Source: Oscillospiraceae bacterium (GTDB lineage Bacteria > Bacillota > Clostridia > Oscillospirales > Oscillospiraceae). From it: a stretch of DNA of 50,988 bases. Where the stretch lies: NCBI GenBank assembly GCA_902779945.1, contig CACZDN010000007.1, positions 1 through 50,988 of the forward strand. The letters run 5' to 3'. How positions within the stretch are numbered: position 1 is the stretch's first letter; every line of letters starts with the position of its first letter. Positions 1-50,988 of the stretch are shown here, piece by piece. The notes beneath the pieces are model-generated. The model worked only from the letters and a program-made list of their open reading frames with translations, made no database searches and was not told the DNA's origin. The position numbers were made by a program, and so were the translations under genes.

Positions 1-617
1 CTCGCCAGCACGCAGATCCACGGCTTTCTGCCGTGATGATCGGTGCTCACCTCTGAGAACCCGGCTTCTCGAAGGGCGTCTTCGAGCTCTTCCGCTGTGT
101 AGCACTTCATGCCGTCGATGATCTTCTCAAACTTCTTGCCCGCTGTGTCAAGACCGTCCGACTCGTTGCAGATCATAAACAGGCCGCCCGGCTTGAGGAC
201 GCGGGCTACCTGCGCAAAGCAGCGCTCCAGTCCCGGCCAGAAATAGACTGTTTCAAAGGCCGTGGCGAGATCGAAGCTCTCGTTCGGGAGTTTCAGATCG
301 GACACGTCTCCCTGCCGCACCGCGCAGCGTCCGGCGTCAATGCTCTTTTTGTTGTAAGCTGTCGCTTTTTCCACGGAGAGCGCGGAATAGTCTATCGCCG
401 TCACATGCGAATCAGGGTATTTCCGCAGCAGTTCTCCCGCGTTGCGCCCCGCGCCGCAGCCCAGGTCGACGATCCGCACCGGGCGGATTGTTGGCAGATG
501 GGTAAAACCCCAATCCGCGAGCTCACCGTGTCCGCTGTTCATGCCGCGCAGCATCAGTGCCCCCAGCACACCCTCAGGTTTTCTTGTCTGATTGAAAAAA
601 CGTTTCAGAAGTCCCAT
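1..617 (-). CDS. Class I SAM-dependent methyltransferase (3' end outside window)
   Basis: Last visible gene of the minus-strand operon that starts at 4548. The 205 visible residues show a Rossmann methyltransferase: motif I DLGCGAG at residues 51-57, the acidic SAM-ribose residue in AIDYS near residue 75, and a post-motif RVLKPGGLF. The reading frame is still open at base 1, so the C-terminus lies outside the window. ATG at 617 follows a GAGGAAA ribosome site and lies 10 bases after the previous gene's stop. The N-terminus (MNSGH, then DWGF) resembles a group of small clostridial methyltransferases of unknown substrate; this is recognition from memory, not a search. Sequence differs clearly from the other two methyltransferases of the operon, so it is not a tandem duplicate. 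Small molecule, lipid or protein substrates are all possible. Confidence 0.85.
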   Translation of the reverse strand, partial: MGLLKRFFNQTRKPEGVLGALMLRGMNSGHGELADWGFTHLPTIRPVRIVDLGCGAGRNAGELLRKYPDSHVTAIDYSALSVEKATAYNKKSIDAGRCAVRQGDVSDLKLPNESFDLATAFETVYFWPGLERCFAQVARVLKPGGLFMICNESDGLDTAGKKFEKIIDGMKCYTAEELEDALREAGFSEVSTDHHGRKPWICVLA

Positions 618-626
618 TCCGTTTCC

Positions 627-1307
627 TCACTTTCTGCACCGAAAGCAGCCGATGCCCTCGACGCTCGTCACGTTGACCTCACGATACATGGTTTTGAGCC
701 GATCGCGCAAGCTGCTTTCCGTCTCAAAAGGCGGGGTGAAAAAGCCCTTGGGAACATACAGATGCTCGATGAACCAGTCCGTCCGGGCGCAGCCACCCCG
801 GATATAGAAGCAGCCGCAGAACACGCCGTCAGGCTTGAGGACCCGGTAAGTCTCACGGTAAGCTGCCTCCTTATCCGGGAAAGCGTGAAAGCCGTTGAGT
901 GAGAGGACCGAGTCAAAGCTCTCGTCCGCAAAGGGCAGCGCGCCCACGTCTCCCTGTCGGAACATAATGTTCTGAATTCCCGCTGCCTCCGCGCGCTTCT
1001 GCGCTGCGGCCATCATATCCGCCGAATAGTCCAGACAGGTGATGTTCGCTTTGGGCAGTTCCCGGTAGACCGGCATGGTCAGCACACCCGTGCCCACCGG
1101 GACTTCCAGCAGCTTTCCGCTGAAATCCTCCGGCACGCCGGAGAGCGCCCGTTCAAGATAGCGCAGGTTCTTCTCTCCATCCATGTTCCATACCAGGCGG
1201 CAGATCGCCTTGCCGGGCAGGGTGGAATACGTCATCATCCCGTCATAGAAGCTCGCATGTCCGCCGGTGAGCCTGTAAGCACTCCTTATTTGGTCTTTCC
1301 TTGTCAT
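627..1307 (-). CDS. Class I SAM-dependent methyltransferase
   Basis: A 226-residue UbiE/Methyltransf_11-type enzyme. The SAM-binding motif I is LEVPVGTGV at residues 68-76, where the usual D/E-x-G-x-G reads EVPVGTG. The acidic residue after strand 2 is D93 (CLDYS), motif II lies around GDVGALPF, and motif III is RVLKPDG. A C-terminal half rich in Cys and aromatic residues follows (CGCFYIRGGC). ATG at 1307 has AAGGAG seven bases upstream; the gene starts only 4 bases beyond the stop of the upstream LCM-like gene, so translation is probably coupled. Substrate unknown. In context it is the second of three methyltransferases in an operon with two ATC-hydrolase-family proteins, which suggests a small-molecule pathway (inference). 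Confidence 0.87.
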   Translation of the reverse strand: MTRKDQIRSAYRLTGGHASFYDGMMTYSTLPGKAICRLVWNMDGEKNLRYLERALSGVPEDFSGKLLEVPVGTGVLTMPVYRELPKANITCLDYSADMMAAAQKRAEAAGIQNIMFRQGDVGALPFADESFDSVLSLNGFHAFPDKEAAYRETYRVLKPDGVFCGCFYIRGGCARTDWFIEHLYVPKGFFTPPFETESSLRDRLKTMYREVNVTSVEGIGCFRCRK

Positions 1308-1311
1308 ACGA

Positions 1312-2145
1312 TCACTCCTTGAAAACGATCTTCACGATCTTCATCTTCACCAGGCTGTCGCAGAAGCGGATCATCAGCTTGTGGAAGAGCCCCACATCCT
1401 TGTAAATATCCCGGTAGCCGCGCATATAGCTTTTTGCCGTGACGGATGCAAAACGATTGCTCCACCCAAACAGCTCTTTTTCATCCTCCAGTGAGAAAAA
1501 GGCGCTTACTTCGGTGATGCCCGCCTCCTTGAGCCAGGTTTTTCGCATCAGCTTTGCGCCGCGCTCATTGCAGGAATCAAAGGCCAGTACAGCGCCGGGA
1601 AAACGCTCCGCCATTGTGGAGAACAGCCGCTTGACATCCTCGATTTTGAAGTAATAGAACACGCCCGCGGCAAAGAACACGGCGCCCCGGGAGGTGTCGA
1701 TCGCGTCCATCCACCCATAGTCGTTGAGATCGCAGGCTATATTCTGTTCCCGTTCACCCGCGGGCAGCAGCTCATTCCGAACGGCGATCACATCCGGAAA
1801 ATCAAGGTTATATCCGCTGCAAAAGCCGTTGTCCACTTTGGAGAAGGTATCGTCCAGCCCGCAGCCCAGATTGACCACTGCGGCACATGGGTGCTGTTTC
1901 AGATAGCTTTCGACCTCGCATCGCAGATCATACTGGCGCTGCGCCACCTCCAGCGCGCCGAAAAGTCCCGCCGTGGACTCCATCTTCTTCCGTTTGTCGG
2001 CGAAATCGTAATCCAGCGAATCGCAGATCCGCCTGGCCTCCGGGTCGGAAAAGAGCTGCGGAAAGCGCTCGGAGCAGACCAGCCGTCCAAAGAGCGGAAT
2101 GACCAGCGTCTCCTGGATGCTGTTTTTCTCAATATGATATTTCAT
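1312..2145 (-). CDS. Leucine carboxyl methyltransferase-family (LCM/Tcmp-like) SAM methyltransferase
   Basis: A 277-residue protein with the hallmark of the LCM family: VVNLGCGLDDT at residues 90-100, an acidic residue in NLDFPDV, and a late FFAAGVFYYF segment. Known family members methylate carboxyl groups of proteins or small molecules; bacterial relatives often sit in biosynthetic clusters. ATG at 2145 is chosen because it overlaps the TGA of the HMA gene (ATGA), a usual sign of coupling; a TTG nine bases earlier is in frame but less likely. Acts in the cytoplasm. The substrate is unknown; it could be a product of the neighbouring ATC-hydrolase-family proteins (inference). Confidence 0.82.
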   Translation of the reverse strand: MKYHIEKNSIQETLVIPLFGRLVCSERFPQLFSDPEARRICDSLDYDFADKRKKMESTAGLFGALEVAQRQYDLRCEVESYLKQHPCAAVVNLGCGLDDTFSKVDNGFCSGYNLDFPDVIAVRNELLPAGEREQNIACDLNDYGWMDAIDTSRGAVFFAAGVFYYFKIEDVKRLFSTMAERFPGAVLAFDSCNERGAKLMRKTWLKEAGITEVSAFFSLEDEKELFGWSNRFASVTAKSYMRGYRDIYKDVGLFHKLMIRFCDSLVKMKIVKIVFKE

Positions 2146-2390
2146 CGAAACCAACCCATCTTCACATAAGGCTCTGAAACAACGGACGTACAGGTATACC
2201 CCGTCGCGTCGACAGCGTTCTTCAATAGCTTCTCGTCCACAGCTTCTTCCGAAAGAAAGCTTGCCTCGCCCTTTGTGTGAGAAGAAGAGACCTTCTTCGC
2301 GCCGGGCACGGCCTTGCGGATCACGTCATTGATATGCGCCTCGCACATGGAGCACATCATTCCCTCAATTTTCAACGTTGTTTTAATCAT
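2142..2390 (-). CDS. Small heavy-metal-associated (HMA) domain protein
   Basis: An 82-residue single-domain protein of the CopZ/HMA ferredoxin-like fold. The metal motif reads MMCSMCEAH, with Cys13 and Cys16 from the chosen start, followed by a helix (HINDVIRKAVPG) and a typical second half (DATGY). ATG at 2390 is preferred over the in-frame start 33 bases upstream because AGGAGC sits at the right distance before it. Family members carry Cu(I), Hg or Zn, or act as domains of metal ATPases. No metal ATPase or CopY-type regulator is in view, so a copper chaperone role is doubtful; delivery of a metal to, or sensing by, the operon's enzymes is an alternative (inference). The start overlaps the previous gene by 8 bases, and the stop overlaps the next gene. 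Confidence 0.88.
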   Translation of the reverse strand: MIKTTLKIEGMMCSMCEAHINDVIRKAVPGAKKVSSSHTKGEASFLSEEAVDEKLLKNAVDATGYTCTSVVSEPYVKMGWFR

Positions 2391-3027
2391 ATTCTCTGCT
2401 CCTTTTCTTATATCCGCAGTCACAGTAAGGGCCGCCGGAAGCCAGGGTGTATTGGCGCACGAAGATGTCAGCGCCGCCTGCCTCGCTCATTGTATAATCC
2501 AGCCGGCACATAGCCGGGATGAGCTCGCCCAGCCCCAGTTCACGCATCAGGGTGCAGATCCCGCACTTTGAAAAGCGCGCCTCATAACCGCTCCCGTCAG
2601 GATAGGGCAGGAATTCCATGTTCCAAGAATAGGGGTTGCGGTCTGCGGCACGGAAGGCGGCGGTCTCTTTCATGCCCTTGATATCCTCGGGGCTGAACTT
2701 TCTCTTCCCCGCCCGCCGGCAAAACCACTTCATGGGCTCCGTCATCATGGCAGCAGTATAAAACGCTGTCAGCTCGTCCACTCGCGGCCGCCTCGGCATG
2801 TTCAGCACGAAGGCCGCGAGCATGGCGCAGCTCACAATATTCATCCGAAAGCGGTCTCCCTTCTCAAAGTCCGGCAGTCCCCCGATCAGCTTTCGGTATT
2901 CCCGGCGCGCCGCCCTCGTGACCCGTGCCGCCGTTTTTCGGTCATAGCTCAGAACGTCCGTCAGTTTTCTCTGGAAGCTTCCGGCAAACAAAGCCCACAT
3001 GCCCGCGGGCATTCCGATGGTTCTCAT
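2383..3027 (-). CDS. L-2-amino-thiazoline-4-carboxylic acid hydrolase-family protein
   Basis: A 214-residue protein with the C-terminal pattern of the ATC hydrolase family: a Cys pair in KCGIC, then CRLDY, then a Gly-Gly followed by YCDCGY near the end. The founding enzyme in Pseudomonas opens the thiazoline ring of ATC on the way to L-cysteine; most family members in Clostridia have no known function. Cysteine-rich ends hint at metal or Fe-S binding (inference). ATG at 3027 has GGAGGG upstream. Second of two divergent family members in the operon, 49 bases after the first. The N-terminal half (1-60) is basic and helical and shows no recognised domain. Confidence 0.7.
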   Translation of the reverse strand: MRTIGMPAGMWALFAGSFQRKLTDVLSYDRKTAARVTRAARREYRKLIGGLPDFEKGDRFRMNIVSCAMLAAFVLNMPRRPRVDELTAFYTAAMMTEPMKWFCRRAGKRKFSPEDIKGMKETAAFRAADRNPYSWNMEFLPYPDGSGYEARFSKCGICTLMRELGLGELIPAMCRLDYTMSEAGGADIFVRQYTLASGGPYCDCGYKKRSREYD

Positions 3028-3076
3028 GTCTTTCCCTCCGCGCAGATTCCTGTGAAAGCACCGCTTCCATTGCCGA

Positions 3077-3685
3077 TCATAGCTTTTTCAGGAAGAAGTC
3101 ACAGCGCTCGGCTCCTTTACCGAGTGTTCCTGTCCGCTCGAACACCAGGCCCGGCAGATTGCCGTAGATTCTCTCGTCATTTTCGCAGAAGATTTTCGTA
3201 AGCTCCGGGCAGCCCAGCTCCGTAAAGGTGCGATAATACGGGCAAGACGTAACGTCCATTCGGTACTCGCCCTTTTTCTTCGGATAAAACACATTTTCAA
3301 AACCGTTGCCCGCGCCGAACAGCTTTCTTGTCATCGGGTCCCAGGCTTTCATGAACAGGCTTTGCATCCCGGGAACTTTCATCAGCTTCCGAAGCTTCCT
3401 TTCGATCCCCGCACAGGTTTTAATGGCTGCATCCTCGATGATCCGGTATGCCTTTTCCGGGCCGATAACTTCCTTTACAGTCAGATAGATTGCAGCCGAC
3501 GGAAGGATCCTGCTTTCCGTGTGGATATGTACGCCCCTGGGAAGGGTGTTGTAGCGGGCCAAATATCCGTCAAGCCTTGCCGTCGCCTCCCGCCACAGTC
3601 TGTCGCTTTGGGACTTCGGCAGGTCTTTATCCAGTTCAGCCTTGATATTGGCTTTCCTTTTCATGATCTTTTCTGCATTATTCAT
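3077..3685 (-). CDS. L-2-amino-thiazoline-4-carboxylic acid hydrolase-family protein
   Basis: A 202-residue protein of the same family as its downstream neighbour. The C-terminal half carries the family layout: DVTSCPYYRTFTELGC, then a CENDE segment in the place of the Cys-x-x-Asp motif, and a final ERCDFFLKK. The N-terminus is a highly charged helix. ATG at 3685 overlaps the TGA of the hydrolase gene (ATGA), with AAAGG 11 bases upstream. The two paralogues differ throughout, so they may form a heteromeric enzyme or act on different substrates (inference). The operon offers no cysteine-biosynthesis genes, so ATC itself may not be the substrate. Confidence 0.72.
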   Translation of the reverse strand: MNNAEKIMKRKANIKAELDKDLPKSQSDRLWREATARLDGYLARYNTLPRGVHIHTESRILPSAAIYLTVKEVIGPEKAYRIIEDAAIKTCAGIERKLRKLMKVPGMQSLFMKAWDPMTRKLFGAGNGFENVFYPKKKGEYRMDVTSCPYYRTFTELGCPELTKIFCENDERIYGNLPGLVFERTGTLGKGAERCDFFLKKL

Positions 3686-4548
3686 TGTGAGGCAACCTTT
3701 CTGAGCGGCGTCGTCCTTGCGCCTTTCTCCGTGTCATCATCCTCGATGTAGCTGTCGTATGGTGCGGAAGGATCTTTATATTTCTTCGTGAAAGGGCTGC
3801 AGATCTCGGTCCTGTGCCGGAAAGCAAAGTCCAGATCGTCTGTCCAGCCTGTGTGGCCGGTGATGATCCTGATGGGCTGTTTTCTCGCGCGCAGATTCGT
3901 TTCCAGCGCTTCCAGTGACCGTACTGCCAGATGATTATCCTCTGCCAGTGTGCTGATAAAGCTGTAGCCGCCGTCCGCGCCGAACCAGATCGTATCTCCG
4001 GTGAAAAGGTACTCGTCATCCACAAGATATACCATATGCCCCCAGGTATGCCCCGGCACCAGGATGCACTCTATTTTGATATCCCCCACCCGTACGATCT
4101 CGCCGTCCTTCAGCAGGATCTTCTGATTATCGGTTTTTACCATGGGCAATTTATAAGCGCCGTGGAAAACCTTTCTTCTGACCTCGCCGGTCAGATAGCG
4201 GTTCTCGATTTCCCCAATATAGACTGTGGCGTTTTGAAACAGCTGCTCGCTGTCTCGTTCGAGGGCTCCAACATGGTCTGTGTCCTGGTGGGTAATAAAG
4301 ATTTGCCGTATAGAGGCCGGGTCAATATCCAGCCAGCTCATTTTCTCCCTCAGCCGCACATAGTTATATCCGGCGTCGATCATGATCGTAGTCCCGTTTT
4401 TCGTGTAGAAAAAGATGTTTGCGACCCACTCCCGTACGCAGGCGACATGTTCGTCGATCCAGCCGGTGTTCAGCGGCTTAAAAATCGCCTTCCCGCGAAA
4501 CAGCAGGCTCATGCTCTTTTTCTGGTTTTCAGAATCTTTTCTCGCCAT
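3682..4548 (-). CDS. Metallo-beta-lactamase-fold hydrolase
   Basis: First gene of the seven-gene operon, 288 residues. The metal site reads HQDTDH at residues 87-92, where the second His of the classic HxHxDH is replaced by Asp; further ligands are H167 (GHTWGH), D185 (TGDT) and the late GHTG. This HxDxDH variant occurs in a branch of clostridial MBL proteins. The fold covers thioesterases, lactonases, phosphodiesterases and others, so the reaction cannot be named. ATG at 4548 follows AGGAGGG at 5-6 bases. Expression should come from the promoter at 4853-4880 with two palindromic operators; a MITE sits in the leader. The C-terminal 40 residues are charged and look disordered. Confidence 0.87.
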   Translation of the reverse strand: MARKDSENQKKSMSLLFRGKAIFKPLNTGWIDEHVACVREWVANIFFYTKNGTTIMIDAGYNYVRLREKMSWLDIDPASIRQIFITHQDTDHVGALERDSEQLFQNATVYIGEIENRYLTGEVRRKVFHGAYKLPMVKTDNQKILLKDGEIVRVGDIKIECILVPGHTWGHMVYLVDDEYLFTGDTIWFGADGGYSFISTLAEDNHLAVRSLEALETNLRARKQPIRIITGHTGWTDDLDFAFRHRTEICSPFTKKYKDPSAPYDSYIEDDDTEKGARTTPLRKVASQ

Positions 4549-4579
4549 ACCCGACCCTCCTGACCGTACTCTCTCTTAA

Positions 4580-4720
4580 GGCAACACCGCGCAATCCACC
4601 TGCGGCATCTCCTGGAAAATTTGCGCCCTGATTTCGAGCCTTTTTCTTGAGGTACACAAAGTACATCTGCGAAAAACTGCCTTTATCAGAACCCAAATTT
4701 TCTCAGGATCTGCTCTTGCC
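4580..4720. repeat. MITE-like palindromic repeat, copy 1 (reverse, one end lost)
   Basis: Begins GGCAACACCGCGCAATCC and runs through the family's central GTACACAAAGTAC hairpin to TCTCAGGATCTGCTCTTGCC. The outer 19 bases of the far inverted repeat are missing or diverged. It lies in the leader of the operon starting at 4548, between the palindrome at 4732 and the first ATG. Confidence 0.85.
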
Positions 4721-4731
4721 ATTCAATAATT

Positions 4732-4749
4732 GGTTAGCCGCATCTAACT
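4732..4749. promoter_or_regulatory. Palindromic operator, box A
   Basis: GGTTAG-CCGCAT-CTAACT, an 18-base imperfect palindrome matching boxes B, C and D in half-site and 6-base spacing. It lies in the leader of the MBL/ATC-hydrolase/methyltransferase operon, next to the MITE. Bound protein unknown; the GTTAG/CTAAC half-sites recall DtxR/IdeR-family sites, but the spacing is longer. Confidence 0.6.
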
Positions 4750-4827
4750 CATTTTGAAAAATAAAGCTTTCCTCATGCTTCAAGCTCGAACGCTGTTTGC
4801 CGAAACTTATTTGAAACAATAGCGGAA

Positions 4828-4845
4828 AGTTAGTTTGGTCTAACT
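4828..4845. promoter_or_regulatory. Palindromic operator, box B at the transcription start
   Basis: AGTTAG-TTTGGT-CTAACT, a perfect 6+6 palindrome placed 7 bases after the -10 hexamer of the minus-strand promoter, so it should cover the start site and repress when bound. Box D has the same geometry in the next operon. Confidence 0.7.
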
Positions 4846-4852
4846 ACATGCT

Positions 4853-4880
4853 ATTATATTACAAATCTCTCAGAAATCAA
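4853..4880 (-). promoter_or_regulatory. Sigma-A promoter of the MBL/ATC-hydrolase operon
   Basis: Read on the minus strand: TTGATT (4875-4880), 16 bases, TATAAT (4853-4858). The next downstream gene is the MBL hydrolase at 4548, giving a leader of about 300 bases, roughly half of it the inserted repeat. Confidence 0.65.
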
Positions 4881-4943
4881 GCCTCAAAAGCAGAAGCCGC
4901 CGACATATTTTGCTGATGGCGTTCCTTTGTCTCCTTGGAAAGC

Positions 4944-4979
4944 GCAATAATCATCCACCTGGAGATGGATGATTATTGC
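4944..4979 (-). terminator. Strong hairpin after the flavodoxin gene
   Basis: A perfect 14-base-pair stem (GCAATAATCATCCA) with an 8-base loop, 27 bases past the flavodoxin stop. There is no U-run on either side, so it may protect a 3' end or act as a protein-binding palindrome rather than be a classic terminator. The bases between it and the promoter at 4880 hold nothing I recognise. Confidence 0.45.
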
Positions 4980-5005
4980 TTACTACGGATTTGATTGATC
5001 TGCTG

Positions 5006-5419
5006 TTACACCAGCGCAGCACCGAGAGCCTTGCAGGCATCTGCTCCCTCTCCCTCGGGCGCGTTGTTTACAAGCACGCTCTCCGCAGCGAGCTTGATGC
5101 CGCAGGCCCTGCAGTCGTCCTCCCTGTTGCGCATCCACTCGCCGTCACCCCAGCCGTAGGAACCGAAGAGAGCAACCCTTTTTCCGGCAAGCGTTTTCTT
5201 TACGCTGTCGAACATCGGCTCAAACTCGGAGTCCTCCAGCTGCTCAGAGCCCATCGCGGGGCAGCCGAAAGCGATGGCGTCATAAGCAGAAAGATCTGTG
5301 ACGGAATTGCACTCGATGAGATCGGCGTCCGCGCCGGCGCTCTTCATGCCCTCCAGGACGAGATCTGCCATGGCTGCAGTATTGCCCGTGCCGCTCCAGT
5401 AAACAACTGCTGCTTTCAT
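5006..5419 (-). CDS. Flavodoxin
   Basis: A 137-residue short-chain flavodoxin that carries electrons via FMN. The phosphate-binding loop SGTGNTA is at residues 9-15, and the isoalloxazine loops are GCPAMGSEQLED near 54-65 and GSYGWGDGEW near 87-96. ATG at 5419 is chosen over one six bases upstream because AAGGAG lies seven bases before it. Last gene of the DUF2325-DUF3793-flavodoxin operon; 91 bases separate it from DUF3793, including a small hairpin. Flavodoxins often replace ferredoxin when iron is short, which fits the presumed metal-responsive operators upstream of the operon (inference). Confidence 0.92.
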   Translation of the reverse strand: MKAAVVYWSGTGNTAAMADLVLEGMKSAGADADLIECNSVTDLSAYDAIAFGCPAMGSEQLEDSEFEPMFDSVKKTLAGKRVALFGSYGWGDGEWMRNREDDCRACGIKLAAESVLVNNAPEGEGADACKALGAALV

Positions 5420-5454
5420 ATACATTCTCCTTCTTGTTCATTCAGAGTTTATTT

Positions 5455-5476
5455 AAGTGTGCCTCTGTTCACACTT
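5455..5476 (-). other. Small hairpin between DUF3793 and flavodoxin genes
   Basis: Perfect 7-bp inverted repeat AAGTGTG with an 8-base loop, in the intergenic gap. It could tune the ratio of the two genes by processing or attenuation; no U-run follows. Confidence 0.4.
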
Positions 5477-5510
5477 CTATCTCAGTTAAGATATACAAAT
5501 TGAGTCTCTG

Positions 5511-6059
5511 TCAAACCGCGACCGCGAGCTTTTCAAGACTTACGCCGCTTTCCCAAAGGCGGCAATAGCACGCGGAGCACTTTTGAAAGCGTTCACAGAG
5601 CTTTCTGGATTTCTGCTCGTCCCCGTAGATTTTCCACATGCAGCTGGCTTTACAGTTGTCCCGGTCGTCTATAAAGCCTCTCACGTCCTCCGGTGGGTAG
5701 CTCAGGAACAGTCCCACCTCATGTGGAAAGTCTTCTCCGCTGCGAAAACGCTCCACCAGATGGCGCACACAGGCGGCGCAGCTTGAACAGGCATAGCCTG
5801 ATTCCTGCAAAAGCTCCTGTGAGATATGGTCTTTCAAATCCTTCTCCAGACTCTGCGGACGATAGAGATATAAAAGCGCGGACTTCTCCATCACACGCAG
5901 CAAAAGCAGGCACATGCCGCGCGGCACAAGCACGCGGTTGAAGGCGCGGATATCGCGGAGCAGCTCTTCCCTGCTCTCGCAGCGATACGGGAACATGCTG
6001 CCCGTCTTGATTCCGGCCAGGGTGGGCGCGGCCTGGCGTACAATCGTTTCCTCCGACAT
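5511..6059 (-). CDS. DUF3793 family protein
   Basis: A 182-residue cytoplasmic protein of the DUF3793 family, known from Clostridia where it is often next to feoAB, DUF2325 and flavodoxin genes. It is Cys-rich: CSSCAAC near the middle, then NCKASC and a closing KCSACYC. The Cys pattern suggests metal or Fe-S binding (inference). The central YPPEDV/GFID segment is typical of the family. ATG at 6059 shares its A with the TGA of DUF2325 (one-base overlap), so the two are coupled. No function is established. Confidence 0.82.
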   Translation of the reverse strand: MSEETIVRQAAPTLAGIKTGSMFPYRCESREELLRDIRAFNRVLVPRGMCLLLLRVMEKSALLYLYRPQSLEKDLKDHISQELLQESGYACSSCAACVRHLVERFRSGEDFPHEVGLFLSYPPEDVRGFIDDRDNCKASCMWKIYGDEQKSRKLCERFQKCSACYCRLWESGVSLEKLAVAV

Positions 6060-6337
6060 CAGGCGTACTTCTCCAATACTTTTTTCAGCGCAGAGACCGA
6101 ACTTGTGGGACAGTATTCTACGATCACGTTCTGTCCCTTGATCTCCCCCAGCGCGCCCTGCAGCATCTTGTGGGACATGGCTCCGGTAAAGAAAATAACA
6201 AGGTCGGGATTGCCCATCTTCCGCTTCACGCCGCCGACCGGTTTGACCATGACCTTGGCCTCATGGCGGTAATCCCGGCACAGGCTCTTGTATTTCTGTT
6301 CCATACATTCATTTCCGCCGAGAATCACAACGCTCAT
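6059..6337 (-). CDS. DUF2325 family protein
   Basis: A 92-residue protein starting MSVVILGGNECM, the standard DUF2325 opening, with an internal FFTGAMSHKML segment and a Rossmann-like beta-alpha pattern. ATG at 6337 is preferred to one six bases upstream because AGAAGGGG then sits at normal spacing and the family start is matched. First gene of its operon, driven by the consensus promoter at 6471-6499 and bracketed by operators C and D. Family function is unknown; it is a common partner of ferrous-iron transport genes in Firmicutes. Confidence 0.85.
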   Translation of the reverse strand: MSVVILGGNECMEQKYKSLCRDYRHEAKVMVKPVGGVKRKMGNPDLVIFFTGAMSHKMLQGALGEIKGQNVIVEYCPTSSVSALKKVLEKYA

Positions 6338-6372
6338 GTCCATCCCCTTCTCCGTTTTGATTTTCTCATTTT

Positions 6373-6390
6373 AGTTAGCTTTTGCTAACT
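6373..6390. promoter_or_regulatory. Palindromic operator, box C in the leader
   Basis: AGTTAGC-TTTT-GCTAACT, a perfect 18-base palindrome 35 bases upstream of the DUF2325 ATG. Same half-sites as boxes A, B and D. Confidence 0.7.
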
Positions 6391-6446
6391 TCGAGTTAAA
6401 AGAAAAAGCTCGGTAAATCCGAGTAGCAATTTTCAACGTCCCACGT

Positions 6447-6464
6447 CGTTAGCGTTTGCTAACT
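6447..6464. promoter_or_regulatory. Palindromic operator, box D at the transcription start
   Basis: CGTTAGC-GTTT-GCTAACT, six bases after the -10 of the minus-strand promoter, so it overlaps the start site as box B does. Confidence 0.72.
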
Positions 6465-6470
6465 GTCTGC

Positions 6471-6499
6471 ATTATAGCAAAACCTTTGCCGCTTGTCAA
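6471..6499 (-). promoter_or_regulatory. Consensus sigma-A promoter of the DUF2325 operon
   Basis: Minus strand TTGACA (6494-6499), 17 bases, TATAAT (6471-6476): a full consensus match. Such a strong core promoter normally needs a repressor, consistent with box D just downstream. Confidence 0.85.
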
Positions 6500-6537
6500 T
6501 AGCAAGCTGCTCCCATGTACCGGCACTGATCTGCCTC

Positions 6538-6618
6538 TTATGCTATTCCGTGATAGAAAGCTGACTTGGCATTTCGAGTAGAAATTGCGCCAGACAAGGC
6601 AGCTTTCGCAGAGCATAA
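6538..6618. repeat. Imperfect palindrome, about 80 bases
   Basis: TTATGCT and AAAGCTG on the left are mirrored by CAGCTTT and AGCATAA on the right, with GGCATTTC facing GAAATTGC around the centre. It does not match the MITE family of this window and carries no convincing ORF. It lies in the 580-base gap upstream of the DUF2325 promoter. Confidence 0.5.
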
Positions 6619-6691
6619 TGGAGATATATGGTCAAGAAAGCTAACGCAGTATGGTACAATTTCTGCCGGAAGGACTGTCAGATTCCTATTA

Positions 6692-6778
6692 GGGCAACAC
6701 CGCACAATCCGCTTTCGGCCCCTCCGGAAAATCACGCCCTGATTTTGAGCCTTTTTTGCAATACACAGAATATTCCTT
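6692..6778. repeat. MITE-like repeat, copy 2 (half element, reverse)
   Basis: Starts GGGCAACACCGCACAATCCG after TTA and stops near the central hairpin at AATATTCC. The other half is gone; the sequence passes straight into an ABC-transporter remnant. Confidence 0.8.
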
Positions 6779-6921
6779 TTTTCGCCGCTTCAGTGACGCG
6801 TTTCATGGGTGCTTCCGGTTCACCGAAGCGTATGTTGTTGGCGATGGTTTCCTCGAAGAGATAAGCATTCTGGAAGACAAAGCTGAAGTTCTTCATTGCG
6901 TTTCGTATCTGCTGAAAGGTA
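6779..6921 (-). pseudogene. Remnant of an ABC transporter ATP-binding domain
   Basis: The minus-strand frame reads FSFVFQNAYLFEETIANNI, then RFGEPEAPMKRVTEAAKK, which is the Q-loop to helical-domain segment of an exporter-type (MsbA/Ybt-like) ABC ATPase. Walker A lies nowhere upstream, since that sequence codes for the DUF134-NifX protein in another frame. The signature, Walker B and C-terminus are missing where the half MITE begins. The fragment is a decayed leftover of some 50 codons, probably not expressed as a protein. Confidence 0.65.
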
Positions 6922-7722
6922 TCATGATTCTCCGTGATGACGTCGGCAGCCGTCGTCCCCTTCCTGATGACCGCAGTCAAGGCCTTTTCCGTGGTGATGA
7001 CCGCATTCGTGCCCCTCCCCGTGGTGGTGGCCGCATTCATGACCTTCCCCGTGGTGATGACCGTGGTGCTCACATTGAGCATTGGGATCATACCGGAGCG
7101 TGCCCTCCGTAAGTGCTTTGGCTGCTGCGTCCGCCGAGCCGGATACTCCGCCGTAGAGCTTGATGCCCGCCTCGGCCAGCGCATTCTGAGCGCCCATGCC
7201 GATGCCGCCGCAGATCAGGGCATCCACCTGCGCGGCTTTCAGGAAGCCTGCAAGCGCGCCATGCCCGCTGCCGTTGGTGGGCACGATCTGTTCCTCGACG
7301 ATTTTACCGTCCTCCACATCATAGAACTTGAACTGCTCGGTGTGACCGAAGTGCTGGAAAATCTCTCCGTTTTCGTAAGTTACCGCAATTCTCATGGTTT
7401 TTGATCCTTTCTGCATGATATTTTTCGTTCCCTGATCGTTGAGCTGATAGTTCCCGCCCCGGATCAGGAGGCGCCTCCCATCCACCAGCGCGTCGGCCAC
7501 TTTACGCCGCGCGCTCTCGTAGATGGCCGTCACCGTTGTGCGGGCAATGCCCATCCGCTCGGCGCATTGCTCCTGTGTCAGTCCCACGCGGTCAAGAAGA
7601 CGGATCGTTTCAAACTCGTCCAGACTCAGCACGACAGGCTCTTTGTCCGAAGCTTCCTCCGGCGAGAACTCCCAATGATCCGGGTAGCCGTCGATCCAAC
7701 GACAGCGCTGCTTTCTGGGCAT
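6922..7722 (-). CDS. DUF134 HTH protein fused to NifX/NifB-type cofactor-binding domain, His/Cys-rich tail
   Basis: A 266-residue two-domain protein. Residues 1-93 match DUF134 (MPRKQRCRWIDGYP; helix-turn-helix around LTQEQCAERMGIARTT). Residues 109-215 are a NifX/NafY-like Fe-Mo cofactor-binding fold (MRIAVTYENGEIFQHFGH, ICGGIGMGAQNAL). The tail from 222 has repeated GHECGHHHGE units, a plausible metal buffer. DUF134 plus NifX in one chain is known in Clostridia and methanogens, without a defined role; no nif genes are visible, so nitrogen fixation is not implied. ATG at 7722 follows AAAGGAG. The promoter at 7757-7785 carries two palindromes that the HTH may bind itself (inference). The repeats in the tail are coding, not CRISPR. 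Confidence 0.88.
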   Translation of the reverse strand: MPRKQRCRWIDGYPDHWEFSPEEASDKEPVVLSLDEFETIRLLDRVGLTQEQCAERMGIARTTVTAIYESARRKVADALVDGRRLLIRGGNYQLNDQGTKNIMQKGSKTMRIAVTYENGEIFQHFGHTEQFKFYDVEDGKIVEEQIVPTNGSGHGALAGFLKAAQVDALICGGIGMGAQNALAEAGIKLYGGVSGSADAAAKALTEGTLRYDPNAQCEHHGHHHGEGHECGHHHGEGHECGHHHGKGLDCGHQEGDDGCRRHHGES

Positions 7723-7737
7723 AGTCTCGGCTCCTTT

Positions 7738-7783
7738 CTGACTTATGTCAGGAATTAATATACCAGTGTTTCAGACATATGTC
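7738..7783. promoter_or_regulatory. Two related palindromes flanking the DUF134-NifX promoter
   Basis: CTGACTTATGTCAG (7738-7751), between the -10 and the ribosome site, and GACATATGTC (7774-7783), over the -35. Each is followed on the plus strand by GAATTAA, so the unit is also directly repeated. Likely operators, possibly autoregulatory. Confidence 0.6.
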
Positions 7784-7785
7784 AA
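7757..7785 (-). promoter_or_regulatory. Sigma-A promoter of the DUF134-NifX gene
   Basis: Minus strand TTGACA (7780-7785), 17 bases, TATATT (7757-7762), about 35 bases before the ATG at 7722. Confidence 0.72.
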
Positions 7786-7804
7786 GAATTAAAGGAGAAA
7801 TATC

Positions 7805-7927
7805 ATGAAGAGCTTTCTGCTGTTTTCACAGCAAAAAAACGCGAGACTGCACAAATATCGCTTGAATACCTCGAGGCAACACAGCATAATTCGGCGAGAG
7901 CGAATTCTGCGAAAATCTGTGTTCTGA
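7805..7927 (+). pseudogene. Short ORF whose 3' part is supplied by a MITE
   Basis: ATG at 7805 has a good AAAGGAG seven bases upstream. The first 23 codons (MKSFLLFSQQKNARLHKYRL...) are native; from 7875 the frame runs into MITE copy 3 and stops at 7927. The strong ribosome site suggests a real gene, divergent from DUF134-NifX, was interrupted by the insertion. Only the start is left; I cannot identify the family. Confidence 0.45.
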
Positions 7928-8032
7928 TGAAGGAATAATTTGCAGAAACACTTTGTGTATTGCAAGAAGGAGGCTCAAAATCAGGGCACAATTTATCCGG
8001 GAGGCGCCGATGGCGGATTGTGCGCTGTTGCC
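7875..8032. repeat. MITE-like repeat, copy 3 (forward, near full length)
   Basis: About 158 bases from GGCAACACAGCATAATTCGG to GCGGATTGTGCGCTGTTGCC, with the central TACTTTGTGTA hairpin. Both terminal inverted repeats are present with single changes. Confidence 0.88.
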
Positions 8033-8190
8033 AGTATTTCATTTACAAAGGCAGCAAGCTCCACTTCATTGCCGCCCCGCCTCACGGTCCGGAGCCATCC
8101 GGAACGTGGGCCTGAGCTCCTTGCTCCGGGGCTTTTCCGCGATGCTCATTGCAATAAATCGTGGTCTCGTCGCTAGCTCTCAGAATACGT
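8033..8190. other. Degenerate stretch after MITE copy 3
   Basis: The minus strand has a 27-codon frame (8066-8149, MSIAEKPRSKELRPTF...) and an overlapping frame reading GGNEVELAAFVNEIL. Codon-like composition suggests decayed coding sequence, but neither piece has a ribosome site or a family I recognise. Confidence 0.3.
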
Positions 8191-8234
8191 GAAAAACTCT
8201 ATCTCCGTGTCTGTACACAAAGATAGAGTTTTTC
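8191..8234. terminator. Bidirectional rho-independent terminator
   Basis: Perfect 14-bp stem GAAAAACTCTATCT facing AGATAGAGTTTTTC, with U-rich ends in both directions. Probably ended the transcript of the now broken plus-strand gene at 7805. Confidence 0.75.
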
Positions 8235-8452
8235 TCTGTAATCATTGTCGCAATATCAGCCCATCAGGCAGAAAAAACGAGCTATCAAAATTCGTAACAA
8301 TTTGGCGGTAAATAACGAGGTGCGGGCGTTGAAAGGCCACGTTTTTCAATGGTTTCAGCATCATAAATTCAAAATGGCAGAAAAACTGAATTATCGTACC
8401 GCATCCCCCCTCGCAGGCCTTTGGGCTTCCGGGCTGTGCTCTCTGCCTGTCC
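8235..8452. other. Intergenic region without recognised features
   Basis: About 220 AT-rich bases between the terminator and the small orphan gene. No promoter, repeat or supported ORF was seen. Confidence 0.4.
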
Positions 8453-8650
8453 TTACTTCATGAAGCCAAGCTGCTTTGCCTGCTCGATATATTTGGGGAG
8501 ATCGGCAAGCGAGATATTGACGCCGTGCTTTTTGGCAAAGCTCATAAACTCGTTCATCGTGATTTTGCCGTCCGCCAGAATATCCGCGACTTCCTTCTGC
8601 ATCGCCTCGTCTGTCTGGTATTGCTGGATCAGTTCCGCTACCGTTGCCAT
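8453..8650 (-). CDS. Small protein, Nif11-leader-like or EF-hand-like (65 aa)
   Basis: 65 residues with a strong AGGAGG nine bases before ATG 8650, so likely translated. The chain is helical: MATVAELIQQYQTDEAMQKE, then ADGKITMNEF, then KKHGVNISLADL. The HGVNIS/ADL segment resembles Nif11-type leader domains of peptide natural products, but there is no double-glycine cleavage site, core peptide or modification enzyme. Positions 5-12 of an EF-hand loop also fit (DGKITMNE), with a Leu where the third ligand should be. Function unknown. MITE copy 4 ends 31 bases upstream, so the native promoter may have been displaced. Confidence 0.65.
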   Translation of the reverse strand: MATVAELIQQYQTDEAMQKEVADILADGKITMNEFMSFAKKHGVNISLADLPKYIEQAKQLGFMK

Positions 8651-8680
8651 TGAATGTTTCCTCCTGATTTGTTTCTGTTA

Positions 8681-8841
8681 GGGCAACACCGCATAATTCG
8701 GCGAGAGCGAATCCTGAGAAAATTTGGGGTTCTGATGAAGGCAGTTTTTTGCAGGAATACTTTGTGTATTTCAAGAAAAAGTGACAAAATCAGAGCGCGA
8801 ATTTTCCAGGAGGCGCCGAAGGCGGATTGTGCGGTGTTGCC
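8681..8841. repeat. MITE-like repeat, copy 4 (forward, full length reference)
   Basis: 161 bases, GGGCAACACCGCATAATTCG to GCGGATTGTGCGGTGTTGCC, flanked on both sides by TTA (8678-8680 and 8842-8844), a possible 2-3 base target duplication. The two halves pair imperfectly over the full length, with GAATAC-TTTGT-GTATTTC at the tip. No ORF for a transposase. Confidence 0.9.
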
Positions 8842-9182
8842 TTAGGATGCGCCGGGCTTTTGGCTTTTCCCGTCGTCCATGCCATTGTACCATTAATGAC
8901 CGGTTCTGACAATCCCATGCCTTCAAAAAAACGGAAGGCATTTCCATGTCTGCGGCGGATCGTGCGGCACAAGGATTCATAAAACCCCGCCGGGGAGTTC
9001 AGAGGGGACTCCCTCTGTTTTTTTCCGGGTGCGTGTACCTCGGAAAAAACGCTTCCCAGACCGCAGATGTGCAAGCGTCCCCTGCAAGCGAGTGCGCGCA
9101 GCAGGCTGCAAACCCTCTTGTTTTTCCAAAAACGATCAAAGGCATTTTTGCGAGAGGACCGTGTGTTTTTGCCGGTTTCTGC
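8842..9182. other. Intergenic region, one weak hairpin
   Basis: About 340 bases without a supported gene. The only structure seen is ATGCCTTC/GAAGGCAT (8917-8941) around an A-rich loop. Confidence 0.4.
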
Positions 9183-9211
9183 TTGCCAGTCTGCCGTTCC
9201 CATGATAAACT
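9183..9211 (+). promoter_or_regulatory. Promoter of the lipoprotein-cinA-racemase operon
   Basis: TTGCCA (9183-9188), 17 bases, TAAACT (9206-9211), 30 bases before ATG 9242. Confidence 0.6.
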
Positions 9212-9241
9212 GATGAAAACAATCGAAAAAGGAGCCTGCTT

Positions 9242-9715
9242 ATGAAGAAGAAAGCGATGCTCTCGACCCTTGCGGTGCTTGTGCTTTTGCTGTTGGTGAC
9301 GGCGGCGCTCAGCGGCTGCGGCAGAAAGGATGACGCTGTCAGAGAGATCGGGCCGGCAGTGGTCTGGCACACAGCGTCCATGGCGTACGAGGCTGACGGG
9401 ACGATGGCCCCCGAATACCATGTCAGGTTTACGGACGCGGAAATCGTCTACGGGCATCTAAAGGACGGGACATTTGCCGCCGACTACGCCGACAGGCTCG
9501 TCAAGCTTGAGAAAACCGCCGCGGGCGGATATCTGATACAGGCGGAGGCCTCCAACGGGCAGCGGTACAGCTATCAAACCTGCGAGAGCGATCCCTCCGT
9601 TTTGGAGTATTACGAGAGCTGGGATACGCGCGATTTTCCGGAGACATACCGGGGCGGCGCATCGCTGACGCTGGAACAGGCGGAGCTACAGGGGGAACAG
9701 TATGAACAGAAATGA
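9242..9715 (+). CDS. Putative lipoprotein
   Basis: 157 residues with a lipoprotein signal: MKKK, a leucine-rich core and a lipobox LSGC ending at Cys26. The mature part is a small soluble domain with two Tyr/Asp-rich stretches and no family I recognise. It should be anchored outside the membrane. AAAAAGGAG precedes ATG 9242. Its last 14 bases overlap the CinA-type gene, so the three genes to 10940 form one operon. The product is not obviously related to the enzymes behind it; a small surface-bound ligand-binding role is only a guess. Confidence 0.8.
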   Translation: MKKKAMLSTLAVLVLLLLVTAALSGCGRKDDAVREIGPAVVWHTASMAYEADGTMAPEYHVRFTDAEIVYGHLKDGTFAADYADRLVKLEKTAAGGYLIQAEASNGQRYSYQTCESDPSVLEYYESWDTRDFPETYRGGASLTLEQAELQGEQYEQK

Positions 9716-10256
9716 CGGGCTGACGGTTACGGAGGTCCGGGGTGCCGGCGGTGCTGTGGACGTAGCCGCAGTGCGGGAGAAATACCGTACACTCACCCTC
9801 CTGCTCATCGAGCGCGGTCTTACGATCACCACGATGGAAAGCTGCGTCTCCGGGCAGCTCGCGTCGCTGATCACCGATACCGAAGGGTCCTCCGCGGTAT
9901 TGAAGGGAGCGTTCGTCACCTACTCCAACGAGGCGAAAATCAGGCAGGGCGTGGACCCCGCGATTTTGGAGAAGTACGGCGTGTACTCCGGTCAGACGGC
10001 TGTCGCGATGGCCGCCGCCTGCCGTGAGGCGTACGCAGCTGATCTCGGAATCGGCGTGACGGGCAGCTTCGGTAATGTCGACCTGAACAACGCCGACAGC
10101 GTCCCGGGCGAGGTGTACTTTGCCGTCTCGACTGAAAGCGGGACCGCCGCGTATCACTGCACGGTCCCCGCGCAGCCCTCCCGCCTGTCGTACAAGCTGT
10201 ATATGGCGGACGTGATCGCGGATCGGCTGCTTGCGATGATCCCGTCCGCAGCATAA
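9702..10256 (+). CDS. CinA C-terminal-type nicotinamide-nucleotide amidohydrolase
   Basis: 184 residues covering the CinA C-terminal domain (PncC type), which deamidates nicotinamide mononucleotide to recycle pyridine nucleotides. Seen: TMESCVSGQLASLITDTEGS near 45-65, the KGAFVTYSNEAK segment, and the GVTGSFG glycine loop. The N-terminal 20 residues are extra. The competence-damage N-terminal domain of full CinA is absent, as in stand-alone PncC. ATG 9702 lies inside the lipoprotein gene behind AGGGGGAA. Some divergence in the last third leaves the exact substrate open. Confidence 0.85.
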   Translation: MNRNDGLTVTEVRGAGGAVDVAAVREKYRTLTLLLIERGLTITTMESCVSGQLASLITDTEGSSAVLKGAFVTYSNEAKIRQGVDPAILEKYGVYSGQTAVAMAAACREAYAADLGIGVTGSFGNVDLNNADSVPGEVYFAVSTESGTAAYHCTVPAQPSRLSYKLYMADVIADRLLAMIPSAA

Positions 10257-10274
10257 CAGAGAGAGGAGATCGCC

Positions 10275-10940
10275 ATGAAGATCACAGACTGGCCCGTCGC
10301 TGTGCTGGCCGGGACACCGGTGGACACCGAGATGGGAGCGGACGTGCTGCGCAGGCACAGGCTGGAGCCGCTTTCCTGCCCGGTCGCACGCACGCCTTTG
10401 GAACAGGCTGCTTTTCAGGTGAGGCCCGCGGAGGAGAAGCGTGCGGCGCTGATCCGGATCCTGCGCGGTGCGATGGCGCAGGGCTGCCGCAGCGCGTTCA
10501 TCTACTGCAACTCTCTGTCGGGCGCGGCGGATTTCCCGTCCATTGCGGCAGAGCTCGAGCTGCGCATCGTCACACCCATGAGCGCCTTCGGCATCTACGC
10601 CCGGGATTACAGTCGGCTCGCGGTGGTCGCCTACAACGGGCAGGCCCTCGCCGGGATCGACACCGCCATGATCCAGGTAAACCCCGAGCTGCTGTTGTTT
10701 CCCGCGGGCATCCCGGAGGTCACCTTCGACATTGAGGCGGGTCTCGACCCTGACGAGATCATACACCGGAACCATCTGGACGCGCTCTGTCAATACTTTG
10801 AGTCCTGCGGCTGCGAGGCGCTGGTGCTGGGCTGCACGCACTTCCCGTATCTGAGCGGGGCGCTGCGCGCGTACACGCGGCTGCCGCTGCTGGACCCGGC
10901 TGAGAAGATGGTGCGGCTGCTGCTCGCCCCCTCGGTCTGA
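10275..10940 (+). CDS. Aspartate/glutamate racemase-family protein
   Basis: 221 residues of the cofactor-independent Asp/Glu racemase superfamily. The two catalytic cysteines are visible in FIYCNSLSG near residue 78 and LGCTHFPYL near residue 187. These enzymes invert amino acids or hydantoins through a two-base mechanism. It differs from MurI in its N-terminal motif (VAVLAGTP), so D-glutamate for cell wall is not assured. GAGAGGAGATC precedes ATG 10275, 18 bases after the previous stop. A terminator follows directly. Confidence 0.85.
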   Translation: MKITDWPVAVLAGTPVDTEMGADVLRRHRLEPLSCPVARTPLEQAAFQVRPAEEKRAALIRILRGAMAQGCRSAFIYCNSLSGAADFPSIAAELELRIVTPMSAFGIYARDYSRLAVVAYNGQALAGIDTAMIQVNPELLLFPAGIPEVTFDIEAGLDPDEIIHRNHLDALCQYFESCGCEALVLGCTHFPYLSGALRAYTRLPLLDPAEKMVRLLLAPSV

Positions 10941-10950
10941 AAAACAATCG

Positions 10951-10989
10951 CCCCATCTGCCGGCAGGATGCCCGACAGATGGGGTTTTT
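10951..10989. terminator. Rho-independent terminator between convergent genes
   Basis: CCCCATCTG/CAGATGGGG stem followed by TTTTT on the plus strand; an A-run on the other side lets it serve the deacetylase gene as well. Confidence 0.85.
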
Positions 10990-10994
10990 CAGGA

Positions 10995-11795
10995 TTACAG
11001 GCTGACGAGCGCGCCGCCCGGGATCTCTATATGTGCATCCCGGTTGACCTCGATCCAGACCGACTGCGCGGAGGGATTACAGACCCTGTCCCCCGCCGCG
11101 GTGAATTGCAGTCTCCCGGCGGCGTCCATGTAATCGGCGATCTCGATGTTTGTGGCGTACCAGGTATTTTCCTGCCCGCCCATCATCTCACAGAAGCGCT
11201 CCATGACCGACCAGTTGTCATGGTCAGTGAACTCATAGCTGTGCCCCCAGACGTAGAAGAGATAGAGGTACTGGGTTTTGCAGAGGGCCAGAAACTCGCC
11301 GGCACGCTCAAGGAGCTTTTGGTTGTGGTGGCAGGTGCCCGACCAGGCGTAGAGATCCTCCGGCATTGTGAACTGTCCCGTCGTCTGCACCACGCGCGCA
11401 TAGCGGATGCCGAGCATGGGCAGCAGCTCCCTGATCCTGCCGTTATAAGAGCCGTTGGGGTAAGCAAGCCCGCGCACCGGCGCGCCGGTCAGCGCCTCCA
11501 GCCGCTCCCGGTCCTCGAGGATCTGCCTGGCCGTCTGCTCGATGGGGCAGCGGGCCAGCGTGGGGTGGGAGAAGGTGTGGCACGCGATCTCGTGCCCCTG
11601 GTACAGCTCCTTCCACTCCGACATCGGGATGCGCCGCGTGTCGCTCTCCATGCCGCTGTTGAGGTTGAAGGTGCCCCGGATGCCGCTGCGGTTGAAGAGC
11701 TCCACCAGGCGGTAGTCCTCCCTGCGCCCGTCGTCATAGCTCATGGTCAGCGCCTTGTGCTTCCCGCCGGGAAAGCAGATATAGATGTTGTTCAT
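10995..11795 (-). CDS. Polysaccharide deacetylase-family protein (NodB domain)
   Basis: 266 residues of the carbohydrate esterase 4 fold. Metal and catalytic motifs: TMSYDDG near residue 21 (Asp pair), HTFSHPT near residue 73 (H-x3-H) and the late FYVWGHSYEF. No signal peptide is seen, so unlike peptidoglycan or chitin deacetylases this member is probably cytoplasmic. ATG 11795 is chosen since AAGAGGAGAG precedes it; a longer form from 11840 would overlap glgB. It follows glgB by 41 bases, likely in one transcript. The link to glycogen is positional only. Confidence 0.85.
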   Translation of the reverse strand: MNNIYICFPGGKHKALTMSYDDGRREDYRLVELFNRSGIRGTFNLNSGMESDTRRIPMSEWKELYQGHEIACHTFSHPTLARCPIEQTARQILEDRERLEALTGAPVRGLAYPNGSYNGRIRELLPMLGIRYARVVQTTGQFTMPEDLYAWSGTCHHNQKLLERAGEFLALCKTQYLYLFYVWGHSYEFTDHDNWSVMERFCEMMGGQENTWYATNIEIADYMDAAGRLQFTAAGDRVCNPSAQSVWIEVNRDAHIEIPGGALVSL

Positions 11796-11836
11796 ATTCT
11801 CTCCTCTTCCATGTCGTAAGGGAATGCCCGTTCCGG

Positions 11837-13747
11837 TCAATTGGTATTCTTCTTTCTGCGCGTGGCTCTCGGGCGGTATTCAAAGAACAGGGCCGAGAGG
11901 CCGGGCAGCGTGATTTCCGCGGACCAGGGGTGATCGAGAAACGCCTGATGCTTTGCGCGGATCGCCCGCGGATTGCCGCTGCCGGAACCGCCGAAGCGGA
12001 TGTCGTTGCTGTTGAGGATTTCCTTGATGGTGCAGTCCTGCGGCAGGCCGATCACGAAGCCGTCGTACTGCACGGGCGTGAAGTTGCACACGCAGATGAT
12101 ATTGTGGTCCTGCGTGCCGGAGATGCGCATGAAGGCGATAGAGCTGCGCGGCGCGTCGTCCACATTGAGCCACTGAAAACCGTCCCAGCTGTGGTCCTGG
12201 AGGCTGAGAGCCGGCTGCTCGCGGTAGAGGCGGTTGAGCTCGCGCATATAGTCGAGCATTTCGCGGTGGCGGGGGTAATCCAGCAGGTTCCAGTCCAGCG
12301 GCTGCCGCCAGTTCCATTCGATAAACTGCGCAAACTCGCTGCCCATGAAGGTCAGCTTCTTCCCGGGGTGGGCAAACTGATACCCATACAGTGCGCGGAG
12401 CGAGGCAAATTTCTGATCGTAGTCGCCGGACATCTTGTTGACCATGGAGCATTTGCCGTGGACCACCTCGTCATGGGAGTAGGCCAGCACATAGTTTTCC
12501 GAGAAGGCGTACATCATGGAGAAGGTCAGCCGGCTGTGGTTGAAGGAGCGCATGTAGGCGTCCAGCGCCATGTAGTCGAGCGTGTCGTGCATGAAGCCCA
12601 TGTCCCATTTCAGGCAGAAGCCCACGCCGCCGACGGACGGTGGAGCGGTGATGAGCGGGAAGGCCGTGGACTCCTCCGCGACGGTGATCGCGCCGGGATA
12701 GGTAGTCAGGATGGCCTCGTTCATGTTGCGCAGGAAATCCACCGCGTCGAGATTGATGTAGCCGCCCTCACGGTTTGGGGTATACTCCCCGTCCCGTCTG
12801 CCGTAGTTCAGATACAGCATGGAGGAGACGGCGTCAACGCGGATGCCGTCGATGTGATACTCCTCGAAGAACAGGCAGGCGGAGGAGATCAGAAAGCTCT
12901 GTACCTGATTGGAGGCGTAGTCGAAGATCATCGTCCCCCACTCGGGGTGCTCCGCCATGCGTTTTTCCTTGCACTCGTAGAGCGGGGTGCCGTCCCAGAG
13001 GCGCAGGCCGTGCTCGTCCCGCGGGAAGTGCGCGGGCACCCAGTCCATGATGACGCCGATGCCCGCACGATGCAGGGTATCAATGAAATACCGGAAGTCG
13101 TCCGGATTGCCGTAGCGCGAGGTGGGCGCGTAGTAGCCGGTGACCTGATAGCCCCAGGAGCCGTCGAATGGGTATTCGGTGACGGGCATGAGCTCCACAT
13201 GGGTAAAGCCCATGTCCTTGCAGTAGGCCGCGATCTCCTCGCCCAGCGCGCTGTAGGTAAGGCCGCGCGCGGGCGTTTTCCAGGAGCCGAGGTGCAGCTC
13301 GTAAATGCTCATCGGCGCGGTCATGAAGTTCTGCGAGGCACGGCTGCGCATGTAGTCCCCGTCCTGCCAGACGTAGTGGCCGCCGTCCCAGACGAGGGAG
13401 GCGTTGTCCTTGCCGGACTGAGAAAAGGCGGCGAAGGGATCGGATTTCAGCACCGTCTTCCCGTCCGCGCCGGTGACACGGTATTTGTAGCACTGACTGA
13501 CATGGGCGTTGCCGACGAAGCAGACCCACACGTCGCCCTCCATCCGCTCCATCGGGGTCCCGTTCCAGCCGTTGAATTCGCCGACCAGCGTGACCTCCCG
13601 CGCGTTCGGAGCCCAGACGAGGAAGCGGTACTCGTTCAGCTCGGGAATCCAGCGGCATCCGTAGCAGAGCCAGGCCTTTCTGGCGTGACCGGTATTGAAG
13701 AGATAGATATCGTCCCGGGGAATATACGCTAGATGTCTCTGATCCAT
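11837..13747 (-). CDS. glgB: 1,4-alpha-glucan branching enzyme
   Basis: 636 residues. It makes alpha-1,6 branches in glycogen. Residues 25-130 form a CBM48 domain (FLVWAPNAREVTLVGEFNGW); the GH13 barrel follows with VELMPVTEYPFDGSWGYQ, nucleophile D305 (GIRVDAVSSM), acid E358 (ITVAEES, 53 residues on, as in E. coli D405/E458) and a late HDE of the third catalytic Asp. A C-terminal beta domain ends the chain. ATG 13747 sits eight bases after AAGGAG. A promoter lies at 13802-13830. No other glg genes are in the window, so the rest of the glycogen pathway must be elsewhere. Confidence 0.95.
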   Translation of the reverse strand: MDQRHLAYIPRDDIYLFNTGHARKAWLCYGCRWIPELNEYRFLVWAPNAREVTLVGEFNGWNGTPMERMEGDVWVCFVGNAHVSQCYKYRVTGADGKTVLKSDPFAAFSQSGKDNASLVWDGGHYVWQDGDYMRSRASQNFMTAPMSIYELHLGSWKTPARGLTYSALGEEIAAYCKDMGFTHVELMPVTEYPFDGSWGYQVTGYYAPTSRYGNPDDFRYFIDTLHRAGIGVIMDWVPAHFPRDEHGLRLWDGTPLYECKEKRMAEHPEWGTMIFDYASNQVQSFLISSACLFFEEYHIDGIRVDAVSSMLYLNYGRRDGEYTPNREGGYINLDAVDFLRNMNEAILTTYPGAITVAEESTAFPLITAPPSVGGVGFCLKWDMGFMHDTLDYMALDAYMRSFNHSRLTFSMMYAFSENYVLAYSHDEVVHGKCSMVNKMSGDYDQKFASLRALYGYQFAHPGKKLTFMGSEFAQFIEWNWRQPLDWNLLDYPRHREMLDYMRELNRLYREQPALSLQDHSWDGFQWLNVDDAPRSSIAFMRISGTQDHNIICVCNFTPVQYDGFVIGLPQDCTIKEILNSNDIRFGGSGSGNPRAIRAKHQAFLDHPWSAEITLPGLSALFFEYRPRATRRKKNTN

Positions 13748-13801
13748 TTGCAATTCTCCTTTTCTTGTTTGTTCGCTCGGTCTTATCCGTTTCTGTCTTC
13801 T

Positions 13802-13830
13802 ATTCTACCATGGAAACGCGCATCCTTCAA
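13802..13830 (-). promoter_or_regulatory. Promoter of glgB
   Basis: Minus strand TTGAAG (13825-13830), 17 bases, TAGAAT (13802-13807), 54 bases upstream of the ATG. Confidence 0.65.
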
Positions 13831-13930
13831 GCATTTGATTTTCAGCTGCGATGCAATCCCAGTCATGCTCCGACCCCGGGCACCATGGTCTCGCGCCTCA
13901 GAATAACAAGGGCCGGAGCGTAAAGGCAAA

Positions 13931-13970
13931 GCGTGCGGCAAATTCGCGTTTCTGCGAATTTGCCGCACGC
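13931..13970 (-). terminator. Terminator after the permease-kinase gene
   Basis: Perfect 17-bp stem GCGTGCGGCAAATTCGC with a 6-base loop, 33 bases past the stop of the minus-strand gene; TTTGCCTTT follows. Confidence 0.75.
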
Positions 13971-14003
13971 TGTTGCAATATCTGTTCAATCCTGTCTTCG
14001 CGT

Positions 14004-17000
14004 TCACTCGGATTTCTCCGCCTCATAGATCAGCTCGCCCAGGATGCGGACCAGATGGGCAGACTCCACGGGCTTGCTGAGGTGGGCGCTCATGCCAGCC
14101 TGCATGGAGCGCTGCACGTCCTCGTCGAAGGCGTTGGCGGTGAGGGCGATGATGGGGATGGTCTTCGCGTCACGGCGTTTCATGGCGCGGATGGCCGCGG
14201 TGGCCTCCAGGCCGTCCATCACCGGCATACGCACGTCCATGAGGATTGCCGAATATGTCCCGACAGCGCTCCTGCGGAACATTTCGACGGCGGCGCTGCC
14301 GTTTTCGGCGTGGTCGACCATGACATTTTCAAGCTCCAGGGTGTCGATCATGATCTCGGCGTTGATCTCCATATCCTCAGCCAGGAGAATATGGCGTCCC
14401 GCGAGGCTGGCGCGCTTCTTTTCCTTGAAGAGGGCCATGTTGGTCTTGCGGGCGATACGCTCAAACTGTTCGATAACATTGGACGCGAAGAGGGGCTTGG
14501 AGAGGAAGTTGTCCACACCGACGCGGTGCGCCTCCGCCTGTATATCATCCCAGTTATAAGCCGTCAGGACGACGACGGTGGACTCGGTATCGTACTGTTT
14601 GAGGATTTCGGCAGATGCCTCCAGGCCGTTCATGCCGGGCATGTTCCAGTCCATGAGGACGAGGTTGTAGGGCTTGTGCTTGAGGTGCTGGACCTCCATC
14701 ATGCGCAGGGCCTCCTCGCCGCTGGAGCAGGTGTCGGCCCGGACGCCGACCTCCTCCAGGACCGTCCTGGCGTGCTCCGCCTCGACCGGATCGTCGTCCA
14801 CCACGAGCACACGCAGGGCATGGGGGTCGATGGAGCTTTCCAGCTCCGCGTCGCTGCGGTCGCAGGTCCTGAGCGTGACGGTGACGGCAAATTCCGTTCC
14901 GACGCCCTTTTCGGATTCGACGCTGATAGAGCCGTTCATCATGTCCACGATGCGCTTGGTGATGGCCATGCCGAGACCGGTGCTGCCGAATTTGCTCTTG
15001 TGGCTGTTGTCCTCCTGGGTGAAGGCGTCAAAGATTTTGGGGATGAACTCCGGTTCCATGCCGACGCCGGTATCCCGGACGCGGAAGCAGAGCGTGGACT
15101 GATCCTCAAACACCGCCGTCCGCTCCACCGTCAGTGTAACGCTGCCGGGCGCCTCGGTAAACTTGATGGCGTTTGAAAGGATGTTGATGAGGATCTCCTT
15201 CAGCTTCATTTCGTCGCCGATATAGGAGTCGTCCATCTGATTCAGGATGTGTTGCTCGTAGCTGAGGCCCTTGTCGACGCACTGGGACGCGACCATGGTG
15301 CTGATCTGCTCCAGCATGGCGCTGAGGGAGAAGCCCGCCTTGTGCAGGACCATGCTGCCGGATTCGATGCGGCTCATATCCAGGATGTCGTTGATGAGGG
15401 TGAGAAGGTGTTTGGCGCTGTTGCCGATCTTCTCGAGATATTCGCGCGTGTCGGAGGCGAGCTCCTTGTTTTTCAGGGCGAGGGTATCAAGCCCGATGAT
15501 CGCGTTCATGGGAGTGCGTATCTCATGACTCATGCGGGAGAGGAAGGAGGTCTTGGCCTTGTTTGCCTCCTCCGCGGAGCTCAGCGCCTCCGCCAGGGCC
15601 TCGCTCTTCGCCATGGCGTCGCGCATTTCGGCGTCGACATCCGTAATGCCGACGATGATGAACTGCCTGTCATCCTCCATGCGGGAGATCTTCATGCTGA
15701 CGTAGGTCTGACCGGCGGGGCCAGTCTGGCGGTAGGTCATCATATAGGTGTCCTTCCGGTTCAGCGCCTTCATGAGGGTGCGGCGGTCCATGGCTTTGAG
15801 GAAGGCGTCGCGGTCCTCGGGATAGACGCTTTCCGCCATCTCCGCCTTGCAGTCGCTGAAGAAGTGCCAGCCTCGCCGCATCTCGGAGAGGGCGCTGCTC
15901 TCGTTCCCGCGGCGATACTCGATAAACTCCTCCGTGTCCAGATTGACATAGAACATGTCCATATAATCGCGGGCAAGGGTCTGGGCAATGTGGGTATACA
16001 TGATCGCGGCGGTGCGGGATCTCTCGTATTCCTCCTTGGACATGGCGCTGTCGTACTGGATGCGCACCATGTCGGTCACGTCCCGGCAGATGCCGAGAAG
16101 GCAGAGCCTTCCGTCCGCGTCGGTGTATTTGAGCTTGGTGGTCTGGAAGCGGCGGGGATTACCCGCGGCGTCCGGCACGTCCTCGAAGAAGATGAAGGGT
16201 CTCTCCATCGAGAGAGCCATCCGGTCGTCCCGCACAAAATGCTCTGCAGTCTCCGCATCGAAGATCTGCGCATCGGTGAGACCGACCACACCGTCCGGCG
16301 TCTCCTTGTGGGCGTAGTCCGCAAAGCCCTGGTTGCAGGCGAGATAGACGCCGGTAGCCGCGTCCTTGGTGAAGGTCATGCCTGGCATGTTGTCCAGAAG
16401 CGACGTGATCGTCTGCTTCATGTCCGCGATCTTTTTGGCCGCGATCGCCTCATTCTCCGCCACGGTCAACTGTTTGCCGAGCTTCTGCGTCTCCCGGTAA
16501 TTATTCGTCAGAAGTGTGAAGAACAGAAGGAACAGCCCCAGGGATACGGCGGTGTACAGTACGTTGGTGCTGCTGATCGCCCTGGCCTGCTCATGGAGAT
16601 AGGAGGCCCGATCCACAACACTTGCACTGTCCGAATCGAGATCCGGGTGGCTCTGGTGATAGGCGAAGATACGGTCCACCGCATCGTTCGCGGCGGACTC
16701 CGTCGCGCGGGACACCCACATCATCGAGGCGAACAGCACCAGCACCAGCAGGAAGATCCACACGATCATGCGCTGGCCGTACTTCCGGTTGTGACCGTTG
16801 TGCATCAAAAGCTGATAATAGCTCAGCCCCAGCACGGACCAGAAGATGAACAGGGCGTAAGACTCCGTCGCCATTGCCTGAAAGGGCAGCAGGCCCGGAA
16901 TCAGAAGCAGGAAGATGAAGCACGTCATCAGCACTATACCGACAACGCCGGTTATCTTCTCGACACGGTGGCCTTCCTTCCGGGCGTAGCAGTAGACTGC

Positions 17001-18224
17001 GTGGGAAATCAGGCCGTAGATGATCGTCGCCCCAAGGGTCGTGACGTCCACGATCCAGCCGATGGCCGTCCTGCCGAGGAAGGGTACAAAAATGGACACG
17101 GCGACGATGGCGACGATCGCCGTGGACGGCACGCCGCGGCGGTTCAGCTCCGCGAGCGCCGGGGGAGCCTCCCCCTCCCTGCCCGCCGCGTACAGCAGGC
17201 GGCTCAGAGCCAGCATGTTGCCGATAAGGCTGGTCAGGATCACGCCGAAGAGGGCGACCATCAGCAGCGTGACGCCCGCCTGGCCGAGATAGTGCCGGGC
17301 CGCGTAGAACGCCGGGACCGCCTTGATCCCCTCCAGATTGCCCATGTCCCGGATGTAGGCAAGCCAGCTGTCATACTCCGGCGGATAGGCTGAGACGGAG
17401 AGCAGGGACACGAAGATGTACAGCAGCGTGGTGAGGATCACGGACCAGATCAGCACGCCGCGCACCTTTTTGACCGGGAAGCTGTACTCCTCCGCGAAAT
17501 GTGAGATATTCTCGAAGCCGATAAAGGCCCAGGGTGATATGGCCGCGATGCGAACAATCTGCGCGAAAGCGCTCGACCCCTCGGTATAGAGGGGGGCGTA
17601 GGAAAAGGCCCTGTCGTGACCCGCGATCGCGATGACGGCGCAGACCGTGAAGCCGACCGAGAACAGCAGGGCCGCAACGATCATGACGCGGTTCGGCAGG
17701 CGCGGGCTGTTGGCGCAGAGGACCCCGATGAGGATCACGGCGCAGATGGAGAGCATGGCCTCCCCCAGCCAGACCTCATAGCCGAAGACGCGGTAGCGGA
17801 AGCCGACCTGGAACAGCTCGCCCAAGAAGAAGCGGGCGAACAGGGGCAGAGAGGTCATGTTGGCCCACAGCACGGCAAGATAGGTCAGCAGCACGAACCA
17901 GAGGGCGAGAAAGCCCATGTCGTTCCCGCCGACCTTCTTCTGGAAGGTGTAGACGCCGCCCGCGTCGGGTGAGACGCGGATCATGTACTGCAAATTCCAG
18001 GTGATGAAAAAGATGACCGCCATGCCGAGCAGCATCCCGATGACCGTACCGAGCACGCCGGATTTTTGCAGATAGGTGTTGCAGGTGACAATAAAGGAGC
18101 CCCAGCCGATGCTTGTCCCGATGGAGAAGGCCCACATGCCCAGAGGCGTAAAGCCGGAGCGCAGTCCGCCCGCATGACTGTCAGGATGCGTCCCCGTGGG
18201 GGCGCCGGTTTTGCTGTGTCCCAT
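14004..18224 (-). CDS. APC-family amino-acid permease fused to PAS hybrid histidine kinase with two receivers
   Basis: 1406 residues. 1-475: APC permease core with many membrane helices (FSIGTSIGWGSF near 33-44, GFENISHFAEE near 236-246). 486-505 and 553-573: two more helices around a short outside loop. 580-605: linker coil. 605-720: PAS (LLDNMPGMTFTKD). 735-865: second PAS-like unit (FYVNLDTEEFIEY). 880-950: HisKA with H900 (SHEIRTP). 1000-1117: HATPase (N1018, DTGVGM at 1051). 1137-1255: receiver 1 with D1192. 1277-1398: receiver 2 with D1330 and K1384. A membrane sensor that may read amino-acid binding or flux and start a phosphorelay; CbrA (SLC5 transporter-kinase) is a known parallel design. 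No Hpt domain or DNA-binding partner is nearby. ATG 18224 follows GGAAAG. Confidence 0.93.
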   Translation of the reverse strand: MGHSKTGAPTGTHPDSHAGGLRSGFTPLGMWAFSIGTSIGWGSFIVTCNTYLQKSGVLGTVIGMLLGMAVIFFITWNLQYMIRVSPDAGGVYTFQKKVGGNDMGFLALWFVLLTYLAVLWANMTSLPLFARFFLGELFQVGFRYRVFGYEVWLGEAMLSICAVILIGVLCANSPRLPNRVMIVAALLFSVGFTVCAVIAIAGHDRAFSYAPLYTEGSSAFAQIVRIAAISPWAFIGFENISHFAEEYSFPVKKVRGVLIWSVILTTLLYIFVSLLSVSAYPPEYDSWLAYIRDMGNLEGIKAVPAFYAARHYLGQAGVTLLMVALFGVILTSLIGNMLALSRLLYAAGREGEAPPALAELNRRGVPSTAIVAIVAVSIFVPFLGRTAIGWIVDVTTLGATIIYGLISHAVYCYARKEGHRVEKITGVVGIVLMTCFIFLLLIPGLLPFQAMATESYALFIFWSVLGLSYYQLLMHNGHNRKYGQRMIVWIFLLVLVLFASMMWVSRATESAANDAVDRIFAYHQSHPDLDSDSASVVDRASYLHEQARAISSTNVLYTAVSLGLFLLFFTLLTNNYRETQKLGKQLTVAENEAIAAKKIADMKQTITSLLDNMPGMTFTKDAATGVYLACNQGFADYAHKETPDGVVGLTDAQIFDAETAEHFVRDDRMALSMERPFIFFEDVPDAAGNPRRFQTTKLKYTDADGRLCLLGICRDVTDMVRIQYDSAMSKEEYERSRTAAIMYTHIAQTLARDYMDMFYVNLDTEEFIEYRRGNESSALSEMRRGWHFFSDCKAEMAESVYPEDRDAFLKAMDRRTLMKALNRKDTYMMTYRQTGPAGQTYVSMKISRMEDDRQFIIVGITDVDAEMRDAMAKSEALAEALSSAEEANKAKTSFLSRMSHEIRTPMNAIIGLDTLALKNKELASDTREYLEKIGNSAKHLLTLINDILDMSRIESGSMVLHKAGFSLSAMLEQISTMVASQCVDKGLSYEQHILNQMDDSYIGDEMKLKEILINILSNAIKFTEAPGSVTLTVERTAVFEDQSTLCFRVRDTGVGMEPEFIPKIFDAFTQEDNSHKSKFGSTGLGMAITKRIVDMMNGSISVESEKGVGTEFAVTVTLRTCDRSDAELESSIDPHALRVLVVDDDPVEAEHARTVLEEVGVRADTCSSGEEALRMMEVQHLKHKPYNLVLMDWNMPGMNGLEASAEILKQYDTESTVVVLTAYNWDDIQAEAHRVGVDNFLSKPLFASNVIEQFERIARKTNMALFKEKKRASLAGRHILLAEDMEINAEIMIDTLELENVMVDHAENGSAAVEMFRRSAVGTYSAILMDVRMPVMDGLEATAAIRAMKRRDAKTIPIIALTANAFDEDVQRSMQAGMSAHLSKPVESAHLVRILGELIYEAEKSE

Positions 18225-18307
18225 GCTCTCTGTCTTTCCTTTCTGTGCCTGTTTCCTGCCGCTTCCTGAATCGGAATGCGTATCAGCGGGCGTTTTTGCA
18301 TGTCCGA

Positions 18308-18358
18308 GGGCTGTGAAAAAGCCCGTTGTCCGTAGGGTCCGATGCCCTCATCGGCCCT
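18308..18358 (-). terminator. Tandem hairpins after the diguanylate cyclase gene
   Basis: AGGGCCGATG/CATCGGACCCT-type stem (18334-18358) just past the stop, then GGGCT/AGCCC (18308-18324) with a U-rich loop. They separate this gene from the permease-kinase gene. Confidence 0.5.
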
Positions 18359-18368
18359 GAAATCCGGA

Positions 18369-21300
18369 TCAGGGATTTGCTTTCAGCTCGCTCTTGTTTT
18401 CGTACATGTTCTGGTCCGCGCGCTCGAAGACCGGGGCTACGCTGAGCTCTTGCTCATGCCTCGCCATGCCGCAGGCGATGATGATCCCGCCGCTGCGCAC
18501 GGCCTCGTCGTTGTGCGAACGAATGCTGCCGACCAGCGTGTCGATGGACTGGTAGTCGCTCCCCTGTGCGATGACGGCAAACTCGTCCCCGCCGACGCGA
18601 AAGACCGGGCTGTGCTTGAAGGTATTGCAGACGATCCTGCAGGCGTCGCGGAGATACCGGTCTCCCGCCTTGTGCCCCTCGGTGTCGTTGATCTTCTTGA
18701 GATCGTTCACGTCGAGGATGACGACGGCAAACTCGATGCCGGGATTCTTCTCGATCTGCTCGTTCAGGCGCTCCTCGGCCACGAGGTAGGCGTGGCGGTT
18801 CTTCACACCGGTGAGCGCGTCGACGGTGGCTTCGATGCGCGCCTTCGCGAGGTGCTTGACATACTCCTCCTCCTGGCGGACCTGGTTGTCGATGTCGTTG
18901 ACGCCGAAGATGAGCCGGGGCCCCTCCTTCTCCTCCACCATGGCGGCCTTGAGCTGCACATAGCGGGGCTTGCCGTCGATCAGGAGGCGGTAGCTCACGG
19001 TAAAGATGCCGCGGCGCTCGACCTCGTCAAGCACGTTTTCCCGGGTCATGACCGAGAGGAAGAGGTTCAGGTCCTCGGGATAGACGGCGGTGCGGGCCCT
19101 GTCCCGCAAGTCGGCAAAGAAATCGAAGCCCTCGCCGGGCCGGTCGTTATTCTCAGTGCCGGCAGTTGCGCTGAATTCACGGTAACGGCCGGTCTCGGGC
19201 ACGACGATGAAGATGCTGAGGAATTCGCCGGCGAGCGCCGTGATGCGGGCGTAGGCGACCTGCTCCTCCTGCATGCGTGCGGCAAACTGGCGCTGCTTCA
19301 TCTGATCGTCGATATCGGTGATGCCGATGATGATGTAGCGCTCGTCGTCCTTCATGCGGGAGATCTTGATGTTGACATAGACGGGCTGGCTCTCCGTGAG
19401 GAAGCGGCAGGTCATGACGCAGGTCCCGTCCCGGTCCAGCGCCTTCACGAGATTTCTGCGGTCCATGGTCCTGAGGAACGCCTCTCTGTCTTCGGGATGG
19501 ACTGACTGCTCCGCCGTCGTCTCACACTCCTCGAAGAAGTGCCAGCCGCGCTTCGCCTCGATGAGAGTGCCGCCGTTCTCGTCCGTGTGGTATTCGATGA
19601 ATTCTTCAGAATCGAGATTGACATAGTACAGGCGCGTGTAGCCGCGGGCCAGCGCCTGGGCGATGTGGGTGTAGATGATGCCGGTGCTGCGCGCCTTCGC
19701 GTAGGCCTCCTTCGTGGTGGCGTTCTCGCGCTGGATGCGCACCATGTCCGTCATATCCTGATAGATGCCGAGGATGCAGAGCCTGCCCGCGGCGTCCGTG
19801 TACTTGAGCTTGGTGATCTGGAACTCGCGCTGGTCGCCGCCGGCGTCCCGCACGTCCTCATAGAAGATGTAGGGCTGATCCATGGAGACGGCGATCCTGT
19901 CGTCCTCCATGAAGCGGGCCGCTGTCCTGGAGTCGAAGATCTCCGCGTCCGTGAGGCCCAGCACCTCCTCCGGCGAGGACTTGTGCGCGTACTCCGCGAA
20001 GGGCTGGTTGCAGGCGAGGTAGGTCCCGGTTTTTGCGTCCTTGGTGAAGGTCATGCCGGGCATATTGTCCAGCAGCGACGCGATGGTCTGCTCCAGCTCC
20101 GTGGTTTCGGCCGCCTCCTCCAGAAGACGCTGCTGCTCGTTTGCCCGGCGCTCGACCTTCAGCTTTTCAAGCAGGAGGGCAATGATGATAGCGAACACCG
20201 TGGAGATCACCGCGAGGACGGCTATCCAGTTGTCTCTGAGAAACTGCGTCAGAGATGCCTTCTGGTTTGAATGCATGTAGGAGGCGAGGGCGGAATCCAT
20301 ATCCTCGCTCTTCGTCATGAGCACCGTTTTGTTCAGGAGGAAGTAGAGATCGCGCTCCGCCCTTCTCACCGCGAAGGAAAGGGGCATGGACTCACCCGTC
20401 GGGACGGAGAAGAGCTTGTATTTCTGAACGGTATCCTCGGCCGTGGGGAGCCTGTAGCTGCTGACGAGGATGCAGTCCGTGTCCCCGGCGGCGACCGCCG
20501 CAAAGCAGGCGTCGCCGGAGGAGAAGGTCTTCCGCACGGACGAGGGATACTTCTCCATGATGAAGGTCTCGGTATTCAGATCCCCGGCGGCGACCGCGAA
20601 GGTGATCGTGCTGTCACGCGAGAGGTCCTGATTTTTCGATGCGCGCATGACGGCGTGCATCTCCGTCGTCATGGCGGGATTGGTCAGGCGCACGTCCATC
20701 TGTTCCGCGTCGTAGGAGCTCAGATTGACCGGGAAAACGCAGTCGATCTTCCCCGCCTTCATCGCCGCCAGCGCCGACTCGGTCGAGCTGTAGGGGATCG
20801 CCTCAAAATGAATATCCGCGCTGCGCAGATTGTTCTCCGCGTGGGCAAGATAGTCCTTCAGCGCGCCGGTCAGCTCCCCTGTCTCCTTGTCGTACTGGCA
20901 GAAGGGCAGCGAATTGTCCCGGTAGCCGATACGGATCGCGCCGTGCTCTCTGATCCAGCTCTCCTGGGTCTGCGTCAAATACACGTTTGTCCTCGTGTCG
21001 TACACGCGCTCCTCGTTCAGCCTCTGGATGAAAAGCGGGTCCTCGTCCTGGATGGCGGCCAGGGCCATGTTCAGCTCGGCCAGCAGATCCGGGCGGTTTA
21101 TATTGACAGCGCAGAAGAAGTCCGACGCGCCGATCCTGCAGAGGGGGAGAATCTTATGTTCGGAGCTGAAGGTGTAGATGGAAGCAAAGCCGTCCAGCTC
21201 ACCGCGGGTGACCATTTTGAGCGACTCGTCCTCGTCGCAGGTCAGGGCGACGATTTCAAGTTTGATGCCGTTTTTTGCGGCCCAGTCCTTCAAAAAGCCC

Positions 21301-21767
21301 TCCTGCACGCTGCCCTTGTTGACGCCGATGCGCGTGCCGTTGAAGGAGGCGAGGTTGTCCGCCGTGAGTCTTGTGTTCTGCGCGTCGATGTATATGTAGT
21401 AGGACTCCGAGCCCATAGGATAGTCCGGGAAGGACATGAACTCCGTGCGCTCCGGCTTGTAGGACACGTCGCTCAGCAGGTCGATCTCCCCGTCCTTGAG
21501 CATCTGAAACAGGTTCGGCCAGCTGTCTTCCACATATTCGTAGGTCCAGCCGGTGTATGGGGAGATCCTGTTCTGGTACTCGTAGTCAATGCCGCAGCGG
21601 CGGCCGAACGTATCCCGATAGCAAAAGGCCGAATCATACCAGCCGACGCGCACGAGCTTCTGTTCCGGCTCCTGCGCCTGCGCCGCAAACGGCAGCGCCA
21701 TGCCCGTCATGAACGCCAGGAGCAGAAAGAGCATCCATATCCGTTTTCCGTCTATTTTTATCCGCAT
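18369..21767 (-). CDS. Membrane diguanylate cyclase with two SBP_bac_3-type sensor domains and PAS units
   Basis: 1132 residues. Signal peptide 1-31 (ends AAQAQ). Domain 1 (about 36-255) and domain 2 (about 275-495) are tandem periplasmic amino-acid-binding (SBP_bac_3) folds, each opening with VRVGWYDS or IRIGYRDN. One membrane helix 512-533. Three PAS-like units follow: 560-678 (LLDNMPGMTFTKD), 690-822 (YYVNLDSEEFIEY), 835-965. GGDEF domain 970-1130 with intact GGDEF at 1059-1063 and no RxxD inhibitory site (FKHS in its place). It should make c-di-GMP in response to an extracellular amino acid or similar ligand. Same sensor design as EvgS/BvgS kinases, but with a cyclase output. ATG 21767 is chosen over 21776 because GGAGG then sits nine bases upstream. 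Confidence 0.92.
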   Translation of the reverse strand: MRIKIDGKRIWMLFLLLAFMTGMALPFAAQAQEPEQKLVRVGWYDSAFCYRDTFGRRCGIDYEYQNRISPYTGWTYEYVEDSWPNLFQMLKDGEIDLLSDVSYKPERTEFMSFPDYPMGSESYYIYIDAQNTRLTADNLASFNGTRIGVNKGSVQEGFLKDWAAKNGIKLEIVALTCDEDESLKMVTRGELDGFASIYTFSSEHKILPLCRIGASDFFCAVNINRPDLLAELNMALAAIQDEDPLFIQRLNEERVYDTRTNVYLTQTQESWIREHGAIRIGYRDNSLPFCQYDKETGELTGALKDYLAHAENNLRSADIHFEAIPYSSTESALAAMKAGKIDCVFPVNLSSYDAEQMDVRLTNPAMTTEMHAVMRASKNQDLSRDSTITFAVAAGDLNTETFIMEKYPSSVRKTFSSGDACFAAVAAGDTDCILVSSYRLPTAEDTVQKYKLFSVPTGESMPLSFAVRRAERDLYFLLNKTVLMTKSEDMDSALASYMHSNQKASLTQFLRDNWIAVLAVISTVFAIIIALLLEKLKVERRANEQQRLLEEAAETTELEQTIASLLDNMPGMTFTKDAKTGTYLACNQPFAEYAHKSSPEEVLGLTDAEIFDSRTAARFMEDDRIAVSMDQPYIFYEDVRDAGGDQREFQITKLKYTDAAGRLCILGIYQDMTDMVRIQRENATTKEAYAKARSTGIIYTHIAQALARGYTRLYYVNLDSEEFIEYHTDENGGTLIEAKRGWHFFEECETTAEQSVHPEDREAFLRTMDRRNLVKALDRDGTCVMTCRFLTESQPVYVNIKISRMKDDERYIIIGITDIDDQMKQRQFAARMQEEQVAYARITALAGEFLSIFIVVPETGRYREFSATAGTENNDRPGEGFDFFADLRDRARTAVYPEDLNLFLSVMTRENVLDEVERRGIFTVSYRLLIDGKPRYVQLKAAMVEEKEGPRLIFGVNDIDNQVRQEEEYVKHLAKARIEATVDALTGVKNRHAYLVAEERLNEQIEKNPGIEFAVVILDVNDLKKINDTEGHKAGDRYLRDACRIVCNTFKHSPVFRVGGDEFAVIAQGSDYQSIDTLVGSIRSHNDEAVRSGGIIIACGMARHEQELSVAPVFERADQNMYENKSELKANP

Positions 21768-21924
21768 CTCTGTCATCCTCCGATCAGTCCGGTCCCTTCC
21801 CGAAAACCTGCCGCGCGCCGCCCCCGGCAGCCGGCGGAACTCCCCGGTCTGCGGGTGGCTGTCATATTTTATTTATCATATCATATGCAGCTTGAAATTT
21901 CCATCCCCAAACAGCAAAAAACAA

Positions 21925-22008
21925 AGCTGTGAAAAAACCCGTATATCATGATACATGGCCGCAGGGGCAGGCTTTCCTCCACGGTGATCAACGGATTTTT
22001 TCACAGCT
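21925..22008 (-). terminator. Long-loop terminator overlapping the gtrA stop
   Basis: AGCTGTGAAAAAA-CCG at 21925-21941 pairs with CGGATTTTTTCACAGCT at 21992-22008, enclosing about 50 bases that include a palindrome GTATATCATGATAC. The upstream arm, as transcribed, is the end of gtrA; GTTTTTTG follows the downstream arm. Confidence 0.6.
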
Positions 22009-22476
22009 CCGCGCGTCAGGTTCTTCCGCATTCGCTGAAGCCCCGTCCTCCTTACGGAAGACGAAGAGTCTGGAAAAGGTATAATTGATGTTCACGCCGA
22101 CGACGCCCACGATCACCGTCGAGACATAGATGCTGACCTTCAGGACGCTGACCAGCAGCAAGTTCAAAATCCAGCCCATGATCCAGGCAGCGAGGCGTGA
22201 CAGGGTAAAGAGTCCGAACTCTTTCAGGATGTGCGGGTCCCTGCTGCGAAAGACCCACCTGCGGTTGGTCGGGTAGGCATAGGCGATGGCCGCGACGTTT
22301 TCGACCATCGACAGCACCGTGTTCTGCGCCGCCGTCGGGAACGCGGTCCCGCCGAAGAGGAGCAGGTTGCACAGGTACTTGCAGCCCCAGGCCGCGGCGG
22401 TGGTGCCCCCGCCGATCAGATAGAAAATGATAAGCTCGCGCTTTTTCTCGCAGAACGCTCTGATTCTTTCGATCAT
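21988..22476 (-). CDS. GtrA-family membrane protein
   Basis: 162 residues, four membrane helices of the GtrA/DPMS_TMD fold (FYLIGGGTTAAAWGCKYLCN at the start; NRRWVF then a third and fourth helix; closing NYTFSRLFVFRK). Family members are thought to flip polyprenyl-linked sugars or anchor glycosyltransferases. ATG 22476 follows TTGAGGA; a GTG 21 bases upstream is possible. It trails the dpp operon by 35 bases, so it is likely co-transcribed although its function seems unrelated. No glycosyltransferase adjoins it. Confidence 0.85.
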   Translation of the reverse strand: MIERIRAFCEKKRELIIFYLIGGGTTAAAWGCKYLCNLLLFGGTAFPTAAQNTVLSMVENVAAIAYAYPTNRRWVFRSRDPHILKEFGLFTLSRLAAWIMGWILNLLLVSVLKVSIYVSTVIVGVVGVNINYTFSRLFVFRKEDGASANAEEPDARSCEKIR

Positions 22477-22511
22477 GGCAGTCGTATCCTCAAGCACGCG
22501 GCCGGGCTCAG

Positions 22512-23468
22512 TTACTCTTCGACATGGTGGCAGGCTGCCCGTACGGCGCCGATCTCCCGCAGTTCGGGCTCCTCGGCGGCACAGCGCTGCGTCGCAAAGG
22601 GGCAGCGCGTGCGGAAGCGGCAGCCGGAGGGCGGGTCCGCCGGACTCGGCGGGTCACCCTTTAATAAGCGTATCTCCTTCCCGCGCAGCGCGGGGTCCGG
22701 GACGGGCACCGCGTCCAGAAGGAAGCGGGTGTAGGGGTGGCGCGGGTTTCGGTAGACCTCCTCCGTCGTGCCGATCTCGCAGATCCTGCCCAGGAACATG
22801 ACACACACGCGGTCTGACAGATAGCGCACGACGGAGAGGTCGTGGCTGATAAACAGAAAGGTCAGCCTCCGGGACGCTTTGAGCTCCTTCAGGAGGTTCA
22901 GAATCTGATTCTGTACCGACACGTCCAGCGCTGAGACCGGTTCGTCACAGACGATGAAGGAGGGGTCGGCGGCGATGGCGCGGGCGATGCCGATGCGCTG
23001 GCGCTGTCCGCCGGAAAACTGCTGCGGGTAGCGCCGGAGGAATTCCTCCGGCAGCCCCACCGCGCGCAAAAGCTCAAGCACCCGCGCCGTCACCGCATTC
23101 CGGCTTTCGCAGATATGCCAGGTCTCAAGCGGCTCGGCGATCAGGTCCCGCACCGTCATGCGCGGGTCCAGCGAGGCATAGGGGTCCTGGAAGACGAGCT
23201 GCAGCTCCCTGCGCAGAGGCATAAACTCCCGGTCCTTCATGGCGGTGATGCTCTGTCCCCTGTACAGCACTTCACCGGACGTGGGACTCAGGGTGCGGAT
23301 CATGAGCCTGCCGAGGGTGGATTTGCCGCAGCCGGATTCGCCCACGAGGCCCAGGGTCTCCCCTTCCCGAATCTGCAGGGACACGCCGGACACCGCGTGG
23401 ACGGTCTTTTTTCCCGCAGCCGGGAATTGCTTTGTCAGAGACCGCGCTTCAAGAAGGATTTCGCTCAT
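22512..23468 (-). CDS. dppF: Oligopeptide/dipeptide ABC transporter ATP-binding protein (DppF-like)
   Basis: 318 residues. Walker A GESGCGKST, Q-loop LVFQDPYASLDP, signature FSGGQRQR, Walker B FIVCDEP, then a switch His in SHDLS. The C-terminal oligo_HPY extension has a Cys-containing block (GCRFRTRCPFATQRC). With DppD it forms the ATPase pair of the importer. ATG overlaps the DppD stop (ATGA at 23465-23468). Confidence 0.92.
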   Translation of the reverse strand: MSEILLEARSLTKQFPAAGKKTVHAVSGVSLQIREGETLGLVGESGCGKSTLGRLMIRTLSPTSGEVLYRGQSITAMKDREFMPLRRELQLVFQDPYASLDPRMTVRDLIAEPLETWHICESRNAVTARVLELLRAVGLPEEFLRRYPQQFSGGQRQRIGIARAIAADPSFIVCDEPVSALDVSVQNQILNLLKELKASRRLTFLFISHDLSVVRYLSDRVCVMFLGRICEIGTTEEVYRNPRHPYTRFLLDAVPVPDPALRGKEIRLLKGDPPSPADPPSGCRFRTRCPFATQRCAAEEPELREIGAVRAACHHVEE

Positions 23469-24442
23469 GTCGCCCCCTCCTTCCCCGCGAGGAAACAGCG
23501 GACGGCGTGGCCGGGCTCCGTCTCCGCAAGCGGCGGGATCTCATTTTCGCAGCGCGCAGGACATGACGGGCAGCGCATCAAAAAGCTGCATCCCGCCGGC
23601 AGGCGCAGCAGGTTCGGCACCACGCCGGGGATGGTTTCAAGCGTTTCGGCGCCCTCCCGCAGGGAGGCGACGGAACGGAAAAGGCCCCGGGTATAGGGGT
23701 GCTGAGGCCGGTCGAAGATCACGCCGGTCCCGGCCTGCTCGACGATGCGCCCGGCATACATGACATAGACATAGTCGCACACGCGCGCGATGACGCCCAG
23801 ATCGTGGCTGATGAGCAGCACGCTTACGCCCGCATCCCGCAGACGCTCGAGAAGCTTCAGAATCTGCGCCTCCACGGTCACGTCGAGCGCTGTGGTCGGC
23901 TCGTCCGCGATGAGGAGCTTCGGCCTGCACACGGCGGCCATCGCGATCAGGACGCGCTGGCGCAGGCCGCCGGAGAGCTCGTGCGGATAGCAGTCGTACC
24001 GGGCTTCCGGCTCCGGGATCTCCACCTCGCGGAAGATCGCCAGCGTCTTCGCCCTCGCCTCTGCGCGGGAGCAGCCTGTGTGCAGACGCACGGCCTCCGC
24101 CACCTGTCTGCCGACCTTCATCACCGGGTTCAGGCTGCTCATCGGCTCCTGAAAGATCATGGAGATCTCCGCGCCCCGCAGCTTCCGCCGCTCCTTCTCA
24201 GGCAGGGACGTGAGCTCACGCCCGTCCAGCGTCACGGAGCCGCCGGTGATTTTTCCGGGGCTGCGCACAAGGCCCATGACGGCCCTCGCGGTCATACTCT
24301 TGCCGCAGCCGGATTCTCCCACGACGCCGACGATACTGCCCTGCGGGATCTTCAGGGATACGTCGTCCACAGGTCGGACCGCGCCCTTTGCCGTCTGAAA
24401 GCAGACCGTGAGGCCGCGGACCTCCAGGGTGTTGTGTTCCAT
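23465..24442 (-). CDS. dppD: Oligopeptide/dipeptide ABC transporter ATP-binding protein (DppD-like)
   Basis: 325 residues. Walker A GESGCGKS, Q-loop MIFQEPMSSLNP, signature LSGGLRQR, Walker B LLIADEP and H-switch SHDLG. The oligo_HPY tail carries a Cys cluster (CSFLMRCPSCPARC) like its partner. GLRQRV in place of GMRQRV is ordinary variation. It starts 12 bases after the DppC stop and overlaps dppF. Confidence 0.92.
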   Translation of the reverse strand: MEHNTLEVRGLTVCFQTAKGAVRPVDDVSLKIPQGSIVGVVGESGCGKSMTARAVMGLVRSPGKITGGSVTLDGRELTSLPEKERRKLRGAEISMIFQEPMSSLNPVMKVGRQVAEAVRLHTGCSRAEARAKTLAIFREVEIPEPEARYDCYPHELSGGLRQRVLIAMAAVCRPKLLIADEPTTALDVTVEAQILKLLERLRDAGVSVLLISHDLGVIARVCDYVYVMYAGRIVEQAGTGVIFDRPQHPYTRGLFRSVASLREGAETLETIPGVVPNLLRLPAGCSFLMRCPSCPARCENEIPPLAETEPGHAVRCFLAGKEGAT

Positions 24443-24454
24443 CGTCGTCTCCTG

Positions 24455-25369
24455 TCACTGTTTTCTCTGCCGGGGGTCCAGCACGTCCAGCAGGCCGTTG
24501 CCCAGGAAATTGAACGCCAGCACGATCAGCATGATCGCCGCGCCCGGCGCAAAGCACAGCCAGGGCGCGCTGTACAGATACTGTCTGCCGGTGTTGATCA
24601 TAAGGCCCCAGGAGGCGTTCGGCGGCTGGATGCCGAGTCCGAGAAAGCTCAGGCTGCTCTCCGTCAGGATCGAGGCCGGGATGTTCAGTGTAAACAGCAC
24701 CAGCAGGGTCGGCAGGCAGTTCGGCAGGATGTGCCGCCGCATGATCCTGCCCTCCGGCACGCCGATGACGCGGGCGGCCTCCACAAACTCGCTGCTTTTG
24801 AGCGCCAGCGTCCGGGAGCGCACCACGCGGGCGACGTTTGCCCAGTTGACGAGGGTGAGCGTCAGAAACACGTTGACGATCCCGCCGCCGAGGGAGTACA
24901 TGATCACCATGGCGAGAAGCATAGACGGAAACGCCAGCGTCACATCTGCCGCGCGCATGATGACAGCGTCGGCAAGCCCGCCCCGGTATCCGGCGATCAC
25001 GCCGAGCGCGGAGCCCAGGATCAGGCTCAAAAGCGCGGGCACCACGCCGATGAGCAGCGAGACGCGCGCGCCGTACAAAAGCCGTGTCAGCTCGTCCCGT
25101 CCCCCCTCGTCCGTGCCGAGAAGATGGTCCTGCGACGGGGGCGAGAGGCGGTGCATGAGATCCATGCCGTTCTCATCGTACGGCGTCAGCACCGGTGCGA
25201 GCAGGGACGCGAGGACCACCAGAACGATCAGGATGAAGGACAGGACGGCCGTCCTGTTCTCCCGCGCCATGCGGCGCATGAGATCCCAAAAGCGCTCCTC
25301 CTCGCAGAGCTGGCTTTGCAGGCGCAGGTCCGCCGTTTCCTCCGTTTTTCTGCGTTTTCCGGGCGGCAC
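24455..25369 (-). CDS. dppC: Oligopeptide/dipeptide ABC transporter permease (DppC-like)
   Basis: 304 residues. N-terminal OppC_N region with the first membrane helix (AVLSFILIVLVVLASLLAPV), a loop with HLLGTDEGGRD, then the permease core and the coupling EAARVIGVPEGRIMRRHILPN helix that contacts the ATPase. It pairs with DppB and starts 3 bases after its stop. Confidence 0.92.
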   Translation of the reverse strand: MPPGKRRKTEETADLRLQSQLCEEERFWDLMRRMARENRTAVLSFILIVLVVLASLLAPVLTPYDENGMDLMHRLSPPSQDHLLGTDEGGRDELTRLLYGARVSLLIGVVPALLSLILGSALGVIAGYRGGLADAVIMRAADVTLAFPSMLLAMVIMYSLGGGIVNVFLTLTLVNWANVARVVRSRTLALKSSEFVEAARVIGVPEGRIMRRHILPNCLPTLLVLFTLNIPASILTESSLSFLGLGIQPPNASWGLMINTGRQYLYSAPWLCFAPGAAIMLIVLAFNFLGNGLLDVLDPRQRKQ

Positions 25370-25372
25370 GGT

Positions 25373-26296
25373 TCAGCCCTCCTTCCGTATCCGCGGGTCC
25401 AGCACGGAATACAGGCAGTCGGCCAGCAGGCTCCCGAGTATCACGACCGAGGTCGCGAGCAGCGAGGTCCCCTGCAGCAGCGGGATGTCCCGTCCGGAGA
25501 TCGCCTGCACCATCAGGCGGCCAACGCCGTTGATGGAGAAGACGGTCTCGGTGATCACCGCGCCGGACAGGAGGCCCGAGAACTGAATGGCCATCAGCGT
25601 CAGCACCGGCAGCATGGCGTTTCGCAGGGCGTGACGCACAAGAACGCCGAAACGGCCCAGGCCTTTTGCCCGGGCTGTCTCGATATAATCCTCCTGCAGC
25701 GTCTCCAGAAGCGAGGTCCGGGTCATCTGCGCCACCTGCCCGGCGGAGTTCCAGCCGAGGGCTGCAGCCGGAAGGACGAAGCCCCTCCAGCTGTCCGTGC
25801 CGGAGATTGGGAACCATTTGAGCTTGAACGCGAGGACGTATTGCAGGAACATGGCCGCCATGAATACCGGCAGGGAGATTCCGAGCAGTGAGAAGCCCAG
25901 GAACAGCCGGTCCGGCAGGCGGTTTTTGCTCACAGCGCAAACAAGCCCGCAGGCGACGCCCAGAATCCAGGCGAAGAGCGCCGCGAACAGCGCAAGGTAC
26001 AGGGTGTTCCGAAAGGCGCTTTTGAGCAGCAGGGACACAGGCTTTCCCAGGGAATAGCTGGTCCCGAAGTCCCCTCTGAGCGCGGAGGAGAGATAGCGGA
26101 GAAACTGGCGGTGCATCGGCTGATCCAGTCCGAGCTCCGCGGTCATGCGGGCCACGGTGGCGGCGTCCGCGTGCTCCCCCATCATGGTCTCGATCGGGTT
26201 GCCGGGGACGACACGCAGCATGACGAACGTCAGCAGGACGACGCCGACCAGGACGATCAGCGCCTGCAGAAAGCGCTGCGCAATGCTGCGTCTCAT
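25373..26296 (-). CDS. dppB: Oligopeptide/dipeptide ABC transporter permease (DppB-like)
   Basis: 307 residues. Standard DppB opening: a membrane helix, then RVVPGNPIE and the MMGEHAD region; the coupling loop reads ARAKGLGRFGVLVRHALRN. Six membrane helices expected. ATG 26296 overlaps the stop of the binding-protein gene (ATGA), so expression is coupled. Confidence 0.92.
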   Translation of the reverse strand: MRRSIAQRFLQALIVLVGVVLLTFVMLRVVPGNPIETMMGEHADAATVARMTAELGLDQPMHRQFLRYLSSALRGDFGTSYSLGKPVSLLLKSAFRNTLYLALFAALFAWILGVACGLVCAVSKNRLPDRLFLGFSLLGISLPVFMAAMFLQYVLAFKLKWFPISGTDSWRGFVLPAAALGWNSAGQVAQMTRTSLLETLQEDYIETARAKGLGRFGVLVRHALRNAMLPVLTLMAIQFSGLLSGAVITETVFSINGVGRLMVQAISGRDIPLLQGTSLLATSVVILGSLLADCLYSVLDPRIRKEG

Positions 26297-27876
26297 CTCA
26301 GCACAACGTCAGCCGCGTAGAAGTCGGCAAAGCCGGCCCACTGGGGTGTGAAGGACTCCACCCTGTCGCCCAGGCACCAGAGGTGCAGGCCCACACAGAA
26401 CGGGATCCATGCCGCGTCGTCCGCGATCAGCTTTTTCTCCAGCGCCTGATACTCGCTCATGCGCGCCGCGTCGTCCGCGATGGCGCGCGCCGCGGCTACG
26501 CGGGCGATGACGTCCGCGTCGGAATAATTGATGCTGCGCGCCTTCGTGCTCTCCGCGCTGCCGAAGAAGGTGTACATGATGTTCGCCGGGTCGTTGTAGT
26601 CCATACCCCATCTGGCCACGAAGGAATCCATCTCGCCGCTGGAGCGTTTGGCGAGCCAGGAGGAGTGGTCATAGCTCACAACGGTTGCCTCGATGCCGAT
26701 TCTCCTGAGTGAATCGCTGATGAAGGCATAGATGAGCTGGGTGCTGGTGTTGGCGGTGGAATCCATGGAGAGCTCAAATCTGATCTCGCCGTCCTTGCAG
26801 CCGGCCTCCCGCAGCAGCGCTCTGGCGCCGTCCGGGTCAAAGGCAAAGCCCTCGAGCGCGTCGTTATGTCCCCACACGCCGTTGGGGATGACGCCGTTTT
26901 CCTTCACGGCGTCTCCCATGAAGACGCCCTGGATGATCTGGTCTCTGTCGATCGCCATGCCGATGGCCTTGCGGACTCTCACATCCCGGAGCCAGGGGGT
27001 GTTCTCGTTCATGATCAGATAGATCATGCCCACGTTCGGAGTGCTGACGATGCGGGCGGACGGGTCCGCCTTATAGGTGGAGGCGACGACCGCGCTGTCC
27101 TGGCTCTGCAGGTCGATGATGTCGAGCTCCCCGTTCTGGAACATGAGGTTCTGACTCATCGCGTCCGGGATGGTCTTCACGATCAGCTTTTTCACGCTGG
27201 GCTCCGCACCCCAGTATTTTTCGTTGTACACGAGGGTGTAGTGGTCGTTCGACACCCACTCCGTCACACGATAGGGGCCGGTGCCGACGGTGTCCGCCGG
27301 TTCCTTGCCGAAGGCCTTCACGTCCGCCATGGTCTCCGCGTCCACGATGGACATGGCGGGCGCCGAGAGCTCCGCCAGGAAGCCCGCGTTCGGCGAAGCC
27401 AGCGTTACGGAGAAGTGCGTGTCGTCCGTGACCCGGAAGCCCTCGAGGACGTCCGCTTCCCCGTTCATCACAGCCTCGCCGCCGACGATCTCCAGCGGGA
27501 TCTCCGTATTCTCCCGGGCCGCCTTCAAAAGACGCTCAAAGCTGTACTGCACGTCAGACGCGGTCAGCGCGCTGCCGTTAGAGAACACGACGCCGCCGCG
27601 CAGCGTGAAGTCATAGGTCAGACCGTCCTCGCTGACGCTGTAGTCCGTCACAAGGCTCTTCACGATCTCCGAGGAGCCGCCGGCGGGCCGTGTCTCAAAC
27701 AGGCGGTCAAATACGTTCATCGGGATGAGATAGTCGTCTGTGGTCTCCGTCACGTCCATGGTGGAGATGTCATAGAGGACCGCGGTACGCAGGAGACCGG
27801 GCTCCGCACTGTCCGCAAAGGCGGGGAAGCAGGGCAGCAGGGCGACTGTCAGCAGCAGCGCAAGGATTCTTTTCAT
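26293..27876 (-). CDS. dppA: Peptide ABC transporter substrate-binding protein (DppA/SBP_bac_5)
   Basis: 527 residues, normal family length. Signal peptide MKRILALLLTVALLPC then FPAFA, with likely cleavage before DSAEPG. There is no lipobox, which is unusual for a Gram-positive binding protein. SBP_bac_5 features include YDFTLRGGVVFSNGSALTASD-type segments and VGTGPYRVTEW. ATG at 27876 is chosen because the signal peptide begins there; the longer open frame upstream overlaps the phosphodiesterase gene and has no coding logic. Only 53 bases separate it from that gene, with no terminator, so readthrough is likely. Ligands may be peptides; nickel or sugars cannot be excluded. Confidence 0.9.
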   Translation of the reverse strand: MKRILALLLTVALLPCFPAFADSAEPGLLRTAVLYDISTMDVTETTDDYLIPMNVFDRLFETRPAGGSSEIVKSLVTDYSVSEDGLTYDFTLRGGVVFSNGSALTASDVQYSFERLLKAARENTEIPLEIVGGEAVMNGEADVLEGFRVTDDTHFSVTLASPNAGFLAELSAPAMSIVDAETMADVKAFGKEPADTVGTGPYRVTEWVSNDHYTLVYNEKYWGAEPSVKKLIVKTIPDAMSQNLMFQNGELDIIDLQSQDSAVVASTYKADPSARIVSTPNVGMIYLIMNENTPWLRDVRVRKAIGMAIDRDQIIQGVFMGDAVKENGVIPNGVWGHNDALEGFAFDPDGARALLREAGCKDGEIRFELSMDSTANTSTQLIYAFISDSLRRIGIEATVVSYDHSSWLAKRSSGEMDSFVARWGMDYNDPANIMYTFFGSAESTKARSINYSDADVIARVAAARAIADDAARMSEYQALEKKLIADDAAWIPFCVGLHLWCLGDRVESFTPQWAGFADFYAADVVLR

Positions 27877-27929
27877 GAGCAGGTCCGTCCTTTTCCAGAT
27901 TGTAGATTGATTACTGACTGTCCGCGGGG

Positions 27930-30900
27930 CTACTGCCCGCGGCAGAGGGTATCGGCCCGCGCGAAGACGGAGGCCACGCTCCCGCTGCCGTCGTACTTCG
28001 CCATGCCGCAGACGACCGCCGGGCCGCTCTCCCGGCTGCTGTCCTCCAGCGCGGCCACAAGCTCGTCCACATGCTCGAAATCGTGTCCCTGCGCGATGGC
28101 GGCGAACTGATCCCCCGCCACGCGGAACACCGGGCTGTGCTTGAAGGTTTCGCAGATAAGTGCACAGGCCGCGCGGATCAGCCTGTTGCCCTCCTCGTGG
28201 CCCTGCTCGGCGTTGACCTGTCCCAGATCCCGCACGCGGCAGAGCGCGATGGCGTAGCGGACGGCCTGGCCGCACTCGATCCGCCGGTTCAGTGTCTCGG
28301 TCATGTTTTCGTATGCCGTCTTGTTTTTCACGCCGGTGAGGGTGTCGAGATTTGCGCGGCTGCGCGCCGCGGCGAGCTTGCGCTCATAATCCTGCTCGCG
28401 CCGGACGAGATCGTCGACATTGTTTACGCCGACGATGATCTGCGGGCCGTCCTTCTCCTCCACGAGCGCGGCCTGGACCGTAACGTAGCAGGGCGCGCCG
28501 TCCAGGATCATCCGGTACTGTATGGAGAAGAGGCCCTTCTTTTCGATCTCCCCCATTACCCGATCCCGCGTCAGAAGCGTCTGGAACTTCTCGATATCCT
28601 CGGGAAAAATGTGTCTGACACTCTCCTTCCGGCACTGCGCCCAGAAATCGTCTCCCTCTTTATCGAGCTCGAGTCCGGCGTAGTCTTTGGTGGCGCTGTA
28701 CTCCACATAATGCCCCGTGGCGGGATCGACGGTATAGATGCAGATAAAGCCCTTTGTGAGCGCGTTGATGCGCGCATAGGTCGTCTGTTCCGCCTGGAGG
28801 CGCGCCATGGCCTCCTTCTGGCGCATCTGGGCGTCCACGTTGCTGATGCCGACGATGATGTGCGTCCCGTCGGTGTGCATACGCACCGCCTTCATGTTGA
28901 CGTAGACGGGCGCGCCGTCCATAATGAGGCGATAGGTCAGCGTAAAGGTGCCGTGCTCGTCGATGATCCTGACGATGTTCTCTTTTGTGAAGGCGCTGAC
29001 AAAATAGTCACGGTCCTCCTTGTAGATGAAAAGCTGCGCGTCCTCCTTGCTGGCGCGGAAGAAACCCGCGCCGCGCCGCTCCACCGCCAGATTCTCACGC
29101 CCGGCGTCCGGGGTGTACTCGATGAACTCCTCGCTCTCGAGATCGACGTAATAGAGGTTGAGATAGTCCGAGGACAGGGCGCGTGTGATGTCCGTGAAGC
29201 TTGCGCCGGTATCCTCCTTCTCCTCCATAATCGCCAGGACCGCGACGGCAATGGCCGCGGTGCCCGTGACGGGGTTGACGGCCACGCGCCGGATGAAGGA
29301 GTGGATCGTGGTCCTGTCGTCGATGGGCTCGTCCACCATGGCGCGGTTGCCGTCCTTGCTGCAGCGCAGCACCGCGCTCATAAAGGCGCCTCCGTACCCG
29401 TTCGGCATACCGGCGGTGTCAAGCTCCTCGTCATTCACGCTGACGCCGAAGAGGCGCATCATAAAATCGCGGTAGGACTTGTTGCAGCGGTTGTACTGCA
29501 CTTTGCTGCCGTTGACCTCCATGATGGACATCGGCAGAGTGTCAAAGTAGCGGCGGAGCGTATCGTCCTCATCGCCGGCGATGATGGCCACGTCATAGAG
29601 GTTGATCCGGCCGAGCGTCGCGTAGTATTCTGTCTCCGCCGGGTTTTCAAGGCGTATGTCCCTGCCGCTTGCGAGCAAGTCAAGGATCGTGTCAAACGAG
29701 ATCGGTTTGCTGTAATAGAAGCCCTGCGCCTTTGTGCATCCGATCTCCTGCAAAAATGCGATCTGCTCCGGCTTCTCCACGCCCTCGCACACGGTCTCGA
29801 CGCCAAGGCCGATGGCCATTTTGACAAGCTCCGTCAGGATGATCCGGCCCTCGTCGCCTCTGTCGAACTGCTGCATGAAGCGCATGTCCAGCTTGATGAG
29901 GTCAAAGTGGATGCTCTGCAGCACGTCCAGCGAGGAATAGCCGCTGCCGAAGTCGTCCATCCATACCTGAAAGCCCAGGCCCTGAAAGCGCTCCACCTGC
30001 TCCTTCATGAAATCAAAATTGCTGCCGATCACGCTCTCGGTGATCTCGATGGTCAGCAGGGAGCGGTCGATGCCCGCGTCGTCCACACGGCGGCGTATCT
30101 CCTCCACAATGTCACAGCTGTCAAAGTCCGAGCGCGAGAGGTTGACGGACTGGGGGATCAGGTACATCCCGGCCTCGGCCATCTTTTTGATCTTTTCCAG
30201 AACCTGCTCCACCACATAGAGATCGAGCTTGTAGATGAGTCTGGATTCCTCCAGCGCCGGGATAAACTCGGCCGGAGAGAGGAAGCCCTTGTCCGGGTCG
30301 ATCCAGCGGGACAGAGCCTCCTCATCACACACGCGGTCGTTGGCCACGCGGATGATGGCCTGGTAATAGACCTGGATCCACTTCTCCCTGATCGCCTTGT
30401 CAATATTTTCGATGATATACCGCTTTCGCTCCTCCTCGTCGGTGAGGTCCCGGCTGTAATAATTCACCGCCATGCCGTATATGCCGTCGAGCGCGTTGCA
30501 GGCGAGCTTTGCCCTGTCGCAGGCAACGCTTGTATGTATGCTCTCCGACTGCCGGAGATAGACGCCGACATGCAGCGGCAGCGTCTTGCCGCCGTTCATC
30601 TCCCCGCACGCCGAAAGCATGGACTGTATCTTGTCCTCCAGCCCCGTCTCCTCCGTCTGCACGGCGAAATGGTCCGCACCGATGCGGCAGCAGCGCTCGG
30701 CCCCGAAGATGTTGATGAGGATGCGCGCAAAGGCGCGCAGCAGCTTGTCCCCTTCCGCAAAGCCGTACCGCGTGTTGTAAAACTTCATGCCGCTGAAATC
30801 CATGTACAGCAGCGCGGGATTGTCGCCCTTCCTGCGGATCGACTCCTTGCCGGCCTCGGCAAGCTCGAAGAAATAGGTCATGCTGGGCAGGCCGGTCAGA

Positions 30901-31394
30901 TAGTCGTAGTAGCTGGCCCGCAGGATGCCCTCCTCATGCAGGGCATTGTTCAGGGATTCGCTGAGTCCCGTCCCTTCGGCGGCTTTCGTCTCTCTGTAAT
31001 TGCCCTCGTCCGAATACCAGATCTGCGCGAGGCGCACGCCCGTCTCCGTGTAAATATGCCTGCCGCTGGCATGGATGATGAGATAGCCGGACTCATTCTG
31101 CTTCTTGAGCCGGTACACGGACTCAAACCTGCCGCCTTCCCGCATGAAGCGATAGACCGCGTTGCCGAGTCTCGCCACATCATCGGGATGTACGTTCCGG
31201 TATGTATCGTGGTCCATGGCGGCATAGACCTTCGCGCGGTCATTGGAGCCGAGCAGTTCGCAAAAGCCTTTGGAGACGACAAGGGTCACAACGCTGTTGT
31301 CGACGAACTGAAAGACGGCAAAGGGTACCTCCATGCTCTCCATGAGGGCCTGGTCCCGCTCCGAAAAATGGTATCTGTCCTGATAGGATTCCAT
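27930..31394 (-). CDS. PAS-GGDEF-EAL-PAS-GGDEF protein, probable c-di-GMP phosphodiesterase
   Basis: 1154 residues, no membrane helix. 22-130 PAS; 160-310 degenerate GGDEF (CRIGADHFAV); 325-575 EAL with catalytic residues in place (EEALSRW at about 358-364, NLSR, IEITES, DDFGSGYSSL, IKLDMRF, EGVE); 590-720, 735-860 and 870-995 PAS-like units; 1010-1150 second degenerate GGDEF (RVAGDQF). Both GGDEF sites lack the key residues, while EAL looks active, so it should break down c-di-GMP, perhaps with GTP or PAS control. The middle PAS (YYVDLESEEFIEY) is closely related to units in the two other large signalling proteins here. ATG 31394 is preferred; an in-frame GTG lies nine bases upstream. Confidence 0.9.
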   Translation of the reverse strand: MESYQDRYHFSERDQALMESMEVPFAVFQFVDNSVVTLVVSKGFCELLGSNDRAKVYAAMDHDTYRNVHPDDVARLGNAVYRFMREGGRFESVYRLKKQNESGYLIIHASGRHIYTETGVRLAQIWYSDEGNYRETKAAEGTGLSESLNNALHEEGILRASYYDYLTGLPSMTYFFELAEAGKESIRRKGDNPALLYMDFSGMKFYNTRYGFAEGDKLLRAFARILINIFGAERCCRIGADHFAVQTEETGLEDKIQSMLSACGEMNGGKTLPLHVGVYLRQSESIHTSVACDRAKLACNALDGIYGMAVNYYSRDLTDEEERKRYIIENIDKAIREKWIQVYYQAIIRVANDRVCDEEALSRWIDPDKGFLSPAEFIPALEESRLIYKLDLYVVEQVLEKIKKMAEAGMYLIPQSVNLSRSDFDSCDIVEEIRRRVDDAGIDRSLLTIEITESVIGSNFDFMKEQVERFQGLGFQVWMDDFGSGYSSLDVLQSIHFDLIKLDMRFMQQFDRGDEGRIILTELVKMAIGLGVETVCEGVEKPEQIAFLQEIGCTKAQGFYYSKPISFDTILDLLASGRDIRLENPAETEYYATLGRINLYDVAIIAGDEDDTLRRYFDTLPMSIMEVNGSKVQYNRCNKSYRDFMMRLFGVSVNDEELDTAGMPNGYGGAFMSAVLRCSKDGNRAMVDEPIDDRTTIHSFIRRVAVNPVTGTAAIAVAVLAIMEEKEDTGASFTDITRALSSDYLNLYYVDLESEEFIEYTPDAGRENLAVERRGAGFFRASKEDAQLFIYKEDRDYFVSAFTKENIVRIIDEHGTFTLTYRLIMDGAPVYVNMKAVRMHTDGTHIIVGISNVDAQMRQKEAMARLQAEQTTYARINALTKGFICIYTVDPATGHYVEYSATKDYAGLELDKEGDDFWAQCRKESVRHIFPEDIEKFQTLLTRDRVMGEIEKKGLFSIQYRMILDGAPCYVTVQAALVEEKDGPQIIVGVNNVDDLVRREQDYERKLAAARSRANLDTLTGVKNKTAYENMTETLNRRIECGQAVRYAIALCRVRDLGQVNAEQGHEEGNRLIRAACALICETFKHSPVFRVAGDQFAAIAQGHDFEHVDELVAALEDSSRESGPAVVCGMAKYDGSGSVASVFARADTLCRGQ

Positions 31395-31512
31395 CTTGTT
31401 CACGGCCTTTCTGTCTCAACTGTTCAAATATCAACGCCATGTCGGTGAAAAGTGCGCCGACCGGATAATTTACCATATATTGTATAACGCCCGTGCATTT
31501 TGTTGTTTATTT

Positions 31513-31542
31513 AGTATATCATGTCCTACACATAATTGCCAG
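31513..31542 (-). promoter_or_regulatory. Candidate promoter of the phosphodiesterase-dpp operon
   Basis: Minus strand CTGGCA (31537-31542), 18 bases, TATACT (31513-31518). The -35 is a 4/6 match. Leader about 110 bases. Confidence 0.4.
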
Positions 31543-31654
31543 ACCCAAAAGTAAAAATTATCGTCGCTGACAGGCTCCCGCAGATAAACTGGCTGTGGAA
31601 ATCTGTCGAAAGACGTTGTATAATGGGTTTATCAAAAGCCGGAAGGTGGAGCTC

Positions 31655-32932
31655 ATGAAGAGAGACAGCATCATTTATCAGGCCTGCCTGGATACTCTGC
31701 GGCGCGAGCTGGTATGCGCCATGGGGTGCACGGAGCCGATCGCGCTCGCCTACTGCGCCGCCGTCGCCCGTGCCGCGCTCGGGGCCACACCGGAGCGGAT
31801 CGCGGTGGAGGCCAGCGGCAACATCATCAAGAACGTCAAGAGCGTCGTCGTACCCAACACCGGCGGCAGGCGGGGCATCGCGGCGGCGGTATGCGCCGGG
31901 GCGCTCGGCGGCGACGAAAGCGCCGGGCTGGAGGTGATTTCGCATATCAGTGAGGAGGCAAAGGCGGCGCTGGGCGCGTACATCGAGAACACGCCGGTCG
32001 AGCTGACGCCGCTCAGCTCGGAGCACCTGCTGGATATGATCGTCACGGTGTACAGGGGATCGTCCCGGGCGAAGGTGCGCATCACGGATGAGCATACCCA
32101 TATCGTGCTGATCGAGCGCGACGGGGTGATCCTGCATCAGGAGGAGACACAGGCCGCGGCTGGGACAGAGTCTTCGTCCGGCGATTCGCTCCTCAGCGTA
32201 GAGAATATCTGCGACTTTGCCTGCACCTGCGAGCTGGAGGATGTGCGCCCCATTCTGGACCGCCAGATCGAGCTGAACACCGCCATCGCCGAGGAGGGCC
32301 TGCGCCGCGATTACGGGGCCAACATCGGGAAGGTGCTTCTGAAAACCGGAAACGATCTGAAAACCCGCGCCAGGGCCTTCGCCGCGGCAGGTTCGGACGC
32401 GCGCATGAACGGCTCCTCGATGCCCGTGGTGATCTGCTCCGGCAGCGGGAACCAGGGGATGACCGCCTCTCTGCCCGTCATCGTCTATGCCGAGGGGCTG
32501 GGCGCGAGCAGAGAACAGCTCTATCGCGCGCTGCTGATCTCCAACCTTGTCACGATCCACGCCAAGTCCAGCATCGGCCGCCTGTCCGCCTACTGCGGCG
32601 CGGTCAGCGCCGGGGCAGGCGCCGGGGCCGGGATCGCCTGGCTCCACGGCGGCGGCGTGCGCGAAATCGCCCACACGATCGTGAACGCGCTGGCCATCAC
32701 GTCGGGCATCGTCTGTGACGGGGCGAAGTCCTCCTGCGCGGCCAAAATCGCCATGGCGGTGGAGGCCGGCATCTTCGGCTACGAGATGTTCCGGAACGGT
32801 CAGCAGTTTTACGCGGGCGACGGGCTGGTGGTCAAGGGTGTCGAAAACTCCCTGGCCAACTTCGGCCGTCTCGGCCGCATCGGTATGCGCGAGACCGACC
32901 ACGAGATCATCCGTATGATGACGGAGTGCTGA
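31655..32932 (+). CDS. cyuA: L-cysteine desulfidase (CyuA/UPF0597 family)
   Basis: 425 residues. Breaks L-cysteine to pyruvate, ammonia and sulfide with a [4Fe-4S] cluster. The three cluster cysteines known from the Methanocaldococcus enzyme have counterparts here: C25 in MGCTEP, one in the SAYCGAVSAGAGAGAG segment and one in DGAKSSC. The SGSGNQG loop is intact. ATG 31655 is chosen because GGAGCTC precedes it and Cys25 then falls at the exact family position; 20 in-frame codons upstream are non-coding. Single gene, divergent from the phosphodiesterase, closed by the terminator at 32952. Serine dehydratase alpha-type enzymes are related but differ in the N-terminal motif. Confidence 0.9.
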   Translation: MKRDSIIYQACLDTLRRELVCAMGCTEPIALAYCAAVARAALGATPERIAVEASGNIIKNVKSVVVPNTGGRRGIAAAVCAGALGGDESAGLEVISHISEEAKAALGAYIENTPVELTPLSSEHLLDMIVTVYRGSSRAKVRITDEHTHIVLIERDGVILHQEETQAAAGTESSSGDSLLSVENICDFACTCELEDVRPILDRQIELNTAIAEEGLRRDYGANIGKVLLKTGNDLKTRARAFAAAGSDARMNGSSMPVVICSGSGNQGMTASLPVIVYAEGLGASREQLYRALLISNLVTIHAKSSIGRLSAYCGAVSAGAGAGAGIAWLHGGGVREIAHTIVNALAITSGIVCDGAKSSCAAKIAMAVEAGIFGYEMFRNGQQFYAGDGLVVKGVENSLANFGRLGRIGMRETDHEIIRMMTEC

Positions 32933-32951
32933 GCGCGGCGTACACCGGAAC

Positions 32952-33015
32952 AAAAACGAAGGATCTTTCCTGCAAAGCTTTTGACGGCTTCAAAAGGAGA
33001 GATCCTTCTTGTTTT
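32952..33015. terminator. Bidirectional terminator, cyuA / SRAP
   Basis: AAAAC-GAAGGATCT arm pairs with AGATCCTTC-TTGTTTT. The right arm encodes the last codons of the SRAP gene on the minus strand. Confidence 0.75.
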
Positions 33016-33634
33016 CAGACTCCTTCTCGCAGACCATGTCGGTCAGCGCGGCAGAGAGAAGCATGTGCGGATTGCGGTTCGGGTCGATCCAACTGTCGAT
33101 CTCCGACTCCGGGAGAAGGAAGGGCATCCTGTCGTGGATGCGGGCGACGGACTCCCCCGCCGCCCGCGTCAGCACCACGAAGTGCGGATAATCCTCCTCC
33201 ATGCGGTAGAGGCCGCAGAGCCAGGTCAGCTCTCCGTCCCGCGGCATGACGGCGTATTTGTCGCCGGCCTTGACCCTGCCTGATGGCGTGCGCGTATGCT
33301 CCCACTCGTAATACCACGAGGCGGGGATCACGCAGCGGTGCGCGGCCCAGCCCTCCCGGAAGCTGGGCTTCTCCGCGGCGGTCTCCGCGCGGGCGTTGGC
33401 GATGGTGCGGCTGATACCCGGCACATGGTAGCCCCAGAGCATCGGGAAGACCTTCTTCTCCCCTGCGCGGCTGGAGGCGATGACCGGCACCAGCGCGTCC
33501 GGGAACACCTCGCCCTCCGTGGTCAGGGGTCTCGGGAGCCTTTCGATATTGTTCCGGTACAGTCCGGAGCGCTGCGCCGCCTCCACGATCGGACGCAGAC
33601 GCGGCGACATTTCCATATAATAACGGCAGCACAT
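32990..33634 (-). CDS. SOS response-associated peptidase (SRAP/YedK)
   Basis: 214 residues, HMCES/YedK family, which crosslinks through Cys2 to abasic sites in single-stranded DNA. Seen: MCCRYY start (Cys2 exposed after Met removal), NARAET, WYYEWE with the active Glu, and IHDRMP with the active His. Last gene of the HTH-S24/YolD-like/SRAP operon, so it is likely induced by DNA damage. AGGAGGAA lies 11 bases upstream of ATG 33634. The end overlaps a terminator stem. Confidence 0.93.
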   Translation of the reverse strand: MCCRYYMEMSPRLRPIVEAAQRSGLYRNNIERLPRPLTTEGEVFPDALVPVIASSRAGEKKVFPMLWGYHVPGISRTIANARAETAAEKPSFREGWAAHRCVIPASWYYEWEHTRTPSGRVKAGDKYAVMPRDGELTWLCGLYRMEEDYPHFVVLTRAAGESVARIHDRMPFLLPESEIDSWIDPNRNPHMLLSAALTDMVCEKESENKKDLSF

Positions 33635-33640
33635 AGGAAT

Positions 33641-34153
33641 CTATTCCTCCTGCTCCTTCAGGACCGTGATCTTCGCAATGTCGGCAAACTCGATCTCCCG
33701 ATCCCCGATCAGGAGCGATCTGTGCACCACGGGGTCGACCCGCCAGACCACGCCGCGCACCGTCTCATACGTGCCGCGTCTCCCGTAGGCCTCGTGGTTC
33801 TCGTCCGCGCAGGGGACAAAGCAGGTCACGGCCGCGGTCAGCTGCCGCTCCCGCGCCAGGCGCAGATTCCGGGTCAGCTCGTAAAGCCGGGCAAGCGTCC
33901 CGTTGAGCGCCTGCTGCTCCTCCTCGTTCAGCTCCCGCTTTTCCACATAGAGGCGGCGCTTGCCGTCCACGGCCTCCTCAAAGCCCCTGAGCGCGGCGAA
34001 GGGGGAAAAGATCTTCGCCCGCTTCTCCAGCTGCATGGTGGGATGGCGCAGGGAAAAATCGTCGTAGCGCGCGTGCTCCGGCCTTGTACGGGAAAGCGCG
34101 AAGCGGTATTTTTGTTTTACGGTCGAATCCATCGCGATCCACGTGTCTGTCAC
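33641..34153 (-). CDS. YolD-like family protein
   Basis: 170 residues. The first half has the YolD-like pattern: RYDDFSLRHPTMQLEKRAKI followed by FSPFAALRGFEEAV. YolD-like proteins usually sit beside Y-family DNA polymerases in Firmicutes damage-response operons, though no polymerase is here. The C-terminal half (90-170) contains a beta-rich Val/Asp segment (WRVDPVVHRSLLIGDREIEF). ATG 34153 overlaps the repressor stop (ATGA). Confidence 0.78.
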   Translation of the reverse strand: MTDTWIAMDSTVKQKYRFALSRTRPEHARYDDFSLRHPTMQLEKRAKIFSPFAALRGFEEAVDGKRRLYVEKRELNEEEQQALNGTLARLYELTRNLRLARERQLTAAVTCFVPCADENHEAYGRRGTYETVRGVVWRVDPVVHRSLLIGDREIEFADIAKITVLKEQEE

Positions 34154-35001
34154 ACGCAGGCGAACCTGCGCAGCTCGAGAAAGGCGGCAAGCTCCGCCTC
34201 GCTCGGGATCTCGTCCTGCTGGATGATCCGGACGACGCGCCCGATCAGAAACACGGCCTGGTCCCCCTCAAAGCGCAGGACGTCATACTTCCGGTTCAGA
34301 GAGTGGAGCCCGTCCCTTTCGTACTGCTTGATATAGGTCTCATTGCCGACCGAGAAAGCGCCGATCTCCCCATAGCGGAGCGTCGAGCCCCCCTTGAGCT
34401 TTTCCACCAGGACATAGTCGCCGGTGTGAAAGCGGGGCTCCATGCTGTCCCCGCTGGCCTTGAAGACATAGTCGGAGCGGTCCACCTCCGGGGAGGCGTA
34501 GAGATAGAAGGCCTCGGCCTCCTGCTCAAACTCCGTGGGGTCCGCCGCGCCGGCCGCGAGGGGGCGCGAGAAATACAGGAGCTTCCGGATTTCCCTGCTC
34601 CCGATATTCTGGACCACGCCCAGCGTCTCCAGCGTCTTTTCCAGCGTGTAGCGGTTTTCGGGGCTCAGGGCCCGGTAGCCGTCCAGGAGCTTTTTCTCCC
34701 GCGGCGGCAGTCTGTCCGAGGGCGGCGTCTCCCCGTAGAGCTCGTAGAGCGTGACGCCGAGCGCGCGGCAGATCGACGGCAGGAGATTCACGTCCGGCCT
34801 GCCACGGCCGCATTCCCAGTTGCTGACCGCGTTTCCCGTCACGCCGAGCCGGGCGGCAAAGGTCTTCTGGTCCAGCCCCTTCGCCTCCCGGAAGCGGCGT
34901 ATGCGCCCGCAGAGAAGCGACGGCGTGGTTTTTTCACCGGCATGAGCGCCTGCCGCATCCGCGTTCATGCTGTCAGGAGATACTCTTTTGGGGCGGCCCA
35001 T
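34150..35001 (-). CDS. HTH (XRE)-S24 repressor, LexA/CI-like
   Basis: 283 residues. HTH at about 32-88 (IRRFREAKGLDQKTFAARLG, then NAVSNWECGRGRPD). C-terminal peptidase S24 domain with Ser in SGDSMEPRF and Lys in ETYIKQY. Such repressors cut themselves when RecA is active; I do not see a clear Ala-Gly cleavage pair, so self-cleavage is unproven. It heads the operon and very likely binds the CGCATTAT-N8-ATAATGCG palindrome in its own promoter. ATG at 35001 opens the frame; a later Met (MNADAAGAH) is possible. Confidence 0.88.
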   Translation of the reverse strand: MGRPKRVSPDSMNADAAGAHAGEKTTPSLLCGRIRRFREAKGLDQKTFAARLGVTGNAVSNWECGRGRPDVNLLPSICRALGVTLYELYGETPPSDRLPPREKKLLDGYRALSPENRYTLEKTLETLGVVQNIGSREIRKLLYFSRPLAAGAADPTEFEQEAEAFYLYASPEVDRSDYVFKASGDSMEPRFHTGDYVLVEKLKGGSTLRYGEIGAFSVGNETYIKQYERDGLHSLNRKYDVLRFEGDQAVFLIGRVVRIIQQDEIPSEAELAAFLELRRFACV

Positions 35002-35046
35002 CGTACCGACCTCCTTTGCAAAGATGCCTGTCTATTTATGCTTATC

Positions 35047-35078
35047 CGCATTATAGCACATCATAATGCGAATGTAAA
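35047..35078 (-). promoter_or_regulatory. Promoter with embedded operator of the HTH-S24 operon
   Basis: Minus strand TTTACA (35073-35078), 17 bases, TATAAT (35050-35055). A perfect inverted repeat CGCATTAT-N8-ATAATGCG (35047-35070) covers spacer and -10, and a further half-site-like GCATATGCGC lies upstream (35081-35090). Strong case for autorepression. Confidence 0.75.
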
Positions 35079-35142
35079 TAGCATATGCGCATTTTACGCG
35101 ATCCTGCGCGCATGTCTTCTGCCGCCGTCCGATAAGGCAGCA

Positions 35143-35207
35143 AAGCGACGAAGGAGCTTTCCCCTGAGGTTCTCGGAAACCTCATAGAGAAAAATCCTTC
35201 GCCGCTT
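35143..35207. repeat. Hairpin-forming element
   Basis: AAGCGACGAAGGA pairs with TCCTTCGCCGCTT (one mismatch), and inside it TGAGGTT pairs with AACCTCA. Lies in the 334-base gap between the HTH-S24 gene and the second cNMP gene; looks like an interspersed palindrome distinct from the MITE. Confidence 0.55.
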
Positions 35208-35302
35208 CGTCCCTTGGGACTGCATAACGGCAAGCCCCTATTGCCTATCGCCGCCGGGAGAGGCCGTCCCCTCCCCGCGTTCATCCGGCGCGGTCTGCCA
35301 AT

Positions 35303-35318
35303 TAGGGCAACACCGCAC
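35303..35318. repeat. MITE-like repeat, copy 5 (terminal fragment only)
   Basis: TTAGGGCAACACCGCA, the exact end of the element with its TTA flank, then unrelated sequence up to the stop of the cNMP gene. Too short to be sure on its own. Confidence 0.55.
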
Positions 35319-35335
35319 CGTATGCGGGCGCGTCA

Positions 35336-35794
35336 TCAGAACGGCCAGGCGTTGTTGTAGAATCTGGCGTGGGCCTCCATGTCCTTCATGAGCTTTGCCC
35401 TTTCCTCCAGATCCTTTGCCTGCTCGCGCTCGTTGACGGTGCGGCAGACGTCGACGTATTTCTGCGTCGTCTCGCGGATGCGATGGCTGAGCTGCTTCAT
35501 GAGATTCAGGAGCATTTCGGGCTTGTCCCTGAAGTACTCCGTGACCTCATCCTCACTGATCTCCTGCACGACTGTATCCTCCAGCGCCACGGCGGTGGCG
35601 GATCTGGGGTAGTACTCGATCATCCCCATCTCGCCGAAGGTCTGACCCGCTTCAAGCACGGAGATCTCTTTTTCGTTCTCGGTCTGGTATTCCTTATAGA
35701 TGCCGACCTTGCCGCTGAGAATGCCGTACATCACCTTGGACTGCTCTCCCTGGCGGAAGATGACCTGATCCTTGCTGAATGTGATCTCTTTCAT
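35336..35794 (-). CDS. Stand-alone cyclic-nucleotide-binding domain protein (second of pair)
   Basis: 152 residues: a cNMP-binding beta-roll with the phosphate cassette GEMGMIEYYPRSATAV, keeping the Glu and Arg that contact the nucleotide, then a C-terminal helix and the tail FYNNAWPF. There is no HTH, so it is not a Crp-type activator. ATG 35794 follows GAGGTG; five in-frame codons upstream are probably untranslated. It follows its paralogue by 15 bases. Likely role: ligand-dependent partner of another protein (inference). Confidence 0.85.
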   Translation of the reverse strand: MKEITFSKDQVIFRQGEQSKVMYGILSGKVGIYKEYQTENEKEISVLEAGQTFGEMGMIEYYPRSATAVALEDTVVQEISEDEVTEYFRDKPEMLLNLMKQLSHRIRETTQKYVDVCRTVNEREQAKDLEERAKLMKDMEAHARFYNNAWPF

Positions 35795-35809
35795 GTCGTT
35801 ACACCTCAC

Positions 35810-36301
35810 TCAGAAATACGGATAGAAGTCGCCGTCGTTGTAAACGTAGTTGTTGTAAAAATCACACAGGGCCTTGATGCGGTCCAGCAGGGACTTGCTC
35901 TTCTTCTCGCCCTTTTTCTCGGTCTCGACCGTGTCATAAACCGTATGGCACGCCTCGACATAGTTCTTCGTCGTCTTTCTCAGGCGGCCGCACATCTGCT
36001 GCATGATGTCCAGGACGACAGAAGGATTCTCCTCAAAGTAGGCATAGAACTGATCCTCGCAGATGACTGTCAAAACGCTGTCCTGCATCACAACGGCTGT
36101 GGCAGAGCGCGGCGCGTGATCCAGAAGTCCCATCTCACCGAAGACCTTTCCGCCGAAAAGCTCCGCGACCAGCTTCTCGTTCGGGCCCTGATAGTCACGG
36201 TAGATGCCGACGGAGCCGGTCTGGATCTCATACATGCAGTCACCGGATTCGCCCTCCAGAAACAGGACCGTACCCTGCTTGTAGTTTTTTGTGTCGTTCA
36301 T
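35810..36301 (-). CDS. Stand-alone cyclic-nucleotide-binding domain protein (first of pair)
   Basis: 163 residues, same layout as the next gene: cassette GEMGLLDHAPRSATAV, a C-terminal helix with a Lys/Glu-rich stretch (EKKGEKKSK), and the tail FYNNYVYNDGDFYPYF. ATG 36301 is chosen because GGAGG lies seven bases upstream; the longer open frame to 36469 runs into MITE copy 6 and is not coding. Both proteins end in an aromatic Phe after FYNN, a shared feature that suggests a docking tail. Confidence 0.86.
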   Translation of the reverse strand: MNDTKNYKQGTVLFLEGESGDCMYEIQTGSVGIYRDYQGPNEKLVAELFGGKVFGEMGLLDHAPRSATAVVMQDSVLTVICEDQFYAYFEENPSVVLDIMQQMCGRLRKTTKNYVEACHTVYDTVETEKKGEKKSKSLLDRIKALCDFYNNYVYNDGDFYPYF

Positions 36302-36361
36302 CGTTTTTCCTCCGTTCATTATATAGAAAAGGGTTTTACTGATACGAAAGCAAAAACTCTT

Positions 36362-36522
36362 GGGCGGCACCGCCCAATCCACCATCGGTGTCTCCCGGAA
36401 AAATAGTGTCCTGAATATGTCACTTCTTCTTGCAATACGCAAAGTATTCCTGCGAAAAATTGTCTTCATCAGAACCCAATTTTTACTCAGGATTCATTCT
36501 CGCCGAATTATGCGGTGTTACC
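36362..36522. repeat. MITE-like repeat, copy 6 (reverse, full length, diverged)
   Basis: GGGCGGCACCGCCCAATCC at the left and CGAATTATGCGGTGTTACCC at the right, about 160 bases, with the GCAAAGTATTCC centre. It sits 60 bases upstream of the cNMP pair and may carry or disturb their promoter. Confidence 0.85.
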
Positions 36523-36572
36523 CTTGCTGAAAGTCAGTTTATCACAGGCTTGAAAAGGATACAAGTGCTTTT

Positions 36573-37082
36573 TTAATATTTGGCCGGATTGCTCCCGCTT
36601 TCAAGGGCCAGCAGCTTCCTCTTTCTGTCGGCGCCTCCGGCGTAGCCTGTCAGGCTTCCGTCCGCCCCCAGGACGCGGTGGCACGGGATGATGATGGCGA
36701 CGGGGTTGTGCGCGACCGCGCCGCCGACCGCCTGTGCCGACATGCGCCGCAGTCCCCTTTCCGCCGCGACGATCGCCGCTATCTCCCCGTAGCACATGGT
36801 TTTCCCGTAGGGGATCGTCAGCAGGAGCTCCCAGACCGCCCTGCGAAAGGCGGAGCCCCGCATCCGCAGCGGCGGCGTAAAATCCGGCTGCCGCCCGCTG
36901 AAATACACGTCGAGCCAGCGCTCGGCCAGTCCGAAGACGGGCAGCTCTCCGTCCGTATGCTCCGGCGCGAGGGTGGCCGCGTAATGCCTCTGTCCGTCGA
37001 ACCAGAGGCCGGTCAGCGCCGCGCCGTCGCTCGCAAGCGTGACGCCGCCCAGCGGAGAGTCATAGTGATGCGTATAATCCAT
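36573..37082 (-). CDS. ogt: Methylated-DNA-[protein]-cysteine S-methyltransferase
   Basis: 169 residues. Repairs O6-alkylguanine by moving the alkyl group to its own Cys. Active site IIIPCHRVLG, HTH recognition region near SAQAVGGAVAHNP, and the PYGKTMCYGEIA loop. ATG 37082 is chosen because GAGGGGG precedes it; 12 upstream codons are probably not used. Stands alone between the cNMP pair and the divergent peptidase gene. Confidence 0.93.
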   Translation of the reverse strand: MDYTHHYDSPLGGVTLASDGAALTGLWFDGQRHYAATLAPEHTDGELPVFGLAERWLDVYFSGRQPDFTPPLRMRGSAFRRAVWELLLTIPYGKTMCYGEIAAIVAAERGLRRMSAQAVGGAVAHNPVAIIIPCHRVLGADGSLTGYAGGADRKRKLLALESGSNPAKY

Positions 37083-37135
37083 ATCCGTCGCCCCCTCTTC
37101 GCCTGCTGCGTACCGCATGAAAAACAGAATCTCTC

Positions 37136-37164
37136 TTGTAATTGTTTTCTCTGTATCGTATACT
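37136..37164 (+). promoter_or_regulatory. Promoter of the clostripain-family gene
   Basis: TTGTAA (37136-37141), 17 bases, TATACT (37159-37164). The same AT-rich stretch also holds a reverse TTGTGT-17-TATACT that could serve ogt. Confidence 0.55.
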
Positions 37165-37259
37165 TATTTACAGTATATCTCAGTATATTCAAAAACACAA
37201 GTGCAGCGGCAGATCCCTGTGATAAAGCATCAGAACGTGGAAAAGGAGAGTTTACGAAC

Positions 37260-39728
37260 ATGAAAGCAGCAGAAAGACGACAGCTCAGGCGCGAAAAGAG
37301 ACAGCGCTGGAAAGCCGTCAAAAAGCAGGACCGCGCGGAGCTCAAGGCCCATTATGCCGATGCGCCGCGGCTGGTGCGCTTCTGGAACATCTATGCGAAG
37401 AAGCCGGTCAAGACGCTGTTCTACGCGGCGCTGATCGCCTCGGTGCTCGCGGCCACCGTGCCGGGCATTTTCACCGCGTTCTTCACCGAGCTTTTGAACG
37501 CGTTTTACGAGCAGCGGAACGAGCCCGTGTCCAAGGAGCAGATCTATGCGCTGTCGCCCATCGACGAGGAGGGTGCGGCGCGCATCGACGCTCTGCCGCC
37601 GGTGGACGCGGACGACACCTGGACGCTGTGCGTCTATATGGTCGGCGCGGACCTGGAGGACGCGGACGAGAACGACCTCTCCTACCTGACGAGAGTGCAG
37701 ATCCAGGAGAAGCGGGCGGCGCTGGCCGCGGAAAACAACGCCGAGATGCTGCAAAATCTCGCACAGTTCACAGAGGAGCTGAATCAGAACGGCCTCGATA
37801 TGCCGTCCTACTTCTACTATCCCGTCCAGCCCGTGGCCTCCTCGAAGATCGTGACGGAGGATGTCGTTGTGGCGGAGAGGCTGGGCGCTGCCTCGGTGGA
37901 CATCGCGGAGATGACCTCCGAGCTGTGGTCAGACAATATCCGCATCGTCATCCAGACCGGCGGCGCGACCCACTGGACCAATCAGCTCGTCAACCCTAAC
38001 CGCACCCAGCGCTTCCTGTTTGAGAACGGGCAGTTCAAGGAGATCGCAAACCTGCCCCTCCAGCCCAGCTCCGAGCCCGAAACGCTGGCGGATTTCCTGC
38101 GCTTTTGCAGCGAAAACTACCGGTCCGACCACATGTTCCTCGATCTCTGGAACCACGGCGGCGGCGCGTTCGGCTACGGCAGCGACAGCATCTACGGCGG
38201 TATGTTCACACTGCGGGATATCCGCGCCGCGCTGGAAAGCGTGTTTGAGCCCAGCAGCACCGACCCCGCCTTCGACATCATCGGGTTTGACGCCTGCCTC
38301 ATGTCCTCGCTCGAGGTGACCCATGCACTTGACGGCTTTGCCGACTACTACGTACTCAGCGAGGAGCTTGAACCGGGCGAAGGATGGGACTACGCCGCCC
38401 TGCTCCGCGCCATGACGGAAGATCCCTCCATGAGCCCGGCCAGGGTGGGCCGCACGCTCGCCGACGCCTATATGGACTACTACATGACGCAGAACGTCAA
38501 TCTCCAGGACATTTTGAGCTACAATGTCGCGTTCTCGGTGCTGGACGCGCGCAAGTGCTCCGAGCTCTACGACGCCTACTGCGAGCTTGCCGAGGCGCAG
38601 CTCATCCGCGCGGCGGAGGATATCAGCGTCCTTGCAGAGATCGGCCGCTGCGCCAACAGGGCGACGCACTTCGACTCCGCCGCCTACGACATTATCAACA
38701 CGCTGGATCTGGCAAACTATGTGGATTACATGGTCGACAGCTTTCCGGAGGAGAGCTCGCGCGTGAAGGAGCTGGTCGGCGAGGCGGTGCTGTATCACCG
38801 CGAAAACGGCAGCCTGAGCGACGTCGAGGGCATCAGCGTATACCTCCCCGCCACCGTCAAAACCTTCAGCGGTATGCAGTATTTCCTGGACTACATCAAC
38901 GACGTGGTCGACGACGACAGCATCCGCGCCCTGTACTACTACAAGGTGGCCGGCTGCCTCAACGATGAGCTGCTCGCGCATGTTGCGACGCTCACCGACG
39001 TAAAGCCCAAGGTGCTCAACACCGACCCGTTCCGCGCGTTCAGCAATCATGAGCCCGTCATGGAGGAGGACGCCTTCTCCATCCCCGTAGGCGAAGAGCT
39101 GCAGACCATGCTGCAGGACTATGCGATGGAGGTCTATGCCTACGATGAGGAGAAGGTGACCGTGACCAGCTACGGCATAGACGACATTGTCACGCTGGAC
39201 GGCGAGGGCAACGCGGTCGGCAGCTTCGACGGAAAGTGGTTCTATCTGGACGATGTGCCGCTCGCGGTGGAGGTCGCCTCCTCCTCGGCCTCGTCGGTGG
39301 AATACCGCTCCAAGGTCCTGTATAACGGCAGCGAGGCCTATCTGATCTTCAGCTTTGACCGCGATACCAACGCCTTCACGCTCTCCTGCATCCGCGAAAT
39401 CCCCGACCCGTCCGAGGACGTCATCAACTATCTGGCCAATACCCGCTCCCGGCTTGAGCTGGAGGAGGGCAGCAAGATCACGCCACTCTACATGGTCCAG
39501 AACTTCCGGACAAACGAGCGCAGCGAGGAGCGCGGTGATACGGTCAGGCTCAGGGCCTCCTCCGCCGTCACCCGCAAGGCGCTGCCCAACGGTGTTTATC
39601 TTGGTACGGTATACATTACCGACCAGCGCGGCGAGGAGTACTACTCCGCCGTCGTCAGCCACACGGTCTCCGGCGGCAGGGTGACCGGGCGCGCAGTCAA
39701 CCCCGACTTCTACGGCAGCGCATACTGA
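37260..39728 (+). CDS. Membrane-anchored clostripain-family (C11) cysteine peptidase
   Basis: 822 residues. A basic cytoplasmic N-terminus (1-50), one membrane helix (about 51-75), then an exported peptidase C11 domain with catalytic His299 (LDLWNHGGGAFG) and Cys346 (GFDACLMSS). The rest (about 500-822) is an extracellular, mostly beta region of unknown role, ending GRAVNPDFYGSAY. C11 enzymes cut after Arg or Lys and usually self-process. ATG 37260 follows AAGGAG; a longer frame from 36678 runs antisense through ogt and is rejected. No partner gene adjoins; a role in surface protein processing is inferred. Confidence 0.88.
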   Translation: MKAAERRQLRREKRQRWKAVKKQDRAELKAHYADAPRLVRFWNIYAKKPVKTLFYAALIASVLAATVPGIFTAFFTELLNAFYEQRNEPVSKEQIYALSPIDEEGAARIDALPPVDADDTWTLCVYMVGADLEDADENDLSYLTRVQIQEKRAALAAENNAEMLQNLAQFTEELNQNGLDMPSYFYYPVQPVASSKIVTEDVVVAERLGAASVDIAEMTSELWSDNIRIVIQTGGATHWTNQLVNPNRTQRFLFENGQFKEIANLPLQPSSEPETLADFLRFCSENYRSDHMFLDLWNHGGGAFGYGSDSIYGGMFTLRDIRAALESVFEPSSTDPAFDIIGFDACLMSSLEVTHALDGFADYYVLSEELEPGEGWDYAALLRAMTEDPSMSPARVGRTLADAYMDYYMTQNVNLQDILSYNVAFSVLDARKCSELYDAYCELAEAQLIRAAEDISVLAEIGRCANRATHFDSAAYDIINTLDLANYVDYMVDSFPEESSRVKELVGEAVLYHRENGSLSDVEGISVYLPATVKTFSGMQYFLDYINDVVDDDSIRALYYYKVAGCLNDELLAHVATLTDVKPKVLNTDPFRAFSNHEPVMEEDAFSIPVGEELQTMLQDYAMEVYAYDEEKVTVTSYGIDDIVTLDGEGNAVGSFDGKWFYLDDVPLAVEVASSSASSVEYRSKVLYNGSEAYLIFSFDRDTNAFTLSCIREIPDPSEDVINYLANTRSRLELEEGSKITPLYMVQNFRTNERSEERGDTVRLRASSAVTRKALPNGVYLGTVYITDQRGEEYYSAVVSHTVSGGRVTGRAVNPDFYGSAY

Positions 39729-39916
39729 GCGCATCCTGCCGCGTCCGGGCTGCTGCAAACCGGTTTTTGTGCCTGACTGCGCCATAATCAATCCTTGTGC
39801 TCAATGTGGATTTGGGGCTTGACTTGCTTGATGAAGCCTGTGTTTTAAGCTGCGCATTCAGGTATAATCCGGCTTGCGTTTTATATGTCCGAGTTAACAA
39901 AATCTTCACAGAATAA
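39729..39916. other. Intergenic region before the CIRCE element
   Basis: About 190 bases without a gene. A TATAAT (39863-39868) with only a poor -35 could be a second, HrcA-independent start for hsp20. No clear terminator for the peptidase gene is visible. Confidence 0.35.
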
Positions 39917-39943
39917 TTAGCACTCGCTCTTGACGAGTGCTAA
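39917..39943. promoter_or_regulatory. CIRCE element (HrcA operator)
   Basis: TTAGCACTC-N9-GAGTGCTAA, a perfect match to the HrcA heat-shock operator, placed over the -35 of the hsp20 promoter. HrcA itself is not in the window. Confidence 0.96.
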
Positions 39944-39958
39944 TTTTCGTGGTATAAC
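39930..39958 (+). promoter_or_regulatory. Heat-shock promoter of hsp20
   Basis: TTGACG (39930-39935), 17 bases, TATAAC (39953-39958). The -35 lies within CIRCE. The leader to ATG 40082 is about 115 bases. Confidence 0.82.
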
Positions 39959-40081
39959 ATACTTGCGAGCGGGAAAGAGCTTCGGACCGGGACTCCGGGT
40001 TTCTTCTCTCCCCTTGCGGCATATACCACAGCAAAAGCCCTGAACAGCATCCAGGACCGAAAATAGAAGGAGGTTTGACTT

Positions 40082-40537
40082 ATGTTGTACATGCCTGGTA
40101 TTTTTGGTGAGGATTTGATGGATCGTTGGATGAGTGACATGGATCGGGAGTTTGGCCGGATGGAGAAGCCGCTCTACGGTCACAATGCCAGGAATCTGAT
40201 GAAAACAGATGTGCGGGAGCACGACGATGGCTTTGAAGTCGATATCGAGCTGCCCGGCTTCCACAAGGATGAGGTTCAGCTCAGCCTTGAAAACGGGTAC
40301 CTGAACATCACGGCGGCCAAGGGGCTGCATAAGGACGAGCAGGACAGGAAGTCCGGGAAGATCATCCGCCAGGAGCGCTACGCCGGCAGTATGAGCCGCA
40401 GCTTCTATGTCGGTGAGGATCTCACGGAAGAGGACATCAAGGCCAAACTGGAGCACGGTGTACTGACGCTGCGGATTCCGAAGAAGGAAGCAAAGCCGCA
40501 GCTGCCCGTAAAGAAGTATATCGCCATCGAAGGCTGA
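40082..40537 (+). CDS. hsp20: Hsp20/alpha-crystallin small heat-shock protein
   Basis: 151 residues. ATP-independent holdase. The alpha-crystallin domain spans about 38-140: KTDVREHDDGFEVDIELPGF at its start and EHGVLTLRIPKK, the conserved L-x-LRIP end strand; the C-terminal extension is short (QLPVKKYIAIEG). AAGGAGG lies eight bases before ATG 40082. HrcA control through CIRCE is expected. Followed by its own terminator, before ftsH. Confidence 0.95.
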   Translation: MLYMPGIFGEDLMDRWMSDMDREFGRMEKPLYGHNARNLMKTDVREHDDGFEVDIELPGFHKDEVQLSLENGYLNITAAKGLHKDEQDRKSGKIIRQERYAGSMSRSFYVGEDLTEEDIKAKLEHGVLTLRIPKKEAKPQLPVKKYIAIEG

Positions 40538-40545
40538 TTCGTCCA

Positions 40546-40580
40546 AAAAGCGTCCCGCCGAATACAAGCGGGACGCTTTT
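40546..40580 (+). terminator. Rho-independent terminator after hsp20
   Basis: AAAAGCGTCCCGC / GCGGGACGCTTTT, 13-bp stem, 9-base loop, then CTTTT. Confidence 0.9.
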
Positions 40581-40632
40581 CTTTTCGGCCTTGAACGGAA
40601 ATCACATCATCTTTTTTCAGGAGGAATCCGGT

Positions 40633-42453
40633 ATGCAGGAAGTCAAACGCCCAAAGCAGCCCCTGATCTTTTACTATGTTGTCATGATCCTCGCGATCCT
40701 GCTGTTTAACTGCATCATCGCCCCGTATATTGCGGGGAAGGCGATCAGCGACGTGGACTACGGCACCTTCATGACGATGACCGAAAACGGAGAGATCGGC
40801 AAGGTGCAGCTGCAGCGAAACCAGATCATATTTACGGCCAAAGACGAATCCAAAATCTATCGTACCGGCGTGATGGATGACCCCGGTCTGGTGGACCGCC
40901 TCCACGCATCCGGCGTAGTCTTCACCAGCGAAATCGTCGAGGAAACCTCTCCCCTTGCGTCTCTGCTTTTGTCATGGCTGCTGCCTCTCGGCATTTTTGT
41001 TCTGCTCGGTCAGTTCATGTCCAAGAAGCTGATGGACAGGGCCGGCGGCGGCGCGGGCTCTCTGATGTTCAACATGGGCAAATCCAACGCCAAGGTCTAT
41101 GTCAAATCCTCCGACGGCATCCGCTTCAGCGATGTCGAAGGGGTCGACGAGGCGGAGGAAAACCTGCAGGAGATCGTGGATTACCTTGAAAACCCGGAAA
41201 AGTACCGGGAGATCGGCGCCTCCATGCCGAAGGGCGTTCTGCTCGTCGGGCCTCCGGGAACCGGCAAGACCATGCTTGCCAAGGCCGTGGCCGGTGAGGC
41301 GAACGTCCCCTTCTTCTCCATGTCGGGCTCGGAATTTGTGGAGATGTTCGTCGGCATGGGCGCCTCCAAGGTGCGCGACCTGTTCCGTCAGGCCAAGGAG
41401 AAGGCCCCCTGCATTGTGTTCATTGATGAGATCGACGCCATCGGCCAGAAGCGCAGCGGCGGACAGTACGGCGGCAACGACGAGCGCGAGCAGACGCTCA
41501 ACCAGCTTCTCACCGAGATGGACGGCTTTGACGGCAGCAGCGGCGTCATTATCCTCGCCGCCACCAACCGCCCCGAGTCCCTTGACCCGGCGCTCACCCG
41601 TCCCGGCCGCTTTGACCGCCGCGTGCCGGTGGAGCTGCCCGACCTCAAGGGCCGTGAGGCGATCCTGAAGGTACACGCCAAAAAGATCAAAGTCGCCGAC
41701 GATGTGGACTTTCTGCAGGTGGCCCGTATGGCCTCCGGCGCCTCCGGCGCGGAGCTTGCCAATATCGTGAACGAAGCCGCGCTGCGCGCGGTGCGTGACG
41801 GGCGCGCCTTTGCCACGCAGGCGGATCTGGAGGAGAGCATTGAGGTCGTCATTGCAGGCTATCAGAAGAAAAACGCGATCCTCACGGATCAGGAAAAGAA
41901 GATCGTCGCCTATCATGAGATCGGCCACGCGCTTGTGGCTGCCAGGCAGACGAACTCCGCCCCGGTTCAGAAGATTACCATTATTCCCCGTACCTCCGGC
42001 GCCCTGGGCTATACCCTGCAGGTGGAAGACAATGACCACTACCTGATGAACAGGCAGGAGCTGGAGAACAAGATCGCTACATACACCGGCGGCCGCGCCG
42101 CGGAGGAGCTGGTATTCGGCTCCGTCACCACGGGCGCCGCCAACGATATCGAGCAGGCCACAAAGCTTGCCCGCTCCATGATCACCCGCTACGGCATGAG
42201 CGAGGACTTTGACATGGTCGCCATGGAGACCGTCACGAATCAGTATCTCGGCGGCGACACCTCCCTTGCGTGCTCTGCCGAAACGCAGAGCAGGATCGAC
42301 GAGCAGGTTGTCGCGCTGGTACGCAAGCAGCATGAGAAAGCTCTGGGAATTTTGACCGACAATCGCGCAAAGCTGGACGAGCTTGCCGATTATCTCTATG
42401 AGCATGAGACGATCACCGGTGAAGAATTCATGCAGATTCTGAACGCAGCATAA
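40633..42453 (+). CDS. ftsH: ATP-dependent zinc metalloprotease FtsH
   Basis: 606 residues. Two N-terminal membrane helices (about 12-33 and 108-126) flank a small outside domain. AAA domain with Walker A GPPGTGKT, pore loop region FVEMFVGMG, Walker B IVFIDEID and [15 protein letters not shown]; the zinc site is HEIGH. It removes misfolded or short-lived membrane and cytosolic proteins. ATG 40633 follows AGGAGG. It lacks the long C-terminal tail of some FtsH proteins and may be one of several copies. Readthrough from the heat-shock promoter is possible despite the terminator. Confidence 0.96.
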
Positions 42454-42456
42454 TAC

Positions 42457-42496
42457 AAAACGCCCGACTGGCCTTCATGACCCGCCGGGCGCTTTT
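42457..42496 (+). terminator. Rho-independent terminator after ftsH
   Basis: AAAACGCCCG / CGGGCGCTTTTT, starting 4 bases after the stop. Confidence 0.85.
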
Positions 42497-42636
42497 TCGC
42501 CGTCATGTTTTCAGACGCCGTGAACTGCGGACGGCGCCGCCATGACCGCGCACAGGATCGCCGCCCCGCATGAGCTTTGTATTATCGCCTGCCGGCGCAT
42601 TCAAAGCTTTCTCTCATACGGCTGTTCGCCGCTCTT

Positions 42637-43401
42637 TCATGATTCTCTGCTCAGGAAACCCAGATACTCGTCAAAGGCGTTGAAAAGCATGTCCCCGGAG
42701 CAGACAGGCAGCACCTTGTCCGTCTCCCCTACCGGACAGAAATCAAAAAGGTCGGCCGCGCCTGTCAGCACGAGCACCGGAATCACCTCATAGCCGGGGC
42801 CGAATACAATCTCCAGGCAGGGCACATACTTGGCGGATTGCAGGACCTCCTTCGGGTCGATCCTGTCCTTCATCTTGAACTCCAGCGAGAAGACCCTGTT
42901 TTCGGTGATGACCAGCACGTCCGCGTAGATTCGCACATAACGTGAGCGCTTGAGCCGCAGCTCGAAGGCGATCTCCCAATGCAGGCAGGCGTCGCCCGCC
43001 ATATTCAGAAGATCGTCAAAGAGCCTGCGCATCTGCTCACGACAGTCGCGGAAGGAATGGAACAGTCCGCGCGTATCGTTGAGATTTCTCCCGATGTTTG
43101 TACAGCCCTCGGTCAGTCTCTCCAGCCACTGCGCCTCGGATATGTCCATGAACTCGCCCACGCTGCTGTAATAGCCGGCAAATTCCTGCAGACCGATATG
43201 CGGTCTTGCCTGTCTGACGATCCCGTGCCAGCGGTATTCCCGATCCTGCCAGCACAGCTCCTTCATCAGCGGTGAGCTGTAGAGGATATGATTGACAGTC
43301 TCGTGACCGAGGCCCAGGTCCCTCGCGATCTCACGTGCCTTCAAGCCGTCGCCCTGACAGATGAGCGCACAAATCAAGCGTTCAGTCTCTTGTACTTTCA
43401 T
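42637..43401 (-). CDS. HTH plus PD-(D/E)XK-like nuclease-fold protein
   Basis: 254 residues. An N-terminal winged-helix-like HTH (GLKAREIARDLGLGHETVNH, about 20-40) is followed by a region of unknown fold (60-140) and a C-terminal segment with a PD-(D/E)XK arrangement: D in YADVLVI, then E-x-K in SLEFKMKD, and a trailing QSAKYVP helix like the Q of many such nucleases. It could be a nuclease, a nuclease-like regulator, or part of a defence or repair pathway; nothing next to it decides. ATG 43401 after GGAGCGAG. Confidence 0.6.
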   Translation of the reverse strand: MKVQETERLICALICQGDGLKAREIARDLGLGHETVNHILYSSPLMKELCWQDREYRWHGIVRQARPHIGLQEFAGYYSSVGEFMDISEAQWLERLTEGCTNIGRNLNDTRGLFHSFRDCREQMRRLFDDLLNMAGDACLHWEIAFELRLKRSRYVRIYADVLVITENRVFSLEFKMKDRIDPKEVLQSAKYVPCLEIVFGPGYEVIPVLVLTGAADLFDFCPVGETDKVLPVCSGDMLFNAFDEYLGFLSRES

Positions 43402-43494
43402 CACTCGCTCCGTTCCGACAGCTGTCCATATTTCGCAGGGGCTGTCTTTGTGGGCACGACTCCCCTTCAGGATTCCGGCCCGCTCCTGTCATTC

Positions 43495-43523
43495 GCCTCC
43501 CCCCAAAGGCCGGGAGGCTTTTT
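43495..43523 (+). terminator. Hairpin with U-run, plus orientation
   Basis: GCCTCCC-GGGAGGC then TTTTT on the plus strand, in the 126-base gap between the cotransporter stop and the HTH/nuclease gene. No plus-strand gene precedes it; on the minus strand it still forms a stem after the cotransporter stop. Confidence 0.5.
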
Positions 43524-43527
43524 CGGT

Positions 43528-45285
43528 TCAGATTTTGTACTTCTCCGCGTATTGGGCGTAGAGGGCGTCGAAGTTGTGGGAGCGCAGCTCCTTGAGATTG
43601 ATGAGATAGTCGTGGGTCTGGAACTCGTCCCGGTTCAGCTCGATCATCGCAACGGCGATGTTGGAGCAGTGGTCGGCCACGCGCTCAAAGTTCGTGATGA
43701 GGTCGTTGAAGACAAAGCCGATCTGGAGCGAACAGGTCCCGGCCTGCAGGCGCTCAACATGGCGGAGCTTGAGCTCGTCGCACAGCACGTCGATGTGCTC
43801 CTCCAGCGGCTCGACCATGTAGGCTTTCTCGAGATCATCGTCCGTGAAGGCCGTGAAGGCGAGGGCCAGGATCTCATTGACCGCGCAGAGCAGCACGTCC
43901 ATCTCCTGCTCGCCGCGCTCGGAGAAGCTGATTTTTTTGTCGTGCTTCTCCTGCGCGGTCTGACGGATGTTCATGGCGTGGTCGCTGATGCGCTCAAAGT
44001 CGCTGAGCGTGTGGAGGTATTCGGACACGCGCTCGTTCTGCTCCTCGCTGAGCTCGACGCCGTTGAGCTTCATGAGGTAGGTGCCGAGCTTGTCCTCGTA
44101 GCGGTCCACCAGGTCCTCGTCCTGCTCGACCTTTTTGGCAAGCTCGTCCGAATAGTCATAGAGCAGGACCATCGCGTCGCCGATGTTCTCGCGGGCTTTT
44201 CTGGCCATGGCGTAGATGGTCATGCGGCTCTGCTCCACAGCGAGGGCCGGGTGCTTGAGGAAGCGCTCGTCCAGCCTGTCGAAGTCGGCGTTGGCCTCGC
44301 GCTCCCGGCTGCTCTCCCGGATGAGGGCGTCAAGCAGTCTCTCGATGGCTCCCGTGAAGGGCAGCAGGAACACCGCACAGGTCACGCGGAAAACCGTGTT
44401 CACCAGCGCGATGCTCACAGGGGACATGATCATGTCCGTAAAGCCGTAGTGCAGCACGGCGTCGGAGAGATAGAAAACCGCCGCGGCGAAGGCGGCGCCG
44501 AGAAGCTGCAAAACAAGATAGGCATAGGCCGTGCGCCGGCCGTTCGTCCGCGCGCCGAGCGCCGAGAGCAGCACCGGCACCGCCGCGCCGATCCCGATGC
44601 CGAGAAGGAGCGGAAATGCCTCTCTGAAGGCGATGACGCCAGTCACGGACAGGGCCTGCAAAATACCGACGGAGGCGGACGCACTCTGCAAAACGGCGGT
44701 GAACGCCGCGCCCGCCAGGATGCCCAGAACGGGATTGGAGAACGCGGTCATGAGGCGGACAAAGCCCGGGCTGTCCTTAAGCGGCGCAACCGCCCCGCTC
44801 ATCGCCTGCATCCCGAACATGAGCACCGCAAAGCCCAGCAGGATGTCGCCCACATGCCGCCGCGTCTGCTTTTTGGAGAACATGCGCAGCACGATGCCGA
44901 TGACCGCGACGACGGCGCTGATCGTGGAGGTAGACAGCAGCGAGACGAGGCCGCCGCTGCCCTCCATGTAGGACAGGCAGATGATCCAGCCCGTGATGCT
45001 GGTGCCGACGATCGCGCCCATGATGACCGCCATCGCCTGCCGCACCTTCATGACGCCGGAGTTGACGAAGCCCACTACCATGACCGAGGTCGCGGACGAG
45101 GACTGGATGATCGCCGTGACACCGGCGCCGAGCAGCATCCCCTTGAGCTGGGTGCTGGAGAGCTTGTAGAGCACCAGCTCGAGCTTGCTGCCGGCGACCT
45201 TTTTGAGTCCCTCCCCCATCAGCGACATGCCGAACAGAAACAGCGCCACGCCGCCGAACAGGGTGATGATATTGGATATATTCAT
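43528..45285 (-). CDS. Na/Pi-cotransporter family protein with PhoU-like domain
   Basis: 585 residues. Membrane half (1-310) with the duplicated PNaS motif: QSSSATSV near residue 61 and QSASAS near residue 200. The C-terminal cytoplasmic half (345-560) is a two-repeat PhoU-like helical bundle (SDFERISDHAMNI and NFERVADHCSNIA, each with the metal-binding E-x3-D pattern). Imports phosphate or balances it; PhoU-fused members may be regulatory. ATG 45285 overlaps the TatD stop (ATGA) after AGGAGG, so the genes are coupled, though functionally unrelated. Confidence 0.93.
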   Translation of the reverse strand: MNISNIITLFGGVALFLFGMSLMGEGLKKVAGSKLELVLYKLSSTQLKGMLLGAGVTAIIQSSSATSVMVVGFVNSGVMKVRQAMAVIMGAIVGTSITGWIICLSYMEGSGGLVSLLSTSTISAVVAVIGIVLRMFSKKQTRRHVGDILLGFAVLMFGMQAMSGAVAPLKDSPGFVRLMTAFSNPVLGILAGAAFTAVLQSASASVGILQALSVTGVIAFREAFPLLLGIGIGAAVPVLLSALGARTNGRRTAYAYLVLQLLGAAFAAAVFYLSDAVLHYGFTDMIMSPVSIALVNTVFRVTCAVFLLPFTGAIERLLDALIRESSREREANADFDRLDERFLKHPALAVEQSRMTIYAMARKARENIGDAMVLLYDYSDELAKKVEQDEDLVDRYEDKLGTYLMKLNGVELSEEQNERVSEYLHTLSDFERISDHAMNIRQTAQEKHDKKISFSERGEQEMDVLLCAVNEILALAFTAFTDDDLEKAYMVEPLEEHIDVLCDELKLRHVERLQAGTCSLQIGFVFNDLITNFERVADHCSNIAVAMIELNRDEFQTHDYLINLKELRSHNFDALYAQYAEKYKI

Positions 45286-46070
45286 TGAATTCCTCCTGTG
45301 TATTCCGTCTCTGTGATCCCGAAGAGGCGTTTTCCGTTTTCCATCGTCGCCGCGGCGGCCTCCTCCGGAGTGCAGCCCTTGATCTCCGCGATCTTTGCCG
45401 CGACATAGACGAGATTGCCCGAGTCGTTGCGCTTGCCGCGCATCGGAACGGGGCTGAGATAGGGGCTGTCGGTCTCGATCAGGATGCGGTCCATCGGGCA
45501 GATTTCCAGCACCTCCAAAGCCTTGCGGGCGTTTTTGTAGGTGATGGGCCCGTCAAAGCCGAGATACCAGCCGCGTCTCAGAAGCTCCTCCGCCATCTCC
45601 GCGGACCCGGAGTAGCAGTGGAACACACCGCGCAGCTCCGGGTAGCGCCGCACGATGTCCAGGCAATCCCCGTGGGCCTCGCGGTCGTGCACGATGACGG
45701 GCAGGCCGAGCCGCAGCGCAAGCTCGAGCTGGGCGGCAAAGAGGGCCTTCTGCTCCTCCTTGTGCGTGTCGTCCCAGTAGTAGTCAAGGCCGATCTCCCC
45801 GATGGCGACGCATTTTTCGTGCGCTGCGAGCGCTTCGATCCGCGCGAGGTCCCCGTCCTCCATCCCGGCCATGTCCTCGGGGTGGATGCCGACCGCGGCG
45901 TAGACCCAGGGCCAGCGCCCGGCCAGGGAGACCGCGGTCTCGCTGCTGCGAAGCTCGCAGCCGGGGTTAACGACAAGGCGCACGCCTCTGGCCGGGAGCT
46001 CCGCCAGGACCGCGTCCCGGTCCGCGTTGAAGGCCCCGCTGTCATAGTGGGCATGGGTGTCGAAAAACAT
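45282..46070 (-). CDS. tatD: TatD-family metal-dependent deoxyribonuclease
   Basis: 262 residues, amidohydrolase TIM barrel. Metal ligands: THAHYD at the start, GEIGLDYYW, VIVHDREAH, FHCYSG and ETDSPYL. 3'-5' exonuclease thought to act in DNA repair and RNA or D-Tyr-tRNA metabolism. AGGAGG before ATG 46070. Heads a two-gene transcript with the Na/Pi cotransporter. Confidence 0.94.
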   Translation of the reverse strand: MFFDTHAHYDSGAFNADRDAVLAELPARGVRLVVNPGCELRSSETAVSLAGRWPWVYAAVGIHPEDMAGMEDGDLARIEALAAHEKCVAIGEIGLDYYWDDTHKEEQKALFAAQLELALRLGLPVIVHDREAHGDCLDIVRRYPELRGVFHCYSGSAEMAEELLRRGWYLGFDGPITYKNARKALEVLEICPMDRILIETDSPYLSPVPMRGKRNDSGNLVYVAAKIAEIKGCTPEEAAAATMENGKRLFGITETEYTGGIQ

Positions 46071-46157
46071 GGCGCTGTCCTCCTGTTGCTCTCTGTCTTC
46101 TTTTTTTCAAGGATACGCATATCATCCCAGAAGCCGCTTTTGAGCCCCGCAGCCGCT

Positions 46158-46224
46158 TGTCATTCTGAGCGTAGCAAAGCGGAGCCGAAGGATCTTCAGA
46201 TTCTTCGTTTCGCTCAGAGTGACA
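46158..46224. repeat. Interspersed palindromic repeat of the TCATTCTGAGC type
   Basis: TGTCATTCTGAGCG pairs with CGCTCAGAGTGACA (one mismatch); inside are GAAGGATCT and AGATTCTTCG. This short repeat type is common in many Clostridia genomes. It is in the 300-base gap between tatD and the divergent anchored protein. Confidence 0.75.
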
Positions 46225-46308
46225 TGGCTGACGCTGCGCTCAACCGAAGTCGGGCGCTGCGGCGTACTACAGTGTATCGGATCGGCGGCCTTTTTGCAAG
46301 CATTTTGC

Positions 46309-46337
46309 TTGACGCATCTGCGGCCCGCGTGTAAAAT
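46309..46337 (+). promoter_or_regulatory. Promoter of the phosphodiester-glycosidase gene
   Basis: TTGACG (46309-46314), 17 bases, TAAAAT (46332-46337), 34 bases before ATG. Confidence 0.7.
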
Positions 46338-46371
46338 AAACAAGAATTTCATGTTAATCGGAGGCCCGTCC

Positions 46372-47895
46372 ATGTCGCCCAATCGAATAAAAAGGTGGAT
46401 CATCCCCGCTCTGCTCGCCGTCCTGCTCGCCTGCGCGGCGCTCTCGTTCCTCCTGCTGCGCCCGAAGTCCGATCCCGTCCAGGCGTTGCAGAGCGTGGAG
46501 ACTGAGCTCCTGCGCCGCAGCGGCGGCTCTGGCGCCGGGCTCGACGGCGCCCTGAACGACGCCTGGCGGCGCTGCTTCTCGCTGCGGGCGGACGGGCCGT
46601 TTACACAGACGCTGCGCAGCGCCTCCGGCAGCGTGACCGCCACGATGCTCAACCAGAAACGGCTGACTGCCGGGCTCTCGGACGAGATGCAGCGGCTTCT
46701 GGACGAGCGCGCCGCCGGGGCGTCGCGCCGCAGCGAGCTCTGCACCGAGGACGGCGCGCTTCGGCCGGAGCTCTGCGACACGCTGTACGACACAGCCGTC
46801 CGCTCCCGCCTGTCCCACGCGGAGGACTACTGCGAGAGCCAGAGCATGCCGGTCACCCTGCGCTATGAGCACGGCGCGTGGGAGCTGGAGGATGCCTCCG
46901 CGCTTTTGTCCCTGCCCGTCCTGTCTCCGAACCCGGGGTATGACGAGAGTGTCTCAGCGCTGGAGACGCCGCGGCTGCACTATTCTCTGCCGCTGACCGG
47001 TCCCGGGCCCGTGCCCGATCCCGCCTGCTACGGGGAGACGGACGATCCGCAGGAGATCATGCGCCTTCTGGAGAGTCCTGCCGCGCAGAGCCTTATCAAC
47101 GGGCAGAAGCTGGATTTTGACCCCGCGCGCGATATGCTGGGCCGCCCGATCTATTATTACCTCGACGAGACCATCCTGGCCCTCGTCTGGCAGCAGGACG
47201 AGCACGGGGCCGTCGGCACCTTCGCCGAGGTCATCATTGCCGACGGCAGCCAGCTCCGCCGCAAGCTTGCGGACGACAGCTTCGGCGCCTATCAGTACTA
47301 CTATCCCTCGGAGTTTGCCGCGCAGACCAACGCCGTCCTCGCGTGCAGCGGCGACTTTTACAACAGCGGCCGCCCGGATTACGGGCTCTACGTCTATGAG
47401 GGCAGGCTGATGCGAAGCTGCCTCTACGCTGGACAGAGCTGCCTGTTCACTGAGGACGGAGACATGCTCTTCGTGTATGAAAACCAGTTTGCCGACACGG
47501 AGGAGGCCCAGCGCTTTATCGACGAGAACCGCGTCAAGTTCTCCCTGAGCTTCGGCCCCGTCATGATCGACCGCGGCACGGACGTGACGCCCTATGACTA
47601 CTACTTCGGCGAGGTGCTGGACACCTACGCCCGCTGTGCCGTCGGCCAGCTCGGAGAGCGCCACTATCTGATGATGACCATCAACTGCGAATCGCCGGAT
47701 CATTACGTCTATGTCACGCTGCGTCAGGCCGCGGACTCCATGATCGCCCACGGCTGCTTCAACGCCTACACCCTCGACGGCGGGCAGACCGGCAGCATCC
47801 TGATCGGCGGGCGGCTCATCAACCCCGTCCAGTTCGGCGCCGAGCGCCAGATGAGCGACATTTTCTATTTTGCGACCGCCCTGCCGAACGAATGA
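46372..47895 (+). CDS. Membrane-anchored phosphodiester glycosidase-family protein (NAGPA domain)
   Basis: 507 residues. One N-terminal membrane helix (about 9-29), a helical domain to about 200, then the phosphodiester glycosidase domain: SGDFYNSGRPDYGLYVYEG, the VMIDRGTD segment and the closing AYTLDGGQTGSILIGGRLIN. Family enzymes remove sugars linked through phosphodiesters, e.g. uncovering enzyme or wall-polymer editing. ATG 46372 follows GGAGG. Likely acts outside the cell on a wall or capsular polymer; the O-antigen-ligase-like gene next door supports this (inference). Confidence 0.83.
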   Translation: MSPNRIKRWIIPALLAVLLACAALSFLLLRPKSDPVQALQSVETELLRRSGGSGAGLDGALNDAWRRCFSLRADGPFTQTLRSASGSVTATMLNQKRLTAGLSDEMQRLLDERAAGASRRSELCTEDGALRPELCDTLYDTAVRSRLSHAEDYCESQSMPVTLRYEHGAWELEDASALLSLPVLSPNPGYDESVSALETPRLHYSLPLTGPGPVPDPACYGETDDPQEIMRLLESPAAQSLINGQKLDFDPARDMLGRPIYYYLDETILALVWQQDEHGAVGTFAEVIIADGSQLRRKLADDSFGAYQYYYPSEFAAQTNAVLACSGDFYNSGRPDYGLYVYEGRLMRSCLYAGQSCLFTEDGDMLFVYENQFADTEEAQRFIDENRVKFSLSFGPVMIDRGTDVTPYDYYFGEVLDTYARCAVGQLGERHYLMMTINCESPDHYVYVTLRQAADSMIAHGCFNAYTLDGGQTGSILIGGRLINPVQFGAERQMSDIFYFATALPNE

Positions 47896-47910
47896 TAATC
47901 CGCAGAATAT

Positions 47911-47939
47911 TTGCAAAAGTGCCTGTCCTGTGGTAAAAT
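47911..47939 (+). promoter_or_regulatory. Promoter of the O-antigen-ligase-like gene
   Basis: TTGCAA (47911-47916), 17 bases, TAAAAT (47934-47939). Confidence 0.65.
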
Positions 47940-47976
47940 GAATTGTTAACTGATCCCGGACGAGGGAGTGTTTTTC

Positions 47977-49410
47977 ATGTATACGCTGAAAACCGAATGG
48001 AGCGATACGCGCTGGCGCAGGGCCCTGGCCTTCTGCGCCGGGGCGCTCGTGCTGTTTTATATGTTGTGTCCGGTCGCGCCGCAGCGCTGGTCCGACCTGT
48101 ACGCCTCCTACGGCAAGACCGCGATCATCGCGCTGGCAGCGGTGTACTTTTTCCGTGCCCGCCTTGACGGTGTGCCCGAGGTCAGGCTTGTCGTCTATTA
48201 TACGATCTGGCTCTTTCTGACCCGGCTTTTCAACACGGACCTGTATCTGCAAAACGAGCTGGACCTTGTGATCAGCCGCGTGCTGTGCTGCGTCCTGCTC
48301 CCGGTGGGGCTGCTGCTCAACGGAAGGGAGCGCCGCCTGATGCTGGACATCGTCATTGCGGTCAGCGGGGCGTATTACTTCGTGACGGCCCTGCTCGGGC
48401 TCTACGCCTGCATCTTCGGCGTGTACTTCTATATCCCGCCGGAGCATGTGGTCTTCGGCCTGGACAACGCCTTTTACGGCAACGGCTTTGTGCGCATCGT
48501 CGCCTGGGAGACCACCCGCACGATCTCCGCGGTGTGGTTCTATCTCGCCTGGTGCATGATGATCTATGCGTTTTTCCGCTGCGAAAACAGGCTCTGGCGC
48601 ATCCCGATCTGCCTTGCCCTTTTCGTGTTCCATCTGGCGATAGCCTTCTGCGTCACCAGAAGCGTCTTTCTCGCGGCGAGCGTCAACGCCGCCATGCTCT
48701 CAGTGCTGCTCGGGATGCGCTGTGTGCGTGTAAAGAAGGCATGGCTGCGCACGGCGATCATCACGGTCCTCGCGCTATTCGCCCTCGTCCTGTGCTATAA
48801 GAGCTTCGAGTGGCTGCGCAGCGCGACGGCAGCGGTGTACAACGCCATGGACGTGCAGATCGAGCGCACCTCGGACCAGTTCATGGACCCGGCCCTTGTC
48901 AGCGGCGATGGATCGAACTTCGGTGACAGCCGCGACATGAAGGAGACGCTCTCCAACGGCTCCAACCGCTTCGGTGTGTATCTGAGCGCCATCCCCGCGA
49001 TCCGGGATGAGCCCCTGCGGCTTCTGATCGGCAAGTACAACAGCAAGCTCATGGACGGGCCGCACCGCTATCAGATCGGTCCCTTCTGGCACATGCACAA
49101 CTATCTGATCCAGGTGCTGATGCTGACGGGCCTGATCGGCTTTCTGCTGGTGCTGGCGTTCAGCGTGCTGCTCGTTGTGCGCATGGTGCGGCTCTTCTTC
49201 TCATCGCATCCCGGCGCGACCCTGGCGGTCAAATCGCTGACCCTGCCTCTGAGCGGCATCCTGATCTATGGGATGCTGGAGACCGTGATCTTCACCGCCT
49301 CCGCGGACGAGCGGGCGCTCACCGACTTCCGGGAGCTGTTCTTCTTCCTCGTCGCCGGCGTTGTGCTCGCGTATTCCTACGAGCTGGCCCCGCCGCAAAA
49401 ACGCCGCTGA
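47977..49410 (+). CDS. O-antigen ligase/polymerase-like membrane protein
   Basis: 477 residues, about ten membrane helices, with a long extracytoplasmic loop (about 280-380). The HMHNYLIQVLMLTGLIGFLL segment after that loop matches the Wzy/WaaL pattern, where a His and a Gly-Ile-Gly follow the big loop. These proteins join sugar units to polymers or lipid carriers. ATG 47977 follows GGGAG; an in-frame GTG nine bases upstream is less likely. It has its own promoter. Without glycosyltransferases nearby the polymer is unknown. Confidence 0.7.
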   Translation: MYTLKTEWSDTRWRRALAFCAGALVLFYMLCPVAPQRWSDLYASYGKTAIIALAAVYFFRARLDGVPEVRLVVYYTIWLFLTRLFNTDLYLQNELDLVISRVLCCVLLPVGLLLNGRERRLMLDIVIAVSGAYYFVTALLGLYACIFGVYFYIPPEHVVFGLDNAFYGNGFVRIVAWETTRTISAVWFYLAWCMMIYAFFRCENRLWRIPICLALFVFHLAIAFCVTRSVFLAASVNAAMLSVLLGMRCVRVKKAWLRTAIITVLALFALVLCYKSFEWLRSATAAVYNAMDVQIERTSDQFMDPALVSGDGSNFGDSRDMKETLSNGSNRFGVYLSAIPAIRDEPLRLLIGKYNSKLMDGPHRYQIGPFWHMHNYLIQVLMLTGLIGFLLVLAFSVLLVVRMVRLFFSSHPGATLAVKSLTLPLSGILIYGMLETVIFTASADERALTDFRELFFFLVAGVVLAYSYELAPPQKRR

Positions 49411-49422
49411 ATGCGCAGCCTT

Positions 49423-49442
49423 CTGCCTCTGCGCAGAGGCAG
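49423..49442. other. Perfect 20-base palindrome
   Basis: CTGCCTCTGC-GCAGAGGCAG, 13 bases past the stop at 49410. No loop, no U-run; could be a weak terminator or a protein site. Confidence 0.45.
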
Positions 49443-49457
49443 GCCGCAGTTCTCCTC

Positions 49458-49486
49458 TTGCGTATCCGCTTCGGGCATGGTATTAT
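49458..49486 (+). promoter_or_regulatory. Promoter of degV
   Basis: TTGCGT (49458-49463), 17 bases, TATTAT (49481-49486), 34 bases before ATG. Confidence 0.6.
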
Positions 49487-49520
49487 CACCATGTACTCTT
49501 GAACCCGGGAGTGAATGTAA

Positions 49521-50369
49521 ATGGCAAAGCCTGTCGTTATCACCTCTGACAGCACCTGCGATCTGCCGCCGGAGCTCCAGGAGCGTTATCATATCCGCAT
49601 CATCCCCCTGACCATCCAGCTCGGTGAGGAGAGCTTTCTGGACGGGGCGGGCTTCAGCATCGAGGACATCTACGCCCGCTATCACGCGGACGGGACCCTG
49701 CCCAAGACCGCGGCCCCCGGCATCCAGCAGTTCACGGACTTTTTCTCCGCGATCCTCTCCGAGGGCTGCGAGATCGTCCATCTGGACATCAGCTCGGAGC
49801 TGTCCGGCTCCTTCAACAACGCCTGCATCGCGGCCTCGGAGCTGGAGGGCGTCTACCCGGTGGACAGCCGCGCCCTGTGCAACAGCGTCGGGCTGCTCGC
49901 CATTGAGGGGGCCGAGTGCGCCGAGCGCGGGATGTGCGCGCATGAGATCGCCGAGCATTTGCAGAGCCTCACCGGAAAGGTGGACACCAGCTTTGTGCTC
50001 GACACCCTGGAATTCATGTGGAAGGGCGGGCGCTGCTCCGGCGTGACCGCGCTGGGCGCCAATCTCCTGCGGCTCAAGCCCGCGCTCGAAATGCGGGACG
50101 GTAAGCTCAGCGTCTACAGGAAATACCGCGGGAGCATCACCTCCGTCTATAAGCAGTATCTCCGTGAGCGTCTCGCCTCTGCCGAGATCCGGCCCAGGCA
50201 CGTCTTCCTCTGCGATTCCGGCGAGGTGCCGGAGGAGACGCTCAGGGAGCTGGGCGGGCTCGTATCGGAGGCTGTGCCCGACGCGGTCCTCCACTACACG
50301 AAATCCGGCTGCACCATCACCTCGCACTGCGGGCCGAAGACCTTCGGCATCATGTTTATCAGAAAGTGA
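49521..50369 (+). CDS. DegV family fatty-acid-binding protein (FakB-like)
   Basis: 282 residues. Opening VVITSDSTCDLPPEL, then TAAPGIQQF, SSELSGSFNNA and the late GPKTFGIMF are DegV hallmarks. DegV/FakB proteins present fatty acids to the kinase FakA for phosphorylation and phospholipid synthesis; FakA is not in the window. Gly-GAGTG ribosome site lies before ATG 49521. The 108-residue gene follows 13 bases later and is probably co-transcribed. Confidence 0.93.
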   Translation: MAKPVVITSDSTCDLPPELQERYHIRIIPLTIQLGEESFLDGAGFSIEDIYARYHADGTLPKTAAPGIQQFTDFFSAILSEGCEIVHLDISSELSGSFNNACIAASELEGVYPVDSRALCNSVGLLAIEGAECAERGMCAHEIAEHLQSLTGKVDTSFVLDTLEFMWKGGRCSGVTALGANLLRLKPALEMRDGKLSVYRKYRGSITSVYKQYLRERLASAEIRPRHVFLCDSGEVPEETLRELGGLVSEAVPDAVLHYTKSGCTITSHCGPKTFGIMFIRK

Positions 50370-50382
50370 CGGAGGGACGGAC

Positions 50383-50709
50383 ATGATCGATCCGAAGGAC
50401 GTGGACAGAGTCCCCGAAGAGGACTGGGAAAAATTCAAGCAGGACGCGCAGCGGGACGAGCTTTACTACAACGGCCCCGGCGACCTGCTGGACACGGCGG
50501 AGGGTCGGGCCAGATTCTGCCGTCTGAACGTGAGCAGCGTCTTCCGCAAGCCGGACCCCGATTTCCCGGGTTATAAAATCTGGGTGTTCAACAACCAGGG
50601 ACAGGGCATGGTGGTCAAAAAGCGCAGCCGCGTCGACCCGCGCCTCATGGAGGACGTGGAGTACGACGCGGACGGAAACGAGATCAGCCGCTCCTACGAG
50701 CCGGCGTGA
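50383..50709 (+). CDS. Hypothetical protein (108 aa)
   Basis: 108 acidic residues, no membrane segment. MIDPKDVDRVPEEDWEKFKQ, then NVSSVFRKPDPDFPGYKIWV and a closing DVEYDADGNEISRSYEPA. I do not recognise the family. GGAGGGAC before ATG 50383 and tight coupling to degV support a real gene. The longer overlapping frame from 50164 runs inside degV and is rejected. Confidence 0.7.
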   Translation: MIDPKDVDRVPEEDWEKFKQDAQRDELYYNGPGDLLDTAEGRARFCRLNVSSVFRKPDPDFPGYKIWVFNNQGQGMVVKKRSRVDPRLMEDVEYDADGNEISRSYEPA

Positions 50710-50718
50710 ACCATATTT

Positions 50719-50844
50719 CTGGCTTCCCCTCTGGGGGGAGCTGGCACGGCGCGTGTCTGCCCGTGCCGTGACTGAGAGGGCGTTTCATCACAGGACCCTC
50801 TCCGCCCCAGTTTGCAAACTGGGGCACCTCTCCCAGAGAGAGGC
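50719..50844. repeat. Interspersed palindromic repeat of the CTGGCTTCCCCT type
   Basis: About 126 bases: GGCTTCCCCTCTGGGGGGAG at the left and CACCTCTCCCAGAGAGAGG at the right are related inverted ends; inside are GGCACGG/CCGTGCC and GCCCCAGTTTGCAAACTGGG hairpins. A repeat type seen often in Ruminococcaceae (from memory). Confidence 0.7.
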
Positions 50845-50846
50845 AA

Positions 50847-50988
50847 GGGCAATACCGCATAATTCGGCAAGAGCAGATCCTGAGAAAAGTTGGGTTCTGA
50901 TAAAGGCACTTTTTCGCAGATGTACTTTGTGTACCTCAAGGAAAAGGCTCGAAATCAGAGCGCAAATTTTCCAGGAGATGCCGAAGGC
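50847..50988. repeat. MITE-like repeat, copy 7 (forward, cut by window end)
   Basis: GGGCAATACCGCATAATTCGG through the GTACTTTGTGTACC centre to GAGATGCCGAAGGC at the last base. Starts 2 bases after the preceding repeat. Confidence 0.88.

Follow-up and report, generated by a model that had tools for sequence, protein, structure and literature searches.

What does a run of seven genes, tightly packed on the minus strand (4548-3) at the end of a contig and combining hydrolase, metal-binding and methyltransferase families, do for a rumen-type gut bacterium? The window, the whole stretch of DNA analysed (50,988 bases), spans positions 1-50988 of the contig, base 1 being the contig end; the genome comprises 2,870,900 bases (2.87 Mb). 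All seven genes of the initial annotation are open and placed as described (Table 1), and their reading as one operon is supported. The Pfam matches of all seven proteins exceed the curated cut-offs (28.1 bits for PF14196), and the two class I methyltransferases score 82.8 and 78.1 bits. As relatives of MT3 are 205-208 amino acids long, few MT3 codons are lost at the contig end. All seven are likewise predicted by a gene caller based on codon bias; as four of them made up part of its training set and it trimmed the MT2 start, this is no independent support. It is the recurrence of the same families together in other genomes which argues that the operon is more than chance.

Table 1. Positions of the operon, its upstream palindromes and the neighbouring operon within the window.
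Feature	Position	Strand	Remarks
MT3, class I SAM methyltransferase	617-3	-	9-base gap after MT2; no in-frame stop at base 3; Pfam Methyltransf_25
MT2, class I SAM methyltransferase	627..1307	-	4-base gap after LCM; Pfam Methyltransf_25
LCM-type SAM methyltransferase	1312..2145	-	4-base overlap with HMA; Pfam LCM 37.4 bits
HMA metal-binding protein, CxxC	2142..2390	-	8-base overlap with ATC2; Pfam HMA 30.7 bits
ATC2, PF14196 protein	2383..3027	-	49-base gap after ATC1; Pfam 84.6 bits; C155, C174, C202 and extra Cys
ATC1, PF14196 protein	3077..3685	-	ATGA overlap with MBL; Pfam 99.3 bits; C148, C167, C195
MBL-fold metallo-hydrolase	3682..4548	-	First gene of operon; Pfam Lactamase_B 58.6 bits, ODP 29.9 bits
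Operator GTTAG-N6-CTAAC	4733..4748		185 bases ahead of MBL start
Operator AGTTAG-N6-CTAACT	4829..4844		281 bases ahead of MBL start
Short-chain flavodoxin	5006..5425	-	Pfam 49.8 bits; TIGR01753 139.9 bits (cut-off 123)
DUF3793 protein	5511..6059	-	Pfam 173.1 bits
DUF2325 protein	6059..6343	-	First gene of neighbouring operon, same operators; Pfam 86.6 bits
Operator	6374..6389		31 bases ahead of DUF2325 gene
Operator	6448..6463		105 bases ahead of DUF2325 gene

The metal-ligand motif of the metallo-beta-lactamase fold is HxHxDH-H-D-H. The MBL protein carries H87-x-D89-x-D91-H92, H167, D185 and H232, each kept by 47 or all 48 of the aligned rows, and departs from the motif in the replacement of the second His by Asp (HxDxDH). 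C13 and C16 of the HMA protein are present in all 38 aligned rows, as are C91 and C166 of MT2 in 48 of 48 (C224 in 98%). The two proteins named ATC hydrolases both match PF14196, the family named for hydrolysis of L-2-amino-thiazoline-4-carboxylate, and are divergent, as had been proposed, ATC1 being 16-21% identical to nine ATC2-type alignment rows. Three Cys and one Arg are invariant across 162 PF14196 proteins of six subfamilies (duplicates counted), a set which fits Fe-S or Zn binding. Most Foldseek neighbours of the predicted ATC1 model (pLDDT 95.6) fall among H-NOX (haem-binding), V4R sensor or TRAPP domains, groups which also led a further search, and on this model the PF14196 proteins weakly resemble such folds.

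In the searches made, the operon matched no known pathway, in agreement with the initial annotation. Against the anti-phage defence systems of PADLOC, the operon proteins gave only partial matches and none over whole system proteins (MBL to LmuA, 22.9 bits; MT2/MT3 to mad2, 62.9 and 61.2 bits, and to MTase_II, 17.3 bits).

The seven-gene operon is one version of a widespread, much reshuffled gut-bacterial cluster. This modular cluster was found in records of Oscillospiraceae, Faecalibacterium/Gemmiger, Lachnospiraceae, Erysipelotrichaceae and Coriobacteriaceae, with 405 relatives of ATC2 confirmed in genome contigs, the best 80 of which were kept. Of 80 named loci with the ATC2 orthologue, 61 have at least three partner genes; nearly all partner genes (471 of 481) lie on the strand of ATC2, and their order is shuffled. 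Among 431 core neighbours on the same strand, 359 overlap or are no more than 50 bases apart. The genes had been proposed to act together. The families do co-occur in other genomes, and in the host they form a single operon; the exact set, however, was seen by eye only in the very close relatives L068, L070 and L072 (MT3 of L070 shows as two overlapping matches), and it is a selection from about 27 exchangeable families, not a fixed unit. From the L068 locus, an alpha/beta hydrolase gene and another methyltransferase gene are predicted to follow beyond base 1. The cluster has many paralogues, among them hydrolase-like proteins, methyltransferases and small membrane proteins, and an ApbA-like KPR recurs among the neighbour families. 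HMA is a partner at 32 of the 80 loci. In 13 of 60 relatives, a count that takes in the genome itself, the LCM score exceeds 180 bits, and LCM is present in eight of the eight genomes with a strong ATC2 (p 5e-7, genomes taken as independent). For 21 of 24 tested pairs of families, the correlation between their distances was reached by at most 1 in 200 permutations, a figure that shared host ancestry could have partly raised.

The presumed operators upstream of the operon proved to be real repeated palindromes, which also stand ahead of iron-uptake genes. GTTAG-N6-CTAAC occurs at nine sites in the genome, against none for the reversed control, and each lies 21-281 bases ahead of a gene start. 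Besides the four in Table 1, the remaining five precede FTR1/Fe2+-transport genes, FeoA-FeoB, a DUF6796 gene and a TetR-ABC-ABC group; the FTR1 gene is followed by Iron_transport and FtrD-like genes. Across 118 loci, 161 of 165 TTAG-N6-CTAA sites are intergenic, where the intergenic share of sequence is 14%, and eleven permuted palindromes gave 0-28 intergenic sites each in the same loci (duplicated stretches included for motif and controls alike). A site lies within 450 bases of the start in 39 of 62 testable ATC2 runs versus 14 of 219 control starts (Fisher p 4e-20); the 62 derive from the 80 named loci, 14 being cut by a contig end and four having no called ATC2. The other 23 runs are without a site, and four of eight relatives with a strong ATC2 (G006, G013, G015 and G031) contain 0-1 strict site per whole genome. 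From the sequence, it is well supported that the operators of the operon are common to iron-uptake genes.

One DtxR-family protein of 126 amino acids was detected in the genome, 98% identical to that of L068, in which a Met and a Cys match up with the EMYL and ACRxEH stretches of DtxR/IdeR. These residues are metal ligands in DtxR/IdeR. Solved chains of DtxR rank above those of MntR for this protein; NCBIfam scores are higher for the models of MntR (82 and 57 bits) than for DtxR (46 bits), all below cut-off, and manganese may be the metal sensed. An Asp replaces the Met of the host protein in 19 of 29 DtxR proteins at ATC2-type cluster loci (by eye). Due to the palindromes common to iron-uptake genes and the DtxR-like Met and Cys of the one detected repressor, the operon is most likely an iron-starvation operon rather than one of detoxification. 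FeoB is itself found at 13 of the 80 loci (1.2 Mb in all) versus approximately 1.3 expected (Poisson 1.5e-9), the expectation being an estimate from 0-4, mostly 1-3, FeoB matches per ~2-Mb genome.

The preferred reading, at a probability of roughly 45%, is that the operon is iron-repressed and its products most likely supply the cell with iron, by building or modifying a metallophore-like molecule or by processing an iron ligand taken up from outside. From the sequence, a cofactor modification, another candidate of the initial annotation, may apply in place of a metallophore. Under scarce iron, the putative DtxR-type repressor would leave the GTTAG-N6-CTAAC operators, allowing joint expression of the FTR1 system, FeoAB, the ABC half-transporter pair, the flavodoxin and the seven genes. 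The two three-cysteine PF14196 proteins, the three SAM methyltransferases and the MBL hydrolase would then act as tailoring enzymes in one pathway, with HMA as a small metal carrier. The PF14196 proteins may be Fe-S (or Zn) enzymes working in the fashion of TolI on an aromatic or tetrapyrrole-like substrate. Counting against this reading, a typing that covered the window genes and the neighbour families assigned by Pfam found no scaffold-forming enzyme of a known metallophore class (NRPS, NIS, nicotianamine/opine). It is a tentative and rather unlikely extension that anaerobic gut bacteria acquire iron here by a chemistry of a categorically new class. Such a class would make a metal-binding small molecule without NRPS, NIS or nicotianamine-type synthases, from ~27 exchangeable single-gene modules (H-NOX/V4R-like three-cysteine hydrolases, methyltransferases, alpha/beta hydrolases and small membrane proteins), giving a strain-variable product, possibly on a tetrapyrrole scaffold.

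The same evidence can be read in other ways. Side chains or methyl esters may be put on or taken off imported haem, porphyrin or corrinoid, by which iron is freed or the ring recycled without oxygen, and the PF14196 proteins would be TolI-like Fe-S hydrolases. TolI of the tolyporphin cluster, annotated as an ATC hydrolase, has been described as an Fe-S protein which, without oxygen, cleaves the side chains of a porphyrinogen, removing vinyl groups (PMC8401325, PMC10548856, PMC10459692). The invariant cysteines, the haem-binding H-NOX neighbours of the ATC1 model and the shared operators are all in keeping with this route, which is credible but unlikely. A little harder to credit is an iron-starvation product other than a metallophore (an antibacterial, signal or membrane lipid), its genes borrowed into the iron regulon and their reshuffling representing product diversification. 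The strong shuffling, the many paralogues and the presence of TetR and AraC at six of the 80 loci each would suit such a product; however, ZIP (22 loci), P-type ATPase (12) and Feo/DtxR (20), together with HMA, indicate metal handling.

The ZIP, P-type ATPase and HMA partners would also be consistent with the handling of zinc or manganese. Together with DUF6110 (PacL-related) beside the ATPase and the MntR leaning of the repressor's family scores, they could point to zinc/manganese homeostasis, metal detoxification or a metal-thiol stress route. The operators shared with FTR1, FeoAB and the flavodoxin count against this, as they predict induction by scarcity and not by excess, and the metal-thiol detoxification offered in the initial annotation gives way to acquisition or sparing; these possibilities are improbable. 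Most doubtful of all is that no joint pathway exists and that an iron-responsive locus has gathered independently acquired metal and stress genes. Family presence does vary, with no listed partner at four of the 80 loci and one at ten (short contigs included), but the LCM association, the close packing and the correlated family distances, to which host ancestry alone could add, speak for joint action.

Iron acquisition seems little studied in strict anaerobes, Faecalibacterium and the rumen Oscillospiraceae among them, and a literature search on Faecalibacterium, metallophore and biosynthetic gene cluster found nothing related. If the operon belongs to an iron-starvation biosynthetic system, a common group of gut commensals would have a chemistry of its own, and the role of proteins named 'ATC hydrolase' would be partly explained. 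Both questions would be directly testable in cultured strains, carriers of the cluster being Gemmiger formicilis ATCC 27749 and Faecalibacterium.

Comparison with known systems begins with TolI, to which ATC1 and ATC2 are likened by family annotation. As TolI is the only so-annotated protein with published chemistry that was found, and acts on tetrapyrroles, the 'ATC hydrolase' label may be misleading for ATC1 and ATC2. The cyanobacterial neighbours described for TolI are hem and P450 genes, whereas the clusters here often carry several PF14196 paralogues, with no hem gene among the families typed.

The ABC pair behind an operator, two ABC_membrane-ABC_tran proteins, is similar to YbtPQ/IrtAB in that a YbtP chain is the top half-size solved chain for both candidate subunits. 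For the L072 copy of one, 6p6i_A (306 bits; identified as YbtP as the partner of YbtQ in 8vsi) exceeds IrtA (283) and TM_0288 (248). For the second, the half-size chains are nearly level (YbtP chain 273, MsbA 257, IrtA 254), a small margin over exporters. Full-size eukaryotic exporters lead the solved-chain lists of both, and exporters rank first in NCBIfam, all below cut-off. A close copy of the ABC subunit (E 1e-180) occurs in only two of 60 genomes, own included, and the families typed here include no enzyme that makes siderophores of the Ybt or mycobactin kind.

In gut Oscillospiraceae, FeoB (Faecalibacterium feoAABC) has been reported to be induced without ferrous sulfate and repressed with it (PMC10781979). 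Faecalibacterium records also carry ATC2 loci (L099, L100, L103, L106, L118, L125 and L140), while methyltransferases and hydrolases have no occurrence in the main text of that paper. DUF6110 has been described as related to PacL proteins and P1B6 ATPases (PMC9374683), and the partner P-type ATPase here usually adjoins DUF6110. The PacL/CtpC system described there serves mycobacterial zinc resistance, whereas the module here accompanies an enzyme cluster behind iron-type operators.

The operon at the start of contig C7 would most simply be an iron-starvation operon (probability roughly 85%), because its operators are common to FTR1, FeoAB and flavodoxin. Four palindromes of the consensus RGTTAG-N6-CTAACY, matched fully or in the core, are found in the window, two before the MBL-fold hydrolase (MBL) and two before DUF2325. 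The strict site, GTTAG-N6-CTAAC, occurs nine times in the whole genome, the remaining five all on contig C27, and the reversed pattern is absent. Among 80 named loci, which hold an orthologue of the PF14196 protein ATC2, a site precedes 39 of 62 testable ATC2 runs versus 14 of 219 control starts. Strict sites total 174 over 60 relatives, against 37 for the reversed control (up to 4 in relatives other than the own genome). At least one is present in 51 of the 60, so the operator distribution is wider than that of the cluster; four cluster-bearing relatives have only 0-1.

A single protein with a DtxR metal-binding domain was detected in the genome, adjoining a P-type ATPase and DUF6110; this trio lies ~10 kb from the C27 iron genes. 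In its near-identical copy at locus L068, a Met and a Cys, presumably the metal ligands, line up with the DtxR/IdeR motifs EMYL and ACRxEH. At least one gene of the DUF2325-DUF3793-flavodoxin operon is found in 14/80 loci, and a literature search for DUF3793 gave nothing on topic.

Features of the window and of contig C27
Feature	Location	Remarks
Interspersed repeat	4580-4701	between operators and MBL start
Interspersed repeat	7875-8014	
Interspersed repeat	8682-8823	
Interspersed repeat	36363-36484	
Interspersed repeat	50848-50988	far end of contig
DUF2325-DUF3793-flavodoxin operon	5006-6343	behind same operators
Histidine-rich protein	6922-7722	HHGEGHECGH repeat tail; adjoins iron-type operons
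Very large protein	14004-18224	common repeated gene segments (families D1, D3-D6, D12)
Very large protein	18369-21776	as above
Very large protein	27930-31403	as above
Second iron locus (L157 + L166)	C27:74001-90477 + C27:58001-74000	FTR1, Fe2+-transport protein, FtrD-like, FeoAB, two TetR, DUF6796, ABC pair, a small membrane protein from the mem8 family of the cluster
C27 sites	61 and 82 b before FTR1	then Fe2+-transport protein, FtrD-like protein
C27 site	152 b before FeoA-FeoB	
C27 site	106 b before DUF6796 gene	
C27 site	21 b before TetR-ABC-ABC	

The repeats (100-140 nt, starting ggcaac/ggcaat) form two or more related groups by eye, with copies 67-82% like their reference.

The seven tightly packed genes of the initial annotation were borne out by re-read gene positions and Pfam matches. 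The far end of the operon is missing, as the window begins at the contig's first base (39 contigs, genome 86% complete). The nearest relative, RUG13650 (L068, on the same contig as locus L023), preserves the order MBL-ATC1-ATC2-HMA-(ZIP)-LCM-MT2-MT3 at 91-99% identity. Beyond MT3 it carries an alpha/beta hydrolase, a further methyltransferase, DUF6110, a P-type ATPase, DtxR, DUF2325, DUF3793 and flavodoxin. ZIP is absent from the window copy, where a four-base overlap joins HMA to LCM. The GC content of 1-4548 is 0.553 versus 0.606 for 7001-50988, and the operon's codon-bias scores fall below most of the window, though the model was partly trained on these genes; both are compatible with recent acquisition.

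The neighbourhood is conserved in part: by tblastn (100 bits; HMA 60), LCM accompanies ATC2 in 45 of the 80 named loci, MBL in 37, MT2 in 36, HMA in 32, MT3 in 30 and ATC1 in 20, with the order shuffled. Other recurrent partners are ZIP, extra methyltransferases and PF14196 groups, ApbA-like proteins, small membrane proteins (DUF6796 and others lacking a Pfam match), and alpha/beta-hydrolase-like groups, three above cut-off (Abhydrolase_3, BAAT_C, Abhydrolase_6) and the rest below it or by eye. With a 27-family core, 61/80 loci hold at least three partner genes and 4/80 none; 471/481 partners share the ATC2 strand, and of 431 same-strand pairs of core neighbours, 359 overlap or are separated by ≤50 bases. 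There are 172 different ordered neighbour pairs, 30 found in both orders. Of 28 family pairs, 24 had sufficient loci, and in these the pairwise distances, host ancestry still included, correlate (r 0.21-0.98), 21 of the 24 being matched by at most 1/200 permutations; LCM with MT2, HMA and ZIP is weakest (7, 14 and 26 of 200). The parts therefore travel together, with a degree of independent exchange.

LCM exceeds 180 bits in 13/60 relatives (own genome counted), all of one genus, with weak matches in two more. ATC2 exceeds 200 bits in eight, all with LCM. Five genomes have LCM only: in G005 and G026 it sits at a contig start, and G011 carries a stop-containing ATC2 fragment. Class-wide, ATC2 matches occur in 11/291 genomes (>350 bits in two besides the own); PF14196 is present in 29/150 genomes of the family. 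A scan of the contigs of named genomes picked out 485 pattern stretches, and 405 ATC2 relatives were confirmed. The best 80 of 405 include, by record title, Faecalibacterium, Gemmiger formicilis ATCC 27749, Lachnospiraceae bacterium GAM79, Erysipelotrichaceae and Coriobacteriaceae; their 66-99% ATC2 identity suggests horizontal spread. One genome has a diverged second cluster (L036, G002:C240), in which LCM is 40% and MBL 42% identical; it also contains a PF14196 protein, a hydrolase-like protein and small membrane proteins.

The tailoring enzymes and metal carrier would make a metallophore-like product or handle an imported iron ligand. Iron starvation combined with either is our leading guess, at somewhat under even odds, on three grounds: tailoring enzymes but no known scaffold enzyme among the families typed, a metal carrier, and an ABC half-transporter pair for which YbtP is the nearest half-size solved relative. 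The ABC link is weak, however: full-size exporters score higher, MsbA is nearly level for one subunit and close copies occur in only 2/60 genomes. The chief competing reading is a tetrapyrrole route, and the metal may instead be manganese or zinc, as ZIP and P-type ATPase partners and MntR-leaning scores would allow.

No description of the cluster was found in the literature searched. The gene families are known; their combination, shuffling and operators common with iron uptake are undescribed in the literature examined. In kind it would be an iron-regulated accessory cluster; categorically new chemistry would be the bolder reading.
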